Assembly (NCBI RefSeq): GCF_001443605.1
Contig: NZ_CP013118.1
Span: 3,033,501-3,097,500 of the forward strand
Length of the DNA stretch: 64,000 bases
Reading direction: 5' to 3'
Origin: Salinivirga cyanobacteriivorans
GTDB lineage: Bacteria > Bacteroidota > Bacteroidia > Bacteroidales > Salinivirgaceae
In this document: piece by piece, positions 1-64,000 of the stretch
Numbering within the stretch: the stretch's first letter is position 1
Layout: the number at the start of each line of letters is the position of its first letter
Notes under the pieces: model-generated
Seen by the model: the letters and a program-made list of their open reading frames with translations, nothing else
What the model was told of the DNA's origin: nothing
Databases searched by the model: none
Translations under genes and position numbers: made by a program

Positions 1-684
1 GAGGAGGTTTCTTATGAGTATAAAAAAGTAGATTCGGCTTTGGTACGTGTACCCGTAGAAAAGGAGGTTACAGAAGTGAAAACATTCCAGGAAATGGCAT
101 GGGGAGCAGCTAAGTTCATAGCTACACTACGTGAAAGTCGTTTTCGCCTTGTAGCAGGTATTTCAGAAACTGATCAAATTCCTGAAATTATTGAAGGTCG
201 CACTGAAGAGTTGGATTTACTGGAGCAAAAGTACCTTGAGCTATTTACAGGCCATGTAATACGTGATACCTTGATTTATAACTTTTTGTATGAGCCCGAA
301 GCTGGAATGCCGGAGGACTTAAAAGAAGTGTTGTTTTACTTTTCAAAATCTAACGGCATTAAGCAGCGAACCGGAGGTATAGAAAATGATAAGTTATATG
401 GATTGGGTTCACCTGTGTATTTAAATGTAACACCAGCAATACTACCGGAACAACAAAATAAGCAAAAGCTCGAACAGTTGGAGCCAAAAGGAATTGTATA
501 CAGAATTCCGGCAAGAGCTAGTTTAGAGTTGCAAATAAATGATAAAAATCTGGCTAAAGAATTTTTTCCTGTAGCACAGTGGGGTAAGCATTCGTTTTTA
601 CCTTCATCAATGCTAAACGAATCAGAAAACAAAGTTATTTTTGACGTTCGTACAGGTCAGATATTACAGATATCGGAAAAATAA
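1..684 (+). CDS. DUF4831 family protein, C-terminal part (5' end outside window)
   Basis: The frame is open from the first base, so this is the 3' part of a gene that starts outside the window. A TTG at 40 is in frame but internal. The remaining 227 residues resemble the C-terminal half of the DUF4831 proteins of Bacteroidota: a stretch around RIPARA followed by a short beta-rich end (GKHSFLPSS, then FDVRTGQIL). No catalytic motif is visible and the family has no known function; members are usually secreted or envelope-associated. It ends 114 nt before etfB, which has its own promoter-like sequence, so it is probably a separate unit. The family call rests on motif memory. Confidence 0.7.
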   Translation, partial: EEVSYEYKKVDSALVRVPVEKEVTEVKTFQEMAWGAAKFIATLRESRFRLVAGISETDQIPEIIEGRTEELDLLEQKYLELFTGHVIRDTLIYNFLYEPEAGMPEDLKEVLFYFSKSNGIKQRTGGIENDKLYGLGSPVYLNVTPAILPEQQNKQKLEQLEPKGIVYRIPARASLELQINDKNLAKEFFPVAQWGKHSFLPSSMLNESENKVIFDVRTGQILQISEK

Positions 685-740
685 TTCCCTTTAAATACTA
701 GAATTAGTGTGGATTACGAGCATTCCACCAGGTATGGAAC

Positions 741-770
741 TGTTTAAAACCAATCATTTAATTATATTTG
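741..770 (+). promoter_or_regulatory. Candidate promoter of the etf operon
   Basis: TATATTTG at 763-770 matches the Bacteroidota -7 consensus TAnnTTTG exactly. The -33 region around 741-745 (TGTTT) is only a partial match to TTTG. Transcription would start near 777 and give a leader of about 22 nt before the etfB start at 799. Confidence 0.5.
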
Positions 771-798
771 TCAAAAATTCAAACAGAAATATTTCGCC

Positions 799-1674
799 AT
801 GAGTGGATTAAAAATTATTGTACTTGCCAAGCAGGTTCCCGACACGCGTAATGTAGGGAAAGATGCGATGAAAGCAGATGGTACGGTAAACCGAGGAGCT
901 TTACCAGCCATCTTCAACCCGGAAGATTTGAATGCTTTGGAACAGGCCTTACGTATTAAAGACCGCGTAGCCGGATCAACAGTTACTGTGCTTACAATGG
1001 GCCCTGGCAGAGCAGCTGAAGTTATCAGAGAAGGGCTTTACCGTGGAGCAGATAATGGTTATTTGCTTACCGACCGCGCCTTTGCCGGTTCCGACACCCT
1101 GGCTACTTCTTATGCCATTTCAAAAGCAATTGAAAAAACCGGTCCCTATGACATTATTGTAGCTGGCCGCCAGGCTATTGACGGAGACACAGCTCAGGTA
1201 GGACCCCAGGTAGCTGAAAAATTGAATTTACCTCAGATTACCTATACAGAAGAGGTACTTGAAATATCTAAAAAGAAAATTAAAATTCGTCGCAGACTCG
1301 AACGTGGAGTAGAGGAAGTGAGCGGTAAATTACCATGTGTTATTACTGTAAATGCCTCGGCACCTGAATGCAGACCACGACACGCAAAGCAAACAATGAA
1401 GTTTAAGCATGCAAAAACAGTGACTGAATTGCAGGCTGCAAACGAGGATTACATTACATTGTTTGAGAATAAACCATATTTGCAAATTGAGGAGCTAAGC
1501 GTTAAAGATGTAGGTGCAGATGTGGAGTTACTCGGTTTGAGTGGTTCTCCCACAAAAGTAAAAGGCATCGAAAATGTGGTGCTTGAAGCCAAAGAATCCA
1601 GAAAGGTTGAAAATACCGATGCCGGTATTGAAGAAATGATTAAGGAGTTGATCGAAAATCATACGATTGGCTAA
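799..1674 (+). CDS. etfB: Electron transfer flavoprotein, beta subunit
   Basis: This 291-residue protein has the EtfB fold signature: LAKQVPDT near the N terminus, NPEDLNALEQAL, a nucleotide-binding TMGPGRAAEVIREGL segment, and the GRQAIDGDTAQVGPQ motif. EtfB forms a heterodimer with EtfA and passes electrons between acyl-CoA dehydrogenases and a quinone or ferredoxin acceptor. It heads a three-gene operon with etfA (33 nt downstream) and an acyl-CoA dehydrogenase. Whether this pair is electron-bifurcating cannot be decided by eye; the fermentative gene content of the window makes it possible. The ATG at 799 fits the conserved N terminus. Confidence 0.93.
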   Translation: MSGLKIIVLAKQVPDTRNVGKDAMKADGTVNRGALPAIFNPEDLNALEQALRIKDRVAGSTVTVLTMGPGRAAEVIREGLYRGADNGYLLTDRAFAGSDTLATSYAISKAIEKTGPYDIIVAGRQAIDGDTAQVGPQVAEKLNLPQITYTEEVLEISKKKIKIRRRLERGVEEVSGKLPCVITVNASAPECRPRHAKQTMKFKHAKTVTELQAANEDYITLFENKPYLQIEELSVKDVGADVELLGLSGSPTKVKGIENVVLEAKESRKVENTDAGIEEMIKELIENHTIG

Positions 1675-1707
1675 TCCGAATGTTGAACCTATTAAAACGC
1701 AATAATT

Positions 1708-2727
1708 GTGAATAGTGTATTTGTAATATGTGAAATAGAAGAGGGAAAAGTGGCCGATGTGAGCCTCGAACTTCTTACAAAAGGACGTCAGCTGGCCAAT
1801 CAATTGAAAACGAAATTGGAAGCTGTTGTTATAGGAAAAGACCTTAAAGATATTGAAAATCAGATATTCCCGTATGGAACCGATGTGGTATATAAAGCAG
1901 AAGATAAGCGCCTTGAGCATTATCTCACTTTACCTTATACTTCAATAATTACGGATTTGTTCAAAGAAACAAAACCAGAAATTGCCCTCCTGGGTGCAAC
2001 TTCGCAAGGCCGGGACCTTGGCCCGCGTGTTTCTTCAAAACTGAAATCAGGTTTAACAGCAGATTGTACAAGCCTGGAGATTGGTCCGCACGAGGATAAA
2101 AAAGCCGGAAAAACATATGAGCAGCTCTTGTATCAGATTCGTCCGGCCTTTGGAGGAAATATTATCGCTACAATTATCAACCCTGAGCACCGCCCGCAAA
2201 TGGCTACTGTTCGCGAGGGTGTGATGAAAAAAGAAATTGTAGATACAGCATACAAAGGCGAAGTCAAAAATATTGATGTATCGAAATCACTGAAGGACGA
2301 AGATTTTGTGATCAGTATTGTGGAGCGCCACATGGAAAAACGTAAGGTAAACCTTACCGGGTCGCAGGTTATTATTGCCGGTGGTTACGGAATGGGTTCG
2401 CCCGAGAATTTTAATCTGCTCTATGATTTGGCTGAAGTACTCGGTGGCGAAGTCGCTGCTTCACGCGCTGCCGTCGATGCTGGTTTTGCCGACCATGCAC
2501 GTCAGGTAGGTCAGACCGGAGTAACTGTAAGGCCAAAAATTTATATTGCCTGTGGTATTAGCGGACAGATTCAGCACCGTGCCGGAATGGAAAATTCTTC
2601 CATGATCATAGCTGTTAATACAGATGAAAATGCACCCATCAACCAAATTGCCGATTACGTGATAAATGGTGATGTGGCTGAAATTATACCCCGTATGATT
2701 AAAGCATATAAGAAAAATACGAAATAA
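1708..2727 (+). CDS. etfA: Electron transfer flavoprotein, alpha subunit
   Basis: This 339-residue EtfA starts with GTG at 1708; the conserved opening SVFVICEIEEGK follows at once, so no earlier start is needed. The C-terminal FAD-binding domain is intact: GGYGMGSPENF (glycine loop), SRAAVDAGF, RQVGQTGVTVRPK, YIACGISGQIQH and the NTDENAPI end. The protein binds FAD and pairs with EtfB. It lies between etfB and the acyl-CoA dehydrogenase (15 nt gap downstream), so all three are probably co-transcribed. Confidence 0.94.
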   Translation: MNSVFVICEIEEGKVADVSLELLTKGRQLANQLKTKLEAVVIGKDLKDIENQIFPYGTDVVYKAEDKRLEHYLTLPYTSIITDLFKETKPEIALLGATSQGRDLGPRVSSKLKSGLTADCTSLEIGPHEDKKAGKTYEQLLYQIRPAFGGNIIATIINPEHRPQMATVREGVMKKEIVDTAYKGEVKNIDVSKSLKDEDFVISIVERHMEKRKVNLTGSQVIIAGGYGMGSPENFNLLYDLAEVLGGEVAASRAAVDAGFADHARQVGQTGVTVRPKIYIACGISGQIQHRAGMENSSMIIAVNTDENAPINQIADYVINGDVAEIIPRMIKAYKKNTK

Positions 2728-2742
2728 AAAAACCTGAATATA

Positions 2743-4467
2743 ATGGCTAATTTCTATACAGATAATAAAGATCTTAAATTTCATCTGGAGCATCCTCTGA
2801 TGAAAAAGATCGTAGACCTGAAAGAGCATAATTATGCCGATCATGAAAAATTTGATTATGCTCCTGCAGACTTTGAAGATGCACTCGACAACTACAATAA
2901 AGTATTGGAAATTGTAGGTGATATTTGTGCCAATACCATTGGTCCTAACGCCGAATCCGTGGATCAGGACGGACCAAAAGTGGTTGATGGCCGGGTTGAA
3001 TATGCCCGTGGTACAGCTGAAAACCATGAAGCTTTAACTAAAGCAGGCCTCATTGGCATGTCGCTTCCAAGAAAATATAAGGGACTTAATTTTTCAATGG
3101 TGCCTTACGTGATGGCAGCTGAGCTTGTTTCACGTGCCGATGCCGGGTTTGCTAATATCTGGGGATTACAGGATTGCGCTGAAACCATTCATGAATTTGC
3201 ATCTGATGATTTAAAAGATAAATATCTACCCATGTTTAATGAGGGTGCTACAGCAGCAATGGACCTTACCGAGCCCGATGCCGGATCCGACCTGCAGGCG
3301 GTGCAGCTTAAAGCTACATACAATGAGCAGGAAGACCAGTGGTACCTCAACGGTGTAAAACGCTTTATTACAAACGGTGATGCTGATGTTTCGCTCGTGC
3401 TGGCACGTTCTGAAGCCGGGACTGTAGATGGCCGCGGTTTATCGCTTTTCCTTTATGATAAGGAAGATCACGCTGTGAATGTTCGCCGTATAGAGAATAA
3501 ACTGGGTATTAAGGGTTCGCCAACCTGCGAGCTTGTGTTTAATAATGCACCGGCCAAATTGATTGGAACCCGCAAAATGGGACTGATTAAATACGTAATG
3601 TCACTTATGAATGGAGCACGCCTTGGAGTAGGTGCTCAATCGGTAGGTATTGCAGAAGCTGCTTATCGCGAAGCCCTTGAATATGCTGCAGAACGTGCTC
3701 AGTTTGGTAAAACTATTGATAAATTTCCGGCTGTATACGAAATGCTCACTAACATGGAAGCACGTGTGAAAGCTGTGCGGGCACTGTTGTACGAAACAAC
3801 ACGGTTCGTCGATGTGTATAAAGCTTATACCCACCTGTCAGAGGAGCGCAAACTCGAAAAAGAGGAGCGTCAGGAAATGAAGCACTATACGCGTCTGTCT
3901 GATGCATTTACACCTTTGCTCAAACTTATTTCAAGTGAATATAGTAACCAGATAGCCTACGATAGCCTTCAGATTCATGGTGGATCAGGGTTTATGAAAG
4001 ATTATCCTATTGAGCGCATTTACCGCGATGCCCGCATTACAACAATTTATGAGGGTACATCGCAATTGCAGGTTGTAGCTGCCATTCGAGGTGTAACAAC
4101 CGGCTTGTTCCTGAAGCAAATCAGAGCGTATGAGGAAACTGCCATTAAGCCAGAATATGAGCACCTCAAACGTCGATTAATGGAGATGACAGCTGAGTAC
4201 GAAAATGTTGTCAGCATTGTGGAAGAAGTGAATGAGCAAGCTGAAGAAGATGATTACATTGACTTGCAGGCAAGAAGAATGGTAGAGATGGCCGGCAATA
4301 TAATTATGGGATGGCTTTTATTGCTTGATACTATGCGTGACGAAAGTTATGCACAGAGCACTAAAGTGTTCCTTAAAATGGCTTATGCCGAAAATGCCGA
4401 AAAAGCAGCATATATTAAGAATTTTGAGATTGAAGACATGGGCATGTTTAAAATCCATTCTGATTAA
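2743..4467 (+). CDS. Acyl-CoA dehydrogenase
   Basis: A 574-residue flavoprotein of the acyl-CoA dehydrogenase family with the long C-terminal extension usual in Bacteroidota. Visible motifs are MDLTEPDAGSDLQAV (FAD/substrate loop), GSPTCELVFNN, RAQFGKTIDKFPAV, LQIHGGSGFMKDYPIERIYRDARI and IYEGTSQLQ, in which E437 sits at the position of the general base used by most family members. It oxidises an acyl-CoA to the enoyl-CoA or runs in reverse, exchanging electrons with the adjacent EtfAB. Chain-length preference cannot be read from the sequence. It is the last gene of the etf operon and is followed by a clear terminator. Confidence 0.92.
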   Translation: MANFYTDNKDLKFHLEHPLMKKIVDLKEHNYADHEKFDYAPADFEDALDNYNKVLEIVGDICANTIGPNAESVDQDGPKVVDGRVEYARGTAENHEALTKAGLIGMSLPRKYKGLNFSMVPYVMAAELVSRADAGFANIWGLQDCAETIHEFASDDLKDKYLPMFNEGATAAMDLTEPDAGSDLQAVQLKATYNEQEDQWYLNGVKRFITNGDADVSLVLARSEAGTVDGRGLSLFLYDKEDHAVNVRRIENKLGIKGSPTCELVFNNAPAKLIGTRKMGLIKYVMSLMNGARLGVGAQSVGIAEAAYREALEYAAERAQFGKTIDKFPAVYEMLTNMEARVKAVRALLYETTRFVDVYKAYTHLSEERKLEKEERQEMKHYTRLSDAFTPLLKLISSEYSNQIAYDSLQIHGGSGFMKDYPIERIYRDARITTIYEGTSQLQVVAAIRGVTTGLFLKQIRAYEETAIKPEYEHLKRRLMEMTAEYENVVSIVEEVNEQAEEDDYIDLQARRMVEMAGNIIMGWLLLLDTMRDESYAQSTKVFLKMAYAENAEKAAYIKNFEIEDMGMFKIHSD

Positions 4468-4489
4468 GCTTAACAATATTGTTAGCATA

Positions 4490-4522
4490 AAAAACGGAAG
4501 GCAAGGCTCCTTCCGTTTTTTT
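4490..4522. terminator. Bidirectional rho-independent terminator
   Basis: ACGGAAGG and CCTTCCGT form a stem around a 7-nt loop, with A-runs before and T-runs after. It lies between two convergent genes, the acyl-CoA dehydrogenase (+) and the giant secreted protein (-), and can serve both strands. Confidence 0.9.
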
Positions 4523-4540
4523 ATTGACCGCTATGAGAAA

Positions 4541-7500
4541 CTACTCTAGTTTAATAAACCGCCTTGTATCAATTATTTTTTGGTTTTCAATTAACCGGAT
4601 CAAATATAACCCTGGCTTCATGTGGTTCACATTCATTGGGAACTTATACACCCCCGGGTCCACTGATTTTTGACCGATGAGTTTACCTGTAGTATTGTAA
4701 ATGTTTATTGTGCCGGTCGATTGTAGTCGATTCTTCAGAAGAATCATTATTTCTGCACTTGCAGGATTTGGATAAACAATAAAACCATGTTCTTCTTTCA
4801 TGGAAACTAAATTATGAGCAATACCATTCTGGCTCGATGCAGAATCATCCGTAGCTCCCTGGTATATCTCCTGTGTTGTTTCATCCTGTATGAATACCAC
4901 GGCATTTATTTTTTCAGGGTTATATACATTTTCGAGTTGCCAGGAGAAACTTATTTGTTCTGTCTGGCCTGCATCCCAGTTTTGGGGGAGGTTTGTACCA
5001 CCTGCATTAGGTAACATTTTTCTTAATACACTGAGAAATTCTGTTTCCCCGTTTTCTCCGGTAACTTCAGTTATCTCATTTTCAATGATTAATACTTGTG
5101 CCGTTAATTCATAATTAGTAAGCTCCTGCATTGATTTTATGTCAGCATTTACTTCAATTTGATTTTCAGTTTTAATTGTTTCCAGCTCTATTTTGAAAAG
5201 TGGGTCAAGCAGGGCTTGCTCATCGAGCGTTTGATGGTTATTAATAACTTGTGTAGTTGAAGTATGCATTATATTTCCATTTACTACAGCCCAGGGCACA
5301 TCTGTTATACCGTAATACGTTGATCGCGCACTGGGGTCAGATGGGTTTTGATCATTTAACTCATCAAAACCCGGAAAACTGGTGTGGTATTGAATATCAA
5401 TGGCGTCAGTTGCTTTTTCAGCCATTAAAGTGTTGAATTCCGGGTTAACACTGGCACTTCCTGCAGAGCCTGTATTGGTAAAAGATTCCACAATTACCTG
5501 CCTGGACCGTTCGCCAAGCCAAATGTCATCAAAAGCAAAGCCATCTGTATTTCCGCTATTATCAGATCCGAATGAAATCCTGAATCTAACATTTTCTTTA
5601 CCGGCTAATTCATCCAGTTTGTGGCGGACTTCTTTCCATGCGGTATCTATGCCTGTCCAACCGTAGCTACCCACATTATAACCACCGCCGGGGTTACCCG
5701 GAAGACCAACACCATTGTACCAGTTAATTACCTCATTAAGCCCTCCGATGTTAAACCAATCGGTTTTACCCACAATTTTAGCCTGCATAACAGCTCCATC
5801 CATATTTTCTTGTGTAGCGCTCCAAATGTTCATCTTTATCATTGGTTTATCCATGTTGCTGAAATCAAAGCATGGGCTTGTAATTGAAGAGAGTTCATTG
5901 TTGTAGTAACTTCCTTTAAGGTTTGTACACCAACTATTTGTTCCTGAAAAGGCCGAGTTAATTATCACGCCCTCTGGAGCCCCAAACTCCCAGCTACTTG
6001 TTTGCATATTTACATCGATGTTCCAACCGCCCTGTTGCGACTCAAAATCCTGCAGGTATGGATAATTGCTTACATAAGGTCTAATATTCAGTGTTTTTAT
6101 AAGTGAATCCTGGCAGCCGAAGGCGCTATTCACATGTAAGGTGACATCATAGGTGTTTATTTCACTGTAATTATGGTTTGGATTAACTTCTGTGGAAGTA
6201 CTTCCATCGCCAAACTCCCATAAAACCTGGGTTGTGTCATCCGATAGGTTTATGAATTGGGTTGAGCTGGTTCCTGCACATTCATTGTCCCAGGTAAAAT
6301 CTATGCTTGGGCCTGAATTCAAATCAATTGATTTTGTAAGTGAATTGTTACACCCATCGATGGTGGTTACTTCAAGCATAATTTCTTTGTTGCCACCTGT
6401 TTCGTAATAGTGATTGGGGTTTTGTTCGGTAGATGTATTGCTGCCTGAGGCTATATCGTCAAAGACCCACGACCATGAGAGAATTCCTTCTTCAGATAGG
6501 GTAGTGTCGTAAAAGAATATGGTGTCGGTTACGCAATAGGAGGAAGTTGTAAAACCGACCTCCGGAAGCGCCGATACTTTAATTGTATCGAAAGCGGTAT
6601 TTTGGCAGCCAAAGTTGTCTGTATAAGCATAAGATACGATACCTGCCTGCGTGGCTGAGTCGGGTCTGATGTCTGCTGTTCCGTTGCCATTGTCGATGAG
6701 GTTCAGCGCAGGCCCCTGGTAAGCAAATTCCCCGGGGTTATCGTTGGGTATTCCGGTAATTAATGAGGCCGGGCTGCCTTCGCAATAAATATCGCTTAAC
6801 CCGCTGAGGCTTACTGTGGGCAGTGAGCGTACCTGTACATTAGCTGGTGGGTCGAGGTAAGCTACGCAGTTGTTTGTGTCGGTATAGGTATATGTGATTT
6901 GGTACGGCCCTCCAATGCCTGCAGAGTCAGGGTAGAAATAGGCTGCTCCGTCAAGAGAGTCGGCATCATATATTCCGTTTCCAAAGAAATACCCTTCGCC
7001 TGAAACAGAACCATTTACTTCTCCTCTGACGAGCACTGAATCGTCGTTTACGCAGTAGCTGGGTGCAATACTTTCAATACTTAGTAAGGGTAAAGCATTG
7101 ATTTGTATGTCTCTTGCAAATGCATTGGTACAGCTATTCGCATCTGTGTAGGTGTAGGTGATAATATTGTTTCCAATTAGATTTGTCGATGGTGTAAAGG
7201 TTGCCGTATCTGTTCCGGTAATATTAGGTCCGGAAAACATACCCCCTGCAGGTTCTCCAATGAGCTCCACCGGGCTTCCATTGGGACAAAATACAGAATC
7301 AGATTCAAAATATACAGTTGGCAGGGGTGCAACAGTAACATTTTGGCTATGACTGTTGGTGCAACCATAGTCATCCGTATAGGTGTAGGTAATATATCCT
7401 GTGTCGTTAATGTGATTAGGTATGAAATTGGCTGTTCCGTCACCATAATTATTCAGGTCATTAGGGTCTCCAGCGTATGCAAAAGAACCACTGCTGCTTT

Positions 7501-10500
7501 GCGGTACTCCCGTTATAACCTCGGCCGGTGATCCTATACAGTATAGGTTTTCCAGGTTATTAATGGATACAGTAGGTAAGGCCCTAACCAGCAATGTCTC
7601 AGTGTGGTTTGATGTACATCCGTTTAAATCTGTATAGGTGAAGGTTATGTTGTATGGTCCGCCAATTCCTGCATCTGCGGGAATGAAGTTGGCTAATCCG
7701 TCATCAGCTACATCATCGGATATCCCATTACCTGTGAAATCACCGTTTCCTGTAAAACTACCGGCCACTTCTCCTCTTAATTCTACAGTATCTCCATTAA
7801 TACAATAATCTGGCTCAATAGATTCAATGCCAATGTTTGCTACACTTGTCACATCAAAAGTATGCGAATAAGTATTACTGCAGCCGTTAACGTCAGTATA
7901 GCTGTAATTTATGGTGTTCGAGCCCACAATAGAAGAAGTAGGTGTAAAGGCAACCGGGTTGGTTCCTGACAGGTTGGGTCCTGTAAATGCTCCGCCTGCA
8001 GGTGTGCCGGAAAGTGTTACTGGTGAACCGTTTTCGCAATACTGCGGAGCGGCATCGAAATGTGGGTTAGGCAAATCGTTCACTGTGGTAATTTGGGTTG
8101 CCGTATCTTTACAGGTTGTAGAGGCAAGCGTGTAAACGTACATTACAGTATCATTTCCTGTTCCGGCTATACCGGGATCAAAAATATTGACGTTGGTTAT
8201 GCCATTTCCATAGAAATTACCTCCGGTTGGATACCCACTGAGCTGAGTGGTATCAGCATCAATACAATAACTGTCTTTGAGGCCATTAAAGCTTGCAATA
8301 CCATTTACTTTGTGAATTTCCGTAGTTCTTATCACATCGAAAAGGGCTCCGCCTTGTTCGTAAGTAAAATAGATGGCAAGCGATCCTTCCGGGGCAACGG
8401 AAGGATAAATAATGGCTGTGGTGTCATTGAGCGGAGCCAGCCATGTTTCTGATTGAAATCCACATTCAATGCACGTGGTAATGCCTCCCACATCAGGCCG
8501 GCCAATAATTGTATCGCCATCAGCATAATCGCAATAATATGATTCCAGGTTTAGTATTGATCCTCCGGGAGGCACAACATTTACAGTATTGGTCGCTGTA
8601 TTGCTACAACCATTGGCATTGGTGTAGGTATAACTTATCGTATGAATTCCGTCTCCGGCACTTGATGGATGAAATGTGCTGTCGCTTGCAATTATTCCGG
8701 GGCCTGAGAAAATTCCCCCGTAGGGAGTTGCTCCATTGATGGTATCTGCAGGAGCACTATTGCTGTATGTTGATTGAGGCATTATGAAAGAGACATCTGG
8801 AGAGGGATTAACATTAATGTATAGTGAATCCGGTTCTCCGGCACATTCTTTACTGTTGTAAGTAAATTTTGGGGTTACTTTTATTTTGGCGCTTTCCATT
8901 GTTGAATTGCCAATATCTATAATAAAACTATTAATGTCATCAGTGCCTGAAGGACTGAGGCTAATGGCGGGGGTGTTATTTGTCCATTCGTAGCTTGTAC
9001 TACCTCCGGTATTGTTTGTACTAAAATTGATGTAGCTTGTGGCTTCTCCGTCACAGAGCGTTTGGTCTGTTAGTGCATTTACCTGACCATTGGGATTTAC
9101 TGTAACATTGAAGGTATTAGTGGTACTATTACATGTTACACCGTTGCTTGTATATTCCGGGTATACCGTAACAGTGGCTGTACGCGGGGAATTATTTGTG
9201 TTATTGGCATTAAATTCGGCAATATTTCCGTTGTCACCAGTGCCAAATCCCACATCAGTGGAGCTTGTCCAACTATATGTGGTTGTTCCTCCGGTATTTG
9301 AAGTGCTGAATGCAATTTCGGGAACAATTTCCTGGTGGCAAACTATTTTGTCGGTTATATCATCAACTTGTGCAGATGGATTTAGGTTTATGTTAAAGCT
9401 TTTGGGCGCTGGAGCTGGGCAACCAACACCCCCGTTTTCAAAAGTTGGGGTAACTTCAATTGTAGCTGTTACGGGGTCTGTTCCATTGTTTATTGCTGTA
9501 AATGATTCAATATCGCTTACACCTGATGATGCAAGACCGATTGAATTGTTATTGTTGCTCCATTCGTAAGTAGTTGTGCCACCACTGTTATTGGTTGAAA
9601 AACTAATGATACTTGTACTGTTACCATTGCATACGGTTTGGTCTGTATTATCATTGACCTGCCCGTTGGGATTTACATCAAAGCTGATGGAATCGGTATT
9701 TACACAACCAGCATTGGAAGTTAATGTATAATAATATTTCACAGCAACCGGACTGTTGGTTGAATTGGTCAGTGTCTCAGATATTGAGCCAGTACTGCCA
9801 GAAGCACCTTCATTAATACCTGTAATGTCATCCCGGTTCCATGCAAAAGAAATTACGTTTTGGTTACTTGAAGGCGTGTAATTAAACTCTGTACCGGAAC
9901 ATATCGGGTCGGGTGTTCTGTTGCTGGATAGTTCGGGAAGTGGATTTACTGATACCACAACATTTGATGTATGGGTTTTTGTTCCATCAGTTACTGTTAC
10001 GTAGTAGGCCGTGGTTTCGGTAGGCGAAACGCTTATGCTCTCGTTGTTTATATAAGTACCTGAAGGAATAGATGACCAGGCATAGGAATATGCTCCGGTG
10101 GCACCTGAAGGATTAGCATTCAGGGTAATGTTTTCACCCGGGCAAATATAGGTTTCTGATGCTGTGGCATCTGAGAGTAGCGGCACATTATATACAGTAA
10201 CAGGTGTTGTATTGTCTAAATCAGTTGCGGTAGATGCATCATTCCAGTTTTCTGTTGCGTTGATATTGTATGTTTTACCATCGGAGGATGCAGTGCCTTC
10301 GAGGTCAAGCACATCATCTACGCCGGATTTATCATCGCCCTCTAAATATATTGTGAAACTTGTAGAGTTGGTAACTTCCAGGTCAGATGTTGATGTGCCA
10401 AGCGTGTAGGTGTTATTGTTAAAACCCTTAATGCTAAAATGGCTTACATTAATGTCATTATTAGAAGTTAGGTCAGATGCCAAGTTGGTGCATGTAAATA

Positions 10501-10957
10501 CAAACTTTCCTGAGTTATAGTAATATTCTGCAGTTGTTATGTGTGGGGCTGCAAAATTTGACACAGTAATTGCTATACCGTCCTGGTAATCAGATCCACC
10601 CTGGTTCCACAGGGTGTCTACAATAAGCTCATAAGCATCAGAAGAAGATGCTGTAGTGCCGTTCTGGTCAAGTATAGCATTCATGTAAGCTCTGTCGATG
10701 CCTGCTATATTGAGGATTACAGAACTTGGTCCTGCATCACCTACCGGCGTTGCATTGGTTAATGTGTAGGAGGTGCTGTTGTACCCTACAATGGTTATTT
10801 TAGTTGGAAATACATTTTCGCTTCCCCCGCTATTAAAGCTCGAGCCGTTTATGGTAAGCTCGCCAGTCTCAGTGTTGTATGCTGCATCTGTTATATCTTG
10901 GGCCGAAAGGGTATTCCAAAAAAGTAAACCGCTGATTATGAGTAGTAATGTTTTCAT
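4541..10957 (-). CDS. Giant T9SS-secreted Ig/PKD-like repeat protein with Omp28-like region
   Basis: A very large secreted protein of about 2140 residues. The start at 10957 gives a clean signal peptide (MKTLLLIISGLLFWNTLSAQ); an ATG seven codons upstream at 10978 is the alternative. The first two thirds are Ig/PKD-like repeats with recurring YCxNG/GSP, GxFSGPGI and YTYTDxNGC motifs. PKD-like units with WEFGDGST, a MAM-like segment (GFAFDDIWLGE) and an Omp28-like region starting VIVESFTNTG follow, the last lacking the CxxC of thioredoxins. The end (VYPNPAS, then GLYLIRL, then RRFIKLE) is a type A T9SS sorting domain, so export and surface anchoring by T9SS are expected. It is the last gene of the eight-gene minus-strand operon and may be its surface effector or adhesin; the ligand is unknown. 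Confidence 0.85.
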   Translation of the reverse strand: MKTLLLIISGLLFWNTLSAQDITDAAYNTETGELTINGSSFNSGGSENVFPTKITIVGYNSTSYTLTNATPVGDAGPSSVILNIAGIDRAYMNAILDQNGTTASSSDAYELIVDTLWNQGGSDYQDGIAITVSNFAAPHITTAEYYYNSGKFVFTCTNLASDLTSNNDINVSHFSIKGFNNNTYTLGTSTSDLEVTNSTSFTIYLEGDDKSGVDDVLDLEGTASSDGKTYNINATENWNDASTATDLDNTTPVTVYNVPLLSDATASETYICPGENITLNANPSGATGAYSYAWSSIPSGTYINNESISVSPTETTAYYVTVTDGTKTHTSNVVVSVNPLPELSSNRTPDPICSGTEFNYTPSSNQNVISFAWNRDDITGINEGASGSTGSISETLTNSTNSPVAVKYYYTLTSNAGCVNTDSISFDVNPNGQVNDNTDQTVCNGNSTSIISFSTNNSGGTTTYEWSNNNNSIGLASSGVSDIESFTAINNGTDPVTATIEVTPTFENGGVGCPAPAPKSFNINLNPSAQVDDITDKIVCHQEIVPEIAFSTSNTGGTTTYSWTSSTDVGFGTGDNGNIAEFNANNTNNSPRTATVTVYPEYTSNGVTCNSTTNTFNVTVNPNGQVNALTDQTLCDGEATSYINFSTNNTGGSTSYEWTNNTPAISLSPSGTDDINSFIIDIGNSTMESAKIKVTPKFTYNSKECAGEPDSLYINVNPSPDVSFIMPQSTYSNSAPADTINGATPYGGIFSGPGIIASDSTFHPSSAGDGIHTISYTYTNANGCSNTATNTVNVVPPGGSILNLESYYCDYADGDTIIGRPDVGGITTCIECGFQSETWLAPLNDTTAIIYPSVAPEGSLAIYFTYEQGGALFDVIRTTEIHKVNGIASFNGLKDSYCIDADTTQLSGYPTGGNFYGNGITNVNIFDPGIAGTGNDTVMYVYTLASTTCKDTATQITTVNDLPNPHFDAAPQYCENGSPVTLSGTPAGGAFTGPNLSGTNPVAFTPTSSIVGSNTINYSYTDVNGCSNTYSHTFDVTSVANIGIESIEPDYCINGDTVELRGEVAGSFTGNGDFTGNGISDDVADDGLANFIPADAGIGGPYNITFTYTDLNGCTSNHTETLLVRALPTVSINNLENLYCIGSPAEVITGVPQSSSGSFAYAGDPNDLNNYGDGTANFIPNHINDTGYITYTYTDDYGCTNSHSQNVTVAPLPTVYFESDSVFCPNGSPVELIGEPAGGMFSGPNITGTDTATFTPSTNLIGNNIITYTYTDANSCTNAFARDIQINALPLLSIESIAPSYCVNDDSVLVRGEVNGSVSGEGYFFGNGIYDADSLDGAAYFYPDSAGIGGPYQITYTYTDTNNCVAYLDPPANVQVRSLPTVSLSGLSDIYCEGSPASLITGIPNDNPGEFAYQGPALNLIDNGNGTADIRPDSATQAGIVSYAYTDNFGCQNTAFDTIKVSALPEVGFTTSSYCVTDTIFFYDTTLSEEGILSWSWVFDDIASGSNTSTEQNPNHYYETGGNKEIMLEVTTIDGCNNSLTKSIDLNSGPSIDFTWDNECAGTSSTQFINLSDDTTQVLWEFGDGSTSTEVNPNHNYSEINTYDVTLHVNSAFGCQDSLIKTLNIRPYVSNYPYLQDFESQQGGWNIDVNMQTSSWEFGAPEGVIINSAFSGTNSWCTNLKGSYYNNELSSITSPCFDFSNMDKPMIKMNIWSATQENMDGAVMQAKIVGKTDWFNIGGLNEVINWYNGVGLPGNPGGGYNVGSYGWTGIDTAWKEVRHKLDELAGKENVRFRISFGSDNSGNTDGFAFDDIWLGERSRQVIVESFTNTGSAGSASVNPEFNTLMAEKATDAIDIQYHTSFPGFDELNDQNPSDPSARSTYYGITDVPWAVVNGNIMHTSTTQVINNHQTLDEQALLDPLFKIELETIKTENQIEVNADIKSMQELTNYELTAQVLIIENEITEVTGENGETEFLSVLRKMLPNAGGTNLPQNWDAGQTEQISFSWQLENVYNPEKINAVVFIQDETTQEIYQGATDDSASSQNGIAHNLVSMKEEHGFIVYPNPASAEIMILLKNRLQSTGTINIYNTTGKLIGQKSVDPGVYKFPMNVNHMKPGLYLIRLIENQKIIDTRRFIKLE

Positions 10958-11010
10958 AGTAGCTGTTTTTTGTATCATAATGTATTGCAGACATTATGAA
11001 TGGTTTTTAG

Positions 11011-12201
11011 TTAATGCTGCTCCAGGTCTTTATCGACCTTAATTAATGTAATCATACTGTTTTCAGCATGAGATGTAGCTCCCGTAAATATGAAGCCTCC
11101 ATCTGAAGTTTGCGTCAGAAAGTTAGCCCATTCTGAGCCTGTACTTCCGTAAGTTTTTTCCATTATCAGGTTTCCCTGATCGCTGAGTATTATGAGGTAT
11201 ACATCATTACTTCCATTTCCATAGGAGTCGGTTTTTCCTGCTATGGTATAGTTTCCATCGGCTTGCTGCACAACAGAGTTGCCGGTTTCTGTTTCGGTGC
11301 CACCAAAGGCTTTGCTCCATTCAATGTCGTGAATATTAGTACTGGTTTTCACTACAAAAATGTCAGATTCTCCTGCACCAAAGCTATTGGTTGTGCCTGA
11401 GAAAATATATCCGTTGGTGGTTTTGAAGACGGCTTGCCCCAGATCATTTAATTCTCCGCCAAATGTACTACGGTCAATGGGCACTCCATTTTCATTCACT
11501 TCAAGGGCCAGCATGTTGGCCGAGGCCTGTCCGGGCTCTATGAAACTCTCACTGGTTCCAAAGAGCACATATCCACCATTGTGGCTATGGCATATTGCGT
11601 AAGCTTCATCCAGTTCTGAACCACCATACGTTTTTGACCAGAGGCTGTCGCCTGTAGCTGATATTTTAAGGAGAAAGATGTCGTGCTGCCCGGCTGCATT
11701 TGTGTAGCCAGCTAGCATATAGCCTCCGTCGCTGGTTCCGATCACATCTTTAATTTGTTCATTATTACTGCTTCCGTAGTTTCTTTCCCAAAGAACATTT
11801 CCGGTGCCGGAAACTTTAGCGGCCAGCGCGTTGGTTTTATTACTTCCTATAAGGGTGGTGGTGCCGGCAACTAATACGGATTGATCATCTGACAGGCTAA
11901 ATGAAAAGGCATAGTCGTTTAAAGAATCACCTAATGTAACATGCCAGGCTATATCACCTGTACTGTTCGTTTTTAACAGATACATATCACTTAGTTCATT
12001 TTCATCGGCCATGGAACCGGCTAATAAATATCCTCCATCTTGTGTTTGTAGTACTTTGTGGCCTTCATCCAGGAATGAACCACCATAAAGCCGCATGAAT
12101 GAATCTTTATCGGCTGTATTGCCGGTATCATTTGTTTCACAACCCAAGACGATGAGTAAAATGAATAATAGCGTGAATATTTTTTGCATGCGGTTAATCA
12201 T
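11011..12201 (-). CDS. Lipoprotein with beta-propeller-like repeats
   Basis: A 396-residue predicted lipoprotein: a short hydrophobic leader ends in a lipobox (IVLGC, lipidated Cys at residue 21), followed by a Thr/Asp-rich spacer. The body consists of about six to seven repeats of roughly 50 residues with the core DGGYxLAG(T/S) and WxxxxGGS, typical of propeller-like repeat proteins of Bacteroidota. The ATG at 12201 overlaps the stop of the upstream gene (ATGA, 4 nt), indicating translational coupling; an ATG at 12189 would also leave the signal intact. The protein probably sits on the outer membrane beside the barrel protein encoded just upstream. Function unknown. Confidence 0.8.
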   Translation of the reverse strand: MINRMQKIFTLLFILLIVLGCETNDTGNTADKDSFMRLYGGSFLDEGHKVLQTQDGGYLLAGSMADENELSDMYLLKTNSTGDIAWHVTLGDSLNDYAFSFSLSDDQSVLVAGTTTLIGSNKTNALAAKVSGTGNVLWERNYGSSNNEQIKDVIGTSDGGYMLAGYTNAAGQHDIFLLKISATGDSLWSKTYGGSELDEAYAICHSHNGGYVLFGTSESFIEPGQASANMLALEVNENGVPIDRSTFGGELNDLGQAVFKTTNGYIFSGTTNSFGAGESDIFVVKTSTNIHDIEWSKAFGGTETETGNSVVQQADGNYTIAGKTDSYGNGSNDVYLIILSDQGNLIMEKTYGSTGSEWANFLTQTSDGGFIFTGATSHAENSMITLIKVDKDLEQH

Positions 12202-13262
12202 TTTTTTCTTTTTGGTTTATAAAGCATATACATATAGCCTACACTAATGGCATAGTTGTTCAGCCTACGGTCGTCATCAATGTAGTAGTAAATGTAATTC
12301 AGTTCTGCATTGCTGTATCTTTTATCTTCATTGACCTGATTCATTAAACCGTGGTAGTAGCGGCCCGAAAGGAAGAAATATCCCCGGGGTATTTTGTATT
12401 TCAGACCAATTTCGGCAAATAATGAAATATTGAATTTTTGCCGCATGTCGGTTAATTCGATATCAGTTCCTGAAACAGGTTGCTGTGTGTTTTGCGCGTA
12501 GGTTCTTTCCGGTGTTGCTGTTGCATTAATCAGGTACTCTGCAGAGAGTCCCAAACTGATAAATGGGTGCCATTGTTTTATTGGATAAACGAATGATCCT
12601 GAAATGGGAAGAAAAATTTGATCCTGGTTTTCAGTAATGGTTAATTTACTGAAGTCAAGTGATTCCTCTGTATACCGGAAGGTGTGCCTTAAAAACCCGG
12701 GTTCTGCATTTAGTTCAATGTTTTTATATACAGGTTTGCTAAATTTTAAACCAAATTGGAAGCCGGGCGCATGATGTTCGTATGTGGTTTTGCTTGTGCT
12801 GCTGATTGTATAAGGTTTTATAACCGCGATATTGGAGAAATTGATACCTCCATAAACGCCAAGCGATAAATAGGGGAGGGTTTCGAATTTTTTATAAAGG
12901 CTTAAAAATTCAGCTGGTTCGTTGTTTTTATTGGGCACATATTCCGGATTAAACCTAAGGAACTCGAGCATTTTTTGAGATGCCTGGTTCAGGTCCTGGT
13001 TAAACAAATGCGCATTGATAACGAGTTTGTAGGCCCGTATTTTTTCTTCTCTTGTGAAGCCTCTGTCAATACAACCAGCCAGCATTTCAGGTATATTTTC
13101 TATTCTGCCTTCGTCATATGCTTGTTCTGCTGCTTTAAGCTTTTGGGTGCACTGCTGCTGCCCAAACACATCAACTGAAAGGGTTATAAAGATGAGCATC
13201 AACATTACAACAGGCATGTAAAACCTTGATATTGTACTGGTATTTTTATTTTGTGCTGCCAT
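12198..13262 (-). CDS. Outer-membrane beta-barrel protein with N-terminal helical segment
   Basis: A 354-residue exported protein: an N-terminal hydrophobic segment ending near VDVFGQQ acts as signal peptide. Residues about 37-110 are helical and TPR-like, with a Cys pair (QQCTQ and AGCIDRG). From about residue 130 alternating aromatic strands form a PorT/OmpX-like barrel (LSLGVYGGINFSNI at its start, an aromatic-rich strand near the end). This layout is common next to Bacteroidota nSTAND/WD40 genes. It lies 6 nt downstream of the nSTAND gene and overlaps the lipoprotein gene, so it belongs to the operon and probably forms the envelope part of the system. Specific role not known. Confidence 0.78.
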   Translation of the reverse strand: MAAQNKNTSTISRFYMPVVMLMLIFITLSVDVFGQQQCTQKLKAAEQAYDEGRIENIPEMLAGCIDRGFTREEKIRAYKLVINAHLFNQDLNQASQKMLEFLRFNPEYVPNKNNEPAEFLSLYKKFETLPYLSLGVYGGINFSNIAVIKPYTISSTSKTTYEHHAPGFQFGLKFSKPVYKNIELNAEPGFLRHTFRYTEESLDFSKLTITENQDQIFLPISGSFVYPIKQWHPFISLGLSAEYLINATATPERTYAQNTQQPVSGTDIELTDMRQKFNISLFAEIGLKYKIPRGYFFLSGRYYHGLMNQVNEDKRYSNAELNYIYYYIDDDRRLNNYAISVGYMYMLYKPKRKK

Positions 13263-13268
13263 GCTGAT

Positions 13269-16200
13269 TTATTGTTTATAGTGTTCAATAGTATTGATAT
13301 ACGGGATATCTTTTCCAACATAGGTTTCCCACTCTTTTTTTGTCATTTTACGCTGTATGCGTGGCAATAGTTTGTTGGCCATTATTTTACAATCCAGGTC
13401 CCAGCGTTTAATATTTGAATCGACATAGGATGTAAACAGTTCATTGCTTTTGTCATTAAAGGTAAGCGCCATACCCCAGCTGCTATAATCTCTTATTACC
13501 AGAGGTGTTTTATCGAAATTTTGAGTTTGGTAAATACGGGCTGTCCCGTCAAAAGCCACAGAAGCCAGATATTTGTCGTTGTGACTAAAAGTTATATCGT
13601 TTATTCTGGCATTATGAGCATTGAGCTCTTTAATGAGCGCTGAATTATGTAATTTGAATATGGCAATTGACCCATTTTTTGCACCAAGAGCGAGCAGGCT
13701 GTCGTTGTTACTTATTGCTCCGGCATAAAAAGTGTTTAGACCGGTATAAAAGATGTCTTTTTGGTAATTTGTCAAATCCATTAAAACTGCAGCAGGCTGA
13801 TTGGTAAGGTATAACATACGTTTCATTTGGTTTGCCACTTTCAGGTCCCAGATTTGGGCATTCTCACGCACTTTTTTTTGTTCGCCGTTGTATATGTCAT
13901 TGATAATTATTGTACTGTCGGTGCTTGATGATATTAGTGTATGGTTGTCTGCAAAAGCCAATGCGGTAATGATATTTTTATGACGGTATAAAATGGAATC
14001 TTCCTGGTTGCTCAGGTTGATAAGTTTAACTTCAAAATTATCGTCGGCAATGGCCATGAATTGCCCATTTGGGCTAAAAGCCACATCTCTTATAATTTCA
14101 CCATTAGCATACATCGTTTCGTTACCTTTGAGACTGTCTTGAAGGTTCCATTGAAGTATTTCACCATCGCTGCCAGCACTAAAAAGTGTGTGTTGGTCTT
14201 CTGGCTGGAATTTTAGAGCTCTTACAGCATCTTTATGGCCTCTGAAGGTATTATATTCGGGGTTATTTTTAGCTTTTATGGCATAATACAAACCGTCATA
14301 AATATCCGGGTTAAACTGGTCGCCGCCATATTCTCTGTTGAATTGGTAGGCTTGATATGCCAATAGTGCTTTGAGGTCTTTTTTCTCTTCCATTTGTGCT
14401 GATTTAACAGCCATCGAGCGAGCAATAGAGAGCATACGAAGTTCTTTGGTTCGCTCTTGTGCCTGTTCGGCTTTGTTTTTTTCTACGAGTGCTTCTTTCG
14501 ACTTTTTGTCTGCAATCTGTCGTTGTTTTTGCGCTTCCTGAGTTTGTTTAGTAGCAATTTCTTTTTGCCTGGTTGCTTCTTTAAGGTTTGCTTCTGCTAT
14601 CTTGCGTTGTATCTCTGCAATTTTAGTTTGCTCGCGTGCTTCTTTTTCGCTTTTTAAAGCAATTTCGCGTTGTTCCTCAGCTTTCTGTTCATTTTTTAAG
14701 GCAAGTTCTTTTTGTGTTTCAGCTTCTTTGCGCTGTTTTTCAGCCTCCTCTTTTTGCTGCTCGGCAATAATGCGCTGTTTGTTCGATTCGGCCTGCATGG
14801 TGATAGCATACACCATAAAACCCAGTGAAATAATAGCCGCCGAACCAAGCACTATGGCGAATATGCGTGATCGTCTAAGGGCTTTCTTCTGCAGGCGGAT
14901 TTTGTTTTCTTCTTCGGCAAGGTGCGCTTTTTCACTGGTTTCGAGGTAAACCATAGCCCGCTCGAATGCCGGCGAAAAGCGCTTGGCCCACGTTAGGGTG
15001 GGTTGTTTCTCTTTACGCCAATTAAGGGCCAGCTGTAAATCAGGCGGACGCCACAGTCCTATTTTTCCCTCCTGGTACATGGCAGCTGCTTCCGAAAGCC
15101 TCATGTACATTTGAATGGCCATGGCTTCTTCATCCACCCAGACTTTTAGTTTATCCCAAATGCGCATTAAGCTTTCATGAGAAATATCGATGATCGAGGC
15201 TGAATTAAGCGATTTATCTGCCGAGGTCAGGAATGAGCGTCCTGAAGCTCTGAAATGTTCAATAATTTTTATCACTGTTGCTTCATCGCTATTGGCAATG
15301 GAGGCTATTTCTTCTACACTGGAGGGGTGTCGTATTCCCCTGTTGTCATTTCCTCTTTCAGTTAAGGTTTTGAACATGTTTTCACAAATCACCTTTTCAT
15401 CTGGCGACAGCTCATTAAAGGCCTCGTTGGCATGATTGGAAAGAGCTTTTTCCATACGGCCAATAGAATCGTAATGCACTACATCCAGTTCCTCTTTTCC
15501 TCCGGAATGTTTCATCCAGAAATCCCAGGTACGCATTAGCGCATGCTGAAGAATTGGGAGTTGGTCGGGGTTGTCGCCAAGGTCGTTCAGCAGCTCATTC
15601 ACGAGTTTTTCTGAAATTTTTCCGCCACCTACAGCTATCGGCCCTTTAATAGCCAGCCTGAAATTATCCCTGTTCATTTGCGGGATAAGGTAATGGCTGG
15701 TATTAATCATGTCTGTAAGTTCCTGGTATTGTGCGCATTCACCAATAAAATCTGAGCGCATCGTCATTACTACATAAATGGGTACATCTGATTGTTTTAT
15801 GGCGTTCATTATTAGCCTAACATATGCAAATGACTCATTTACGGCATTTTCATTTCCGAATTTTTTTCTAAATCTGAAAAGCTCTTCAAACTGATCAGCC
15901 AGTATAAGGTAGTTCTGATCATCCTGGCTCCGGGTTTGTTTTATTGCTTCAACCAACCCGTTTGAGCTGCTTTCCAATATGGCTCTTATGAGCTTGGGAT
16001 TGTAGCCGTTGTCTGAATTATCTTCGTCAGACCGGGCGGCAATTTCTTTGGCCAAATTGCCAATAGGGTCGTTGCCCGGGCGTGATAAAATAATTTTCCA
16101 TTTTGAGCCTGCTTCGGTGATGAAGCCTCCGTATAAAATAGGTACAACCCCGCAATACATAAGCGAAGATTTCCCACTTCCGGAAGATCCCACAACCGCT

Positions 16201-16343
16201 ACAAATCTGTTTTGCGATAAATTGCTCAATACTTCCTCACTTTGACCTTCGCGTCCAAAGAAAAGATGACTCTCAGACGTGGTAAATGGCCTTAGCCCCG
16301 GAAAGGGATTGAACATTTTGTTGTTGTTGGAATTAGAACTCAT
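13269..16343 (-). CDS. nSTAND1-type NTPase with transmembrane helix, coiled coil and WD40 propeller
   Basis: A 1024-residue signalling NTPase. Domains in order: entry motif NPFPGLRPF; Walker A GSSGSGKSS near residue 55; Walker B-like LILADQFEELF near 165; a winged-helix region to about 400; one membrane helix (IFAIVLGSAAIISLGF) near 495-515; a long Lys/Glu/Gln-rich coiled coil of about 120 residues; then WD40 repeats (FRGHKDAVRALKF, HNARINDITFSHNDKYLASV) to the end. STAND proteins are ATP-driven switches that oligomerise on a signal; the propeller is the usual sensor or scaffold. The start is 3 nt from the stop of the TIR-like gene, so the two are surely co-expressed and likely partners. Confidence 0.88.
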   Translation of the reverse strand: MSSNSNNNKMFNPFPGLRPFTTSESHLFFGREGQSEEVLSNLSQNRFVAVVGSSGSGKSSLMYCGVVPILYGGFITEAGSKWKIILSRPGNDPIGNLAKEIAARSDEDNSDNGYNPKLIRAILESSSNGLVEAIKQTRSQDDQNYLILADQFEELFRFRKKFGNENAVNESFAYVRLIMNAIKQSDVPIYVVMTMRSDFIGECAQYQELTDMINTSHYLIPQMNRDNFRLAIKGPIAVGGGKISEKLVNELLNDLGDNPDQLPILQHALMRTWDFWMKHSGGKEELDVVHYDSIGRMEKALSNHANEAFNELSPDEKVICENMFKTLTERGNDNRGIRHPSSVEEIASIANSDEATVIKIIEHFRASGRSFLTSADKSLNSASIIDISHESLMRIWDKLKVWVDEEAMAIQMYMRLSEAAAMYQEGKIGLWRPPDLQLALNWRKEKQPTLTWAKRFSPAFERAMVYLETSEKAHLAEEENKIRLQKKALRRSRIFAIVLGSAAIISLGFMVYAITMQAESNKQRIIAEQQKEEAEKQRKEAETQKELALKNEQKAEEQREIALKSEKEAREQTKIAEIQRKIAEANLKEATRQKEIATKQTQEAQKQRQIADKKSKEALVEKNKAEQAQERTKELRMLSIARSMAVKSAQMEEKKDLKALLAYQAYQFNREYGGDQFNPDIYDGLYYAIKAKNNPEYNTFRGHKDAVRALKFQPEDQHTLFSAGSDGEILQWNLQDSLKGNETMYANGEIIRDVAFSPNGQFMAIADDNFEVKLINLSNQEDSILYRHKNIITALAFADNHTLISSSTDSTIIINDIYNGEQKKVRENAQIWDLKVANQMKRMLYLTNQPAAVLMDLTNYQKDIFYTGLNTFYAGAISNNDSLLALGAKNGSIAIFKLHNSALIKELNAHNARINDITFSHNDKYLASVAFDGTARIYQTQNFDKTPLVIRDYSSWGMALTFNDKSNELFTSYVDSNIKRWDLDCKIMANKLLPRIQRKMTKKEWETYVGKDIPYINTIEHYKQ

Positions 16344-16346
16344 ATG

Positions 16347-17696
16347 CTATAATTCAGTGTTGCTAATCAAATCATTGGCTAAAGCATCAAGTGCTTGTTT
16401 GTTATTTTCTACAATCTTAAATTCTTTTTTAAGTGAGGTATCCGGTTTGTCGCCTGGTTGCACAAGTAAAATTCTGTTTGCAATTGGTTTATTCCTACCC
16501 AGGCCCGTGGCTTTTATTATATCTTTTTTCTTGCTTTCGAGCCAGTCAGGATGGTCTTTGTTGAATAGCAATATTACACTATCGCAAATAATCAGACTTT
16601 GCCAGTGATGAAACAGAAGCTCCTTTTTGTCCTCTGCCATTAGCGGATCAATGAGGTTCAGATCTTTTAGGTTAAATTGTTGTTTTAAAGTTGCTGTATC
16701 TTTTTCCTGACCTTGATGGTAAATGAAGTAAACTTTATGTTGTTTGCTTTCATCTGTGTGGATTGATTTCGCTTTCTTTTTTACTCTGTGTAATAAGATA
16801 TCTTTAAAAGTTTCTATAGGCATTTGTACTATTTCTGCCCCTTGCAAAGCCGCATTGTCTCTTTTAAGTTTTTCTATCAGTAAGCGTTGGTTTTCATCCT
16901 TAATGAGCAAGTCTTCAGGAATCCAGATTAGGCGGTTTGTTTTTTTATTTTTTTGACAGAAATTGGAAGCTATGTTGTTTTGTAGGGTTATGATGTCGTG
17001 GCCATTAGCTTTTTGGGCTTTTTCGCCACCAACAATATGAACAATAATGTCGGCCTGGGTACATGCTTCCTCAAATTGCGCTTCGATATTGTTTTTCAAG
17101 CCGTCTGGAAAAGGTGAGATTACCCTGAAACCATTATGTTGTAATTCTCGAATTATAGAATCCCTGGCGTCTTGCAGATCTGGACCGGTTTCGGCTATCA
17201 GTATCTTTTTGTCTATGGCTGGTTTTGTATAGCAATCGGGACAAATGGTCATTGAGAAATCTACCAGCTTTAACCAGAAAGATTTTTCTGAAACGTAATC
17301 ATCTTGATTATTAAGATCAACCTTGCCAAATGGGTTTTCCAGGTCAAAGTTGTAAACACTACTGTTTAGATCCTTATTTTCTAATATTTCAGGTTTGTCG
17401 GTAAAATTTAGTTGATAAACGCTTGTTTCCGGGTCATTGGCTTTTTTGTAAAACAGGTCAAGTTCTTCACGCACGCCTTTGTCCTCGAAATAGTCGGATG
17501 AAACGACCATTAAAATTATGTTTGCCTTATTGATAAACGGAGTTTTGTTTTGATCAAAACTGGTAGCAATTTCAACCGGTTTACCCATATAGTTTTCTAT
17601 CAGTAAACGGATTGTATTGGAGAACTTTCTAATCCAGTTTTCAGAAACCAATTCACTGTGGGTGGCGCAACTCACAAATATTTTTTGTGATTCCAT
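16347..17696 (-). CDS. Triple TIR-like domain protein
   Basis: A 449-residue soluble protein with three Rossmann-like modules. Residues 1-130 are TIR-like: KIFVSCATHSE strand, an IILMVVSSDYF strand and then REELDLF, whose E78 falls where TIR NADases carry the catalytic Glu. Residues about 160-310 form a second module (ILIAETGPDLQDARDSI, ADIIVHIVGG, RLIWIPEDL), the type often labelled DUF4062 or TIR-like. Residues 325-430 form a third (KVYFIYHQGQEKD, CDSVILLFN, IKATGLGRNKPIANRI). The same three-module arrangement is familiar beside nSTAND NTPases in predicted conflict or signalling loci. The genes on either side are 3 and 11 nt away. NAD cleavage is possible but not shown. Confidence 0.75.
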   Translation of the reverse strand: MESQKIFVSCATHSELVSENWIRKFSNTIRLLIENYMGKPVEIATSFDQNKTPFINKANIILMVVSSDYFEDKGVREELDLFYKKANDPETSVYQLNFTDKPEILENKDLNSSVYNFDLENPFGKVDLNNQDDYVSEKSFWLKLVDFSMTICPDCYTKPAIDKKILIAETGPDLQDARDSIIRELQHNGFRVISPFPDGLKNNIEAQFEEACTQADIIVHIVGGEKAQKANGHDIITLQNNIASNFCQKNKKTNRLIWIPEDLLIKDENQRLLIEKLKRDNAALQGAEIVQMPIETFKDILLHRVKKKAKSIHTDESKQHKVYFIYHQGQEKDTATLKQQFNLKDLNLIDPLMAEDKKELLFHHWQSLIICDSVILLFNKDHPDWLESKKKDIIKATGLGRNKPIANRILLVQPGDKPDTSLKKEFKIVENNKQALDALANDLISNTEL

Positions 17697-17707
17697 AATT
17701 TGTTGTT

Positions 17708-19747
17708 TTACAATTTTAGTCCAACTACCAGAATATCATCTACCTGCTCTTCGTCTTTCATCCAGTTTTTGATTGTGATATCTATCTCTTTACGCTGTTG
17801 CTCCAGGGGTAGCCCGTGCACTTTCAGCAACAACTTTCTGAAGTTTTTAGCAAGGAATTTTCGACCTTCCGGACCACCAAATTGATCCTGATATCCATCA
17901 GAAAACATGTATATGATGTCTCCGTCCTTAACATCGATTTCATGGTTGGTAAACGGGTGTTCTTTTCTGTAAATGCCAATTGGCATACGGTCTGCTTTTA
18001 TTAGTTCTATTTCGTTATCTCTGATCAGTACAATTGAATTGTTGGCTCCTGCACAAAGCAGTTTTTTCTTTTCCGGGGCATAAATGCAAAGACTCAGATC
18101 GATACCATCCTTTTGCTCTTTTTCTTTTCCGGTTTGTCTGAGCGATTTTTTGATATATTTTCTCAGGCGATCGAGTATTTTGGCGGCATCATCACTGCTG
18201 TCGGCTGTAACTATTTCGTTAAGTGATGATATGCCAAGCAGGCTCATAAATGCTCCTGGTACGCCATGACCTGTACAGTCGGCTGCAACAAATATGCGCT
18301 TGTCCTCTATGCGTCTTGTCCAGTAAAAATCGCCACTTACAATATCTTTGGGTTTAAAGAGTACAAATGAGTCGGGAAAACTATCCAAAAGTACTTTTTC
18401 CGGTGGGAGCAGTGCTTTTTGAATTTGCTCGGCATATTTAATACTATCTGTAATATGTAAGTTTTGTTCTTCAATTTTCTTATAAGCAACCTCAATGCGT
18501 TGATTTTTATCTGCAAGAGAGTCGCGCTGTGCTGTAATTTCTTCTTTTTGCTGTTCAATTTCTTTTGTCCGGTCAGCCACTTTCTGTTCAAGTACATTGT
18601 AATACTCTTCAATACGCTCAATCATACGGTTAAAGTGTTTTGAAAGCGTAGCTATTTCATTGCTGCCTTCAATAAGGGCCCTGTCGGTGAGGTCGCCTTT
18701 GGCAATGCGATTAACATTTGCTACAAGGCGTTTAATTGGACTGGTTATTACCTTGGTTTTGTAGTAAATGATGATGATAACAAGCAATATGGTGACCAAT
18801 GAGATGCTTATGGATTTAATAAGCTCATTCGATAATATTTGTTTGTCGCGACTCCGATCCGATACAATCCTTATAACTGATTTTTTATACAGGTCGGTGT
18901 TTTCCCTTTCCATGTATATGTATTCGTAATACAGGGCCGCAGTGTCGGTTGGCACTTTAATGGTGTTGGTATCTTTTGATGCGAATGTTTTACTCAGCAT
19001 CATGGAATCCCGCGGAGTGATTGTATTATTGGTTAATGAAAAGGGTGCTTCTTCACTTATAAAGAGATCAACCGAAATGATATTCGCTTCTTTTTCGGCA
19101 ATTGTCTCCAAAATACTTTGAATACGTTTGATTAGTTTGTCAGCTTTTGTTGAATAGGATCCTAATTCTATAATATATTTATTATCGAGGGTTGGATGGT
19201 AGGTAAATTTCTTTAATCGTTTTGTGGAGGCCTCAATTGCAAATCGTTCACTTACAAATTTTCCCTCTTCAAATATTTTTAAAAGGTACTGTTTATGCTC
19301 TCTGCCAAAATCGAAGAAGTTGAGGTTGAGGTCTTTATCGAAAGTTGTATTAACTACGATACCCTGCTTGTTTATGACATAAATGTCGTAATAGTTTGGG
19401 TCCATTCCAAGTTCCTCGCGAATGGTTTTTAAGTTTGCCTCTTCTATATTTTTAGTGTTGGCAAAGTATTCTTCCACCAGTTTATAACTGTATTTTTTCA
19501 GATTTTGATTCTTTTGTTCCTCAATGGCTTCCAAACCCACATCCTGAAGTTCCATGATGTGCTTTATCTCATTGGAAATGATGTAGTTTTTTGTTTGGTT
19601 TGCATCGTGAAGAATTGTTTGAGTCTGGTAGTAGTTTAGGCTGGCTAGCGCAACCAAAGCAACAACAACCGGAAATATTACATTCAATATCAGCTGCTTA
19701 AATATTGTCGTGTAACGTCTTCTTTTTTTGTTAGTTTTATTGTCCAT
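17708..19747 (-). CDS. Membrane sensor SpoIIE/PP2C-type serine phosphatase
   Basis: A 679-residue membrane protein: TM helix near 20-42, an extracytoplasmic sensor region of about 270 residues, a second TM helix (LVTILLVIIIIYY) near 322-335, a HAMP linker (TSPIKRLV to NEIATLSKHFNRM), a coiled coil, and a C-terminal SpoIIE phosphatase domain from about 470. The PP2C metal-ligand motifs GDFYW, AADCTGHGVPGAFM and MFSDGYQDQFGG are intact, so the enzyme should be active. Such RsbU-like proteins dephosphorylate anti-anti-sigma-like or other Ser/Thr-phosphorylated partners. No such partner is encoded beside it, so its substrate may be one of the neighbouring STAND/TIR proteins (inference). Confidence 0.88.
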   Translation of the reverse strand: MDNKTNKKRRRYTTIFKQLILNVIFPVVVALVALASLNYYQTQTILHDANQTKNYIISNEIKHIMELQDVGLEAIEEQKNQNLKKYSYKLVEEYFANTKNIEEANLKTIREELGMDPNYYDIYVINKQGIVVNTTFDKDLNLNFFDFGREHKQYLLKIFEEGKFVSERFAIEASTKRLKKFTYHPTLDNKYIIELGSYSTKADKLIKRIQSILETIAEKEANIISVDLFISEEAPFSLTNNTITPRDSMMLSKTFASKDTNTIKVPTDTAALYYEYIYMERENTDLYKKSVIRIVSDRSRDKQILSNELIKSISISLVTILLVIIIIYYKTKVITSPIKRLVANVNRIAKGDLTDRALIEGSNEIATLSKHFNRMIERIEEYYNVLEQKVADRTKEIEQQKEEITAQRDSLADKNQRIEVAYKKIEEQNLHITDSIKYAEQIQKALLPPEKVLLDSFPDSFVLFKPKDIVSGDFYWTRRIEDKRIFVAADCTGHGVPGAFMSLLGISSLNEIVTADSSDDAAKILDRLRKYIKKSLRQTGKEKEQKDGIDLSLCIYAPEKKKLLCAGANNSIVLIRDNEIELIKADRMPIGIYRKEHPFTNHEIDVKDGDIIYMFSDGYQDQFGGPEGRKFLAKNFRKLLLKVHGLPLEQQRKEIDITIKNWMKDEEQVDDILVVGLKL

Positions 19748-19753
19748 GGTTTT

Positions 19754-22700
19754 TTAAATAATTCTTGTCATTAATGATGATTGTGACTCCTGACTTGTCA
19801 TATATCTGTTTGCAAGTATGAAAGGGACATAAAGCACTATTGCATTGACTTTTGCCCTAATGTTCAGTTCGTTTTTATCGCCAGAGCTTTCGGAGGAAAT
19901 GACATCACCCTGGTTATATAGTTTTTCTTTATTATTTAGTGATGTTTCAATGGTTCCGCTAATGATGATAAAAAAATCGAGTCCGGGATCTTCAATTTTT
20001 AATTCATCTTCTACCTGCAGTGAGTACACCTTAGAATGTTCGACCAGGTTGCTTAATTCATCGCTGCTTAGGCTTTTGAATATTTCAAAGTCTTTTGAGT
20101 GGTTAATTATTTCATAAATGGTTTGATTAGTTTCTTTCATTACCGTTTTTTCAAGCTCAAGCCTGTCCTGGCGGTCGAGCCTCTGCAGAAGTTCATGATA
20201 CTTATTTTTGTCAGAATTTGCCAGCGTTTTAATGGCCAGTTGGTTTAATAGGATATCGTTATTAAAGACCTGGGCTATTGTGGTTGCACTAGCTGCAATT
20301 TCTTTTCCCCATAGTGAATTCAGTGCACATGCTTTTGTATATCTGGAAATAAAATTAATATCCCGGTTTATGATATCGAGCACCAGACTTTCTTCTGTTA
20401 TTCTGTTCAAAGGAAATTGATCCTGGAACCTTCTTACTTTCTCGTTCTCCGATATATCTTCGAAAAGAGTGAATAATAGTGGTTTTATATCTTCATCAAC
20501 AAATAAATCAAGCAGTTCAATTGCATAACTGATACTTTCTGAGGTAGCCTGATCGAGGTTCTGTTTTACATGGGCCAGCGATTGTTTATTATAAATTATT
20601 TCGAGTATGGTGTGGATTTCTGTTTCCACAGCTTTTTTTTCAGCTTCAAAGGCATTAATCAATGAGGTGCCATGTTTAGATTCAGAAAGGTTTATGCTGA
20701 TATTCATGTTCCATGCCATTACCCTGACTTGTTCCTTTAGCAGATCAATCAATTTTTGTTTTTCAGTTTCGTTTCTTGGTTTGTAGTTAATTTTAATAAG
20801 GGCATCCAGGGTTTGTTTAATAATTTCCTGGTTGGTGAGCTCTAATTTATTAAGTAGGTAATTGGTTGCCTTTTTACCAATGAACTCAAGTAATTCAATA
20901 ATTTGAAGTTGTATGTATTGGCCGAGGCCGGATTTATAGAAAAATTGTTCAAGTTCGTCAAGGGCATCTTTTCCATATTTTTTGAGGGCTTCAAAACAAT
21001 GAAGATTGTATTGATCTATTGCCAGCAAGTCAATAATTATGGCCCGGCTATTGGGTTCTCTTAGTTTCGCGGCTGCTGTTATGGCTGCAATTCTTACTTT
21101 AGGAGAATAGTCGCGCAATAAAATAATAATGTATCTTGCCAGAGTTGGTGTTGCTGAGTGTGCTATAATGCGGGCAGCTTTTACCCTTTCTTCAGGGTAG
21201 GCTGATTCGACAAGTGCTTTGATTTCAGCGTCGTCTTTGTATCGTTCTAGCATTTCTTCAAGGTTACTTGCAATATCGGTTGCCTTTTGGACTAAATTTT
21301 GGTCTTTTGAATTGCTGGCAAATTTTTTAAGGTCAGGAATAAGCTCAAATACAGTGTTATCCTCAATATCGGACAAGATCCATTTTTGCAGATCTATATC
21401 ATCTGACAATAAGCATTTTTTGTAATAACCAGTTAGTTCAGTCGGCGCGGATTGTTTAATTAATTGTAATTTTTTTCTTTTGCCTTCTTTTGTTTTACCC
21501 TCATAATTCAAGAGGTCCTGGTTTATTTTTTCAGCTCTTTTCTGGACTATGGTTTCGGTTTCGGTCTCAAGGGTTGCTCCCAATGAGGCTCTGTACTGTT
21601 TGTAAACAAAATAGGCAATGGTAGCCCAGGCTCCAACAATAGCAATTAGCAGGTAGGCATGATGTATTACGTTAAAGACACCAAGTGCTCCCATCACAAA
21701 CAGGAGCAGTCCTGCCAGTACAGCAGCACTTTCATTCACCATGCCGTCAATGGCTACCTGTACTTTGTATCTTATTGATTTGTCAAGTGATTGATATAGA
21801 ATTTTTTGTGAAGGAGTTTCAATTGCATTTTTTAATGAGACTGAGAATAGCCTTCCCAGTGCCACAAAGAGGAAAAATAAAACGAAACTTGTTGATTCGG
21901 GGGAAATGCCAAAAAATTCTCCGGCAGCAACACCAAGTAATACAAAAAGCCCCAACAAAAGTGGTGGCAGCAACAGGTTTACCTTTAAACCATAATTCTT
22001 TGTGATTTTATCATACGCAAAAGTTTTAATCAGGATTGTGAAAATCATGAGCGTACCTGTAAACATGCCAAGGAAAACGGTGTATTCCCTGTCACCCGGG
22101 TATAACATTTTGGTTGTAGGTAGAAAAATGTAGAACATGAAAAACGCAGCCAGCACCGAGAAAGCCACATAAAATGTCATGGATCTGATATATCGATTAC
22201 GGAACAGGTCTGCCACCATCAGTTTTTTTTCAGCTTTTAAAATATTCTGTTGTTGATCGAGGTTAAACTTTCGTACAATGACCATTTGGATAACAAATGC
22301 CAGAAATACACTGATAGCACTGATGAAAAGTAAATCTTTGCTTGTGTTGAGTATGTTCAGCAGTACAGGCACCAGGAAACTAATCAGAATCATACCAAAG
22401 ATCTGACCTGCGTCTATTAACCCAAAAAGCCTTTTTCCCTGTCTTAACGTAAACAGACGCCCTGCCATTCCCCAAAAACCAATTACTCCGAGCAGGTTTA
22501 AGGGGCCCATTAAAATGAAAGCAGCGAAAATTAATACTTCGCTTTCGCTGAGGTAGAAGGAGCTACGAAGCAAAAAAGTAATGATTGAAATTGTCAACAG
22601 GTTAAGAATAATAAGCTTCGAGAACTTCCATACAGATTGCAGGCGATAGTATACTGCAGAGAGTGCAAAACCAAGAATCCCAGATACAAGAAATGCCCTG

Positions 22701-22867
22701 GAGATCATCGACTCGCCAAAGGTGTTGATGAATAGCGAGGTGGTGGATATATCGAATAGTGCCAGAAAAACACCTAAAAAGACAGTCTGCCCAAGGAGTA
22801 AAAAGACGGCTGTTCTTTCTTCAGGCCTAATGTTGAGTATTCTTGATATGTTGGTTATAACTGACAT
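19754..22867 (-). CDS. NTT/MFS-like carrier fused to HEAT repeats and a cyclic-nucleotide-binding domain
   Basis: A 1037-residue protein in three parts. Residues 1-430 hold about 12 membrane helices resembling the ATP/ADP carrier (NTT) or MFS fold; the opening RPEERTAVFLLLGQTVFLG is typical of NTT-like proteins in Bacteroidota. Residues 430-880 are HEAT-like helical repeats (ERVKAARIIAHS, SPKVRIAAITAAAKLREP). Residues about 895-1037 resemble a cNMP-binding domain (FKSLSSDELSNLVEHSKV, LDFFIIISGTIET, YNQGDVISSES). Transport has not been shown for such fusions; the carrier may act as a ligand-gated sensor. It abuts the queuosine transporter gene (1-nt overlap) and the SpoIIE phosphatase gene (6 nt). 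Confidence 0.8.
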   Translation of the reverse strand: MSVITNISRILNIRPEERTAVFLLLGQTVFLGVFLALFDISTTSLFINTFGESMISRAFLVSGILGFALSAVYYRLQSVWKFSKLIILNLLTISIITFLLRSSFYLSESEVLIFAAFILMGPLNLLGVIGFWGMAGRLFTLRQGKRLFGLIDAGQIFGMILISFLVPVLLNILNTSKDLLFISAISVFLAFVIQMVIVRKFNLDQQQNILKAEKKLMVADLFRNRYIRSMTFYVAFSVLAAFFMFYIFLPTTKMLYPGDREYTVFLGMFTGTLMIFTILIKTFAYDKITKNYGLKVNLLLPPLLLGLFVLLGVAAGEFFGISPESTSFVLFFLFVALGRLFSVSLKNAIETPSQKILYQSLDKSIRYKVQVAIDGMVNESAAVLAGLLLFVMGALGVFNVIHHAYLLIAIVGAWATIAYFVYKQYRASLGATLETETETIVQKRAEKINQDLLNYEGKTKEGKRKKLQLIKQSAPTELTGYYKKCLLSDDIDLQKWILSDIEDNTVFELIPDLKKFASNSKDQNLVQKATDIASNLEEMLERYKDDAEIKALVESAYPEERVKAARIIAHSATPTLARYIIILLRDYSPKVRIAAITAAAKLREPNSRAIIIDLLAIDQYNLHCFEALKKYGKDALDELEQFFYKSGLGQYIQLQIIELLEFIGKKATNYLLNKLELTNQEIIKQTLDALIKINYKPRNETEKQKLIDLLKEQVRVMAWNMNISINLSESKHGTSLINAFEAEKKAVETEIHTILEIIYNKQSLAHVKQNLDQATSESISYAIELLDLFVDEDIKPLLFTLFEDISENEKVRRFQDQFPLNRITEESLVLDIINRDINFISRYTKACALNSLWGKEIAASATTIAQVFNNDILLNQLAIKTLANSDKNKYHELLQRLDRQDRLELEKTVMKETNQTIYEIINHSKDFEIFKSLSSDELSNLVEHSKVYSLQVEDELKIEDPGLDFFIIISGTIETSLNNKEKLYNQGDVISSESSGDKNELNIRAKVNAIVLYVPFILANRYMTSQESQSSLMTRII

Positions 22868-23640
22868 TATTCTTTTTGTGTATGGTATTTTTTATTTGGA
22901 TCGATATCGAGGTATTTTGATAAAAATTTTACTCCGATGTAAAACGGAATTGTATCGAGCAGGGCTGACAATAATTTGAATACATAACCCGATACAATAA
23001 GCACAAGTAAAGTATGGTAAATGCTGTCTTCTTTTATTTGGATAGCCTTTGCATAATAGTATGTAATTAATGTTACGGAAATACTATCCACAAGTTGGCT
23101 TATAAGTGTAGAGCCGTTATTTCTTAGCCACAGGTGTTTGCCTTTGGTTAGCTTCTTAAGGAAGTGAAAGATGTGTACATCAACAAATTGGGCTGTTAAA
23201 TAAGCAATCATTGAGGCTAATGTAGCGCCAAAAGTGAGTCTTCTGATTTCATAAAATGCATAGCTGGGGTCATCCATTGAAGGCACCACTGCACCCGGCT
23301 CCATTTCAGGAACTATGGGCAATGCTCCGCCAATCCACATAATAAAAAGAACCCAAATATTAATTAACAATCCGGTGAGCACAACAGCTCTTGCACGTTC
23401 TTTTCCATAGAGCTCACTTATAAAGTCAGTACAAAGGAAAGTAATCGGGTAGGGGAGTATACCAACAAAAAGGTACACCGGTACTTTGAAATCGAATAAT
23501 GTAAAAGATAGGTCAAGTTGCCTGGAAATGCCGAGTATATTTAACATAGCAAGTGTTCCAAGAAATAATCCTGCTAACACGACAAAAACAACTTCACGAC
23601 GACGGGTATATTTATCCGTTAATTCGTAAGATTCAAACAT
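22867..23640 (-). CDS. yhhQ: Queuosine precursor transporter (YhhQ/VUT family)
   Basis: A 257-residue inner-membrane protein with six to seven hydrophobic helices and the family features VPVYLFVGILPYPITFLCTDFISELYG, AxLTAQFVDVHIFHFLK, LWLRNNGSTLISQLVDS and a terminal KLLSALLDTIPFY. Members take up queuosine precursors such as preQ0/preQ1 for tRNA modification. It is the first gene of the minus-strand operon; its stop overlaps the start of the NTT-like gene by one base (TAATG). Its link to the signalling genes is unclear and may be only positional. No preQ1-riboswitch motif was found in the leader. Confidence 0.88.
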   Translation of the reverse strand: MFESYELTDKYTRRREVVFVVLAGLFLGTLAMLNILGISRQLDLSFTLFDFKVPVYLFVGILPYPITFLCTDFISELYGKERARAVVLTGLLINIWVLFIMWIGGALPIVPEMEPGAVVPSMDDPSYAFYEIRRLTFGATLASMIAYLTAQFVDVHIFHFLKKLTKGKHLWLRNNGSTLISQLVDSISVTLITYYYAKAIQIKEDSIYHTLLVLIVSGYVFKLLSALLDTIPFYIGVKFLSKYLDIDPNKKYHTQKE

Positions 23641-23661
23641 AGGCTAATGCAGTAATAATAC

Positions 23662-23669
23662 CAAATTTA
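23662..23669 (-). promoter_or_regulatory. Candidate -7 box for the eight-gene minus-strand operon
   Basis: On the minus strand this reads TAAATTTG, an exact TAnnTTTG match, about 22 nt upstream of the yhhQ start. No TTTG is seen at the proper -33 distance. The remaining 23670-23910 is AT-rich intergenic sequence between divergent genes, with nothing else recognisable. Confidence 0.35.
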
Positions 23670-23910
23670 TGAAATTTTGCATAAAGTGTCTGTATTTTAA
23701 TTAATTATATTGGAGTTGCCCGGTGTTCATTGTTGGCTTATGTATTGTATTAATATTCAGCGATTTGGATGCGCGTGTGTTGTTGGTTGCTTTTGTTAAA
23801 GATGTGTTAACGCTGTTTCGTAGGTATTTAGAATCTTCCCGTAAGTTTCTCAGCTTTTATTCTGCTTTGCCTTGCTTTTTTGTATATTCGTGCTTCCCAA
23901 AAGGCTTATT

Positions 23911-24555
23911 ATGGAAGATACCTACAGACATAAAGGGATGCGAAATCAGCTGGTGAAACAGATTGCCCATAAAGGCATTTCTGATGAAAAGGTACTGGAA
24001 GCTGTGCGTGCAGTGCCCCGGCACTTTTTCTTTGATTCGGCATTTACCGAGCATGCTTATGATGATAAGCCCTTTCCAATTGGGTCGGGGCAAACCATAT
24101 CGCAACCATTTACAGTTGCATTCCAAACTCAGTTACTTGAAGTACAACCGGGCGACAAAATTCTTGAGATCGGTACCGGCTCAGGCTATCAGGCAGCTAT
24201 TTTGGCTGCTATGCGTGCAAGGGTTTACACCATTGAACGCCATCGTGATTTATACAAAAAATCGCAACAAATAATTGATAAAATGGGATTTAAGCGAATT
24301 CAGTTTTTCCTGGGTGATGGATACGAAGGGAAAGAGGCTTACAGCCCATACGACAAAATCATAATTACCTGTGGCGCACCATTTATGCCCGAAAAAGTTT
24401 TAGATCAGTTGAAACCGGGCGGTTATATTGTTGCCCCTATAGGAGAAGGGAGTATACAGGAAATGCAGAGATGGGAGAAGCAAAAAGATGGTGAATTTGT
24501 AAAATCAAGCTATGGAAATTTTTCATTTGTCCCAATGATCAAAGGAAAGCATTAA
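23911..24555 (+). CDS. pcm: Protein-L-isoaspartate O-methyltransferase
   Basis: A 214-residue SAM-dependent methyltransferase that repairs isoaspartyl residues in aged proteins. The start ATG at 23911 gives MEDTYRHKGMRNQLV; in-frame codons upstream add nothing conserved. Motifs present: AVRAVPRHFF, YDDKPFPIGSGQTISQPF (typical Pcm substrate loop), ILEIGTGSGYQAAILA (SAM motif I), YDKIIITCGAPFMPEKVLDQL and LKPGGYIVAPIG. Length and motif order are normal for the family. It is divergent from yhhQ and precedes glutamine synthetase by 178 nt, probably as a separate unit. Confidence 0.95.
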   Translation: MEDTYRHKGMRNQLVKQIAHKGISDEKVLEAVRAVPRHFFFDSAFTEHAYDDKPFPIGSGQTISQPFTVAFQTQLLEVQPGDKILEIGTGSGYQAAILAAMRARVYTIERHRDLYKKSQQIIDKMGFKRIQFFLGDGYEGKEAYSPYDKIIITCGAPFMPEKVLDQLKPGGYIVAPIGEGSIQEMQRWEKQKDGEFVKSSYGNFSFVPMIKGKH

Positions 24556-24602
24556 ATTAAAACTGTTTAATAGCACTCAGGTTCTATTTTAATCATTTTT
24601 CA

Positions 24603-24633
24603 TTGGTAATTACAAATCTGTCTACTATTTTTG
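24603..24633 (+). promoter_or_regulatory. Candidate glnA promoter
   Basis: TATTTTTG at 24626-24633 matches TAnnTTTG exactly, with TTGG 19 nt upstream at 24603-24606 in place of TTTG. The predicted start near 24640 leaves a leader of about 90 nt, which contains a perfect 10-bp palindrome CAAACGTTTG at 24691-24700. Confidence 0.45.
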
Positions 24634-24733
24634 AAATGTAAATATAAAAGCAAATTAGGCTGAAAGGCCTTATTTTTTTCACTCTGATTGCAAACGTTTG
24701 AAATATTCGATCAATAATATAAAACTATAACCC

Positions 24734-26248
24734 ATGAGAGATTGTGAAATTTCCCTGAATCCCAACAAGCTGGTAAGATACCTCAAAAAACCCGCTTGTG
24801 AGTTTACCAAGAATGATATCATTCAGTTTGTGGAGGATAATGAAATTGAAATGATCAATTTCCGATATATTGCCGAAGACGGACGTTTAAAAACTTTAAC
24901 ATTCGTAATAACCGGTAAAGAGCATCTTGACTCCATACTCACTTCAGGTGAGCGCGTCGATGGTAGCTCCTTATTCTCTTTTGTAGAAGCAGGATCATCA
25001 GATTTATATGTGGTGCCACGTTATAAAACGGCATTTGTAAACCCGTTCAGCGACCGGCCAAGTCTCGATATTTTATGTGCGTTTTATACCAATGAAGGTA
25101 AGCCACTGGAAAGCGCTCCGGAATATATCTTAAAGAAAGCTCAGGCATCTTTCAAGGAGAAAACAGGATATACCTTCCGTGCCATGGGCGAACTGGAGTA
25201 TTATCTCATTATGCCTAAAGAAATGGGTAACTTATATCCGGCCCGCGATCAGGCCGGTTACCATGAATCGGGCCCTTTCAGTAATTTTCAGGCGTTTAAA
25301 GATGAGGCACTGGAATTAATCGCTATGGCAGGCGGTAAAATAAAATATGCGCACTCAGAGGTTGGTAATTTTACCGACGATAAAAATATATACGAACAGC
25401 AGGAAATTGAATTCCTGCCTGTACCTGCTGAAGATGCAGTAGACCAAATGGTAGTGGCCAAATGGATTCTCCGCATGCTGGCAGATGAGTATGGTTTATT
25501 GCTCAGTTTTGCTCCAAAAATTACTGTTGGAAAAGCGGGTAGTGGGCTGCATATTCATATGATGCTTGAAAAAGACGGTCAGAATATGATGGTTGAAGAT
25601 GGCAAACTTAGCGATGATGCACGCAAGATGATAGCCGGAATACTTGATTTGGCTGAGCCGCTGACAGCTTTTGGCAATACCATACCCACATCGTATTTAC
25701 GTTTGGTTCCACACCAGGAAGCTCCTACAAATATTTGCTGGGGAGATCGCAACCGTTCGGTTCTCGTAAGAGTGCCACTTGGATGGCTTGGTGAAGCGAA
25801 TAAAATGGCTGCACTGGAGAACCCACAGGATAAAAACCTGAAGGCTGTTAATGAAGTGAAGCAGACCGTTGAATTACGATCTGGTGACGGCTCCGCCGAC
25901 CTGTATCATTTTGTAGCAGGTATAATCGTGGCGGCACAACATGGCCTGGAGATGGAAAATGGACTTAAGGTGGCTGAAGAGCTATACATGGATGTAAATA
26001 TATTTGATGAGGAGCATAAAGATAAACTTGAGCAGCTAAAGGGATTACCTACCTCATGCTACGAATCAGCCGATAAACTTGAAGCCACAAGGGCTCTGTT
26101 CGAAGCAAATGGTATCTTCCCGGCAGGCGTGATCGATCGATTTGTAGATCATCTAAAAGCATACGAGGATAAAGACCTGAGCGAACGCCTGTACGGTAAA
26201 AGTGAGGAAATAGCCAAACTTGTCGATAATTACATTCATCACATGTAA
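24734..26248 (+). CDS. glnA: Glutamine synthetase (type I-like)
   Basis: A 504-residue glutamine synthetase that would join ammonia to glutamate using ATP. The N-terminal beta-grasp domain (VEDNEIEMINFRYIAEDG, ERVDGSSLFSF) is followed by the catalytic barrel: GELEYYL with metal-binding Glu residues near 153-155, GSGLHIHMML near 269-278, LVPHQEAPTNICWGDRNRS near 324-342 and ELRSGDGSA near 378. The adenylylation-loop Tyr of enterobacterial enzymes is not evident. The related gamma-glutamyl-polyamine synthetases have similar motifs, but nothing nearby suggests polyamine use. It appears monocistronic and ends at a strong terminator. Confidence 0.86.
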   Translation: MRDCEISLNPNKLVRYLKKPACEFTKNDIIQFVEDNEIEMINFRYIAEDGRLKTLTFVITGKEHLDSILTSGERVDGSSLFSFVEAGSSDLYVVPRYKTAFVNPFSDRPSLDILCAFYTNEGKPLESAPEYILKKAQASFKEKTGYTFRAMGELEYYLIMPKEMGNLYPARDQAGYHESGPFSNFQAFKDEALELIAMAGGKIKYAHSEVGNFTDDKNIYEQQEIEFLPVPAEDAVDQMVVAKWILRMLADEYGLLLSFAPKITVGKAGSGLHIHMMLEKDGQNMMVEDGKLSDDARKMIAGILDLAEPLTAFGNTIPTSYLRLVPHQEAPTNICWGDRNRSVLVRVPLGWLGEANKMAALENPQDKNLKAVNEVKQTVELRSGDGSADLYHFVAGIIVAAQHGLEMENGLKVAEELYMDVNIFDEEHKDKLEQLKGLPTSCYESADKLEATRALFEANGIFPAGVIDRFVDHLKAYEDKDLSERLYGKSEEIAKLVDNYIHHM

Positions 26249-26281
26249 TTCAATATAAAAGGCCGATCAAATTATTCTTTT

Positions 26282-26323
26282 ATAGTAGCACTTTCGGTTT
26301 ATACCGAAGGTGCTATTATTTTT
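26282..26323. terminator. Bidirectional terminator
   Basis: ATAGTAGCACTTTCGGT and ACCGAAGGTGCTATTAT pair around a TTAT loop, followed by T-rich DNA. It separates glnA (+) from the convergent metalloprotease gene (-), whose stop codon (26322-26324) touches its edge. Confidence 0.85.
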
Positions 26324-27725
26324 ATGTCGAAATCGGGTCAGTAGTTTTTAGCCAGAAATATACCTGTTGCTCATAACCGGGCAAAAATGCTGTGATTGCA
26401 TCCGCAAAATCTTCGTATTGTGTTATTTTGCCATTTAGAACTTGTTTTATGAATATTTCAAACTTTTTTTTGCCCATTTTAAGGTACAAATCATAAAGGA
26501 AAAGTCTTACACGGTCGTTAAGAATAAAGCGGTCTTTATAATTTCCAATTTCATCTGCCTGAATGGCTAGTATCGGTTTTTCTTCAGGAAGCTCATTATT
26601 CCAGCGGTCTTTTCCTGTATTCTGCTTTTTTGCATAAGCAGCCTTAATTTTTTTCATATATGCTTTCAGACTGAACTCCTTTTCGGGCAACAACTGATCA
26701 AGCGCATAAAGGTGGAAAAAGCCCGGGAAACCTTCAATGATAAAAGCATACATGGGATTCGATTTCTGCACGGGCATATGCACGTAGGCGTGCACCAATT
26801 CATGAGCTATGGTTGCTCTGGCAGATAGTGAAGAATTAAAATTTTCTATTACCTCAGTGGTTATACCAATCATGTTACCTGCCGTTATGTTGCCATATTC
26901 AGGCATTTCTACGAGGTATATATTTTGATTCTGATCTGGTTCCTGATAAGTATTTGAGTAAAAATTCTGTAGTGAGTCGATAAATGCAATTACACGTGAT
27001 TTATTTTTGCCGTCGGTTTGGTGATAAAATTTTATGTGCTTTTTCGCTGTTTTCTGAAAAGGAGCAGCCACAACCTGAATGTTTTTAATATTCTTGTAAC
27101 CGGGGTTCCAGGTAGAAATGCGTTTGCTGTGAATGATTTTCTTTTCAAGATGTCGGCCGTTGAGCACACATGAAAACTTTTCGGGAACAGTAATTGATAT
27201 GCGCTGAAAATTGGTAGTGTAAGCATCCTCATTTGATGAAATAAAAACAGGAAACCACAATGAATAACCGTAACCGCGCAGAAAAACTCCGCTGCTTTTA
27301 TCTATTTGCATATAATCAGATAAGCTGCGTACCTTTGAAGGATGGAAAAAACCGGAATAGAAAACAATGAGTTCGGAGTTTTTGAATGACCGGGTGGGTT
27401 CTAATTTTACTTTTAACGCAAGACCATTATAGTTATAACGGTATGGAACTTTTCCCGTTTGATACTTAATTGTCTCTCCTTTGAGCATTATAGAATCTAT
27501 ACGTAATTCACTATGTAAGTAGAATGCCTGTATTTGTGAGTCAGCATTTAACCTGATGCGAGCGCGGGCATTCATAAAATGCTTGTTCGAAACACTGTAG
27601 CCATAAAGCGCTGCCTTTTGTGGAAAAAATTCTACCGAAAGGTTCATTTCCATTGCGGGTTGTGCGTGGCTGATTTGTATACATAAAAGCAGAATCGAAG
27701 TTATTAGTAACTTTTTATACATCAT
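26322..27725 (-). CDS. Secreted M1-like (gluzincin) zinc metalloprotease
   Basis: A 467-residue exported protein when read from the ATG at 27725; the signal peptide is MMYKKLLITSILLLCIQISHAQ. An in-frame ATG at 27779 would put 18 charged residues before the signal and is less likely. A central HELVH (H308-H312) is followed exactly 18 residues later by Glu (E331, IIEG), the HEXXH-x18-E zinc site of M1-type gluzincin peptidases. The N-terminal part is beta-rich, as in M1 enzymes. The GxMEN substrate motif is replaced by NITAGNMIG, so it is a divergent member. Its promoter region is interrupted by the IS element about 65 nt upstream, which may have changed its expression. Confidence 0.78.
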   Translation of the reverse strand: MMYKKLLITSILLLCIQISHAQPAMEMNLSVEFFPQKAALYGYSVSNKHFMNARARIRLNADSQIQAFYLHSELRIDSIMLKGETIKYQTGKVPYRYNYNGLALKVKLEPTRSFKNSELIVFYSGFFHPSKVRSLSDYMQIDKSSGVFLRGYGYSLWFPVFISSNEDAYTTNFQRISITVPEKFSCVLNGRHLEKKIIHSKRISTWNPGYKNIKNIQVVAAPFQKTAKKHIKFYHQTDGKNKSRVIAFIDSLQNFYSNTYQEPDQNQNIYLVEMPEYGNITAGNMIGITTEVIENFNSSLSARATIAHELVHAYVHMPVQKSNPMYAFIIEGFPGFFHLYALDQLLPEKEFSLKAYMKKIKAAYAKKQNTGKDRWNNELPEEKPILAIQADEIGNYKDRFILNDRVRLFLYDLYLKMGKKKFEIFIKQVLNGKITQYEDFADAITAFLPGYEQQVYFWLKTTDPIST

Positions 27726-27783
27726 TAAGGTTTTAATGGTTTTTGTACGATGACGTATAAAAATCGGTTGGTGCTGCATAAAT

Positions 27784-27791
27784 TAGGTTTT
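27784..27791. repeat. Target site duplication, left copy
   Basis: TAGGTTTT directly precedes the left end of the insertion sequence and is repeated exactly at 28762-28769. Confidence 0.88.
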
Positions 27792-28761
27792 TAGAGGTCA
27801 GTAGATAAATTCATATAATATATTATCTTTGATACCAATAAAATCAATGATTTAATGGAATTATTCAAAGGACAAAACCTCATAGAGTTTGCTACACGCT
27901 TTAATTCGGATGAAAAGTGTATTGAATATTTAGCTCATATTAAATGGCAAGATGGATTTAGATGTGTTAAATGTGGTCATACCGGAAGTCAAGTAAGAAA
28001 GAATCATTCAAGAACGTGTAATAAGTGTAATCATACTGAATCAGCAACAGCAAATACACTATTCCACAAAGTTAAATTTGGTGTTCAAAAGGCTTTTTTT
28101 ATTTGCTTTGAAATGGCAACTACAACCAAAAGTTTATCTGCAAGTTATGTTGGAGAACGCTTTGGGGTTACTGAGAAAACAGCTCGACTGTTTATGCATA
28201 AAGTACGGGAAGCGATGAAGTCAAGCGGTAATAACCCAATGAGTGGAAATGTACATATTGATGAGTTTGTAATTGGTGGAAAGGAAGAGGGAAAAGTTGG
28301 ACGTAGTTACCATATTAAGAAAAAGAAGGTTATATGTGCTGTAGAGCTTACTGATGATGGTAAGGTTAAACGCATGTACTCGATGAAAATAGACAACTAC
28401 TCATCGAAAGAGCTAGAAAAAATGTTCGATGCGCATATTTCTCAACAGGCAAAGGTAACAACAGATCAATGGAAGGGCTACCGTCCACTCATGTCAAGCT
28501 ATGATATAAGACAAATCGAGAGTGACAGAGGTTCCAACTTCAAGGCTTTGCACACAATGATTCATCAAGTTAAATCTTGGATAAGAACCACTTACTCATG
28601 GGTTAGCACTCACAATATCAACAGGTATCTTGACGAGTTTTGCTACCGACTTAATCGTTCTCAAATGAAAAAGAATATTTTCAATAATTTGGTACGCAGG
28701 ATGGTTATTGCTGATAAAGTAAAGCAAGCAGATTTAATATGCAGTTAAATACTGACCTCTA
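27792..28761 (+). mobile_element. IS1595-family insertion sequence, 970 bp, complete
   Basis: The element is bounded by 12-bp perfect terminal inverted repeats TAGAGGTCAGTA (27792-27803, and 28750-28761 inverted) with weaker similarity just inside. Perfect 8-bp direct repeats TAGGTTTT flank it, the duplication length known for the IS1595 family. One intact transposase gene fills it. It sits between groEL and the metalloprotease gene; the identical duplication suggests a fairly recent insertion. Confidence 0.92.
27855..28748 (+). CDS. IS1595-family transposase
   Basis: A 297-residue transposase of the ISXO2/IS1595 type. It has an N-terminal zinc ribbon (CVKCGHTG, CNKCNHTES), a helix-turn-helix-like region (SASYVGERFGVTEKTARLFMHKVREAM) and the catalytic domain. 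VHIDEFVIGGKEEGKVGR carries the first catalytic Asp, TTDQWKGY the second, and NRYLDEFCYRLNR is the conserved C-terminal motif. It catalyses cut-and-paste movement of the surrounding element. It appears full length with no frameshift, so it may be active. Confidence 0.93.
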   Translation: MELFKGQNLIEFATRFNSDEKCIEYLAHIKWQDGFRCVKCGHTGSQVRKNHSRTCNKCNHTESATANTLFHKVKFGVQKAFFICFEMATTTKSLSASYVGERFGVTEKTARLFMHKVREAMKSSGNNPMSGNVHIDEFVIGGKEEGKVGRSYHIKKKKVICAVELTDDGKVKRMYSMKIDNYSSKELEKMFDAHISQQAKVTTDQWKGYRPLMSSYDIRQIESDRGSNFKALHTMIHQVKSWIRTTYSWVSTHNINRYLDEFCYRLNRSQMKKNIFNNLVRRMVIADKVKQADLICS

Positions 28762-28769
28762 TAGGTTTT
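28762..28769. repeat. Target site duplication, right copy
   Basis: TAGGTTTT follows the right inverted repeat immediately and is identical to 27784-27791. Confidence 0.88.
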
Positions 28770-28775
28770 TATGCC

Positions 28776-28807
28776 ATAAAAAAAGCTGCCCTGAAAAGAG
28801 CAGCTTT
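28776..28807 (-). terminator. groEL terminator
   Basis: On the minus strand AAAGCTGC and GCAGCTTT form an 8-bp stem around a 10-nt loop, followed by a T-run (read from the A-run at 28778-28784). It lies 26 nt after the groEL stop and beside the IS element, which did not disrupt it. Confidence 0.85.
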
Positions 28808-28832
28808 AATGAATGATATCTGTATGGGTTGA

Positions 28833-30524
<1,692 letters not shown>

Positions 30525-30803
30525 TTAAAGAATGTAAAGCACATCCTGCTGCGACATGAGCAGGTAATCTTCATTCTCAATGCTGAGCTCTGTACCGGAA
30601 TATTTGCCGTACAGTACAACATCTCCTTCTTTTACCACCATTGGTTCTTCTTTCTTAGCTTCACCTACAAGGATTACTTTTCCCTGTTGGGGTTTTTCTT
30701 TAGCACTGTCCGGGATTATGATGCCACTGGCAGTTTTCTCTTCTGCTTCCTGAGGCTTTACTAATATTTTGCCTGGAAGTACTTTTCCGTTTAATTCAGC
30801 CAT
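30525..30803 (-). CDS. groS: Co-chaperonin GroES (10 kDa)
   Basis: A 92-residue GroES of typical length: GKVLPGKILVKPQEAEEKTASGIIIPDSAKEKP includes the mobile loop (EKTASGIIIPD), followed by GKVILVG, VKEGDVVLYGKYSGTEL and the terminal YLLMSQQDVLYIL. It caps GroEL. It is the first gene of the groES-groEL operon. No CIRCE (HrcA) inverted repeat is present upstream; a different palindrome overlaps the promoter. Confidence 0.97.
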   Translation of the reverse strand: MAELNGKVLPGKILVKPQEAEEKTASGIIIPDSAKEKPQQGKVILVGEAKKEEPMVVKEGDVVLYGKYSGTELSIENEDYLLMSQQDVLYIL

Positions 30804-30859
30804 TTTTGTGATTATATTTTAAGTTAAACAAACATGTATATTTCCGGCTACACCATCCC

Positions 30860-30898
30860 ACAATTTATGCCAAATGGTTTTTGTGTCAAATTTGACAC
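30860..30898 (-). promoter_or_regulatory. groES promoter with overlapping 16-bp perfect palindrome
   Basis: On the minus strand TTTG (30887-30890) is followed after 19 nt by TAAATTGT (30860-30867), a one-mismatch Bacteroidota promoter; the leader would be about 50 nt. The perfect palindrome GTGTCAAATTTGACAC (30883-30898) covers the -33 box and could be a repressor or activator site. Confidence 0.5.
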
Positions 30899-30945
30899 CC
30901 GGCCTGTCATTTTTTCATCTTTATTGGCAATAAGTAATAAAAACT

Positions 30946-30996
30946 GGCATACAAAAAAGCGGAGAGTCATACGTCCATCCGCTTCTTTTTGTGTGC
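30946..30996. terminator. Long hairpin terminator, probably of ppc originally
   Basis: AAGCGGA/TCCGCTT form the core stem, extended outward by GGCATAC and GTGTGCC arms with A/T runs between. Read on the minus strand it would end transcription from ppc, but a group II intron remnant now lies between ppc and this hairpin. Confidence 0.7.
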
Positions 30997-31013
30997 CGTG
31001 CATTCTAATATAC

Positions 31014-32098
31014 TAGGTGGTGTAAGTCCACTATGGGGGGTTATAGTCGCCAATCATTAACCCAAAGCAAGGGTGTCCATCGTGAGGTGGAATCTGAAAG
31101 AATCTGGCGGTAAAACTCTGCCCCGAGGAACACGAATCGTATCAGGCATATCCAGATGGATGAGATTGCAAAACAAATCGAAGTCCCAGGACTATACGAA
31201 ATCTGGAGTGTAAATGCGGCGGGAACATGGAGAGAAAGTATATTGTCTTACCATGGGAGGTTTCAAAGACATGTGGAAATGGAGTATGAAGCATTGTTGA
31301 AATAAGATTTGCTGTGAGAACCGTAGCGAAGCGGAGCTCATGACCGTAGAGAATAACTCAGCCGAAGCCATAGTATCCCGATACTTCTAATTAGGAGAAG
31401 GGCAGAACCTTAGGTACCAAATTAATGAAGATTACCAAATTAATGATGGAAAGCAGAAAATATCGAAAGATAGCTACCATCAAAAAGTTGGTGCGGAACA
31501 TCGAGGATATGATGAAGTGCCGACTTCCATTTGGATAACTGAAAATAATGAAGAAACACCATTACAGGAGGACGGATTATTTAGGAGAGATACTCAATCC
31601 TTATAATTTGAACAGGGCTTGTTTACGAGTAGTTCGAAATAAAGGGATTTATGGTGTCGACGGAATGGAAGGCCCTAGGCTTAAGGAGTACCTAAAAAGC
31701 AAACGGATCTGACCTGATAAAAACCATAAAATCCGGCAAATACCGTCCAAATCCGTTACGCAGGGTAGCAATACCCAAGACAAAACAGGTAAACGACCGT
31801 TGGGTATTCCCACAGTCGTAGACTGGTTTGTCCACCAAGCCATTCACCAGGTACTATCACCAATTTACGAGAAGGAATTTTCTGATGACAGCTTTGGATT
31901 CCGACCAAAACGAAGTACGCATAAAGCCTTACACAGATGTAAGCTTTATATATCTGAAGGATATAACTATGCTATCTCCAGGTGAGGGTGGGTTAAGGAA
32001 CCGCCGTATACCGATAGCAAAGCGCATCGGGACGTACGATGGTGTAAGAGGTCGGAAAATACAATAGGAGGAAAACTATTTTATTTTCCTCCTACTCG
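31014..32098 (+). mobile_element. Degenerate group II intron, internally deleted
   Basis: The 5' part carries the domain I sequence typical of bacterial group II introns (GGGTGTCCATCGTGAGGTGG followed by AATCTGAAAGAATC). Reverse-transcriptase fragments follow at 31605-31984. The 3' part resembles domain V/VI: AACCGCCGTATACCGA paired with GTACGATGGTG, then a GGAGGAAAA...TTTTCCTCC hairpin ending at CTACTCGAT. Intact elements are about 2-2.5 kb; this one is about 1.1 kb, so the RT core and maturase part are lost. Ends are approximate. It fills the groES-ppc gap (30804-32106), which otherwise contains only the promoter and terminator listed. Confidence 0.8.
31605..31984 (+). pseudogene. Group II intron reverse transcriptase remnant
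   Basis: Recognisable RT pieces lie in two frames: NLNRACLRVVRNKGIYGVDG up to an in-frame TGA at about 31710, then IKSGKYRPNPLRRVAIPK in another frame, then back to KTGKRPLGIPTVVDWFVHQA and FSDDSFGFRPKRSTHKAL. The protein then stops just after the segment that normally leads into the first catalytic Asp motif; the YADD motif and the maturase and endonuclease domains are absent. It has two frameshifts, one stop and a large deletion, so it is not functional. Confidence 0.85.
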
Positions 32099-32106
32099 AT
32101 TTTCAT

Positions 32107-34617
32107 TTATGCCGAATTTCTACTGGCATTGATATTTCCATACAATGCTCGAACTACTAATTTTTCATAAGTTTCCCGGTGCTTCGTCCCACTTGTTGCC
32201 AGTTTTTGCAGAGCATAGTTTTGTATTAGCAACAAGGGCAATACAATTTTTTCGCGTGAGGCAATCGATTGGCGCGATGTGGGTTCTTCCTGCATGAGCG
32301 AATCAAGTCCCGAAATTTTGAGTAACATGGTCTTGGTCAGTTGATACTCATCATGTAGCATAAGCCAGAAATTTTTAAACTCCTTATTGCGCTTGGTGTA
32401 CGACGTGAGTTCGAAATAAGATTTGGCCAGAGACATCATGGCGTTGTTCATTAGTGTTTTAAAGAAGGGGACATCTCTGTAAAGTCGTTTGAGTTCTTCT
32501 TCTTTTCCTTCTTCGATCATCTCTGAAATAGCTGTACCGAGTCCGTAATACCCGGGAATGTTTTGTTTGAGCATGCTCCACGATCCCACATAAGATATGG
32601 CGCGCAGATCATTAAGGGTAAGCTTTTTGTCGGAGCCCCGTTTGGTGGGTCTGCTGCCAATTTTGGCGGCAGAATAATACCGTAGCGTACTCATTTTCTC
32701 CAAGTAAGGTAAAAATTTATCGTGGGTTTTAAGCTCCAGGTACTTGTTGTAGCTTTTCAGACTCAATTGTTCAATAACAGAACGAACCTCGTGCTTCATT
32801 AAATCATAGTCAGGCTTCAGGTAACTGGTAAGGCCCGAGGTTATGATTTGTTCGGCATTGAATTTTATTTTGGGTTTGGTTCCATATCGGCTCGTAATGG
32901 TTTGTCCCTGAATGGTTAGTTGTATTTCATTGTTAGGGATATTAGAGCCTTGTGAGGCGTAAAACTGATGGGTTTTTCCACCACCACGTGCGGGAGGACC
33001 TCCCCGGCCATCGAAAAAGATGGCTTCAATGTCGTGTTTGCTGCACATGGCAGTAAGTGTTTCTTTGGCTTTATGAATGGCCCAGTTGGCATTCATGTAA
33101 CCGCCATCTTTTGTGCCGTCGGAGAAGCCAAGCATGATGGTTTGCCGGTCTACCCGTCGCTTTACATGCTCGCGATAGGGTTTAATGTTGAACAATTGTT
33201 CCATTACCCGCTCTGATTCCTTCATCCCTTCCATGGTTTCGAATAGTGGAATAATGTCGAAGTTCATATCTTTTTCGGGTATGAGCCAGCGCATTAGTCC
33301 GAAGACGTAAAGTACGGAATAAATAGAATCTGAATTGCTGATAATGTAACGGTGGCAGCCTCTCTCACCATTCTTGCTCTGAATTTGTGGTAACTGACGT
33401 ATATTTTCAATGGTATCTGCAACCAGTGGATCTGCATCTTTGGGTTTTGGTATGTCTATGTATTCTTCTGTAAGTATTTTGATAAGTACTTCATCTGAAA
33501 GCTCTGTAACGGATTTCTCAATTTTACCTGCCTTTTTTAGCACGTATTCAATTGTTTGATTATGAATATTGTGGTCCTGTCTGATGTCCAGTGCCGCAAA
33601 ATGCGACCTGAAAATCCTAAGGCGTGTGATGAGGTCATCTATTTCGTTAAGGTACAGTCTTTCATAGTTTTGCTCAATCTTTGTTTTAACCTCTTTTAGT
33701 ACATTAATTATCTGTCGGTGACTCACAATGTGGTTACTATCAAACATTGCCTTGTAAACGTCGTCTCTGAGGCCGTTAATCATAGGTTCGACTTTTTTAA
33801 AGGTCAGTTTTGTCGAAAGGTCCTTCAGGTCATTGTAGTAACATTTCATGAGGTTCGTGCGCAATGCGTCAGCAACATCCATTGTTGTTTTGTGTGTAAC
33901 GTATGGGTTGCCGTCGCGATCGCCGCATGGCCAGAATCCCAGCGTAATCAGTTTTGGATTGTCGAATTCGGGGAATTGCTTCTTCAATGTGGAATGGAAT
34001 TCACCAATGGCATCGTAAAAGTAGGTTCTGCACAGGTGAATAATGTTCATAGCCTCATCGTAGGGCGTGGGGTTATGGGAGTTGACCAGTGAGGTTAATC
34101 CCAATTGATGGAGCAGCCTGTCAATTTTATCGAGGTTGTCACGGTTAATATGTTTCCTGAGCTTGGCAATGATATCGAGTACGGCCGGCCGGTAAAACTG
34201 GGTTGGGTGGGCTGTAAGTACAATTCTGGATTTGAAAGAATTGAGCTTGTCCATCAAAGCATTACGTTTTTCGTCTTTTGTCACTGTTGAGAACAACCCT
34301 TTAATGCTTAAAAAACTCTCACCATCCTCATTATTGGGCAAAACAGCATCTTCCACACTGTCGAAAAGCACCACCTGGCGTTCCACGTATTGAATTACCT
34401 TAAACATGAAGCCAAATTTATCATCACCAATGAGATCGGTATGAGTTTCTATGAAAGAATCCAGTATTTCAACCGGGCTTTTGGCTTCAGCCAGATGTTT
34501 TTTCGCGTAACTGCTTAATAGTGGTATTAAGTGTCCTACAGTTTCTGATCCCTGGTAGTCGAGATTCAGAAACATGCTGTTATATATTTGATATTTTTTA
34601 TCTACCGGGTTTTGCAT
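32107..34617 (-). CDS. ppc: Phosphoenolpyruvate carboxylase
   Basis: An 836-residue PEP carboxylase, which makes oxaloacetate from PEP and bicarbonate. The catalytic His motif is VLTAHPTQ (H137); later GFSDGTKDGGYMNANW and FFDGRGGPPARGGG replace the common GYSDSxKDxG and FHGRGGxxxRGGG forms, and RAISYVGSW precedes the C-terminal region. The N terminus is shorter than in enterobacterial PEPC, as in other Bacteroidota. The C terminus (ASRNSA) lacks the usual QNTG end, a notable deviation, since that tail normally reaches the active site. It is monocistronic; its stop codon lies 9 nt from the group II intron remnant. Confidence 0.9.
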   Translation of the reverse strand: MQNPVDKKYQIYNSMFLNLDYQGSETVGHLIPLLSSYAKKHLAEAKSPVEILDSFIETHTDLIGDDKFGFMFKVIQYVERQVVLFDSVEDAVLPNNEDGESFLSIKGLFSTVTKDEKRNALMDKLNSFKSRIVLTAHPTQFYRPAVLDIIAKLRKHINRDNLDKIDRLLHQLGLTSLVNSHNPTPYDEAMNIIHLCRTYFYDAIGEFHSTLKKQFPEFDNPKLITLGFWPCGDRDGNPYVTHKTTMDVADALRTNLMKCYYNDLKDLSTKLTFKKVEPMINGLRDDVYKAMFDSNHIVSHRQIINVLKEVKTKIEQNYERLYLNEIDDLITRLRIFRSHFAALDIRQDHNIHNQTIEYVLKKAGKIEKSVTELSDEVLIKILTEEYIDIPKPKDADPLVADTIENIRQLPQIQSKNGERGCHRYIISNSDSIYSVLYVFGLMRWLIPEKDMNFDIIPLFETMEGMKESERVMEQLFNIKPYREHVKRRVDRQTIMLGFSDGTKDGGYMNANWAIHKAKETLTAMCSKHDIEAIFFDGRGGPPARGGGKTHQFYASQGSNIPNNEIQLTIQGQTITSRYGTKPKIKFNAEQIITSGLTSYLKPDYDLMKHEVRSVIEQLSLKSYNKYLELKTHDKFLPYLEKMSTLRYYSAAKIGSRPTKRGSDKKLTLNDLRAISYVGSWSMLKQNIPGYYGLGTAISEMIEEGKEEELKRLYRDVPFFKTLMNNAMMSLAKSYFELTSYTKRNKEFKNFWLMLHDEYQLTKTMLLKISGLDSLMQEEPTSRQSIASREKIVLPLLLIQNYALQKLATSGTKHRETYEKLVVRALYGNINASRNSA

Positions 34618-34783
34618 AGGTATTGGATTTAAAAGTGAACAAATTGGTTTATGACAAGAGGGTTGTACCTGGGCTGTTTTGGTGATGAAATGTTTGTTTT
34701 ACACACGAAGTCTGCTGGTACGAAATTAGAAAATTACCTTTGGAAAACAGTACTATTTTACGAAATATAGCCAAGATTTCGTC

Positions 34784-34795
34784 GCACACGTGTGC
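34784..34795. promoter_or_regulatory. Perfect 12-bp palindrome upstream of ppc
   Basis: GCACACGTGTGC lies about 170 nt upstream of the ppc start and 45 nt past the end of the serine hydrolase gene. It could be an operator; no promoter match next to it was convincing. Confidence 0.25.
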
Positions 34796-34839
34796 ATGAA
34801 TTAGATTGTTTTTTTTGGTTTTCAACATAATATTGATTT

Positions 34840-36156
34840 TTATTCCTTTTCAAGCTCGTAGCGCTTACCCATTTGTTCAAGTACCATTTTGTTTTCACCG
34901 GGAATAAATTCAATCTTAAGTTGAGCCTGATCATATTTAAACTTTGTATTACTTACAGCGGTGAGCGGGAAGGCTGGTTGTCCTGTTCCCTGTGCTATTA
35001 AGGAGCCTTCTCTTTTAGTAATAGTGAGTTTAATCGGAAGGTCTGTCGAAGCATAAACCCCTTCATAGTTTTTTAATGTTTTTTCTGATATTTCGACATT
35101 AGGCTCAAAGGTTGGTAACTTGTAAGGTCTGTCAAAATATATGCTTAAAACCCCTATCATGATGTCATTAACCGGCATGTCTACTGCGTTGGATGTATAT
35201 GATATTGCGGTTTTTTCATCCGGAAAGTAAAAGCTGTTTGCCTGAAAACCATCAATTCCCCCTGTGTGACCAAAGGCTTTTTTATTGTAAAATGGAACCT
35301 GAAACATTCCTATGCCCAAACCATTTTCAATATTCATCATTTTTTCAAGTGATTTGTTTGCAACTAGTTGCCCTTTGAACAGGCAGCGAAGAAACCTGTT
35401 CAAGTCTTCAGGGGTAGACACGATTGCTCCTGCACCCACAGGCACAGACATATGGGTTTCAGTTGCAGACTCCCAGTCAGCCGATTTGTTGTAGGATAGT
35501 GCTTCATTATTCTCAGGTTGTATTTTACTCCCCACAGAGGTGTTCTCAAGATTACAGCGACTGGTAATGCGTTTTTCAATAATTTCTCCGTATGTTGATT
35601 GATCGATTTGTTCTGCTATAAAAGTCAATAAAACATAGTTTGAGTTGGAATAAGCTGACTTTGATCCCGGTTCAAAGTTGCTATCAAATTCTGAGATTTT
35701 TTTCACCATTGTTTCTTTGCTGATAGGCTTTTCCATGTAAGTGGCGTAATCAGGAGCATTAGTGAAATTGAAAATTCCACTTTGGTGTTTAAGTAAATGT
35801 TTAATGGTAATTTTATCAGCGTTTTTAACCTCAGGGAAGAATTGATCAAGGGTTGTATTCAGGCTTAGTTGATCTTCTTCAATCAACTGCATAATTACTG
35901 TGGCAGTGAACATTTTTGTGATGGACCCTATGCGGTATTTTGTGTTTTTTACTGCTTCAATTTCATCTGCCACACTGGCATAACCAATGCTGTTTTGATA
36001 CACTTCTTCCCCCGATTGAAAAATGGAAATACTACCCATTCCTCTGTTGTGTTGCTCAATGAGTGCAAATAAGCTGTCCATTTTGTTCCGATTAAAATCT
36101 TGAGCATAGGTAAAAAAGGAGGTTAATAGTCCGGCAAATAAGAGTATTTTTTTCAT
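34840..36156 (-). CDS. Secreted serine hydrolase, class C beta-lactamase fold
   Basis: A 438-residue exported protein with signal peptide MKKILLFAGLLTSFFTYAQ. The beta-lactamase/DD-peptidase catalytic motifs are present: S78-I-T-K81 (YRIGSITKMF), YSNSNY near 165 and FGHTGGIDGF near 313. A C-terminal beta-rich domain of about 100 residues (GVYASTDLPIKLTI) is typical of family S12-like hydrolases. Substrates may be D-amino peptides or esters; antibiotic resistance cannot be assumed. It is transcribed divergently from the Fe-alcohol dehydrogenase across a 289-nt region. Confidence 0.88.
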   Translation of the reverse strand: MKKILLFAGLLTSFFTYAQDFNRNKMDSLFALIEQHNRGMGSISIFQSGEEVYQNSIGYASVADEIEAVKNTKYRIGSITKMFTATVIMQLIEEDQLSLNTTLDQFFPEVKNADKITIKHLLKHQSGIFNFTNAPDYATYMEKPISKETMVKKISEFDSNFEPGSKSAYSNSNYVLLTFIAEQIDQSTYGEIIEKRITSRCNLENTSVGSKIQPENNEALSYNKSADWESATETHMSVPVGAGAIVSTPEDLNRFLRCLFKGQLVANKSLEKMMNIENGLGIGMFQVPFYNKKAFGHTGGIDGFQANSFYFPDEKTAISYTSNAVDMPVNDIMIGVLSIYFDRPYKLPTFEPNVEISEKTLKNYEGVYASTDLPIKLTITKREGSLIAQGTGQPAFPLTAVSNTKFKYDQAQLKIEFIPGENKMVLEQMGKRYELEKE

Positions 36157-36382
36157 GAATTATATTTTTAAGTTTAACACTAATTACCCTGGTTTGTTGT
36201 TGCAATTTAATCTATTTCAATGAACCAGAAATCACCACTATCAGAAACTTAATTTTTTTTGTACTTATTGCAGTTGTATGGAAAAAACAAGGTTGAATTC
36301 TTATCTGGGTTTGTTCGCAAAATTGTGTTTTTTGTAATATAGAAGTAAAATGCGCACATAAAATACAGGAGTAATATTGTGC

Positions 36383-36414
36383 TTTGTTTCAGTAAGTATC
36401 TTAAATACTTTTTG
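36383..36414 (+). promoter_or_regulatory. Candidate promoter of first Fe-alcohol dehydrogenase
   Basis: TTTG at 36383-36386 is followed after exactly 19 nt by TACTTTTTG (36406-36414), close to TAnnTTTG. The start site would be near 36421, about 25 nt before the ATG. Nothing else is recognisable in 36157-36382. Confidence 0.5.
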
Positions 36415-36445
36415 TATCTTCATCTATTAAACATTAAATATTTCG

Positions 36446-37621
36446 GTGATGGATTATGATCAAAAAATAGAAATTGAGCCCAGAAAGTTCGTGGCACCGG
36501 AATATATTTTTGGTGCTGATGCCCGTAAAATGGCTATCAATTATGTGAAGAAACTGGGCGGAGAAAAGATTTTATTAGTTACAGATGGTGGCTTATTGCA
36601 AACTCCGTGGATTAAAGAGATAGAGGATGATCTACAGTTAAATGAAATTGACTATATAATTTTTCATGATATTTCACCAAATCCCAGAGATAATGAGGTG
36701 GTATTGGGGGTAAATGTATATGAGAATGAAAACTGTAATCTGATATTAGCCATTGGGGGAGGAAGTGTATTGGATTGTGCAAAAGGCATTGGTATTGTGG
36801 CAACTAATAAACAACCGATTGAATGCTTTGAAGGCGTGGATAAAATAAAAACACCAATCCCACCATTGGTTTGCATACCGACAACTTCAGGCACGTCAGC
36901 AGATGTTTCCCAGTTTGCAATTATCAACAGGGAGAAGGAACGTTATAAGATGGCCATTATCAGTAAAGCTACTGTGCCTGATGTTGCTTTGATTGATCCG
37001 GTTGTGTTAACAACTATGAGCAAGTCACTTACAGTATTTACTGGTATGGATGCGCTTTCGCATGCGTTTGAAGCTTACGTTTCTAATGCAAGCTCGGCTT
37101 TTACAGATTTATATGCATTGGAAGCGATTAAAATAATTAATTCCAGCCTTAAAAACTCTGTTGATAACCCTAATGATATTCAACTAAGGGCCAAGACTAT
37201 GCTGGCCAGCCTTTACGCTGGTTTGGCATTTTCAAATGCCAGCCTCGGATGCGTGCATTCATTGGCACACAGCCTGGGTGGATTTCTTGATTTGCCTCAT
37301 GGAGAGTGTAATGCAATTTTGTTACCACACGTTGTGGATTATAATTTTTATCAGGCTAAAGAAAAATATATTAAAATAGCTCAATTACTTAACTTGAATA
37401 TAGATAGTGATGATGAGGCTAAAGCCAAAAGAAGTTTAATTGAGTACCTGAGAAACGTGCAATTAAGTTTGGGGGTGGACCCATTTCTTAAAAAACGGGG
37501 CGTTTCACCAGATATAATTACAGCCCTGGCTGAAAAAGCATATAATGATCCGTGTAACGCCACAAATCCACGAGAACCTAAAAAAAGCGACCTGCAGGCA
37601 ATTTATTTGCAAGCTTTATGA
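36446..37621 (+). CDS. Iron-containing alcohol dehydrogenase (first)
   Basis: A 391-residue group III (iron-type) alcohol dehydrogenase. The NAD(P) region GGGSVLDCAKGIGIV and PTTSGTSADVSQFA are intact, and the metal site is formed by Asp and His in DVALIDP, MDALSHAFEAYVS, HSLAHSLGG and LPHGECNAILLP. It would interconvert an alcohol or diol and an aldehyde in fermentation. It is similar in plan to the second Fe-ADH at 41244 but clearly diverged, so the two are not a recent duplication. It is followed 138 nt later by a histidine kinase gene and may be controlled by it (inference). Confidence 0.92.
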   Translation: MMDYDQKIEIEPRKFVAPEYIFGADARKMAINYVKKLGGEKILLVTDGGLLQTPWIKEIEDDLQLNEIDYIIFHDISPNPRDNEVVLGVNVYENENCNLILAIGGGSVLDCAKGIGIVATNKQPIECFEGVDKIKTPIPPLVCIPTTSGTSADVSQFAIINREKERYKMAIISKATVPDVALIDPVVLTTMSKSLTVFTGMDALSHAFEAYVSNASSAFTDLYALEAIKIINSSLKNSVDNPNDIQLRAKTMLASLYAGLAFSNASLGCVHSLAHSLGGFLDLPHGECNAILLPHVVDYNFYQAKEKYIKIAQLLNLNIDSDDEAKAKRSLIEYLRNVQLSLGVDPFLKKRGVSPDIITALAEKAYNDPCNATNPREPKKSDLQAIYLQAL

Positions 37622-37759
37622 CCTTGAGGCCAATATAACTTTAATATTATAAAACAAAAACCAATAAAAAAATACTCACAAGCTTGATTATCGAATTAAT
37701 CCGTTATTTACATAATTGTTCCGGAGGATAGATTGATTGTCAGAAATTTATATTTATAA

Positions 37760-38968
37760 ATGAAGCATGATTGGCGAAAAGAAAGAGATAAAATCATTGG
37801 GTTGGGAGAAGACTCCCTCAAGAAAAGTTATTATCCTAAGCTTCAGGAAAAGATAAGTGAACTGCAAGCTGCCTATGAAAATCTTCAGACGATTTACGAT
37901 AGCATTGCTGATGGTATATTTATTCACGACGATTTTGGAAAAATATTATCTGTAAATCAGAGAGCAAGAGAGATTTTTGAAATCGACGAAGATAATTATG
38001 AACTATACAACATTTATGACCTGTCTTCTTCTACTATGAATTTGAATGACTTAGAGCCGCTATGGAAAAATGTGCTTGCAGGAGAATCCGCCACATTGCA
38101 ATGGACAGGAAAGACCGTAAAAACGAAAATGGATATTTTTGTCCAGGTTACACTTAACAAATCAATTTGGTATGGGAGAAAAGTAATTGTAGCTGTTGTT
38201 CGGGATTTCCGGGAACGTAAAAAATACGAACAAGCTCTTTTTGATGCTAAAGAAAAAGCAGAAGAAAGTGACAAATTGAAGTCAGCTTTTCTTGCAAATG
38301 TAAGTCATGAAATTCGTACACCAATGAATGCTATTCTTGGCTTTACAGCTTTGCTAAAGCGCCCTAAACTGAGTGGTAAAAACCAGGAAAAATACATCGA
38401 TATTATTCATAATAGTGGAAAAAGAATGCTTAACACAATTGATGATATCATGGAAATATCGAAAATTGATTCCGGGCAGGTAAAAGTAAATTATGAAGAG
38501 GGTGACTTGAATAAGCTAATGCAGTATTACCATGATTTCTTTAAACCGGAAGCAGATCGTAAAGGGTTAAGATTGGAGTGTAAAAATACAAACCTCACTG
38601 AATCAGTTCCTATAAAAACCGATTTACATATGTTTGATTCAATAATGGTAAATCTTCTTAAGAATGCAATAAAATACACCGATAAAGGCTACGTAAAATT
38701 CTTCTGTGAATGCTGTCCGCCAAAGAATCCCAAAAGTTTTTGTTTTACTATTTCAGACAGCGGAATTGGAATCCCGGAGGACAGAGTTGACGCAATATTT
38801 CACAGATTTGTCCAGGCCGATATTGAAGACAGGAAAGCCTATGAGGGAATGGGTTTAGGCTTATCCATAGCAAAACATTATGTCGATACACTTGGTGGTA
38901 AAATCAGCGTAGAATCTGTCCCTGAGAAGGGATCAACCTTTAAATTTGTTTTACCTCAAAGAGGTTAA
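37760..38968 (+). CDS. Cytoplasmic PAS-domain sensor histidine kinase
   Basis: A 402-residue kinase without membrane helices. A short coiled coil (KISELQAAYENLQTIYDS) leads to a PAS domain at about 40-155 (ADGIFIHDDFGKILSVNQRAREIFEI). The dimerisation/phosphoacceptor domain contains H183 (ANVSHEIRTPMNAILGF), and the ATPase domain has the N box (NLLKNAIKYTDKG), SDSGIGIPEDRV and GMGLGLSIAKHYV. No response regulator is encoded beside it; the next gene is a sigma-54 activator without a receiver domain. It probably senses an internal redox or metabolic signal. Partner unknown. Confidence 0.9.
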   Translation: MKHDWRKERDKIIGLGEDSLKKSYYPKLQEKISELQAAYENLQTIYDSIADGIFIHDDFGKILSVNQRAREIFEIDEDNYELYNIYDLSSSTMNLNDLEPLWKNVLAGESATLQWTGKTVKTKMDIFVQVTLNKSIWYGRKVIVAVVRDFRERKKYEQALFDAKEKAEESDKLKSAFLANVSHEIRTPMNAILGFTALLKRPKLSGKNQEKYIDIIHNSGKRMLNTIDDIMEISKIDSGQVKVNYEEGDLNKLMQYYHDFFKPEADRKGLRLECKNTNLTESVPIKTDLHMFDSIMVNLLKNAIKYTDKGYVKFFCECCPPKNPKSFCFTISDSGIGIPEDRVDAIFHRFVQADIEDRKAYEGMGLGLSIAKHYVDTLGGKISVESVPEKGSTFKFVLPQRG

Positions 38969-39132
38969 TTGCACCAGCTGATTAATTGTGACCTTTTTTT
39001 TACAACACTTGCTCCTAAGTGTTCAAGAACAGTTGTTTCTGTTTTTATAAAACACCCCTTCGGATTGAATTTTGATATATGTTGATATCAAATCTGTGCA
39101 TACACAAATTGTGCAGGGAAAATTATAAACAG

Positions 39133-41031
39133 ATGGATAATTCAAACCTCATTGGATCTTCTCACGAGCGAAGTCAGACCTATGGCGTACCAATTTCACG
39201 AAAATATCCTGAGAACAGACTTTCAGAGAATGATTTTGAAGTACGACTTAAAGAAAATGATGAGTTGCTTTCACATGCTTCCTATATTATTTTACAACTG
39301 TATAAAACTGTTGCTGGTTCAGGTTTCTTTATTAATGTTACAGACGCCCAGGGTTGTATTCTTACTATTAAGGGAGATGAAGAGGTGATGAGGGGGGCGG
39401 AAAAACTGCAGATGGTAGAGGGCGCCTATATGAATGAGGCCTCTATTGGTACCAACTCTATGGGTTTGGCCATTCATGAGCGAAAACCGGTTCAGGTTAC
39501 AGCACAAGAGCATTTTATTTCTGCTTACCATAATTGGACTTGTTCTGCCGCGCCAATTATGCTCGATGATCAGGTTATTGGTTGTATTAATATGACCGGA
39601 CATGCAGATCTTGTTCATTCGCATACCCTGGGAATGGTTATTTCTGCAGCTCATGCTATAGAAAATAGAATTAGTCAGCAAAAGGTACTTCAAAAGCTTG
39701 AAACTTCTAATCAATTTGCCTTTGCAATGATGAATAATCTGGCTTTTGGGGTAATGGCCATCAATATCAGCGATGAGGTTGAATGGGTTAACGATACTGC
39801 GTGTCGGCTAATTAATATTAGAAGAACCGATTTGCTATCCAAAGATGTAAATTCTTTGATGACAGATTGGCGAAGAATAAAACGTATTATTTTAAATGAA
39901 CTAAAATTTATAGACGAACACACAAGTTTTAATATTCCTGAAATTAATGAGCAGTTTTTATTCAATGCATATGTGATTCGTGGCGAAAATAGTGCCATGC
40001 ACGGCTATTTGCTCACCTTTAGGCCGTTCAGCAGAATTGTGGATCTGATCAGGAAATATCAAAATCACCACACACGTTTTAGTTTTGATAATATTGTGGC
40101 CGAGAGTCCTTCTATGCGACAACTAGTTGAGAATGCGCAACAGGTGGCAACAAAACCATCAACCATTTTGCTTAGCGGAGAGAGTGGTACGGGTAAGGAG
40201 GTGCTGGCACAATCCATCCACAATGCTTCGTTGAGAAAAGACGGTCCTTTTATAGCCCTTAATTGTGGCGCAATAGCAAGCACTTTAATTGAAAGCGAGC
40301 TTTTTGGTTATGAAGAAGGAGCTTTTACCGGCGCAAAAAAGGGGGGAGCACCGGGAAAATTTGAGTTGGCTAATCATGGCACATTGTTTTTAGATGAAGT
40401 TGGTGATATGCCGCTTGATATGCAGGTGAAATTGTTACGCTGTATTCAGGAGGGCTATGTGACCCGTGTAGGTGGGAAAAAAGATATGCGGGTTGATGTT
40501 CGCATTATTGCAGCAAGCAATAAAAATTTACAACTGGAAATAGAAAAAGAGAACTTCAGGCTTGATCTGTATTACCGCTTAAATGTAATCAATCTTCATG
40601 TGCCGGCTTTACGCGATCGTAAGGCGGATATTATGCATATGGCGCGCTTTTTTGCCGCTCAAAAAGCAGAAAAAATGGGCAAACCCATGCCTTTTATTGA
40701 TAGCCGCGTAAGCCTGTTTCTTGAAAATTATAGCTGGCCGGGCAATGTAAGAGAGCTGGAAAATATGATGGAACGTTTTGTTGTCTTGGATGGCAATATG
40801 GATAGTCTCCTCAATCAGAATAATACAGCATCTGAACAAATGCCAATAGCAGCTGTGCAAAATACCAATCAGTCATTCACCCCTCAAACGCTTGCTGAAA
40901 TAGAAAAAAACGCAATTATTTCCTGCTTAAAAACATATGATTTTAATATCTCAAAAGCAGCTAAAGTGTTGAATATAAGCAGAAATACCCTCTATTTGAA
41001 AATAAAGAAGTATAATATTAGCTTAGGATAG
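39133..41031 (+). CDS. Sigma-54-dependent activator, AcoR type (GAF-PAS-AAA+-Fis)
   Basis: A 632-residue enhancer-binding protein. The ATG at 39133 is chosen because it lies just ahead of the AcoR-like SSHERSQTYG segment; an ATG at 39079 adds 18 unconserved residues. A GAF domain (GSGFFINVTDAQGCIL, EASIGTNSMGLAIHERKPV) and a PAS domain precede the AAA+ module with Walker A GESGTGKE, the sigma-54-contacting GAFTGAKKGG loop, Walker B LFLDEVGDMP and the R-finger region. A Fis-type HTH (FNISKAAKVLNISRNTLYLKIKKY) ends it. AcoR relatives activate acetoin or alcohol genes; the Fe-ADH gene downstream is the likely target. Confidence 0.93.
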   Translation: MDNSNLIGSSHERSQTYGVPISRKYPENRLSENDFEVRLKENDELLSHASYIILQLYKTVAGSGFFINVTDAQGCILTIKGDEEVMRGAEKLQMVEGAYMNEASIGTNSMGLAIHERKPVQVTAQEHFISAYHNWTCSAAPIMLDDQVIGCINMTGHADLVHSHTLGMVISAAHAIENRISQQKVLQKLETSNQFAFAMMNNLAFGVMAINISDEVEWVNDTACRLINIRRTDLLSKDVNSLMTDWRRIKRIILNELKFIDEHTSFNIPEINEQFLFNAYVIRGENSAMHGYLLTFRPFSRIVDLIRKYQNHHTRFSFDNIVAESPSMRQLVENAQQVATKPSTILLSGESGTGKEVLAQSIHNASLRKDGPFIALNCGAIASTLIESELFGYEEGAFTGAKKGGAPGKFELANHGTLFLDEVGDMPLDMQVKLLRCIQEGYVTRVGGKKDMRVDVRIIAASNKNLQLEIEKENFRLDLYYRLNVINLHVPALRDRKADIMHMARFFAAQKAEKMGKPMPFIDSRVSLFLENYSWPGNVRELENMMERFVVLDGNMDSLLNQNNTASEQMPIAAVQNTNQSFTPQTLAEIEKNAIISCLKTYDFNISKAAKVLNISRNTLYLKIKKYNISLG

Positions 41032-41104
41032 CGCTGTCCTAAAATTGAACAGTGTCCTAAAGTTATACAATGCGATTATTTGTTTTGTGTAGTTTTAGGA
41101 CACT
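41023..41104. promoter_or_regulatory. Candidate enhancer (UAS) repeats for the sigma-54 activator
   Basis: TTAGGATAGCGCTGTCCTAA (41023-41042) is a 20-bp palindrome with 18 matching positions that overlaps the activator's stop codon. TGTCCTAAA recurs at 41053-41061 and inverted as TTTAGGACA at 41094-41102. Such clustered sites 75-155 bp upstream of a promoter are the usual placement for an enhancer-binding protein. Confidence 0.5.
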
Positions 41105-41110
41105 TTTTTT
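41051..41110 (+). terminator. Hairpin with T-run after the activator gene
   Basis: AGTGTCCTAAAGTTATAC and GTGTAGTTTTAGGACACT form an 18-bp near-perfect stem around an 18-nt loop, followed by a T-run. It may end transcription of the activator gene. The same arms carry the TCCTAAA repeats, so terminator and protein-binding roles may coexist. Confidence 0.6.
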
Positions 41111-41177
41111 GAGTGTATTTCTTTATTGGTATCGTTGTCGTGGCTAATGCCCTTTGCGTAAGGTATTTATGTTGGTC

Positions 41178-41194
41178 TGGCATTTCCTTTGGCA
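41178..41194 (+). promoter_or_regulatory. Candidate sigma-54 promoter of second Fe-ADH
   Basis: TGGCATTTCCTTTGGCA resembles the -24/-12 consensus TGGCACG-N4-TTGCW: the -24 GG is right, but the -12 GC reads GG at the strict spacing (GC one base later). It lies 50-66 nt before the ATG. Confidence 0.4.
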
Positions 41195-41243
41195 TAGGTA
41201 AATCGGAAATTCATCTTAAATATTAACCTAAAATTATAATACG

Positions 41244-42410
41244 ATGAAACGATTTACATTGCCAAGAGATCTTTATTTTGAAAAAGGTAGTTTAGAAGTA
41301 CTAAAACAACTTGAAGGGAAAAAAGCGACCATTGTTGTAGGTGGTGGTTCAATGAAACGCTTTGGTTTTTTAGATACCGTTGAACAGTATTTAAAAGAAG
41401 CTGGTATGGAAACCCAACTTATTGAAGGTGTTGAGCCAGACCCAAGTGTTGAAACAGTTATGAAGGGTGCCAAAAAAATGCAGGAATTTCAGCCCGATTG
41501 GATTGTAAGTATTGGCGGGGGATCTCCAATTGATGCTGCTAAAGCAATGTGGGTTTTCTATGAATATCCTGATGCTAAATTTGAGGATATAGCAAAACCT
41601 TTTAATATTCCAACATTGCGCAAAAAAGCACGTTTTGCTGCCATTCCTTCAACCAGCGGAACAGCAACTGAGGTTACAGCCTTTTCAGTAATTACTGATT
41701 ACAAAGTAGGTATTAAATACCCACTGGCCGATTTCGAAATTACCCCTGATTTAGCTATTCTTGATCCTGAGATTGCATACAAAATGCCTCAAAACCTCAC
41801 TGCACACACAGGTATGGATGCGCTAACTCATGCCACAGAGGCAATAACTGCTGCTTTAGCTTCTGACTTCAGCGATCCTTTGGCTTTGAAAGCCATTAAA
41901 ATGATCAAAGAAAACATGCTTGCTTCTTATAATGGTGATTCCGATGCGCGCGATGCATTACATGTTGCCCAATGTTTAGCGGGTATGGCTTTTAGTAATG
42001 CTTTATTGGGTATTTGCCACAGTATGGCACATAAAACGGGAGCAATTTATCACATTCCACACGGATGTGCCAATGCCATTTATTTGCCAACTGTAATTGA
42101 GTGGAATCGTGAGGTAGCTGAATCGAAATATGCTGAGATAGCCCGCTATATTGGTCTTGAGGGTTCAACCGATAAAGAATTGTGCGATGCATATATTCAA
42201 ATGATCCGCGATTTGAATAAAGCAATGGGTATTCCTGGGTCGCTTAAAGAATACGGAATCGATGAGGAGGAGTTTAATGAAAACCTTGATCGCATATCTG
42301 TAAATGCAGCAGCAGATGCGTGTACCGGATCAAACCCAAAAGAAACAAAAGTAGAAGACTTTAAAAAGCTATTTACAGCAGTTTATTATGGAACTGAAAT
42401 AGTAGCATAA
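41244..42410 (+). CDS. Iron-containing alcohol dehydrogenase (second)
   Basis: A 388-residue group III alcohol dehydrogenase of the butanol-dehydrogenase-like branch. Cofactor motifs are IVVGGGSMKRFG, SIGGGSPIDAAKAMWVFYE and PSTSGTATEVTAFSVI; metal ligands lie in DLAILDPEIA, MDALTHATEAI, HSMAHKTGA and HGCANAIYLP. It would reduce aldehydes to alcohols with NAD(P)H as a fermentative electron sink. It stands alone between two terminators, behind sigma-54-like sites, and so looks separately inducible by the upstream activator. Confidence 0.93.
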   Translation: MKRFTLPRDLYFEKGSLEVLKQLEGKKATIVVGGGSMKRFGFLDTVEQYLKEAGMETQLIEGVEPDPSVETVMKGAKKMQEFQPDWIVSIGGGSPIDAAKAMWVFYEYPDAKFEDIAKPFNIPTLRKKARFAAIPSTSGTATEVTAFSVITDYKVGIKYPLADFEITPDLAILDPEIAYKMPQNLTAHTGMDALTHATEAITAALASDFSDPLALKAIKMIKENMLASYNGDSDARDALHVAQCLAGMAFSNALLGICHSMAHKTGAIYHIPHGCANAIYLPTVIEWNREVAESKYAEIARYIGLEGSTDKELCDAYIQMIRDLNKAMGIPGSLKEYGIDEEEFNENLDRISVNAAADACTGSNPKETKVEDFKKLFTAVYYGTEIVA

Positions 42411-42420
42411 TGCACACAAT

Positions 42421-42491
42421 CAGGAGGCTATAACTTCAAAACCCATAACACTAACTTTTGCCCAAAAAGAAAATTATAGTCTCCTGTTTTT
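42421..42491 (+). terminator. Terminator with long loop
   Basis: CAGGAG-G-CTATAA pairs with TTATAG-T-CTCCTG (one mismatch) around an unusually long loop of about 40 nt, followed by TTTTT. It closes the Fe-ADH unit. The following 42492-42572 shows no clear promoter match. Confidence 0.75.
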
Positions 42492-42572
42492 CTTATTCCA
42501 AAGGAAATAGCAATAAGATATTAGCCTTGTTTTAGCTTTTTACTTAAAGCATGTGATTTATAATTCAATGAT

Positions 42573-44843
42573 ATGGAAAGATTCGAGATTTTACAAAAAA
42601 GAGAACTTGCCCGGGATATTTTTTTTCTAAAAGTATACGCTCCGGTAATCGCCGGCGCTGCACAACCAGGCCAGTTTTTAATTGTAATAAATGATGTTCA
42701 TGCTGAGCGTATTCCGCTTACAATTAGTGACTACTCAAGCGATGAGGGAACCGTTGATCTTGTTGTACAGGCCATCGGTTTTTCTACACGTAAAATTGTT
42801 CAACATGAAGTTGGCGAATGTTTTGCCGATGTTGTTGGTCCCCTGGGCAACCCATCTGAATTTGTTGAGATGCCACTCCCGGATCCTCAGAATCAACATT
42901 TGCTTTTCGTAGCCGGCGGAATTGGTGCTGCTCCCATTTATGCTCAGGTGAAATATTTTCAGCAAAATGGTATTCAAACCACAACCATTGTCGGAGCGCG
43001 CAACGCTGATTTTATTATTCTGGAAGAAGCATTTCGTCAAACCGGAACAGCTTTGCATCTATGCACCGACGATGGTAGTCGGGGTTTTCATGGCAATGTT
43101 ACGGAGCTACTATCAGATTTAGTCGAGCGCGAGAAATTACATTTTGACCATGTCATCACAATAGGTCCGCTTATTATGATGAAATTTGTAGAGCAAACCA
43201 CATGGAAGTACAATTTGCCTTGCGTAGCATCGCTTAATTCATTAATGATTGATGGTACAGGCATGTGCGGAGCCTGCCGTGTGACCGTTGACGGCAAAAC
43301 TCGTTTTACTTGTGTCGATGGTCCCGAGTTTGATGCGCACAAGGTCGATTTTAATGAGGCGCTAACCCGACAACAAAATAAGAAACCGCATAAGCACGAT
43401 CATTACTGTAATCTCAAAAAAGCAGTCAACGAAAAACACAAAGTAAGGAATACTCGCATTACTGTTCGGGAGCAACCGGCTTCTATACGCAGTAAAAATT
43501 TTAATGAAGTTTGCTATGGCTATAATGCGCAAGAGGCCATGAAAGAGGCTGCCAGGTGCTTGCAGTGTAAAAAACCACGTTGCGTAGGCAGTTGTCCGGT
43601 TCATATTGATATTCCGGGGTTTATTGCTGAAGTTGCCAATGGAAATTTCCAAAAAGCTTATGAGGTATTAAGTATGAGTACCAGTTTACCTGCCGTCTGT
43701 GGGCGGGTTTGCCCCCAGGAAACGCAATGCGAAGGTGAGTGTGTTTTAGGAATAAAAGGAGAACCCGTTGCTATTGGAAAACTTGAGCGTTTTGTTGCTG
43801 ATTGGGCATTGTCTAATGTGCAGCCAATTGCAAAAGAAGTGGAGCCTGGTGCTTCAAAAGTTGCCGTTGTTGGTTCCGGCCCTGCAGGTCTAACGTGTGC
43901 CGGCGATTTAGCCAAAATGGGTTATCGCGTTACCGTTTTTGAGGCATTGCAAAAAGCTGGAGGTGTGTTGGAATATGGAATTCCTGAGTTTCGCCTGCCC
44001 AAAAAAAATGTAGTTGCAAAGGAAGTTGATCGCCTGTCAGCAATTGGTGTTGATATTCAAACAGATTACATCATCGGAAGGGCCGGCAATGTAGATCATC
44101 TTTTACAAAGCGGTTATGATGCTGTTTTTATAGGCGCCGGAGCAGGTTTGCCACGGTTCATGAATTTGCCAGGAGAAAATTTAAACGGTGTGTACTCGGC
44201 CAATGAATTTCTTACACGAGTCAATCTCATGCAGGCCTATCGCGACGAATTTGACACCCCGGTTGAGCTTGCCGATAATGTGGTTGTTATCGGCGGAGGA
44301 AATGTGGCAATGGATGCTGCCCGCACCGCTGTTCGTCTGGGAGCCAGCGTTTCATTGGTTTACCGGAGAGGTGAGTCCGAACTACCGGCACGTCAGGAAG
44401 AAATTCATCATGCCAAAGAAGAGGGTATCGATTTTCAATTACTCACAAATCCTGTGGAATTTCTGGGCGATGTAAACAGCGACCTCCAAAGTGTAAGATG
44501 TGTACGCATGGAATTGGGTGAACCAGATGCCTCGGGCCGCAGAAGACCTGAGCCTGTTGAGGGAAGCGATTTTATTATTGAGGCAGGAACAGCCATTGTC
44601 GCTATTGGAACCAGCCCCAATCCATTGTTGAAGAAAGCTGCCCCTGAAGTAAGTCTGAATAAATGGAATTGCATTGATGCTGACAACGAATGGGGGAAGA
44701 CCACGCAACCCGGTGTGTTTGCGGGTGGTGATGTAGTAACCGGTGCTGCAACAGTTATTGAAGCCATGGGTGCCGGAAAGCGCGCTGCTAAAGCTATTGA
44801 TAATTACGTAAAAAAAATCAAAAATCAATCCTATGCGGTTTAA
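42573..44843 (+). CDS. nfnAB: Fused NfnAB-type NADH-dependent ferredoxin:NADP+ oxidoreductase
   Basis: A 756-residue fusion. Residues 1-285 match the NfnA/ferredoxin-NADP reductase type: FAD-binding RIPLTISDYS, nucleotide-binding VAGGIGAAPIYAQ and a 2Fe-2S site with C217, C232, C235 and C247. Residues about 300-756 match NfnB/GltD: two 4Fe-4S sets (C329/332/337/341 and C376/380/386/390), VAVVGSGPAGLTCAG for FAD, VVVIGGGNVAMDAARTA for NAD(P) and the closing GVFAGGDVVTGAATVIEAMG. NfnAB couples NADPH, NADH and ferredoxin by flavin-based bifurcation. It heads the hydrogenase operon, which suggests that it balances ferredoxin and NAD(P)H against H2. An NfnAB-like sulfide dehydrogenase is the alternative. 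Confidence 0.88.
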   Translation: MERFEILQKRELARDIFFLKVYAPVIAGAAQPGQFLIVINDVHAERIPLTISDYSSDEGTVDLVVQAIGFSTRKIVQHEVGECFADVVGPLGNPSEFVEMPLPDPQNQHLLFVAGGIGAAPIYAQVKYFQQNGIQTTTIVGARNADFIILEEAFRQTGTALHLCTDDGSRGFHGNVTELLSDLVEREKLHFDHVITIGPLIMMKFVEQTTWKYNLPCVASLNSLMIDGTGMCGACRVTVDGKTRFTCVDGPEFDAHKVDFNEALTRQQNKKPHKHDHYCNLKKAVNEKHKVRNTRITVREQPASIRSKNFNEVCYGYNAQEAMKEAARCLQCKKPRCVGSCPVHIDIPGFIAEVANGNFQKAYEVLSMSTSLPAVCGRVCPQETQCEGECVLGIKGEPVAIGKLERFVADWALSNVQPIAKEVEPGASKVAVVGSGPAGLTCAGDLAKMGYRVTVFEALQKAGGVLEYGIPEFRLPKKNVVAKEVDRLSAIGVDIQTDYIIGRAGNVDHLLQSGYDAVFIGAGAGLPRFMNLPGENLNGVYSANEFLTRVNLMQAYRDEFDTPVELADNVVVIGGGNVAMDAARTAVRLGASVSLVYRRGESELPARQEEIHHAKEEGIDFQLLTNPVEFLGDVNSDLQSVRCVRMELGEPDASGRRRPEPVEGSDFIIEAGTAIVAIGTSPNPLLKKAAPEVSLNKWNCIDADNEWGKTTQPGVFAGGDVVTGAATVIEAMGAGKRAAKAIDNYVKKIKNQSYAV

Positions 44844-45084
44844 AACAACAATATCTATTTGTCTTGGAAGCTCCTGTTATCGCAGGGGAAACCAGGAGGT
44901 GCTCGAATTAATCAAGGAGTACCTGAACGAAAATCAATTAGCCGACCAGGTAGAGTTTAAAGGGCATTTATGCACTGGTAAGTGTGCTGAAGGACCCAAT
45001 TTGCAAATCAATGGCAAGGAATTTCATCATGTGGACCGGAATGCGGTTATCGAAATTCTGGATAAGCATTTTCAACTGGTCTGA
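44833..45084 (+). CDS. NuoE-like [2Fe-2S] thioredoxin-fold ferredoxin (first)
   Basis: An 83-residue protein with the thioredoxin-like 2Fe-2S pattern of NuoE/HydC C-terminal domains: C10-x4-C15 (CLGSSC) and C47-x3-C51 (CTGKC). It lacks the helical N-terminal half of full NuoE. Its start overlaps the nfnAB stop by 11 nt, showing translational coupling. It probably carries electrons between the Nfn-like enzyme and the hydrogenase-type proteins; no NuoF-like partner is present in the window. Confidence 0.85.
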   Translation: MRFKTTISICLGSSCYRRGNQEVLELIKEYLNENQLADQVEFKGHLCTGKCAEGPNLQINGKEFHHVDRNAVIEILDKHFQLV

Positions 45085-45123
45085 TTCTATTTTCTGAATC
45101 GCAATCAATAAAAAATTATACTA

Positions 45124-46839
45124 ATGAATAAGCAGGAAGCCATATATACAGAAGCCAATAATTGTCAGGACTGCTATAAATGCATTCGACACTGCCCGGT
45201 AAAGGCAATTAAGATAGAAGATCATTCGGCGAGTATCATGCACCATCTATGTATATTTTGTGGCATTTGTACAAGCGTATGCCCTGCTGAGGCCAAAATT
45301 ATCAGGAACGACATTCACACGGCAAACTATTATTTACATCAGGAGGCTCCTGTGTATCTTTCATTAGCACCCAGCTTTGTGAGCGATTTTTCTGAATGGC
45401 CATTGGAGAAGTTTATGGCTGCCTGCAAAAAGTTGGGGTTCGAAGCGGTATCGGAAACAGCACTTGGCGCAGAAATGCTTTCAGCACATCTTAAAGACTG
45501 GATTCCTGAACAAAAAAATGGAATATATATTTCATCCTGCTGCCCGACTGTAGTAGAGCTTATTCAGAAGTATTATCCTGAACACATTGGTAAATTAACG
45601 CCATTTGTCAGTCCGGTTCAGGCACATGCCCGACTTTTAAAAAAATTAAACCCAAATGCCCGTGTGGTTTTTGCCGGACCATGTATTTCAAAAAAAACAG
45701 AGCTCGATTTTCCTGATAATGCCGTCGATACTGTGCTGACCTTTGAAGAGTTAAGCAAAATGTTTGACAATGAAGGTTTGCTTCCGGAATTGGTCGATGT
45801 GTCGGTACCTGATCACTTTTATCCGAAGCAAGCGCATAATGGCAGATTGTACCCCGTCGATGGTGGAATGAGTAACAGTCTTCAGCCAGATGTTGCCCAA
45901 ACCAGCTCATCGTTTATGAGTTTTTCGGGAATGGCAACTGTAAAAAAATTACTTGATAATATGCCGGAAACAAACGGTCAAACACTCTTTTTGGAATTAC
46001 TCGCTTGTGATGGTGGTTGTATAAATGGCCCCGGACGAGCATCTTCCGGTGAGATCATACAGTCGAGGAGTGCTGTGCTTGCCACAAATCAGGAGCAGGA
46101 GGGAGCTGTTTTGGCCAATTATTCAGCTATCCCATTAGCCATGGATTATCAATTTAATTTTATTGAGAAACAACCCACCTTTCCTGAAGATGAAATACGC
46201 GAAGTATTGTCGTCCATCGGAAAAATGACACCTGACGATGAGCTTAATTGCGGTGGTTGCGGATATAATACGTGTAGAAATTTTGCACAGGCCATTTTGG
46301 GAGGTAAAGCTGAAAGACAAATGTGTGTGAGTTACATGCGTAAAATGGCACAAAACAAAGCTTCGGTGCTGCTACGTAAAATGCCTTACGGAGTTGTAAT
46401 TGTGGATGAAAATCTAAAAGTAATTGAGTCGAACGAGTTGTTTGCTTCCATTTGGGGTGAGACATCCCAACTGGCATATGATGCCCGGCCTGGTCTGGAG
46501 GGTGCAAGTATCGAGAAACTTACCCCTTTATCAAGGTTGTTTAAAAACTTACTGCATTCAGGTCACGAACGTATTGAGAAAGATCTTGAATACGAAGGGC
46601 GTGTTTTGCATGTTTCATTATTCACTATCCAGAAACACAAGCAGGTTTGTGCTATTGTGCGGGTACCGGGTGAACATGATGTGTCTGTTGATGAACTATT
46701 GTTGCGTTTGAAGCAAGTGGTAAGAGAAAACATGCAAACAGCACAAAAAGCAGCCAGTCTTATTGGAGAGAATGCCGCCAATACAGAGTGTGCAATTAAT
46801 ACTGTAATGGACTCTATGAAAGGAGGATCCAATGCGTAA
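45124..46839 (+). CDS. PAS-containing [FeFe]-hydrogenase-like sensor protein (HydS/group C type)
   Basis: A 571-residue iron-sulfur protein. Two 4Fe-4S ferredoxin sites (C14/17/20/24 and C43/46/49/53) precede an H-cluster domain retaining all expected cysteines: ISSCCP (C139, C140), AGPCISKK (C187) and LLACDGGCINGPG (C295, C299). A third 4Fe-4S motif (NCGGCGYNTC with C401) and a PAS domain (about 415-520) follow. The altered third motif, the PAS domain and the adjacent SpoIIE gene match sensory-type [FeFe] hydrogenases such as those of Hfs-like loci. It likely senses H2 or redox state and signals through the phosphatase whose gene overlaps it by 8 nt. Confidence 0.88.
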   Translation: MNKQEAIYTEANNCQDCYKCIRHCPVKAIKIEDHSASIMHHLCIFCGICTSVCPAEAKIIRNDIHTANYYLHQEAPVYLSLAPSFVSDFSEWPLEKFMAACKKLGFEAVSETALGAEMLSAHLKDWIPEQKNGIYISSCCPTVVELIQKYYPEHIGKLTPFVSPVQAHARLLKKLNPNARVVFAGPCISKKTELDFPDNAVDTVLTFEELSKMFDNEGLLPELVDVSVPDHFYPKQAHNGRLYPVDGGMSNSLQPDVAQTSSSFMSFSGMATVKKLLDNMPETNGQTLFLELLACDGGCINGPGRASSGEIIQSRSAVLATNQEQEGAVLANYSAIPLAMDYQFNFIEKQPTFPEDEIREVLSSIGKMTPDDELNCGGCGYNTCRNFAQAILGGKAERQMCVSYMRKMAQNKASVLLRKMPYGVVIVDENLKVIESNELFASIWGETSQLAYDARPGLEGASIEKLTPLSRLFKNLLHSGHERIEKDLEYEGRVLHVSLFTIQKHKQVCAIVRVPGEHDVSVDELLLRLKQVVRENMQTAQKAASLIGENAANTECAINTVMDSMKGGSNA

Positions 46840-47992
46840 AATGTTTATTGACAGCGATTCAGGTTATGTGCCTAAAAATGGTCAGATTGTGTGTGGCGAT
46901 GTTTTTTTGAGCGAAAAAATGAAAAATGAAAATCGCCTTACAGCCGTACTTTCCGATGGGCTTGGTTCGGGAATTAAGGCAAATATTCTTGCCAATATGA
47001 CAGCAACTATGGCTTTGAACTTTACAATCAATGATCAGCCTATTGAACGCAGTGCAATTTCTATCAGGGAAACTTTGCCTGTTGATCCTGTGCGAAAAAT
47101 AGCATTTGCTTCATTTACCATTGTCGATACCGAATTTGATGGACAAACACGAATAATTGAATATGGGAACCCACAATTTTTAGTTTTCAGAAAAAATAAA
47201 CCGCTTAATCTTGAACGGCGTTATTTGGCTGATGAACAAGTTGATATTGTAGAGTTTCAGGCTTGTCGAGAAGATCGTATTGTGCTGTTCAGCGATGGTG
47301 TGTCACAATCAGGAATTGGTCGAAAGGACCTGCCTTTTGGATGGGAGACCAATGCAATGACTGATTTTATTTGTAATACAATAACCAGTGATCCCAGTAT
47401 TTCTGCTCACCAGTTATACAAATCTATTGTTCAGCAAGCCGTGGTTAATGATATACAGAAACCCCGCGATGATATTACGTGTGCTGTACTTTATTTTCGG
47501 AATCCTCGAAAATTATTGGTATGCACAGGGCCGCCCTATGACAAAACAAATGATTCGAATGTTGCACGCAAGATTAAAAATTTTGAAGGACATACAATTG
47601 TTTGTGGTGGCACAACAGCTCAAATTGTGGCGCGTGAATGGGACGAGGAGGTGGTGGTTGATATGGAGCATTTTTCTAAAGATATACCTCCCATTTCTCA
47701 TATTCATGGTATTGATTTGGTTACCGAAGGAATTCTTACCCTTGGAAAAGCTGCCGAACTTTTAAAATATGGTACTTATGAGCAGGCAGAGACCACAGAT
47801 CCGTCACGCTTACTGGTCGATCAATTATTAACTCACGATTATATTGAATTTATGGTGGGAACAAAGATTAATGAGGCGCACCAGGATCCTAACCTGCCTG
47901 TTGAATTGGAAATTCGGCGCAATGTGGTAAAAAAAATTGCCTATATACTCGAGAAAGAATATTTAAAAGAGACAGAACTTAAATTTATTTAG
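46832..47992 (+). CDS. SpoIIE/PP2C-type serine phosphatase of the hydrogenase operon
   Basis: A 386-residue soluble phosphatase-like protein. Residues 1-230 are a PP2C/SpoIIE fold: GQIVCGDVFL, VLSDGLGSGIKANILANM (metal-binding Asp), FSDGVSQSG and DDITCAVLYF (second Asp). Residues 235-386 form an extra domain opening with KLLVCTGPPYDKTND and including HTIVCGGTTAQIVAREW, seen on similar proteins beside sensory hydrogenases. It would relay the signal of the PAS-hydrogenase by dephosphorylating an unknown target. It overlaps the upstream gene by 8 nt and ends 1 nt before the next. Confidence 0.87.
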   Translation: MRKMFIDSDSGYVPKNGQIVCGDVFLSEKMKNENRLTAVLSDGLGSGIKANILANMTATMALNFTINDQPIERSAISIRETLPVDPVRKIAFASFTIVDTEFDGQTRIIEYGNPQFLVFRKNKPLNLERRYLADEQVDIVEFQACREDRIVLFSDGVSQSGIGRKDLPFGWETNAMTDFICNTITSDPSISAHQLYKSIVQQAVVNDIQKPRDDITCAVLYFRNPRKLLVCTGPPYDKTNDSNVARKIKNFEGHTIVCGGTTAQIVAREWDEEVVVDMEHFSKDIPPISHIHGIDLVTEGILTLGKAAELLKYGTYEQAETTDPSRLLVDQLLTHDYIEFMVGTKINEAHQDPNLPVELEIRRNVVKKIAYILEKEYLKETELKFI

Positions 47993-47993
47993 C

Positions 47994-48260
47994 ATGGAAA
48001 CAAAAAAGATTCAAATTGTAATTTGTACAGGCACATTGTGTCATGTGTTGGGTGGAGCTGAGCTTCCGTCTTTGGAACAGCATCTTCCAAATCATCTTAA
48101 AAATCAGGTTGATATTAAAGGTTCTCCATGTATTAATCACTGCAAAAATACAGACATGAGACCACCTTTTGTGGAGATTAACGGAGAGGTGATCGAACAA
48201 GCTTCAATAACTAGAATTCGGGAACATCTGGAAAAACTGACAGCCAATGACTCCAAATAA
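47994..48260 (+). CDS. NuoE-like [2Fe-2S] thioredoxin-fold ferredoxin (second)
   Basis: An 88-residue protein with C11-x4-C16 (CTGTLC) and a second pair (SPCINHC) separated by three residues, the NuoE/HydC-type 2Fe-2S arrangement. It is diverged from the first copy at 44833. Its stop overlaps the start of the group-B-like hydrogenase gene by 14 nt, so it is probably the direct redox partner of that enzyme. Confidence 0.83.
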   Translation: METKKIQIVICTGTLCHVLGGAELPSLEQHLPNHLKNQVDIKGSPCINHCKNTDMRPPFVEINGEVIEQASITRIREHLEKLTANDSK

Positions 48261-49644
48261 AAACAACGCTTCAATAATTCGTAAAGATTTGCTTATCCGC
48301 TTGTATCGCGAATTGCTAAACAACGACACAGCAAATGTGGACAGAATACCGATAATCATCAAACCTCGTGGTCGGGAACCATGGCGCTGTTGCGTTTACA
48401 AAGACCGGGCTGTGCTCAAATATAAAATAATGTCGATGCTTGGTTATAGCGAAGCCGATGAAAAGGATGAACTCACACCGCTGAGCTGGTATGCTGAGCA
48501 CCCCAAAGGTACAAATAGCTTTTATCTGAATCTGATTGAAGAGGCATGCAGCAATTGCCCGCCCCCAAGCTATGTTGTAACTAACCTTTGTCGTGGTTGT
48601 GAGGCCCGCCCATGTCAGTTTAATTGTCCGAAGGATGCGGTTAGTTTTCAAAACGGACAAGCAGTTATAAATGCTGAAAGCTGCATTAACTGTGGGAAAT
48701 GTATGCGTGAGTGTCCGTATAATGCTATCCACTATCAGCCACGTCCATGCGAAGATGTTTGTCCGGTCGACGCCATTTATCAAAATCCTAAAGGCTACGA
48801 AGAAATTGATATGGAAAAATGTATTCTTTGTGGGCGTTGCCTTCAGTCTTGTCCCTTTGGTGCAGTTATTCCATCATCTGATTTTCCAGTTGTGTTGGAC
48901 GAAATGAAAAGTGAAATTCCGGTTGTGGCCATTGTTGCACCTGCAGTGGCAGGACAGTTTCGCACATCGCTTGAAAAAATTTATGCAGCTATCCGAAATG
49001 TGGGCTTCGATGAGGTGTACGAAGTGGCTGAAGGAGCCGAAAAAACAGCATCGTTGGAGTGTGCAGAGCTTTTGCATCTGCAAACGCAAAAAGAACATCC
49101 GGGACTGATGAGTTCTTGCTGTCCGGCATGGGTCAACTTTGTGAAGGGTAACAAGAAGGAGTGGAATGCACATATTTCTGAAACGCCAAGCCCGATGGTT
49201 TTGTCCGCCCAAAGCGTTAAAGAAAAAATCCCGAATGCGAAAGTGGTTTTTATAGGTCCCTGTTTGGCCAAAAAAGAAGAAGCACACTACAGTGCCGAAG
49301 TCGATTATGCCATAACTTTTGAAGAGTTAGGGGCATTATTTGTTGCTGCCGGAATTGAGGTTGCCAATCAGGAAGCAGACTCGATGCCTGAAAAAACGCC
49401 CGAAATTGGAAGAGGTTTTTCGGCTTCAGGTGGAGTTGCACATGCAATAGAAAAAGTAGCCGGGCAAAAAATTAATGCGCATATCGTAAATGGAATTGAT
49501 AAAATATCAATTCGGCAAATGGCTAAAGCAGTAAAAGATAAAAAAACAGATTTCTTTGAAGTGATGTGTTGCGAAGAAGGTTGTTTGGGCGGAAGTCAGA
49601 GTTTAACTTCAGCCAATGAAGCAAGAAGAATCATAAAAAATTGA
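48247..49644 (+). CDS. [FeFe] hydrogenase, group B-like
   Basis: A 465-residue iron hydrogenase. The N-terminal region carries an extra cysteine set (NCPPPSYVVTNLCRGCEARPC, then FNCPKDA) characteristic of group B enzymes, two 4Fe-4S sites (CINCGKCMREC and CILCGRCLQSC) and a CEDVCP pair. The H-cluster motifs are complete: SSCCPAW (C291, C292), GPCLAKKEE (C339) and EVMCCEEGCLGG (C442, C446), with C291 in the place of the proton-transfer Cys. It should be a catalytic H2 enzyme using ferredoxin. Maturases HydE, F and G are not in the window and must lie elsewhere. Last gene of the operon, ended by a strong terminator. Confidence 0.9.
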   Translation: MTPNKNNASIIRKDLLIRLYRELLNNDTANVDRIPIIIKPRGREPWRCCVYKDRAVLKYKIMSMLGYSEADEKDELTPLSWYAEHPKGTNSFYLNLIEEACSNCPPPSYVVTNLCRGCEARPCQFNCPKDAVSFQNGQAVINAESCINCGKCMRECPYNAIHYQPRPCEDVCPVDAIYQNPKGYEEIDMEKCILCGRCLQSCPFGAVIPSSDFPVVLDEMKSEIPVVAIVAPAVAGQFRTSLEKIYAAIRNVGFDEVYEVAEGAEKTASLECAELLHLQTQKEHPGLMSSCCPAWVNFVKGNKKEWNAHISETPSPMVLSAQSVKEKIPNAKVVFIGPCLAKKEEAHYSAEVDYAITFEELGALFVAAGIEVANQEADSMPEKTPEIGRGFSASGGVAHAIEKVAGQKINAHIVNGIDKISIRQMAKAVKDKKTDFFEVMCCEEGCLGGSQSLTSANEARRIIKN

Positions 49645-49669
49645 TACGCTATTAGGCATAATTGAGTTC

Positions 49670-49706
49670 ATTGGGGTGATAAAATATTTTTATCTCCCCA
49701 ATTTTT
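49670..49706 (+). terminator. Terminator of the hydrogenase operon
   Basis: ATTGGGG-T-GATAAAA pairs with TTTTATC-T-CCCCAAT (one T-T mismatch) around a 3-nt loop and is followed by TTTT. It runs directly into the arsR promoter. Confidence 0.92.
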
Positions 49707-49740
49707 GGTAATTAAAACTCTGTTCGTATATTTGCGAACA
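49704..49740 (+). promoter_or_regulatory. ars promoter with overlapping ArsR operator
   Basis: TTTG (49704-49707) is followed after exactly 19 nt by TATATTTG (49727-49734), a full match to the Bacteroidota promoter. The 20-bp palindrome TGTTCGTATATTTGCGAACA (49721-49740) covers the -7 box, where bound ArsR would block transcription. A related copy lies at 50197. Confidence 0.82.
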
Positions 49741-49882
49741 ATAATTTATTATGAAACGAACATGAATTTTTTTAATCAAAAAATACACACACGATAATGA
49801 TTAAAATAAATTCATGTGAGTTCCTGAATGTTAAGAAATTTTTAGTTTTGTCATTTTCAGAAAACTAAAAAATTTTAAACAG
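49741..49882 (+). promoter_or_regulatory. Structured leader of the ars operon
   Basis: Two strong hairpins lie in this 142-nt leader. The first (49760-49817) has 19-20-nt arms, ACATGAATTT...AATCA against TGATT...AAATTCATGT, with one bulge. The second (49836-49875) has arms AAATTTTTAGTTTT and AAAACTAAAAAATTT and ends 7 nt before the arsR start. No known riboswitch motif was recognised. Confidence 0.5.
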
Positions 49883-50179
49883 ATGAAAATCGATCCGATA
49901 ACAGAAGAACAGAAAAAACTTGCCAGGTATGCCAAAGCATTCGGGCATCCGGTGCGTATGTACGTGCTTGATTTGCTTTCAAATCAGACTTGTTGCTACA
50001 GTGGTGATCTGACAGAAGATTTACCAATTGCAAAATCAACCCTTTCGCAGCACTTAAAGGAGCTGAAAGATGCCGGCTTAATACAGGGCCAAATCGAAGC
50101 ACCAAAAATTAAATATTGTGTCAATAAAGAAAATTGGGAAGAAGCCCAAAGATTATTCAAAAAGCATTTGGGCATCTGA
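49883..50179 (+). CDS. arsR: ArsR-family metalloid-responsive repressor
   Basis: A 98-residue winged-helix repressor (AKAFGHPVRMYVLDLL, then IAKSTLSQHLKELKDAGLIQG). In place of the classical CVC of enterobacterial ArsR it has an adjacent pair C37-C38 (SNQTCCYSGDL) just before the recognition region, plus a Cys near the wing end (KYCVNKEN); these could bind As(III) or Sb(III). It opens the ars operon behind a promoter whose -7 box lies inside an inverted repeat, so autoregulation is very likely. Confidence 0.9.
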   Translation: MKIDPITEEQKKLARYAKAFGHPVRMYVLDLLSNQTCCYSGDLTEDLPIAKSTLSQHLKELKDAGLIQGQIEAPKIKYCVNKENWEEAQRLFKKHLGI

Positions 50180-50196
50180 TATTTTTTTGTTTTAAT

Positions 50197-50216
50197 TGTT
50201 CGTAGTTTTACGAAAT
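50197..50216 (+). promoter_or_regulatory. Second ArsR-type operator
   Basis: TGTTCGTAGTTTTACGAAAT has the perfect arms TTCGTA/TACGAA and matches the first operator over TGTTCGTAnnTTTnCGAA. It sits between arsR and the thioredoxin-like gene, so a second regulated start or a roadblock is possible. Confidence 0.6.
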
Positions 50217-50244
50217 ACGAAGTGTAATTTAAATAATCATTATC

Positions 50245-50484
50245 ATGGAAATTAAAGTATTCGGAACCGGTTGTGCCAAGTGCAAAACACTGGAAAAAAA
50301 CACACGTGAAGCTGTTGCCGAGCTTGGTCTTGACGCAGATGTAAAAAAAGTAGAAGACATCATGGAAATAATGGGATACGGCGTATCTCGAACACCCGCC
50401 ATAATGATTGGGAATAAAGTTGTGGTAGCCGGAAAAGCACCATCGGCCGCAGAAATTAAGAAAATACTAACGCAAAATCAGTAA
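50245..50484 (+). CDS. Small thioredoxin/glutaredoxin-like protein
   Basis: A 79-residue thioredoxin-fold protein with the redox pair C10-x2-C13 (GTGCAKCKTLEKN), a cis-Pro motif SRTPAIMI and GKVVVAGKAPS. It belongs to the small redox-active disulfide family often found in ars and metal operons of anaerobes. Its likely role is to supply electrons to the thioredoxin-coupled arsenate reductase encoded downstream, or to a membrane thiol relay. It is 4 nt from the next gene. Confidence 0.88.
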   Translation: MEIKVFGTGCAKCKTLEKNTREAVAELGLDADVKKVEDIMEIMGYGVSRTPAIMIGNKVVVAGKAPSAAEIKKILTQNQ

Positions 50485-50487
50485 ACC

Positions 50488-50925
50488 ATGCAATTACTTA
50501 AAATATCGATCGCAGGATTGGCTTTAGTGCTTTCATTTGGATCATGCAATAATGAAAAAGGCACAACAAAAGAAAAAAATGAGAAAGAGGTGGTAAAACA
50601 ATCACCAGTAAAAGCCGAGCAGGTAGCTGTTTACTATTTTCACAGTACGCGCAGATGCGCTACCTGTCAGGCAATAGAGCGCGTTTCGAGAAGTGCTGTA
50701 AAGAATTTCTTTGAAGGGAACATCCGATTTGTTAGCTATAATATTGAGGAGGAAGATGGAGCTGCAAAAGCCAAAGAGGTAAATGTTAAAAGTTCTGCTC
50801 TTGTGATTATGCGCGATGGAGAGAAAATAGATATTACAGATGAAGCTTTCATGAACGCACGCTCAAATCCCCAAAAACTTAAAGCACTCATCAAAGAGAA
50901 GATCGAACCGCTTAAAAAGAGTTAG
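50488..50925 (+). CDS. arsF: ArsF-like thioredoxin-fold lipoprotein
   Basis: A 145-residue protein with an N-terminal lipoprotein signal (lipidated C20 in SFGSC), a charged spacer and a thioredoxin-like domain with C57-x2-C60 (RRCATCQAIERV). It resembles the family annotated as nitrophenyl compound nitroreductase subunit ArsF, which travels with the ArsG-type membrane protein encoded 5 nt downstream. It likely acts as an extracytoplasmic thiol partner in organoarsenical or arsenite handling. The exact reaction is not established. Confidence 0.8.
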   Translation: MQLLKISIAGLALVLSFGSCNNEKGTTKEKNEKEVVKQSPVKAEQVAVYYFHSTRRCATCQAIERVSRSAVKNFFEGNIRFVSYNIEEEDGAAKAKEVNVKSSALVIMRDGEKIDITDEAFMNARSNPQKLKALIKEKIEPLKKS

Positions 50926-50930
50926 GTTGA

Positions 50931-51632
50931 ATGGAAGAGTTTTTAAGTTCTTTGATCAGCGATAGCTCATTTCCGATTGTTACAGCATTTTTACTTGGGT
51001 TGATGACCGCCATTAGTCCTTGCCCAATGGCCACAAATCTAACTGCTATTGGTTTTATAAGTAAAGATGTGGAGGACAAAAAGCGTGTTTTTATCAATGG
51101 CCTTATTTACACATTGGGTCGGGCTATTTCATACACAGCATTGGCACTGATCATCTACTTTGGAGCCGATCAACTGGAAATATCCGGCTGGTTTCAAAAA
51201 TACGGAGAAAAGTTTCTGGGACCGCTGCTCATTATCATTGGCCTTTTCATGCTCGATTTAATCAAAATTAAACTTCCGGGCATTGGTAATTTCAGTAATC
51301 GCATTGAGCAAAAAAAATCCAAAACCTATCTCGATGCCTTACTTTTAGGTGTGTTGTTTGCCCTGGCCTTTTGTCCTTACAGCGGGGTGATATATTTTGG
51401 CATGCTCATTCCCATTACAGTAACAAGTGCGTCCGGGTTGTATTTGCCTGTTGTTTTTGCCATAGCCACAGGAATTCCGGTCATTATCTTCGCCTGGTTG
51501 CTGGCTTATACTGTTTCCGGTGTCGGATTGCTTTATAACCGCATCAAAACGTTTGAATTTTGGTTCAGGCGGGTTATCTCCGTGCTCTTTATTGGCGTTG
51601 GGGTGTATTATGTGGTGATTATTTATTTTTAA
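50931..51632 (+). CDS. arsG: ArsG-like membrane protein (CcdA/DsbD-type fold)
   Basis: A 233-residue protein with six predicted membrane helices of the DsbD/CcdA/TauE-like type. C31 in ISPCPMATN and C148 in LAFCPYSG fall on the first and fourth helices, as do the electron-relay cysteines of CcdA. Close relatives are annotated as aromatic aminobenzylarsenical efflux permease ArsG. Together with the ArsF-like lipoprotein and the small thioredoxin it could instead move reducing power across the membrane; the sequence does not decide between efflux and electron relay. Confidence 0.8.
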   Translation: MEEFLSSLISDSSFPIVTAFLLGLMTAISPCPMATNLTAIGFISKDVEDKKRVFINGLIYTLGRAISYTALALIIYFGADQLEISGWFQKYGEKFLGPLLIIIGLFMLDLIKIKLPGIGNFSNRIEQKKSKTYLDALLLGVLFALAFCPYSGVIYFGMLIPITVTSASGLYLPVVFAIATGIPVIIFAWLLAYTVSGVGLLYNRIKTFEFWFRRVISVLFIGVGVYYVVIIYF

Positions 51633-51639
51633 TTTATAA

Positions 51640-51705
51640 AAACCATTAAGACATTAAGGAAATTAAGAACACTTATCTTAATGAATCTTAACTTCTTAAT
51701 GGTTT
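51640..51705. repeat. Nested inverted/direct CATTAAG repeats
   Basis: AAACCATTAAG (51640-51650) is inverted exactly at 51695-51705 (CTTAATGGTTT), and several further TTAAG/CTTAA words lie between. It fills the gap between arsG and the permease gene and could fold as a hairpin or be a small intergenic repeat. Confidence 0.7.
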
Positions 51706-51718
51706 AATTTCAGGACAA

Positions 51719-53038
51719 ATGGAAAACAAAAAAGAATTTAAAATACTCAGCTGGATAATCATAATTTTCCTGTTTGCGTACTTTATGCCACTAGAAAGTG
51801 CACGATTTACAGGCGCTTTAATGGCCATGTTCGATCTCGCGAAGTGGTATGCACAGGAACATGTAATTTTATGTTTGCTACCCGCGTTTTTTATAGCCGG
51901 GGTAATTGCTGTTTTTGTGAGTCAGGGTGCCGTGATGAAATATTTCGGTGCCAATGCCAAAAAGTGGCTTTCTTATTCTGTGGCATCGGTTTCGGGAACC
52001 ATTTTAGCCGTATGTAGTTGCACAATTTTACCGCTTTTTTCAAGTATTCATAAACGTGGTGCCGGATTGGGACCAGCGGTGGCATTTTTGTATTCGGGCC
52101 CGGCTATCAATATTTTAGCCATCATTCTTACAGCGCGCATTTTGGGCATAGAGATGGGGATCGCCCGAATAATTGGAGCCGTGGTATTTGCTATTGTTAT
52201 TGGTTCAGTGATGTCCATCATTTACCGGAAAGAAGAAAAAGAGAAGCGCGAAGAGCAAATGAACTTTCCCAATATGCCTGAGAAACGTCCTTTGTGGCAA
52301 ACATCGTTGCATTTTTTTACACTTGTGCTGATTTTGGTTTTTGCCAACTGGGGAAAACCTGCCGATGGTGTAACAGATGGTGCCTGGTTCTGGATTTGGA
52401 GCCACAAATGGCATATTACCGGTTTCTTCGGTATTGTGTTGATTTATTCACTCATTCGTGTTTTAAAAATAAATTGGATACATGTCGCCATTGCAGCCCT
52501 TGCAACATTGGCGTCAGGACTTATTTTTAGTTCTCCTTTGCTGCCAATGGTCGTCGGTATAGCCGGATTGAGCATCATTACATTAATCGATAAAAAAGAT
52601 GAAGATAACCGTGAATGGACTATGGCTTCATGGGATTTTGCCAAGCAAATACTCCCGTTATTGGCTATCGGTGTGCTTATTGCCGGTTTCTTGCTGGGTT
52701 CAACGCACGGCGATACGGCCATGGCCGGTGTAATTCCTGAAAGCTGGATTGCCGGATTGGTTGGTGGAAATTCTGTATTGTCTAACTTTTTTGCCTCCAT
52801 TGTAGGTGCTTTCATGTATTTTGCCACACTCACAGAAGTTCCAATTCTACAGGGATTAATGGCTGCGGGCATGGGAAAAGGTCCGGCCCTGGCTTTATTA
52901 CTGGCAGGTCCGTCACTTTCACTACCCAATATGTTGGTGATTCGTGGTGTAATGGGAACGCAAAAAACCATTGTTTACGTAGTATTGGTGGTTATAATGG
53001 CCACTATTTCAGGTTTATTGTATGGATTTTTGTTTTAA
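51719..53038 (+). CDS. Permease of the ArsP/DUF318 family
   Basis: A 439-residue membrane protein with about 10 helices. It shows the ArsP_1-type signature: CSCTILPLFSSIHKRGAGLG (C99, C101) on one helix and PAINILAI, repeated later as FFASIVGAFMYFATLTEVP and PALALLLAGPSLSLPNM. Family members export organoarsenicals such as methylarsenite, or divalent metals. The CSC pair suggests a soft-metal or metalloid substrate. It lies inside the ars operon, 86 nt after arsG and 19 nt before the rhodanese gene. Confidence 0.85.
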   Translation: MENKKEFKILSWIIIIFLFAYFMPLESARFTGALMAMFDLAKWYAQEHVILCLLPAFFIAGVIAVFVSQGAVMKYFGANAKKWLSYSVASVSGTILAVCSCTILPLFSSIHKRGAGLGPAVAFLYSGPAINILAIILTARILGIEMGIARIIGAVVFAIVIGSVMSIIYRKEEKEKREEQMNFPNMPEKRPLWQTSLHFFTLVLILVFANWGKPADGVTDGAWFWIWSHKWHITGFFGIVLIYSLIRVLKINWIHVAIAALATLASGLIFSSPLLPMVVGIAGLSIITLIDKKDEDNREWTMASWDFAKQILPLLAIGVLIAGFLLGSTHGDTAMAGVIPESWIAGLVGGNSVLSNFFASIVGAFMYFATLTEVPILQGLMAAGMGKGPALALLLAGPSLSLPNMLVIRGVMGTQKTIVYVVLVVIMATISGLLYGFLF

Positions 53039-53057
53039 TTTTTAATCATTTCTTAAT

Positions 53058-53471
53058 ATGGAAGTAACTAACAAACCTGTTTTGCAATCGTTTCATTTAA
53101 GCGGAGTGAAACATATTTCACCAAAGGAAACATGGAAGGTTTTACAGAATAATGAGGCCTTACTGGTCGATGTGCGCGAAGATCATGAAATTGCCATTGA
53201 AAGCATTCAGCATGATCCAACAGTATATCAACCCATGTCATCAATAATGCAACACTTAAATGAACTACCTAAAGATAAACCATTGATTGTAGTTTGTAAA
53301 AAAGGTGTACGCAGTTCAAAAATTGTGAATTTGCTCAAAAGGCAGGGTTATGAGACAGTAGTAAACCTCGATGGCGGTATGCATGCATGGAAAAAGCAGA
53401 AATTACCGCTCGATAGTATTTTCGATGGAGATGGTTGCCACGATTGCCATGGCGATTGTAGTAAGTGTTAA
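53058..53471 (+). CDS. Rhodanese-domain protein with cysteine-rich tail
   Basis: A 137-residue single-domain rhodanese: ALLVDVREDHE, active-site loop C80-KKGVRS, and the closing NLDGGMHAWKKQ. After the domain comes a short tail with four cysteines (C127, C130, C134, C137, with His and Asp) that could bind As(III), Zn or Cu. It may handle sulfane sulfur or act as an arsenite carrier for the efflux pump. The tail is unusual for the family. Confidence 0.88.
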   Translation: MEVTNKPVLQSFHLSGVKHISPKETWKVLQNNEALLVDVREDHEIAIESIQHDPTVYQPMSSIMQHLNELPKDKPLIVVCKKGVRSSKIVNLLKRQGYETVVNLDGGMHAWKKQKLPLDSIFDGDGCHDCHGDCSKC

Positions 53472-53514
53472 AGAAAAAATTGATGTGAATAAATCAACGT
53501 ATTTTAATCCAATT

Positions 53515-53943
53515 ATGAAAATTTTAATTCTATGCACCGGGAATAGTTGCCGCAGCCAAATGGCGCAGACATTTTTACAATCGTTTGATACCAGGCTTGA
53601 AGTTGCTTCGGCAGGTACTGAACCTTCGGGTTATGTGCATCCCAAAGCCATAGAAGTGATGCAAGAGGAGAGAATTGACCTATCCCAAAACAAGTCTGAA
53701 TCCGTGGATCAGTATCTGGATGAAGCCTGGGATTATGTAATTACAGTCTGTGGAGGTGCCAAAGAAACCTGCCCTGCATTCATGGGAACAGTGCAGCATC
53801 GTTTGCATATTGGATTTGACGATCCGGCAGAAGTTGAAGGCAATGAAGATCATATTATGTCAGAATTTCGGAGGGTCAGGGATGAGATCAAAACAGCGTT
53901 TATACAGTTCTTTGATGAACAGGTAAAGCCACACATAGTATGA
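53515..53943 (+). CDS. arsC: Arsenate reductase, LMW phosphatase (thioredoxin-coupled) type
   Basis: A 142-residue arsenate reductase. The ATG at 53515 starts the conserved [18 protein letters not shown]; upstream in-frame codons overlap the rhodanese gene in another frame and are not part of the family. The phosphatase loop is C7-x5-R13, and the relay cysteines C79 and C86 (VCGGAKETC) have the same spacing (72 and 7) as C10/C82/C89 of the staphylococcal enzyme. It reduces As(V) to As(III) with thioredoxin. Its stop overlaps the acr3 start (ATGA). Confidence 0.94.
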
Positions 53944-54974
53944 GTAAAAGAAAACGACTCAGAATTCTCGACCGCTATTTGACCTTATGGATTTTTATGG
54001 CTATGCTGGTTGGAGTCAGCATGGGACATTTCTTCCCACCTGTGGCCGAATTCTGGAATAGTATGCGTAGCGGAACAACAAATATTCCGATTGCCAGTGG
54101 CCTCATTGTTATGATGTATCCGTCGCTTGCCAAGGTGAAGTACGAAGAGATGCGCGACGTGTTCCGTAACAAGAAGGTTTTGATACTCTCATTGGTACAA
54201 AACTGGGTTATTGGACCCATCCTGATGTTTGTGCTTGCGGTGGTTTTTTTGCACGATTATCCGCATTACATGTACGGTCTCATTTTGATTGGTCTGGCTC
54301 GTTGCATTGCCATGGTTATTGTGTGGAACGATTTGGCGCAGGGCGATAATGAATATGCAGCCGGTTTGGTGGCTTTCAACAGTGTATTCCAGGTGCTGTT
54401 TTTCTCGGTTTATGCCTGGTTTTTTATTACAATTTTACCTGAGTCCCTGGGCATCAAAGGATCAGAAGTCGATGTAACCATGCAGGAAATAGCCAAAAGT
54501 GTGCTCATTTATCTGGGTATTCCTTTTTTCGCTGGTATGATTACCCGGTATGCACTCATCAGAGTTAAAAGCAAGCCGTGGTATGAGCGTAAATTTATTC
54601 CTAAAATCAGTCCGCTAACGCTAATTGCCTTATTATTTACCATACTTGTGATGTTTTCATTGAAAGGAGAGTACATCGTTAAATTACCAATGGATGTCAT
54701 TCGTATTGCCATTCCGCTGATTATATATTTTGTAGTCATGTTTTTCGTTTCATTTTTCATCAGCAAGGGAATGGGAACCGATTATAAGAAAACCACCACG
54801 CTATCATTCACCGCGGCAAGTAATAATTTTGAGTTGGCAATTGCCGTAGCTGTAGCTGTGTTTGGTATTAATTCCGGAGAAGCCTTTGCAGCTGTAATAG
54901 GCCCGTTAGTGGAAGTGCCGGTGCTCATTCTATTGGTAAATGTGGCGCTTCGATTCAAAGAACGCTTTTTTTAA
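53940..54974 (+). CDS. acr3: Arsenite efflux transporter Acr3
   Basis: A 344-residue membrane protein of the ACR3 family with 10 predicted helices. It has [38 protein letters not shown] with the essential Cys (C122), [18 protein letters not shown] and [17 protein letters not shown] with the conserved Glu. It pumps As(III) out of the cell, completing the reduction-export pathway with ArsC, whose gene overlaps it by 4 nt. Confidence 0.95.
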
Positions 54975-55170
54975 CATGCCTCTGGATAAATACCTATCAT
55001 TCACTTTGTGCCTTATTATTTTACAGGCAATTCAGAACTTGTGGAATATTTTTTCTATTTGATAATAAAATGTTAATTTCGATTCCCCTTTTAGGTGACG
55101 CTCAGGGTTATGTTGCTGTTTTCGAGGGGGTTAATACGTTAGGTGCGCGAAAATTTAAAATTTTATAATC

Positions 55171-56082
55171 ATGAAAAACATAAAATTACTGGCTTTCATC
55201 GGGATATTAATATCAATATCTTTCGTATCTGTCATGGGACAAACTTCTGAAAATAAATTGATTTTGGGAGGTACCTATTTTTTTGAAGAGGAACTGCTCA
55301 ATAAGCTGGCTGATTACCTTACGGAGGAGCTTGAAAGGCCTGTAGAAGTGAAAATTTATGAAAAAACCAGCCATTTACACGATGATATGGATAAGCACGT
55401 CCCTGACATTCTTTTTATGAATTCATACGGATACGTATATGGACATGCCAAGTATCCTGATTATACTGCGTTTTCTGCACTAGGAAGGAATGGTAATCCT
55501 GACTCATATAAAAGTTGCATAATTGTTAGTGCTGAGGCCCAATATAAAAACCTTGATGATTTGATTGAAGATGCTTCGAATGTCGATCTTCGTTTTGTGC
55601 ATGCTACTTCCACATCAGGACATATTGTACCAAGATATGAATTACGTAAGCGGGATATAACCCAGGCTGAAGCATCATTCAAAAATATTGATTTTGCCGG
55701 AAGCCATAAAGATGCCATTATGGCTGTAATTAATGGTACTGCCACAGCAGCAGCCTGTGGGCTTCCAAGTCTTGAATATTGTATTGAACAGGGTAACTTA
55801 AAAAAGGACCAATATCGTATCTTGTGGAAGTCACATGAAATTCAGGGTGCGCCTGTCGTTTATAATACAGAGCTTGATACCGATACCAAAGAACAAATAA
55901 AGAAAGCTTTTCTCAAAATGGCACAGAAAGATCCAGATGCTTATAAGTTTGTTCAAAACACTTTCCATGCAGATATGAAAAGCCAGTTTATTTCTGTAAA
56001 TGATAGCCAGTATGATGTAATTAGAAGTATGGCTTCAAGCATGGAAGATTTGATACTTTTCCTTAATTTTTATATGCAATAG
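55171..56082 (+). CDS. PhnD-like substrate-binding protein
   Basis: A 303-residue exported protein with an N-terminal signal (ISFVSVMGQ) and the PhnD/phosphonate-binding fold: GGTYFFEEELLN, DILFMNSYGYVYG, FVHATSTSGHIVPRYELRKR, GSHKDAIMAVINGTATAAACGLPSLEYC and a final helical region. No ABC permease or ATPase is adjacent. PhnD-like proteins beside arsenic genes include the arsenite sensor AioX, and this one has cysteines at C116, C196 and C204, but no sensor kinase is adjacent. The ligand could be arsenite, phosphite or another oxyanion. It has its own 196-nt leader in which I saw no clear motif. Confidence 0.8.
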   Translation: MKNIKLLAFIGILISISFVSVMGQTSENKLILGGTYFFEEELLNKLADYLTEELERPVEVKIYEKTSHLHDDMDKHVPDILFMNSYGYVYGHAKYPDYTAFSALGRNGNPDSYKSCIIVSAEAQYKNLDDLIEDASNVDLRFVHATSTSGHIVPRYELRKRDITQAEASFKNIDFAGSHKDAIMAVINGTATAAACGLPSLEYCIEQGNLKKDQYRILWKSHEIQGAPVVYNTELDTDTKEQIKKAFLKMAQKDPDAYKFVQNTFHADMKSQFISVNDSQYDVIRSMASSMEDLILFLNFYMQ

Positions 56083-56107
56083 AATAATTACCTCTTAACT
56101 ATAAATC

Positions 56108-56130
56108 GGGCAGACCTTAGAATTCTGCCC
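56108..56130. terminator. Short hairpin between convergent genes
   Basis: GGGCAGA and TCTGCCC form a perfect 7-bp stem around a 9-nt loop, followed by TGTTT. It lies past the PhnD-like gene and overlaps the last codon of the convergent small membrane protein gene. Confidence 0.6.
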
Positions 56131-56461
56131 TGTTTAGTAGTATACATCGAATAAAAGCCAGCACAAAAATTAGTTTAAGTGCCAGGCCGGGTAGGATGAG
56201 GAAGAAGTATGTGGATTCATGCAGTGTATGCTTTAAGGCAATACCACTAAAAAAGAGTATGAGCCCCAGAATAAGGAAAAGAATTTCATAACCCGGTTTA
56301 TAAGTGCCAGTAATTATTTGGTTGGTAATGTAATATATTTTTAATAAACCACCGGCCGCCATAAAAGGTATGAACAGGTAGTTTTCTATTCCTGCAAAGC
56401 GTAGTATTATACCAGTTAGCAACAAGGTTATGCCTGCCAGCAAGGTCCATTTCTTTTTCAT
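56117..56461 (-). CDS. Small four-helix membrane protein, unknown
   Basis: A 114-residue very hydrophobic protein with four predicted membrane helices (LLAGITLLLTGIILRFAG, YLFIPFMAAGGLLKIYYI, ILFLILGLILFFSGIAL, YFFLILPGLALKLIFVLAF). The two halves have similar lengths and may be an internal repeat. It resembles small hypothetical membrane proteins of Bacteroidota; no function is known. It is transcribed in the same direction as the two dehydrogenase genes but is 40 nt downstream of them. Confidence 0.65.
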   Translation of the reverse strand: MKKKWTLLAGITLLLTGIILRFAGIENYLFIPFMAAGGLLKIYYITNQIITGTYKPGYEILFLILGLILFFSGIALKHTLHESTYFFLILPGLALKLIFVLAFIRCILLNRAEF

Positions 56462-56501
56462 TTTTTTCTAATTGGATGAACGTGTAGAATTTACCAATTG
56501 G

Positions 56502-57413
56502 TTATGCAATAGTAAATTTTTTTCCTGTAAGATCTTCAGAAATGGTCCACAATTTTTGAGCAACCTTTTCATCAAATGCGTGAGTCTCAGGTTGTGTGAT
56601 TCCGGGCTTTCCTTTCATGCCTCTCATGCCCTGGGGACCATAGTATTCGCCACCTTTCGCATTAGGTTCGAGTGCCGCCATTAGTGTTGGTAAAGCCGCT
56701 TTCTGGGGGCTGTGGGCCATAAAAATCATGAATGGCCAGGCCAGAACATACAGAAATTTTGGGATAAAACGGCCCAGATTAGTACCTGATACGCCCGGGT
56801 GAGCTGCCAGTGAAATTACCTTTTTCCCTGCACGATCTATTCTGTGCTGAAGTTCTATAGCAAACATAAGGCAGGCCAGTTTACTTTGTTGGTAAGCTTT
56901 CATTCTGGAATAGTGCTGCTCAGCGTTTAGGTTTTCAAAGTCTATTTTACCTTTTTCGTGTGCAATACTGCTCAACGAGACAATACGTGAATCTGGTGTC
57001 TTTTCAACTAACGGAAAAAGCAGATTAGTAAGCAGAAAGTGACTGAAGTAGTTTACACCCATTTGAGATTCAAAGCCATCTTCAGTTTTAGAAAAGGGCG
57101 GTATCATTATTCCGGCATTGTTTATCAATAGGTCTAGCCGGTCATATTTATCGAGAATATGCTCTGCAAAATTTCTTACCGACTGCAGGCTGTTCAAATC
57201 TATTGTGAGCACCTCCAGATCGGGGTTTTCGACTTCTTTTTCAATGCTTTGTTTGGCCAACGCTCCTTTTTCAGCACTTCGGCAGGCCATAATTACTTTC
57301 ATTCCTGTTTTAGCCAGGCCAAGCGTAGTTTCGTATCCCAGGCCGCTGTTGGCTCCTGTTACAATCGCGATTCGGCCGTTTTGATCAGGTATTTGTGAGA
57401 TTTTGAATGTCAT
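56502..57413 (-). CDS. Short-chain dehydrogenase/reductase, retinol-dehydrogenase-like
   Basis: A 303-residue SDR: TGANSGLGYETTLGL nucleotide loop, NNAGIMIPPF, SSIAH and the catalytic Tyr-Lys pair in YQQSKLACLMF, then HPGVSGTNLG. The order and length fit the NADP-dependent RDH/WWOX-like branch found in many bacteria. It is 18 nt downstream of a second SDR gene and both follow a TetR gene, so it is part of a TetR-controlled unit. Substrate unknown. Confidence 0.9.
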   Translation of the reverse strand: MTFKISQIPDQNGRIAIVTGANSGLGYETTLGLAKTGMKVIMACRSAEKGALAKQSIEKEVENPDLEVLTIDLNSLQSVRNFAEHILDKYDRLDLLINNAGIMIPPFSKTEDGFESQMGVNYFSHFLLTNLLFPLVEKTPDSRIVSLSSIAHEKGKIDFENLNAEQHYSRMKAYQQSKLACLMFAIELQHRIDRAGKKVISLAAHPGVSGTNLGRFIPKFLYVLAWPFMIFMAHSPQKAALPTLMAALEPNAKGGEYYGPQGMRGMKGKPGITQPETHAFDEKVAQKLWTISEDLTGKKFTIA

Positions 57414-57431
57414 AAGTCTATAATTTTTCGG

Positions 57432-58211
57432 TTATTTTTCCTGCTGCATGGAATACACTTGTTTAAGAAGTACTTTTTTTGGCATCAAAGGGAGCATTGA
57501 CATCATAACTTTTTGTGTACCTGTTAGTCCTGTTATTACATCAAGTTTGCCTTTCATCATGCCTTTATATCCGTCTTCTGCTACTTTACGTGCATTGGCC
57601 GTTTTATCAAATAATACAGTTTTGTCCATGCCCGAAACCGCACCAAATTCCGTTTCTGTAGCACCCGGCATTAATGTGGTCACAGTGACGTTAGTATCAT
57701 GAAGTTCCTGGGCTATGGCATTGCTGAAATAAGTTACATATGCTTTTGAGGCATAATAAACAGCTTGCAATGGGCCGGGCATTAAGCTGGCAGTAGACGA
57801 TACATTTAATATTTTTCCACTATTGCGATTTACAAAATCAGGTAGAAAAAATCGTGTAAGCGCTGTAAGTGCTGTAATGTTTAAATTAATCATACTCAAA
57901 TCCTTTTCCCAATCACGCTCATGAAACTTTCCTATTCCTCCAAATCCGGCATTATTGATCAAATAATCAATATCAATTTTTGCATTTTTCACTTCAGTAA
58001 AAACCTCTTTAGGAGCTTCCTGTTTTGTAAGGTCTTTTACTATTAACATAACCTGCACATTGTATTTTTGTTCCAACTCATTTTTAAGTGTTTCCAGTTT
58101 ATCGCGACTTCTGGCAACTAAAACAAGGTCACCACCCTTTTCGGCATGTATTATTGCCAACTCTTTTCCAATGCCTGAAGAGGCTCCTGTGATTAATGCT
58201 ACCTTTTTCAT
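57432..58211 (-). CDS. Short-chain dehydrogenase/reductase, DltE/YqjQ-like
   Basis: A 259-residue classical SDR: ITGASSGIGKELAI, NNAGFGGIGKFHERDW, VSSTASLMPGP, catalytic YYASKAYVTYFS and PGATETEF. A C-terminal extension of about 60 residues carries a hydrophobic segment (TGTQKVMMSMLPLMPKKVLL). It lies 54 nt downstream of the TetR gene, and a likely TetR operator is in that gap. It may act on a lipid-like or xenobiotic carbonyl. Confidence 0.9.
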   Translation of the reverse strand: MKKVALITGASSGIGKELAIIHAEKGGDLVLVARSRDKLETLKNELEQKYNVQVMLIVKDLTKQEAPKEVFTEVKNAKIDIDYLINNAGFGGIGKFHERDWEKDLSMINLNITALTALTRFFLPDFVNRNSGKILNVSSTASLMPGPLQAVYYASKAYVTYFSNAIAQELHDTNVTVTTLMPGATETEFGAVSGMDKTVLFDKTANARKVAEDGYKGMMKGKLDVITGLTGTQKVMMSMLPLMPKKVLLKQVYSMQQEK

Positions 58212-58232
58212 TTTTATATTTTATTTTAATGT

Positions 58233-58248
58233 GTGAGTACTTACTTAC
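58233..58248. promoter_or_regulatory. TetR-type operator, copy 1
   Basis: GTGAGTACTTACTTAC is an imperfect palindrome (12 of 16 positions) between the TetR gene and the first SDR gene. It matches 14 of 16 positions of the copy at 58802. Confidence 0.6.
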
Positions 58249-58265
58249 AAAACAACATAAAAAAA

Positions 58266-58790
58266 TTATTGTTTATATTTTTTTCTTAAATATTCAGTTT
58301 CAAGTTTCAGATCGTAGCTTTTTTGCAGAAAAAACCGGGTGGCCATACCGTCCATCAGCGTCAGCAAGTAACGCGCTTCCCTTTTGGGTTCTTCGTAACC
58401 AAGTTTTTTAAAGGCGTTGGTCAATGCTATTTCCAGGGGTTCCATTTTTTGCTCTCCATATTGTTCCAGCTCCCATTTTATTTTGTATTGCAATTTCCAA
58501 AAATCTGCCACTTCTTTCGAAGCCATAAATTTTTCACCAAGCTCAAGCGTTTTCTCTATCACTTTTAATGGATTGGTTTCAAAAACGATATCAGCAAAAA
58601 GCAGTCTGGCTTTTTCTTCTCCTTCTTTCAGTATAGCTTCCAGTAAACCATTTTTATTTTTGAAATGCCTGAAAATAAGGGCCTCTGAAACGCCTGCTGA
58701 TTTAGCAATTTTGTTTGTAGAGGTTGCAGAAAAGCCTTCGTCGGCAAATAGTTTAAGTGCCGATTTTAATATGTCGTTCTTTTTACTCAT
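58266..58790 (-). CDS. TetR-family transcriptional regulator
   Basis: A 174-residue TetR regulator read from the ATG at 58790 (MSKKNDILKSALKLF); an in-frame ATG at 58847 would add 19 residues that overlap the operator and are not family-like. The HTH is GFSATSTNKIAKSAGVSEALIFRHFKNKNGLLEAIL. The C-terminal ligand domain (ELGEKFMASKEVADFW to the end) gives no hint of ligand. It lies upstream of two SDR genes on the same strand and probably represses itself and them through the two matched sites. Confidence 0.9.
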   Translation of the reverse strand: MSKKNDILKSALKLFADEGFSATSTNKIAKSAGVSEALIFRHFKNKNGLLEAILKEGEEKARLLFADIVFETNPLKVIEKTLELGEKFMASKEVADFWKLQYKIKWELEQYGEQKMEPLEIALTNAFKKLGYEEPKREARYLLTLMDGMATRFFLQKSYDLKLETEYLRKKYKQ

Positions 58791-58801
58791 AGCGAATGTG
58801 T

Positions 58802-58817
58802 GTGAGTGTTTACTTAC
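58802..58817. promoter_or_regulatory. TetR-type operator, copy 2
   Basis: GTGAGTGTTTACTTAC lies 12 nt upstream of the TetR start codon and shares GTGAGTnnTTACTTACAAA with the copy at 58233. Confidence 0.6.
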
Positions 58818-58882
58818 AAATATAGGGGGTTTTCTTAAAAAAAGCAAGTGGCTTGTATATTTCCCAGGGTTTGATTCACGAT

Positions 58883-58913
58883 TTTTACTTCAGGCTGTTT
58901 TTGTTTATTTTTG
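58883..58913 (+). promoter_or_regulatory. Candidate promoter of the Crp/Fnr gene
   Basis: TATTTTTG (58906-58913) is an exact -7 match, with TTTT in place of TTTG 19 nt upstream. The leader to the GTG start at 58933 would be about 12 nt. Confidence 0.45.
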
Positions 58914-58932
58914 ATCGTAATATAAGCACTTT

Positions 58933-59511
58933 GTGGAGCAAACTGAAGCTGTGGTCGCCCATTTGAGTCGGTACAAATTAATGGAACCTGATGAAATTCG
59001 TACCGCTTGCCAATATTTTCAGGTTCAAGATCTTACCAAGAATGAATTTTTTCTTAAGGCAGGAGAGCGTTGTTCAAAAATAGGTTTTCTGCTCGAAGGT
59101 CTAATTTGCAGCTTCGTGTATGATGCAAACGGTGAAGTGGTTGTGAAGCATTTTGTTCAACCTCTAAACTTTTTCACCGATAATGAAAGTTATGAGCAAC
59201 AAATCCCGGCAAAACTTAATTTGCAGGCTTTAACCGGAGCACGTGTTTACTACATTACGCGGCAAAACAACAGTAAAGTGCAGGAGGAGTTTCCAAATTG
59301 GATTCCAACACTAAAAATGATGTCTGCTGATGCGCTTCAAAAAATGATTCAAATGCAAAACATCCTGCATTTGGGGTCAGCAGTTGATAAATACCGACAT
59401 TTGCTCAAACATTACCCAACACTGTTAGTGCAGGCCCCGCTTAAATATATAGCTTCTTACCTGGGTATTACACAAAGCTCTTTGAGTAGAATTAGAAGAG
59501 AAAACTTATAA
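58933..59511 (+). CDS. Crp/Fnr-family transcription regulator
   Basis: A 192-residue regulator with GTG start. The cyclic-nucleotide-binding-like fold (LTKNEFFLKAGERCSKIGFLLEGLICSF, VVVKHFVQPLNFFTDNES) lacks the RxS phosphate-binding signature of true cAMP receptors and has no Fnr-type Cys cluster, so its effector is unknown. The C-terminal HTH is PLKYIASYLGITQSSLSRIRREN. An 18-bp perfect palindrome just downstream, ahead of the flavodoxin-like gene, is the probable binding site. Confidence 0.88.
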   Translation: MEQTEAVVAHLSRYKLMEPDEIRTACQYFQVQDLTKNEFFLKAGERCSKIGFLLEGLICSFVYDANGEVVVKHFVQPLNFFTDNESYEQQIPAKLNLQALTGARVYYITRQNNSKVQEEFPNWIPTLKMMSADALQKMIQMQNILHLGSAVDKYRHLLKHYPTLLVQAPLKYIASYLGITQSSLSRIRRENL

Positions 59512-59532
59512 AAATTTACATGTAGATTCATT

Positions 59533-59578
59533 ATTTGTCATATGACAAATTTTTTCGATAGGATGGTTTGTAATTTTG
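59533..59578 (+). promoter_or_regulatory. Crp/Fnr-type palindrome and promoter of the flavodoxin-like gene
   Basis: ATTTGTCATATGACAAAT (59533-59550) is a perfect 18-bp palindrome. TAATTTTG at 59571-59578 matches the -7 consensus, but no TTTG lies at -33. With a start near 59585 the palindrome is centred about 43 nt upstream, the position used by class II activators. Confidence 0.6.
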
Positions 59579-59604
59579 TTGTGAACCCTTAAAACCATTT
59601 TATT

Positions 59605-60030
59605 ATGAAAAACGCAGTAATTATTTATCAAAGTAAAGGAGGCACAACCAAACAATTTGGATTCGAGATCGCCAGTATTTTAAACGAGCAGGGTTTAACT
59701 ACCCGTGTTTGTTCAGTAAATGAGTGTAGCGAAAATGATTTACAGGAAGCTGATTTTATATTCTTTGGCTGTTGGACAAAAGGTTTAATGATTTTTGCAC
59801 AACATCCCGACAGGGAATGGACAAATTTTGTTTCCTCGGTAAAAATACCAGAAACAACACGTATTGGATTGTTTGCGACCTATAAAATTGCTACCGGCAC
59901 AATGTTTTCCAGAATGCGTAGGGTAATACCAGGCGTAAAACAAAACTCAGTACCCGAATTGAAATCTAAAAGCGGACAGTTGTCTAAGGAGGATAAATCT
60001 TTTTTGTCAAATTATGTTGGCCGATTATAG
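59605..60030 (+). CDS. Flavodoxin-like protein
   Basis: A 141-residue protein with the flavodoxin start AVIIYQSKGGTTKQFGFEIA (phosphate-binding SKGGTTK), then ADFIFFGCWTKGLMIFAQHP and IGLFATYKIATGTMF. It resembles the flavodoxin/flavodoxin_4 family that binds FMN and shuttles electrons at low iron or under redox stress. The acidic loop near the end of classical flavodoxins is reduced. It probably depends on the adjacent Crp/Fnr regulator. Confidence 0.8.
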   Translation: MKNAVIIYQSKGGTTKQFGFEIASILNEQGLTTRVCSVNECSENDLQEADFIFFGCWTKGLMIFAQHPDREWTNFVSSVKIPETTRIGLFATYKIATGTMFSRMRRVIPGVKQNSVPELKSKSGQLSKEDKSFLSNYVGRL

Positions 60031-60160
60031 TAAATACTTGATTTGTATGAACCCAGAAGATTAAGTTATATATATGTTTTAAATTACAATATAATCTGAT
60101 AAGCCATCAAAAAATCTTTATATTTTTATGAGCCCTTATTGATGTGAAATTTTAACGCTC

Positions 60161-61813
60161 ATGTATTTGTATTTATTTGTTGGCTTGCTTTACATCCTAT
60201 CTACACCTACATTGGATGAAACTGAGTTCGATAGTCTTCAAAGACAAATCGAACAGCAAACAGGTATTGAGAAAGTAGATGCTTTATTTGAGGCTGCGGA
60301 ATTATACATTGATAGAAATCCCAGAGAAGCATTAAGCTATATCAAAGAGGCCAGTTTATTATCAGATGAGATTCATTACTCATTGGGTAAGGCTAAGGCG
60401 CATGAAAAGAAGGGAGTAATCCACTTTAATTTTGGCAATTTCGAGAAAGCAATAAAGTTTTTTTTAGAGGCAAGGAAAATTTATGACGATATAAATGATT
60501 TGCAAGGCATTGCAAGTGTCAATAATAATTTAGGGAAATGTTACCGTGAAATGTCTAACTACAGTAAAGCTATGCAGTTTCACGAAAAGGCACTTGAAAT
60601 AAACCAACAAATCAATTATCAGAAAGGCATTGCCGACTCTTACAACAACCTTGGCATTTGTTTTTATCCCAGAGAGGAATATAATAAAGTAATTGAATAT
60701 ATTGAGAAAGGGATGCAAATATACAGGGAGATAGATGATAAAGAAGGTATTGCAGCAGCTTTAAATAACATAGCAATTTGCTACAGTAGTCTGGGTGATT
60801 ATTCTAAAGCTTTAAGTTTTTTCGAGCAATCTCTGGTTATTAACCGTAAACTTAACAGAAAGGGACCTGTAGGTCAAATTTTAAATAATATTGGTAATCT
60901 ATATGTGTGGCTCGGGAATACCCAAAAAGCCAAGTACTATTTGAAGCAAAGTGAATCTATTTCAAGAGCACTCAATAATCGTAATTTGCTGAAAATTAAC
61001 TATGAAGCATTTGCCAATCTCTATTTATCTATAGAGGATTATGAAAAAGCGATTAACTATTATGTTAAGTATTCTAAGCTGAAGGACAGCCTTTTTTCAG
61101 AGCACAGTGATGAACGTATAGCAAAAATGCAAGCTATTTATGACCTGGAAGCAAAGGAGCAGCAAATTGAGCTTTTGGAAAAGGATAACCTGTTAAAGAA
61201 ACGTGATAACAATATTCTTTTTATCATATTGTCAAGCATTGCAATTGTAGCCGGCTTGATAGTATATACGCTTCTTGTAAAGATAAAAAATTCAAGAAAT
61301 AAGCAGCTTTTACTGGAAAAAGAGAAGGAGATTGCCAAGCTGAATAGTAAGCGGCAAAAGGAGAATTTTGAACGGGAAATGGATATGAAAAACAGAGAAC
61401 TCGCTTCTTTTACTATGCATGTGCTAAACAAGAATCAATTATTAATACAACTGAAAGACCATTTAGAGGAGGTTTCTTCATCAGAAGATAAGGATGTTAA
61501 AGTATTAAAACAACTTAGAAGCTCAATTGAACAAACCATCGATCTCGATAAAGACTGGGAATCATTTGCCACTCATTTTGAAAAAGTACATCCAAAGTTT
61601 TTCGAAAAATTATTAGACCAATATCCTGATTTAACCAAAAAAGAGCTTAAGCAATGTGCTTATGTGCGCATGAACCTATCAACCAAGGAGATAGCTACGC
61701 TTTTGAATATAACCGTCAGAGGGGTAGAAAAAGCACGAAGTCGGATCAGAAATAAAATGAATTTAGAAAAAGAAGTGGATTTTTACGATTTTCTTCAAAA
61801 TTTTCTAAAATAA
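60161..61813 (+). CDS. TPR-HTH membrane regulator
   Basis: A 550-residue protein with the Bacteroidota TPR-HTH plan: N-terminal hydrophobic/signal segment, six to seven tetratricopeptide repeats (ASVNNNLGKCYREMSNYSKAM, ADSYNNLGICFYPREEY, AAALNNIAICYSSLGDYSKAL), one membrane helix near 352-370 (NILFIILSSIAIVAGLIVYTLL), a coiled coil, and a C-terminal HTH (LTKKELKQCAYVRMNLSTKEIATLLNITVRGVEKARSRI). The HTH faces the cytoplasm while the TPRs lie outside the membrane, so it may sense an envelope signal. No target is known; the secreted protease unit downstream is a candidate. Confidence 0.87.
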   Translation: MYLYLFVGLLYILSTPTLDETEFDSLQRQIEQQTGIEKVDALFEAAELYIDRNPREALSYIKEASLLSDEIHYSLGKAKAHEKKGVIHFNFGNFEKAIKFFLEARKIYDDINDLQGIASVNNNLGKCYREMSNYSKAMQFHEKALEINQQINYQKGIADSYNNLGICFYPREEYNKVIEYIEKGMQIYREIDDKEGIAAALNNIAICYSSLGDYSKALSFFEQSLVINRKLNRKGPVGQILNNIGNLYVWLGNTQKAKYYLKQSESISRALNNRNLLKINYEAFANLYLSIEDYEKAINYYVKYSKLKDSLFSEHSDERIAKMQAIYDLEAKEQQIELLEKDNLLKKRDNNILFIILSSIAIVAGLIVYTLLVKIKNSRNKQLLLEKEKEIAKLNSKRQKENFEREMDMKNRELASFTMHVLNKNQLLIQLKDHLEEVSSSEDKDVKVLKQLRSSIEQTIDLDKDWESFATHFEKVHPKFFEKLLDQYPDLTKKELKQCAYVRMNLSTKEIATLLNITVRGVEKARSRIRNKMNLEKEVDFYDFLQNFLK

Positions 61814-61860
61814 CCCACCTCTGTAGTTTTTTTGTGCGTCAGGTAGTTGCGGTGGTGTCG

Positions 61861-61868
61861 TAGTTTTG
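61861..61868 (+). promoter_or_regulatory. Candidate -7 box for the small secreted protein and S8 protease
   Basis: TAGTTTTG is an exact TAnnTTTG match; the nearest TTTG lies 26 nt upstream, longer than the usual 19-21 nt. Confidence 0.3.
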
Positions 61869-61924
61869 TCCACTATCCATAGTAGCGTTGTCACTCTTTT
61901 TTTTTACCACCGGGTCAAACTTTC

Positions 61925-61964
61925 CGTATCATAGATTCGAAATTAATTTAGCTCGAATGATACG
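61925..61964 (+). promoter_or_regulatory. Hairpin over the start codon at 61957
   Basis: CGTATCAT (61925-61932) and TCGA (61937-61940) pair with TCGA-ATGATACG (61953-61964), leaving a 4-nt bulge. The ATG (61957-61959) lies inside the stem, so translation of the small secreted protein could be restrained by it. Confidence 0.4.
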
Positions 61965-62301
61965 AAAAGTATTTTTAACATTTGCCCTTCTTTTTATCGG
62001 TATGCAATTAATATCTCAAAATTATTTGCACCAGCCAGTCCTTTCAAAAGCACTGGGAAACCAAAAAAAGGAGGTAGATATAATAAGTGTATTGCTGAAC
62101 CCCATACAGTTTTATTATTACGTCACGCAAAACATAATTACTTCACCAAAGAATTTAGCCTTAATAAAAAGAGGACAGGATTGGCGTGAACTATTGGTGG
62201 ATCAGCAATATTTCGATCTAAATAAATTTCAGGGACAGAAGCCAGAATTTAATCCGGAAAAAGATGGTTATCTGATCTTAAAATTGGAAAGGTTAAATTA
62301 A
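61957..62301 (+). CDS. Small secreted protein, unknown
   Basis: A 114-residue exported protein from the ATG at 61957: signal-like MIRKVFLTFALLFIGMQLISQ, then a body with no recognised domain (YLHQPVLSKAL near the start, FNPEKDGYLILKLERLN at the end). A longer in-frame reading from 61888 would put 23 residues before the signal and is unlikely. It ends 11 nt before the S8 protease start, so the two are probably co-transcribed; a propeptide, inhibitor or surface partner role is possible but unsupported. Confidence 0.6.
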   Translation: MIRKVFLTFALLFIGMQLISQNYLHQPVLSKALGNQKKEVDIISVLLNPIQFYYYVTQNIITSPKNLALIKRGQDWRELLVDQQYFDLNKFQGQKPEFNPEKDGYLILKLERLN

Positions 62302-62312
62302 AAAGTTTAAAA

Positions 62313-64000
62313 ATGAGGAAGTTACCAATTATTTTGTTTGTTATTTTAAGTTTGTGTATCCCAAAGATATATGGACAGAACACTCACCTTGTGCATTTTG
62401 CCAATGGTGACTACCAGCCAGTTGAATTGAAAGACTCTGATTATTCTTCCGGCCAATTATTAAATGTTTTATTAAGGAGTAACTATCAGTATATTCAATT
62501 CAGGAAGAATCCTGATCAAAATGAAATTGAACGCTTGCGGTCTGCTGGTATTGAGCTTCTTGATTATGTTCCTTACAGCACCTGGGCTGTGAAAATTGAT
62601 CACAAGAAAGTTCAGGGTGCCAGAATAGCATCGTTTTCCAATATTCGTTCTGTATTTACTGTCGATGCTAACTATAAAATAGATAACAGGCTCACAAAGA
62701 GGTCAATTCCTGAGTATGCCGAACCCCAATTTGGTAAAGCGGATATAAATGTGCTATTATATGATGGTTGTTCACTCAATAACTTTCTAACTTATGCAAA
62801 TGAATTCAATATTGAGGTGCTAGACAGAAATTCTGATGCAAAAAAACTTACACTACGTGTATCTTTAAGTGCCCTGAATAAATTACCTGAGTATAATGGT
62901 GTAAAATGGATTGAACCCATTACCCCTGAGAAGGAATTTAAAAATATTGATGGATACAGGAATCATCAGGCGAATGTACTGGGAGCAAGTTTTTCAGGAG
63001 CCCGAAACTTAACCGGAGATGGTGTAATGGTAGGTGAATGGGATGGAGGTGCTGTTGGAGCACATCATGACCTGTATGGGAGAGTTACTATTGGAACCGA
63101 AGAACAAGTGCACTGGCATTCTACACATGTGGCAGGCACTATTATGGGTCGGGGAATTCTTGATCCCAAAGCCAGAGGAACTGCTCCGAATTCTACATTA
63201 TACTCTTCAGACTTCAATAAAGAAGATTTTAATATTGCCAATGAAATGTTGAGTGTATCTGACGACTTAGGAGTCGATATTACCTCTAATTCCTGGGGAT
63301 ACACTATGTCGCAGGAGTTCTGCGAAAATCCATTTCCCTATATTTCATCAGCCTACTATTTCGACAATGTTGCTTTTCAAAATAAAAAACTAACACACGT
63401 TTTTGCTAATGGTAATGATCAGCAGGTTTGCCCTGGAGGCCATTGGACATCTGCCTGGACAATGAAAAACGTAATTTTGGTAGGCGCCATTAATGATAAA
63501 AACCAAATGACTAATTACAGTTCATGGGGTCCCTTGTTTGACGGACGTATGGCACCACACATTTGTGCTGTTGGAAAAGATGTTTACTCTACATTACAAA
63601 ACAACCAATATTATAGTGAGGATGGCACATCAATGGCTACTCCTGCTATTAGCGGAGGCATTGCACTTTTATATGAACAATATAAGGATATTCATGGAGT
63701 CAACCCTGGTTCAGCCATTATTCGGTCAGTGCTTTTTAATTCAGCCACAGATTTGGGTGCACCCGGTCCGGATTATGCTTTTGGTTTTGGGCGTGTTAAT
63801 TTCCGAAAAGCTGCTGTAGCTATTGAAGAAGGTAATATTATAAACGATCAAATATCAGATGGTTCTACTAACACCTATGATATTGATGTCCCTAACAATT
63901 TAAAACAATTAAAAGTTACCATTGCATGGACCGATGAGGCGGGATCTACTACTGCTGCGTTTCCCCTGGTCAACGATCTTGATATGCGTATAACAGGTGA
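62313..64000 (+). CDS. Subtilisin-like (S8) secreted protease, 3' end outside window
   Basis: The first 562 residues of a secreted protease that continues past the window. A signal peptide (MRKLPIILFVILSLCIPKIYG) is followed by a prodomain-like region of about 200 residues. The S8 catalytic triad is visible: Asp in VMVGEWDGGAVG, His in HWHSTHVAGTIMG and Ser in GTSMATPAISGG; the oxyanion region is VFANGNDQQ. The Asp motif differs from the usual DTG. After the catalytic domain a beta-rich domain begins (LKVTIAWTDEAGS), as in the P/C2-like domains of Bacteroidota S8 enzymes; a T9SS sorting end may lie beyond the window. Confidence 0.9.
   Translation, partial: MRKLPIILFVILSLCIPKIYGQNTHLVHFANGDYQPVELKDSDYSSGQLLNVLLRSNYQYIQFRKNPDQNEIERLRSAGIELLDYVPYSTWAVKIDHKKVQGARIASFSNIRSVFTVDANYKIDNRLTKRSIPEYAEPQFGKADINVLLYDGCSLNNFLTYANEFNIEVLDRNSDAKKLTLRVSLSALNKLPEYNGVKWIEPITPEKEFKNIDGYRNHQANVLGASFSGARNLTGDGVMVGEWDGGAVGAHHDLYGRVTIGTEEQVHWHSTHVAGTIMGRGILDPKARGTAPNSTLYSSDFNKEDFNIANEMLSVSDDLGVDITSNSWGYTMSQEFCENPFPYISSAYYFDNVAFQNKKLTHVFANGNDQQVCPGGHWTSAWTMKNVILVGAINDKNQMTNYSSWGPLFDGRMAPHICAVGKDVYSTLQNNQYYSEDGTSMATPAISGGIALLYEQYKDIHGVNPGSAIIRSVLFNSATDLGAPGPDYAFGFGRVNFRKAAVAIEEGNIINDQISDGSTNTYDIDVPNNLKQLKVTIAWTDEAGSTTAAFPLVNDLDMRITG

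What the first reader, a model, noticed from the sequence alone, without database searches (positions are those of the whole stretch)
16347..17696. Triple TIR-like protein with a candidate catalytic Glu
Three Rossmann-like modules are joined in one 449-residue protein; only the first keeps a Glu (E78, REELDLF) at the position of TIR NADases. The other two could bind nucleotides or mediate assembly with the nSTAND partner encoded 3 nt downstream.
Basis: partly seen in the sequence, partly recalled or inferred. Interest (0 to 1): 0.55.

Follow-up and report, generated by a model that had tools for sequence, protein, structure and literature searches.

The report
Triple TIR-fold partner of membrane STAND
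This bacterial protein is built from three copies of an enzyme fold that in other proteins destroys NAD; in two of the three the key catalytic residue has been swapped for another and kept that way, so it looks more like an adaptor for a membrane signalling switch than like a killer enzyme.

Summary
AlphaFold2 gives three TIR-like modules (mean pLDDT 81). Their best solved matches are TIR domains (module 1), DNPH1/MilB N-glycosidases (module 2) and a nucleoside deoxyribosyltransferase (module 3). Only module 1 keeps a Glu at the catalytic position, E78. The NADase reading is weak: E78 is present in 21 of 49 relatives, the BB loop is about 10 residues shorter than in relatives with a fuller TIR, and the TIR_2 score is below Pfam's cut-off. 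E78 is, however, kept in the window's own four-member clade. Module 2 is DUF4062-like, with the catalytic Glu replaced by Gln in 46 of 49 relatives and in 11 of 11 more distant ones. Module 3 has Lys there in 44 of 49. DUF4062 itself was reported in 2026 as a TIR-like NADase family. The gene lies immediately upstream of a transmembrane nSTAND1-WD40 gene in 45 of 47 loci, usually beside an NTT-HEAT-cNBD transporter, often a SpoIIE phosphatase, and an outer-membrane barrel. Two-module versions without the TIR also sit beside nSTAND genes. I read it as the cytosolic adaptor of an envelope-sensing STAND operon: a new variant of a known kind.

The parts
16347..17696 (-). gene for the 449-aa triple TIR-fold protein (P0001)
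17226..17696 (-). module 1, residues 1-157: degenerate TIR domain (TIR_2 E=7.6e-5, below cut-off; short BB loop)
17463..17465 (-). codon of E78, position of the TIR catalytic Glu
16773..17219 (-). module 2, residues 160-308: DUF4062-like / N-glycosidase fold, the best conserved module
16980..16982 (-). codon of Q239, which replaces the catalytic Glu of canonical DUF4062
16350..16748 (-). module 3, residues 317-449: NDT/TIR-like fold with the WLxSKxxDIxKxxGxGR motif
16530..16532 (-). codon of K389, at the position equivalent to the catalytic Glu
13269..16343 (-). nSTAND1 (residues 13-426), one transmembrane helix, coiled coil and WD40 propeller; 1024 aa, 3 nt downstream
14808..14864 (-). transmembrane helix of the nSTAND protein (residues 494-512), basic residues before it
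17708..19747 (-). membrane-bound HAMP-SpoIIE phosphatase (SiaA-like), 679 aa
19754..22867 (-). NTT-like nucleotide translocator fold + HEAT repeats + C-terminal cNBD-like domain, 1037 aa
12198..13262 (-). outer-membrane beta-barrel protein (OMP_b-brl_2), 354 aa
11011..12201 (-). lipoprotein with delta-60 (DUF5122) propeller-type repeats, 396 aa
4541..10978 (-). 2145-aa secreted protein with PKD, Omp28 and type IX sorting tail; a relative follows in part of the loci

Best explanation
The protein is the cytosolic adaptor of a membrane-bound STAND switch. The nSTAND1 NTPase next to it is anchored by one transmembrane helix, so its WD40 propeller should lie in the periplasm, where it could read the operon's outer-membrane barrel, lipoprotein and secreted partners. 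On a signal, the NTPase would oligomerise under the membrane and cluster or re-arrange the triple-module protein, mainly through modules 2 and 3. These two have the fold of NAD/nucleotide N-glycosidases, but their catalytic Glu has been exchanged for conserved Gln (239) and Lys (389), so they should bind a nucleotide-type ligand or protein surfaces rather than hydrolyse. Module 1 is a decaying TIR domain that keeps E78 in this clade but has lost part of the BB loop. Output probably runs to the neighbouring SpoIIE phosphatase and/or the NTT-HEAT-cNBD translocator. Shown by computation: the folds, the residue swaps, the gene order, the TM helix. Inferred: complex formation, ligand binding, direction of signalling, output.
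For: P0001 homologue directly upstream of the nSTAND1-WD40 gene in 45 of 47 non-redundant loci, -29 to +13 nt apart; NTT-like gene upstream in 38, SpoIIE immediately upstream in 21, barrel after the nSTAND in 42. TM peak in all 55 listed nSTAND homologues that are long enough, with basic residues before it in the printed sequences (nine loci counted twice). Three TIR-topology modules, matching TIR, DNPH1/MilB and NDT structures at Z 11.6-12.9. Q239 in 46 of 49 core and 11 of 11 more distant relatives; five of five canonical DUF4062 domains used have Glu there. K389 in 44 of 49. Q239 and K389 rank 3rd of 149 and 8th of 133 columns of their modules, E78 43rd of 157. Thirteen proteins of about 300 aa consist of modules 2+3 only; 9 of 13 lie directly beside an nSTAND gene and none has Glu at that position. 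NTT1 translocators are the best structural match of the neighbour. No PADLOC match for P0001, SpoIIE, the NTT-like protein, the barrel or nine flanking proteins; the nSTAND has only weak Walker-region matches.
Against: No interaction, ligand or activity was tested. E78 is kept in all four members of the window clade, so activity of module 1 cannot be dismissed. Two of 49 (L052, L053) keep Glu in module 2. One homologue (L081) stands among unrelated genes with no nSTAND neighbour. Distribution is patchy: 27 of 295 genomes of the order have a match above 200 bits, and 2 of 6 in the family, as accessory or conflict systems often show. A related TIR + nSTAND1-WD40 pair lies on a Caballeronia plasmid. 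The short, fast-evolving module 1 makes the E78 column uncertain.
Confidence: 0.58

Rival explanations
1. Module 1 is an active TIR NADase; the nSTAND protein clusters P0001 on infection or envelope damage, E78 hydrolyses NAD+, and the cell stops growing (abortive-infection type).
For: E78 sits on alpha-C at the catalytic position and is invariant in the window's clade, as are S9 and L79. More distant relatives with a fuller TIR (EWCxRE in L094, L095, L098, L104) pair with nSTAND or other NTPase regions. The domain order recalls TEP1/APAF-1-type proteins discussed in PMC13174449.
Against: E78 in only 21 of 49 homologues, at least 7 changes on the nSTAND tree; BB loop 16 against 26-27 residues; TIR_2 below cut-off; two-module relatives lack the TIR altogether; no defence gene found nearby.
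Confidence: 0.17
2. The whole operon is an anti-phage or inter-bacterial conflict system that uses inactive enzyme domains as decoys or dominant-negative effectors, as described for other STAND/MoxR systems.
For: Patchy distribution; P0001 evolves fastest of the operon's proteins (38% against 70% for nSTAND and 74% for SpoIIE in the sister genome); inactive effector domains are a stated theme of such systems (PMC7159879, passages); plasmid-borne distant relative.
Against: No PADLOC match at E<=0.001 among nine flanking proteins and the barrel, only weak Walker-region matches of the nSTAND; no plasmid or phage match for P0001 itself; flanked in the window by ETF, acyl-CoA dehydrogenase, glutamine synthetase, Cpn60 and PEP carboxylase genes, although an IS1595-type transposase lies at 27855-28748.
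Confidence: 0.2
3. The triple-module protein is a slowly decaying relic without a function of its own.
For: Module 1 mean pairwise identity is only 0.22 and its catalytic residue is often lost.
Against: The frame is open in nearly all loci; modules 2 and 3 hold 17 and 12 columns at 80% or more, W385 in 49 of 49; gene order is kept.
Confidence: 0.03

Closest known systems
DUF4062 TIR-like NADases: Swarozyc (K. pneumoniae) and human TEP1 (PMC13174449; parts 1-2 of 6 and passages read)
   Same: Module 2 aligns along nearly its whole length with canonical DUF4062 (hhalign probability 95.8). TEP1 and NWD1 join DUF4062 to a STAND (NACHT) NTPase, several with WD40 repeats; here the same kinds of part are split over two genes.
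   Different: The catalytic Glu is Gln; two further TIR-fold modules; the STAND partner is nSTAND1 with a transmembrane helix; no defence gene seen nearby; no auxiliary domain reported by Pfam.
Canonical TIR domains (SARM1, plant TIR, bacterial TIR_2)
   Same: Fold and topology of module 1; Glu at the start of alpha-C.
   Different: BB loop trimmed, the WC pair lost, below the Pfam cut-off, Glu not kept family-wide.
Nucleoside 2-deoxyribosyltransferase / DNPH1 / MilB N-glycosidase fold
   Same: Best structural matches of modules 2 and 3 (Z 12.0-12.9).
   Different: No Glu at the alpha-C position in either module; no sequence identity above 15% in the listed rows.
nSTAND1-centred conflict systems (PMC8195603, PMC10907252; passages read)
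   Same: nSTAND1 NTPase with an associated effector-type protein in the same operon.
   Different: Transmembrane nSTAND with a WD40 domain beyond the membrane; operon with an NTT-HEAT-cNBD translocator, SpoIIE phosphatase, barrel and lipoprotein.
NTT-HEAT-cNBD fusion proteins (PMC5381601; passages read)
   Same: The upstream neighbour P0004 has this make-up; its best structural matches are AtNTT1 and Chlamydia NTT1.
   Different: Here it is joined in an operon to a STAND/TIR-like pair; the passages read do not describe such a link.

Membership tests
TIR-domain NADase | TIR fold, five parallel strands | tested here: met
   Module 1 in the AF2 model; IL-1RAcPb TIR Z 12.5, SARM1 Z 11.6
TIR-domain NADase | Pfam TIR/TIR_2 match above the curated cut-off | tested here: not met
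   23.6 bits against 28 for P0001; relatives L094, L098 and L132 score 61.9, 55.5 and 43.7
TIR-domain NADase | catalytic Glu on alpha-C in this protein | tested here: met
   E78
TIR-domain NADase | catalytic Glu conserved in the family | tested here: not met
   21 of 49 core homologues
TIR-domain NADase | BB loop of usual length | tested here: not met
   16 residues between beta-B and beta-C against 26-27 in 11 relatives
TIR-domain NADase | NAD+ hydrolysis | not testable with these tools
   needs an assay
DUF4062 NADase (Swarozyc/TEP1) | DUF4062 domain above the Pfam cut-off | tested here: not met
   P0001 16.1 bits against 24.7; E<=0.01 in 18 of 28 homologues, best 3.9e-8
DUF4062 NADase (Swarozyc/TEP1) | catalytic Glu | tested here: not met
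   Q239; Gln in 46 of 49, Glu in five of five canonical domains used
DUF4062 NADase (Swarozyc/TEP1) | adjacent STAND NTPase with WD40 (TEP1-type arrangement) | tested here: met
   in trans, separate gene 3 nt downstream
DUF4062 NADase (Swarozyc/TEP1) | residence in a defence island | tested here: not met
   no PADLOC match at E<=0.001 among nine neighbours and P0006; weak mad3/mad8 Walker-region matches of the nSTAND only. The paper says only about a fifth of DUF4062 genes lie in islands, so this is not strictly defining
nSTAND1 conflict system | nSTAND1 NTPase | tested here: met
   PF20703 E=2e-96
nSTAND1 conflict system | effector-associated domain linking NTPase and effector | tested here: inconclusive
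   none among the Pfam families shown for P0001 and P0002 (best 25 of 45 shown for P0002)
nSTAND1 conflict system | role in immunity or conflict | not testable with these tools
   needs phage or competition tests

The most novel reading that the evidence does not exclude
A whole family of STAND partners has turned an NAD(P)-cleaving enzyme fold into a sensor: modules 2 and 3 hold an NAD- or nucleotide-type ligand through the fixed Gln/Lys without cutting it and set the threshold of a transmembrane STAND switch. That switch reports outer-envelope events through a periplasmic WD40 propeller and acts on a nucleotide translocator (NTT-HEAT-cNBD) and a SpoIIE phosphatase. This would be an APAF-1/TEP1-like machine used for envelope and nucleotide homeostasis rather than for killing.
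Probability: 0.2. Interest if true: 0.78.

Novelty: new variant of a known kind. Interest (0 to 1): 0.5.

Why it matters
TIR and DUF4062 domains are now read as NAD-destroying effectors. Here is a large family in which the catalytic Glu of a DUF4062-like domain is replaced by Gln almost without exception, next to a STAND NTPase anchored in the membrane. It gives a clean test of whether STAND proteins can use dead NADase folds as sensors or scaffolds, and it links the TEP1/APAF-1-like arrangement to an envelope-facing operon with a nucleotide translocator.

Tried and rejected
Single-protein scan of genome contigs with P0001 found nothing. The full alignment A1 was too diverged for pattern search. 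Sequence search of P0001 in the PDB found nothing; the profile found weak matches, plant TIRs for module 1 and designed proteins for module 3. Internal profile comparison of the three modules gave no firm homology between them (best M2-M3, probability 65; M1-M3 13; M1-M2 0.5), so 'triple' is a statement about fold, not about recent duplication. The viral structure library gave nothing useful. Flank comparison: apart from one 227-aa ORF shared with the sister genome, the window's flanking genes were not found beside other loci, so I do not claim a fixed chromosomal site or strict vertical descent. Literature: searches listed no paper that I recognised as treating this operon; this covers only the held open-access library, and only the papers cited were opened. 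One search (Salinivirga) gave nothing on it either.

Rows left out of counts: the 49-row core is 46 distinct proteins of A1 and A4 plus L091-L093. L050, L059 and L060 (partial or divergent) were not put in A1, L089 (split frame) not in A4, and L096, L100, L103, L108, L109 not in the more distant set of 11. L104 was cut to its first 330 residues there. In one search, 5 of 10 DUF4062 loci were used; the other 5 gave no ORF matching my start motif. In one search, L059, L060 and L089 were not counted among the 47; in two of the 47 no nSTAND was seen (L055 at a contig end, L081 a true exception).

Full report
What is there. The gene runs on the minus strand, 17696 to 16347, ATG start, 449 aa. It lies in a run of minus-strand genes: a queuosine-precursor-transporter relative (22867-23640; TIGR00697), an NTT-like protein with HEAT repeats (19754-22867), a HAMP-SpoIIE phosphatase (17708-19747; best NCBIfam match SiaA, E=3e-67 but below its cut-off), the triple-module protein, the nSTAND1-WD40 protein (13269-16343), an outer-membrane barrel (12198-13262), a lipoprotein with delta-60 repeats (11011-12201) and a 2145-aa secreted protein with a type IX sorting tail (4541-10978). 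The window lies in a 4.81-Mb single-contig genome. The one same-genus relative with the gene sits on a contig of the same length and gene content as a named Salinivirgaceae MAG. That the window itself is Salinivirga is my inference.

Fold. AlphaFold2 on 28 sequences gives mean pLDDT 81.4, pTM 0.55 and three modules with five strands each; the modest pTM means the arrangement of the modules is not reliable. VIA-align matched residues 2-156 to TIR domains (IL-1RAcPb Z 12.5, RPP1 11.9, SARM1 11.6), 161-309 to DNPH1 and MilB N-glycosidases (12.4, 12.0) and 320-447 to a nucleoside 2-deoxyribosyltransferase (12.9). Module 3 also matched response regulators and GTPases at Z 10-11, so its placement is less specific. 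Pfam places TIR_2 on residues 46-99 (E=7.6e-5) and DUF4062 on 164-224 (E=0.013), both below cut-off; across the 28 rows of A4, 16 hit TIR_2 and 18 hit DUF4062 at E<=0.01.

The catalytic position. E78, Q239 and K389 lie near the start of helix alpha-C in modules 1, 2 and 3. Over 49 core homologues column 78 is Glu in 21, column 239 is Gln in 46 (two Glu, one gap) and column 389 is Lys in 44. In 11 more distant relatives column 78 is Glu in 11 and column 239 Gln in 11; column 389 is not Lys in any. Five canonical DUF4062 domains from other genomes all have Glu in column 239. PMC13174449 (parts 1-2 and passages read) reports that DUF4062 is a TIR-like NADase family needing that conserved Glu (E97 in KpSwz, E1008 in TEP1); I mapped the position by alignment and by the helix, not by those residue numbers. 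Gln is therefore fixed where the enzyme appears to need Glu. By rank of conservation, Q239 is 3rd of 149 columns, K389 8th of 133, E78 43rd of 157.

Is module 1 an enzyme? For: E78, L79 and S9 are among 15 of 157 positions invariant in the window's four-member clade, and the column aligns with the Glu of plant TIRs. Against: on a tree of the nSTAND partner (47 rows) the presence of Glu changes at least 7 times; the BB loop is 16 residues against 26-27; the WC pair seen in L094, L095, L098 and L104 is gone; and 13 relatives of about 300 aa have no TIR at all, 9 of them directly beside an nSTAND gene. I put an active NADase at about one in six.

Relatives and gene order. In the order, 41 of 295 genomes match the profile at E<=1e-5, 27 of them above 200 bits; in the phylum sample 14 of 395; in the family, 2 of 6 with P0001. 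Named carriers include Reichenbachiella, Imperialibacter, Marinoscillum, Fulvivirga and Bacteroidales MAGs. In 47 non-redundant loci the nSTAND1-WD40 gene follows directly in 45, at -29 to +13 nt; the NTT-like gene lies upstream in 38, SpoIIE immediately upstream in 21, the barrel follows the nSTAND in 42 and the lipoprotein after it in 38 (some loci end at contig ends). L081 is a true exception without an nSTAND neighbour. P0001 has no match in 72,556 plasmid or 50,697 phage records, but a more distant TIR-type relative (L094) led to a Caballeronia plasmid where a TIR protein sits 22 nt before an nSTAND1-WD40 gene; it too has Glu in column 78 and Gln in column 239.

The partner. The nSTAND protein has a hydrophobic helix at residues 494-512 with basic residues before it, between NTPase and coiled coil/WD40; every one of the 55 listed homologues long enough to contain it has one. 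By the positive-inside rule (general knowledge) the NTPase is cytosolic and the WD40 propeller periplasmic. The upstream neighbour P0004 is predicted as a bundle of long transmembrane-type helices, a helical HEAT solenoid and a C-terminal beta domain; its best solved matches are plant and chlamydial ATP/ADP translocators, and a homologue has a Pfam cNMP-binding domain. This is the NTT-HEAT-cNBD make-up described in PMC5381601 (passages).

Rates. To the sister genome, P0001 is 38% identical, nSTAND 70%, SpoIIE 74%, NTT-like 50%, barrel 48%, lipoprotein 41%. P0001 thus evolves like the envelope-exposed members, not like its NTPase partner. That fits either a fast-changing adaptor or an arms race, and I cannot tell which.

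Reading. The evidence favours a cytosolic adaptor whose modules 2 and 3 are ligand-holding or scaffold versions of an N-glycosidase fold, driven by a membrane STAND switch that looks outward. Complex formation, ligand and output are inferred. Defence remains possible: the patchy distribution and the inactive-effector theme of PMC7159879 (passages) fit it, while the housekeeping flanks in the window and the lack of firm PADLOC hits speak against a defence island.

Noticed in passing
window 19754-22867 (-): NTT-HEAT-cNBD-type protein in a free-living Bacteroidota operon; best structural matches are AtNTT1 and Chlamydia NTT1 translocators.
   Followed up: partly
L094, L095, L098, L104: Relatives with a fuller TIR (EWCxRE) as module 1 and Gln in module 2; in L104 the protein is fused to a P-loop NTPase-like region.
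   Followed up: partly
L060, L110-L121: Proteins of about 300 aa made of modules 2+3 only, without the TIR, mostly beside nSTAND genes; none keeps the catalytic Glu.
   Followed up: yes
L052 and L053: The only two core homologues with Glu at the module-2 catalytic position; possibly active and useful as a contrast.
   Followed up: no
L081:4038-5486: Full triple-module homologue among housekeeping genes with no nSTAND neighbour.
   Followed up: partly
L033:16104-18098 and L074:10133-12136: A second SpoIIE phosphatase follows the lipoprotein gene in these loci.
   Followed up: no
window 27855-28748 (+): IS1595-type transposase ORF about 4 kb beyond the operon's upstream end.
   Followed up: no
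L132:5956-11170 (Caballeronia plasmid pSBC2-4): TIR protein with Gln in its second module next to an nSTAND1-WD40 gene in a betaproteobacterium, on a mobilizable plasmid.
   Followed up: partly
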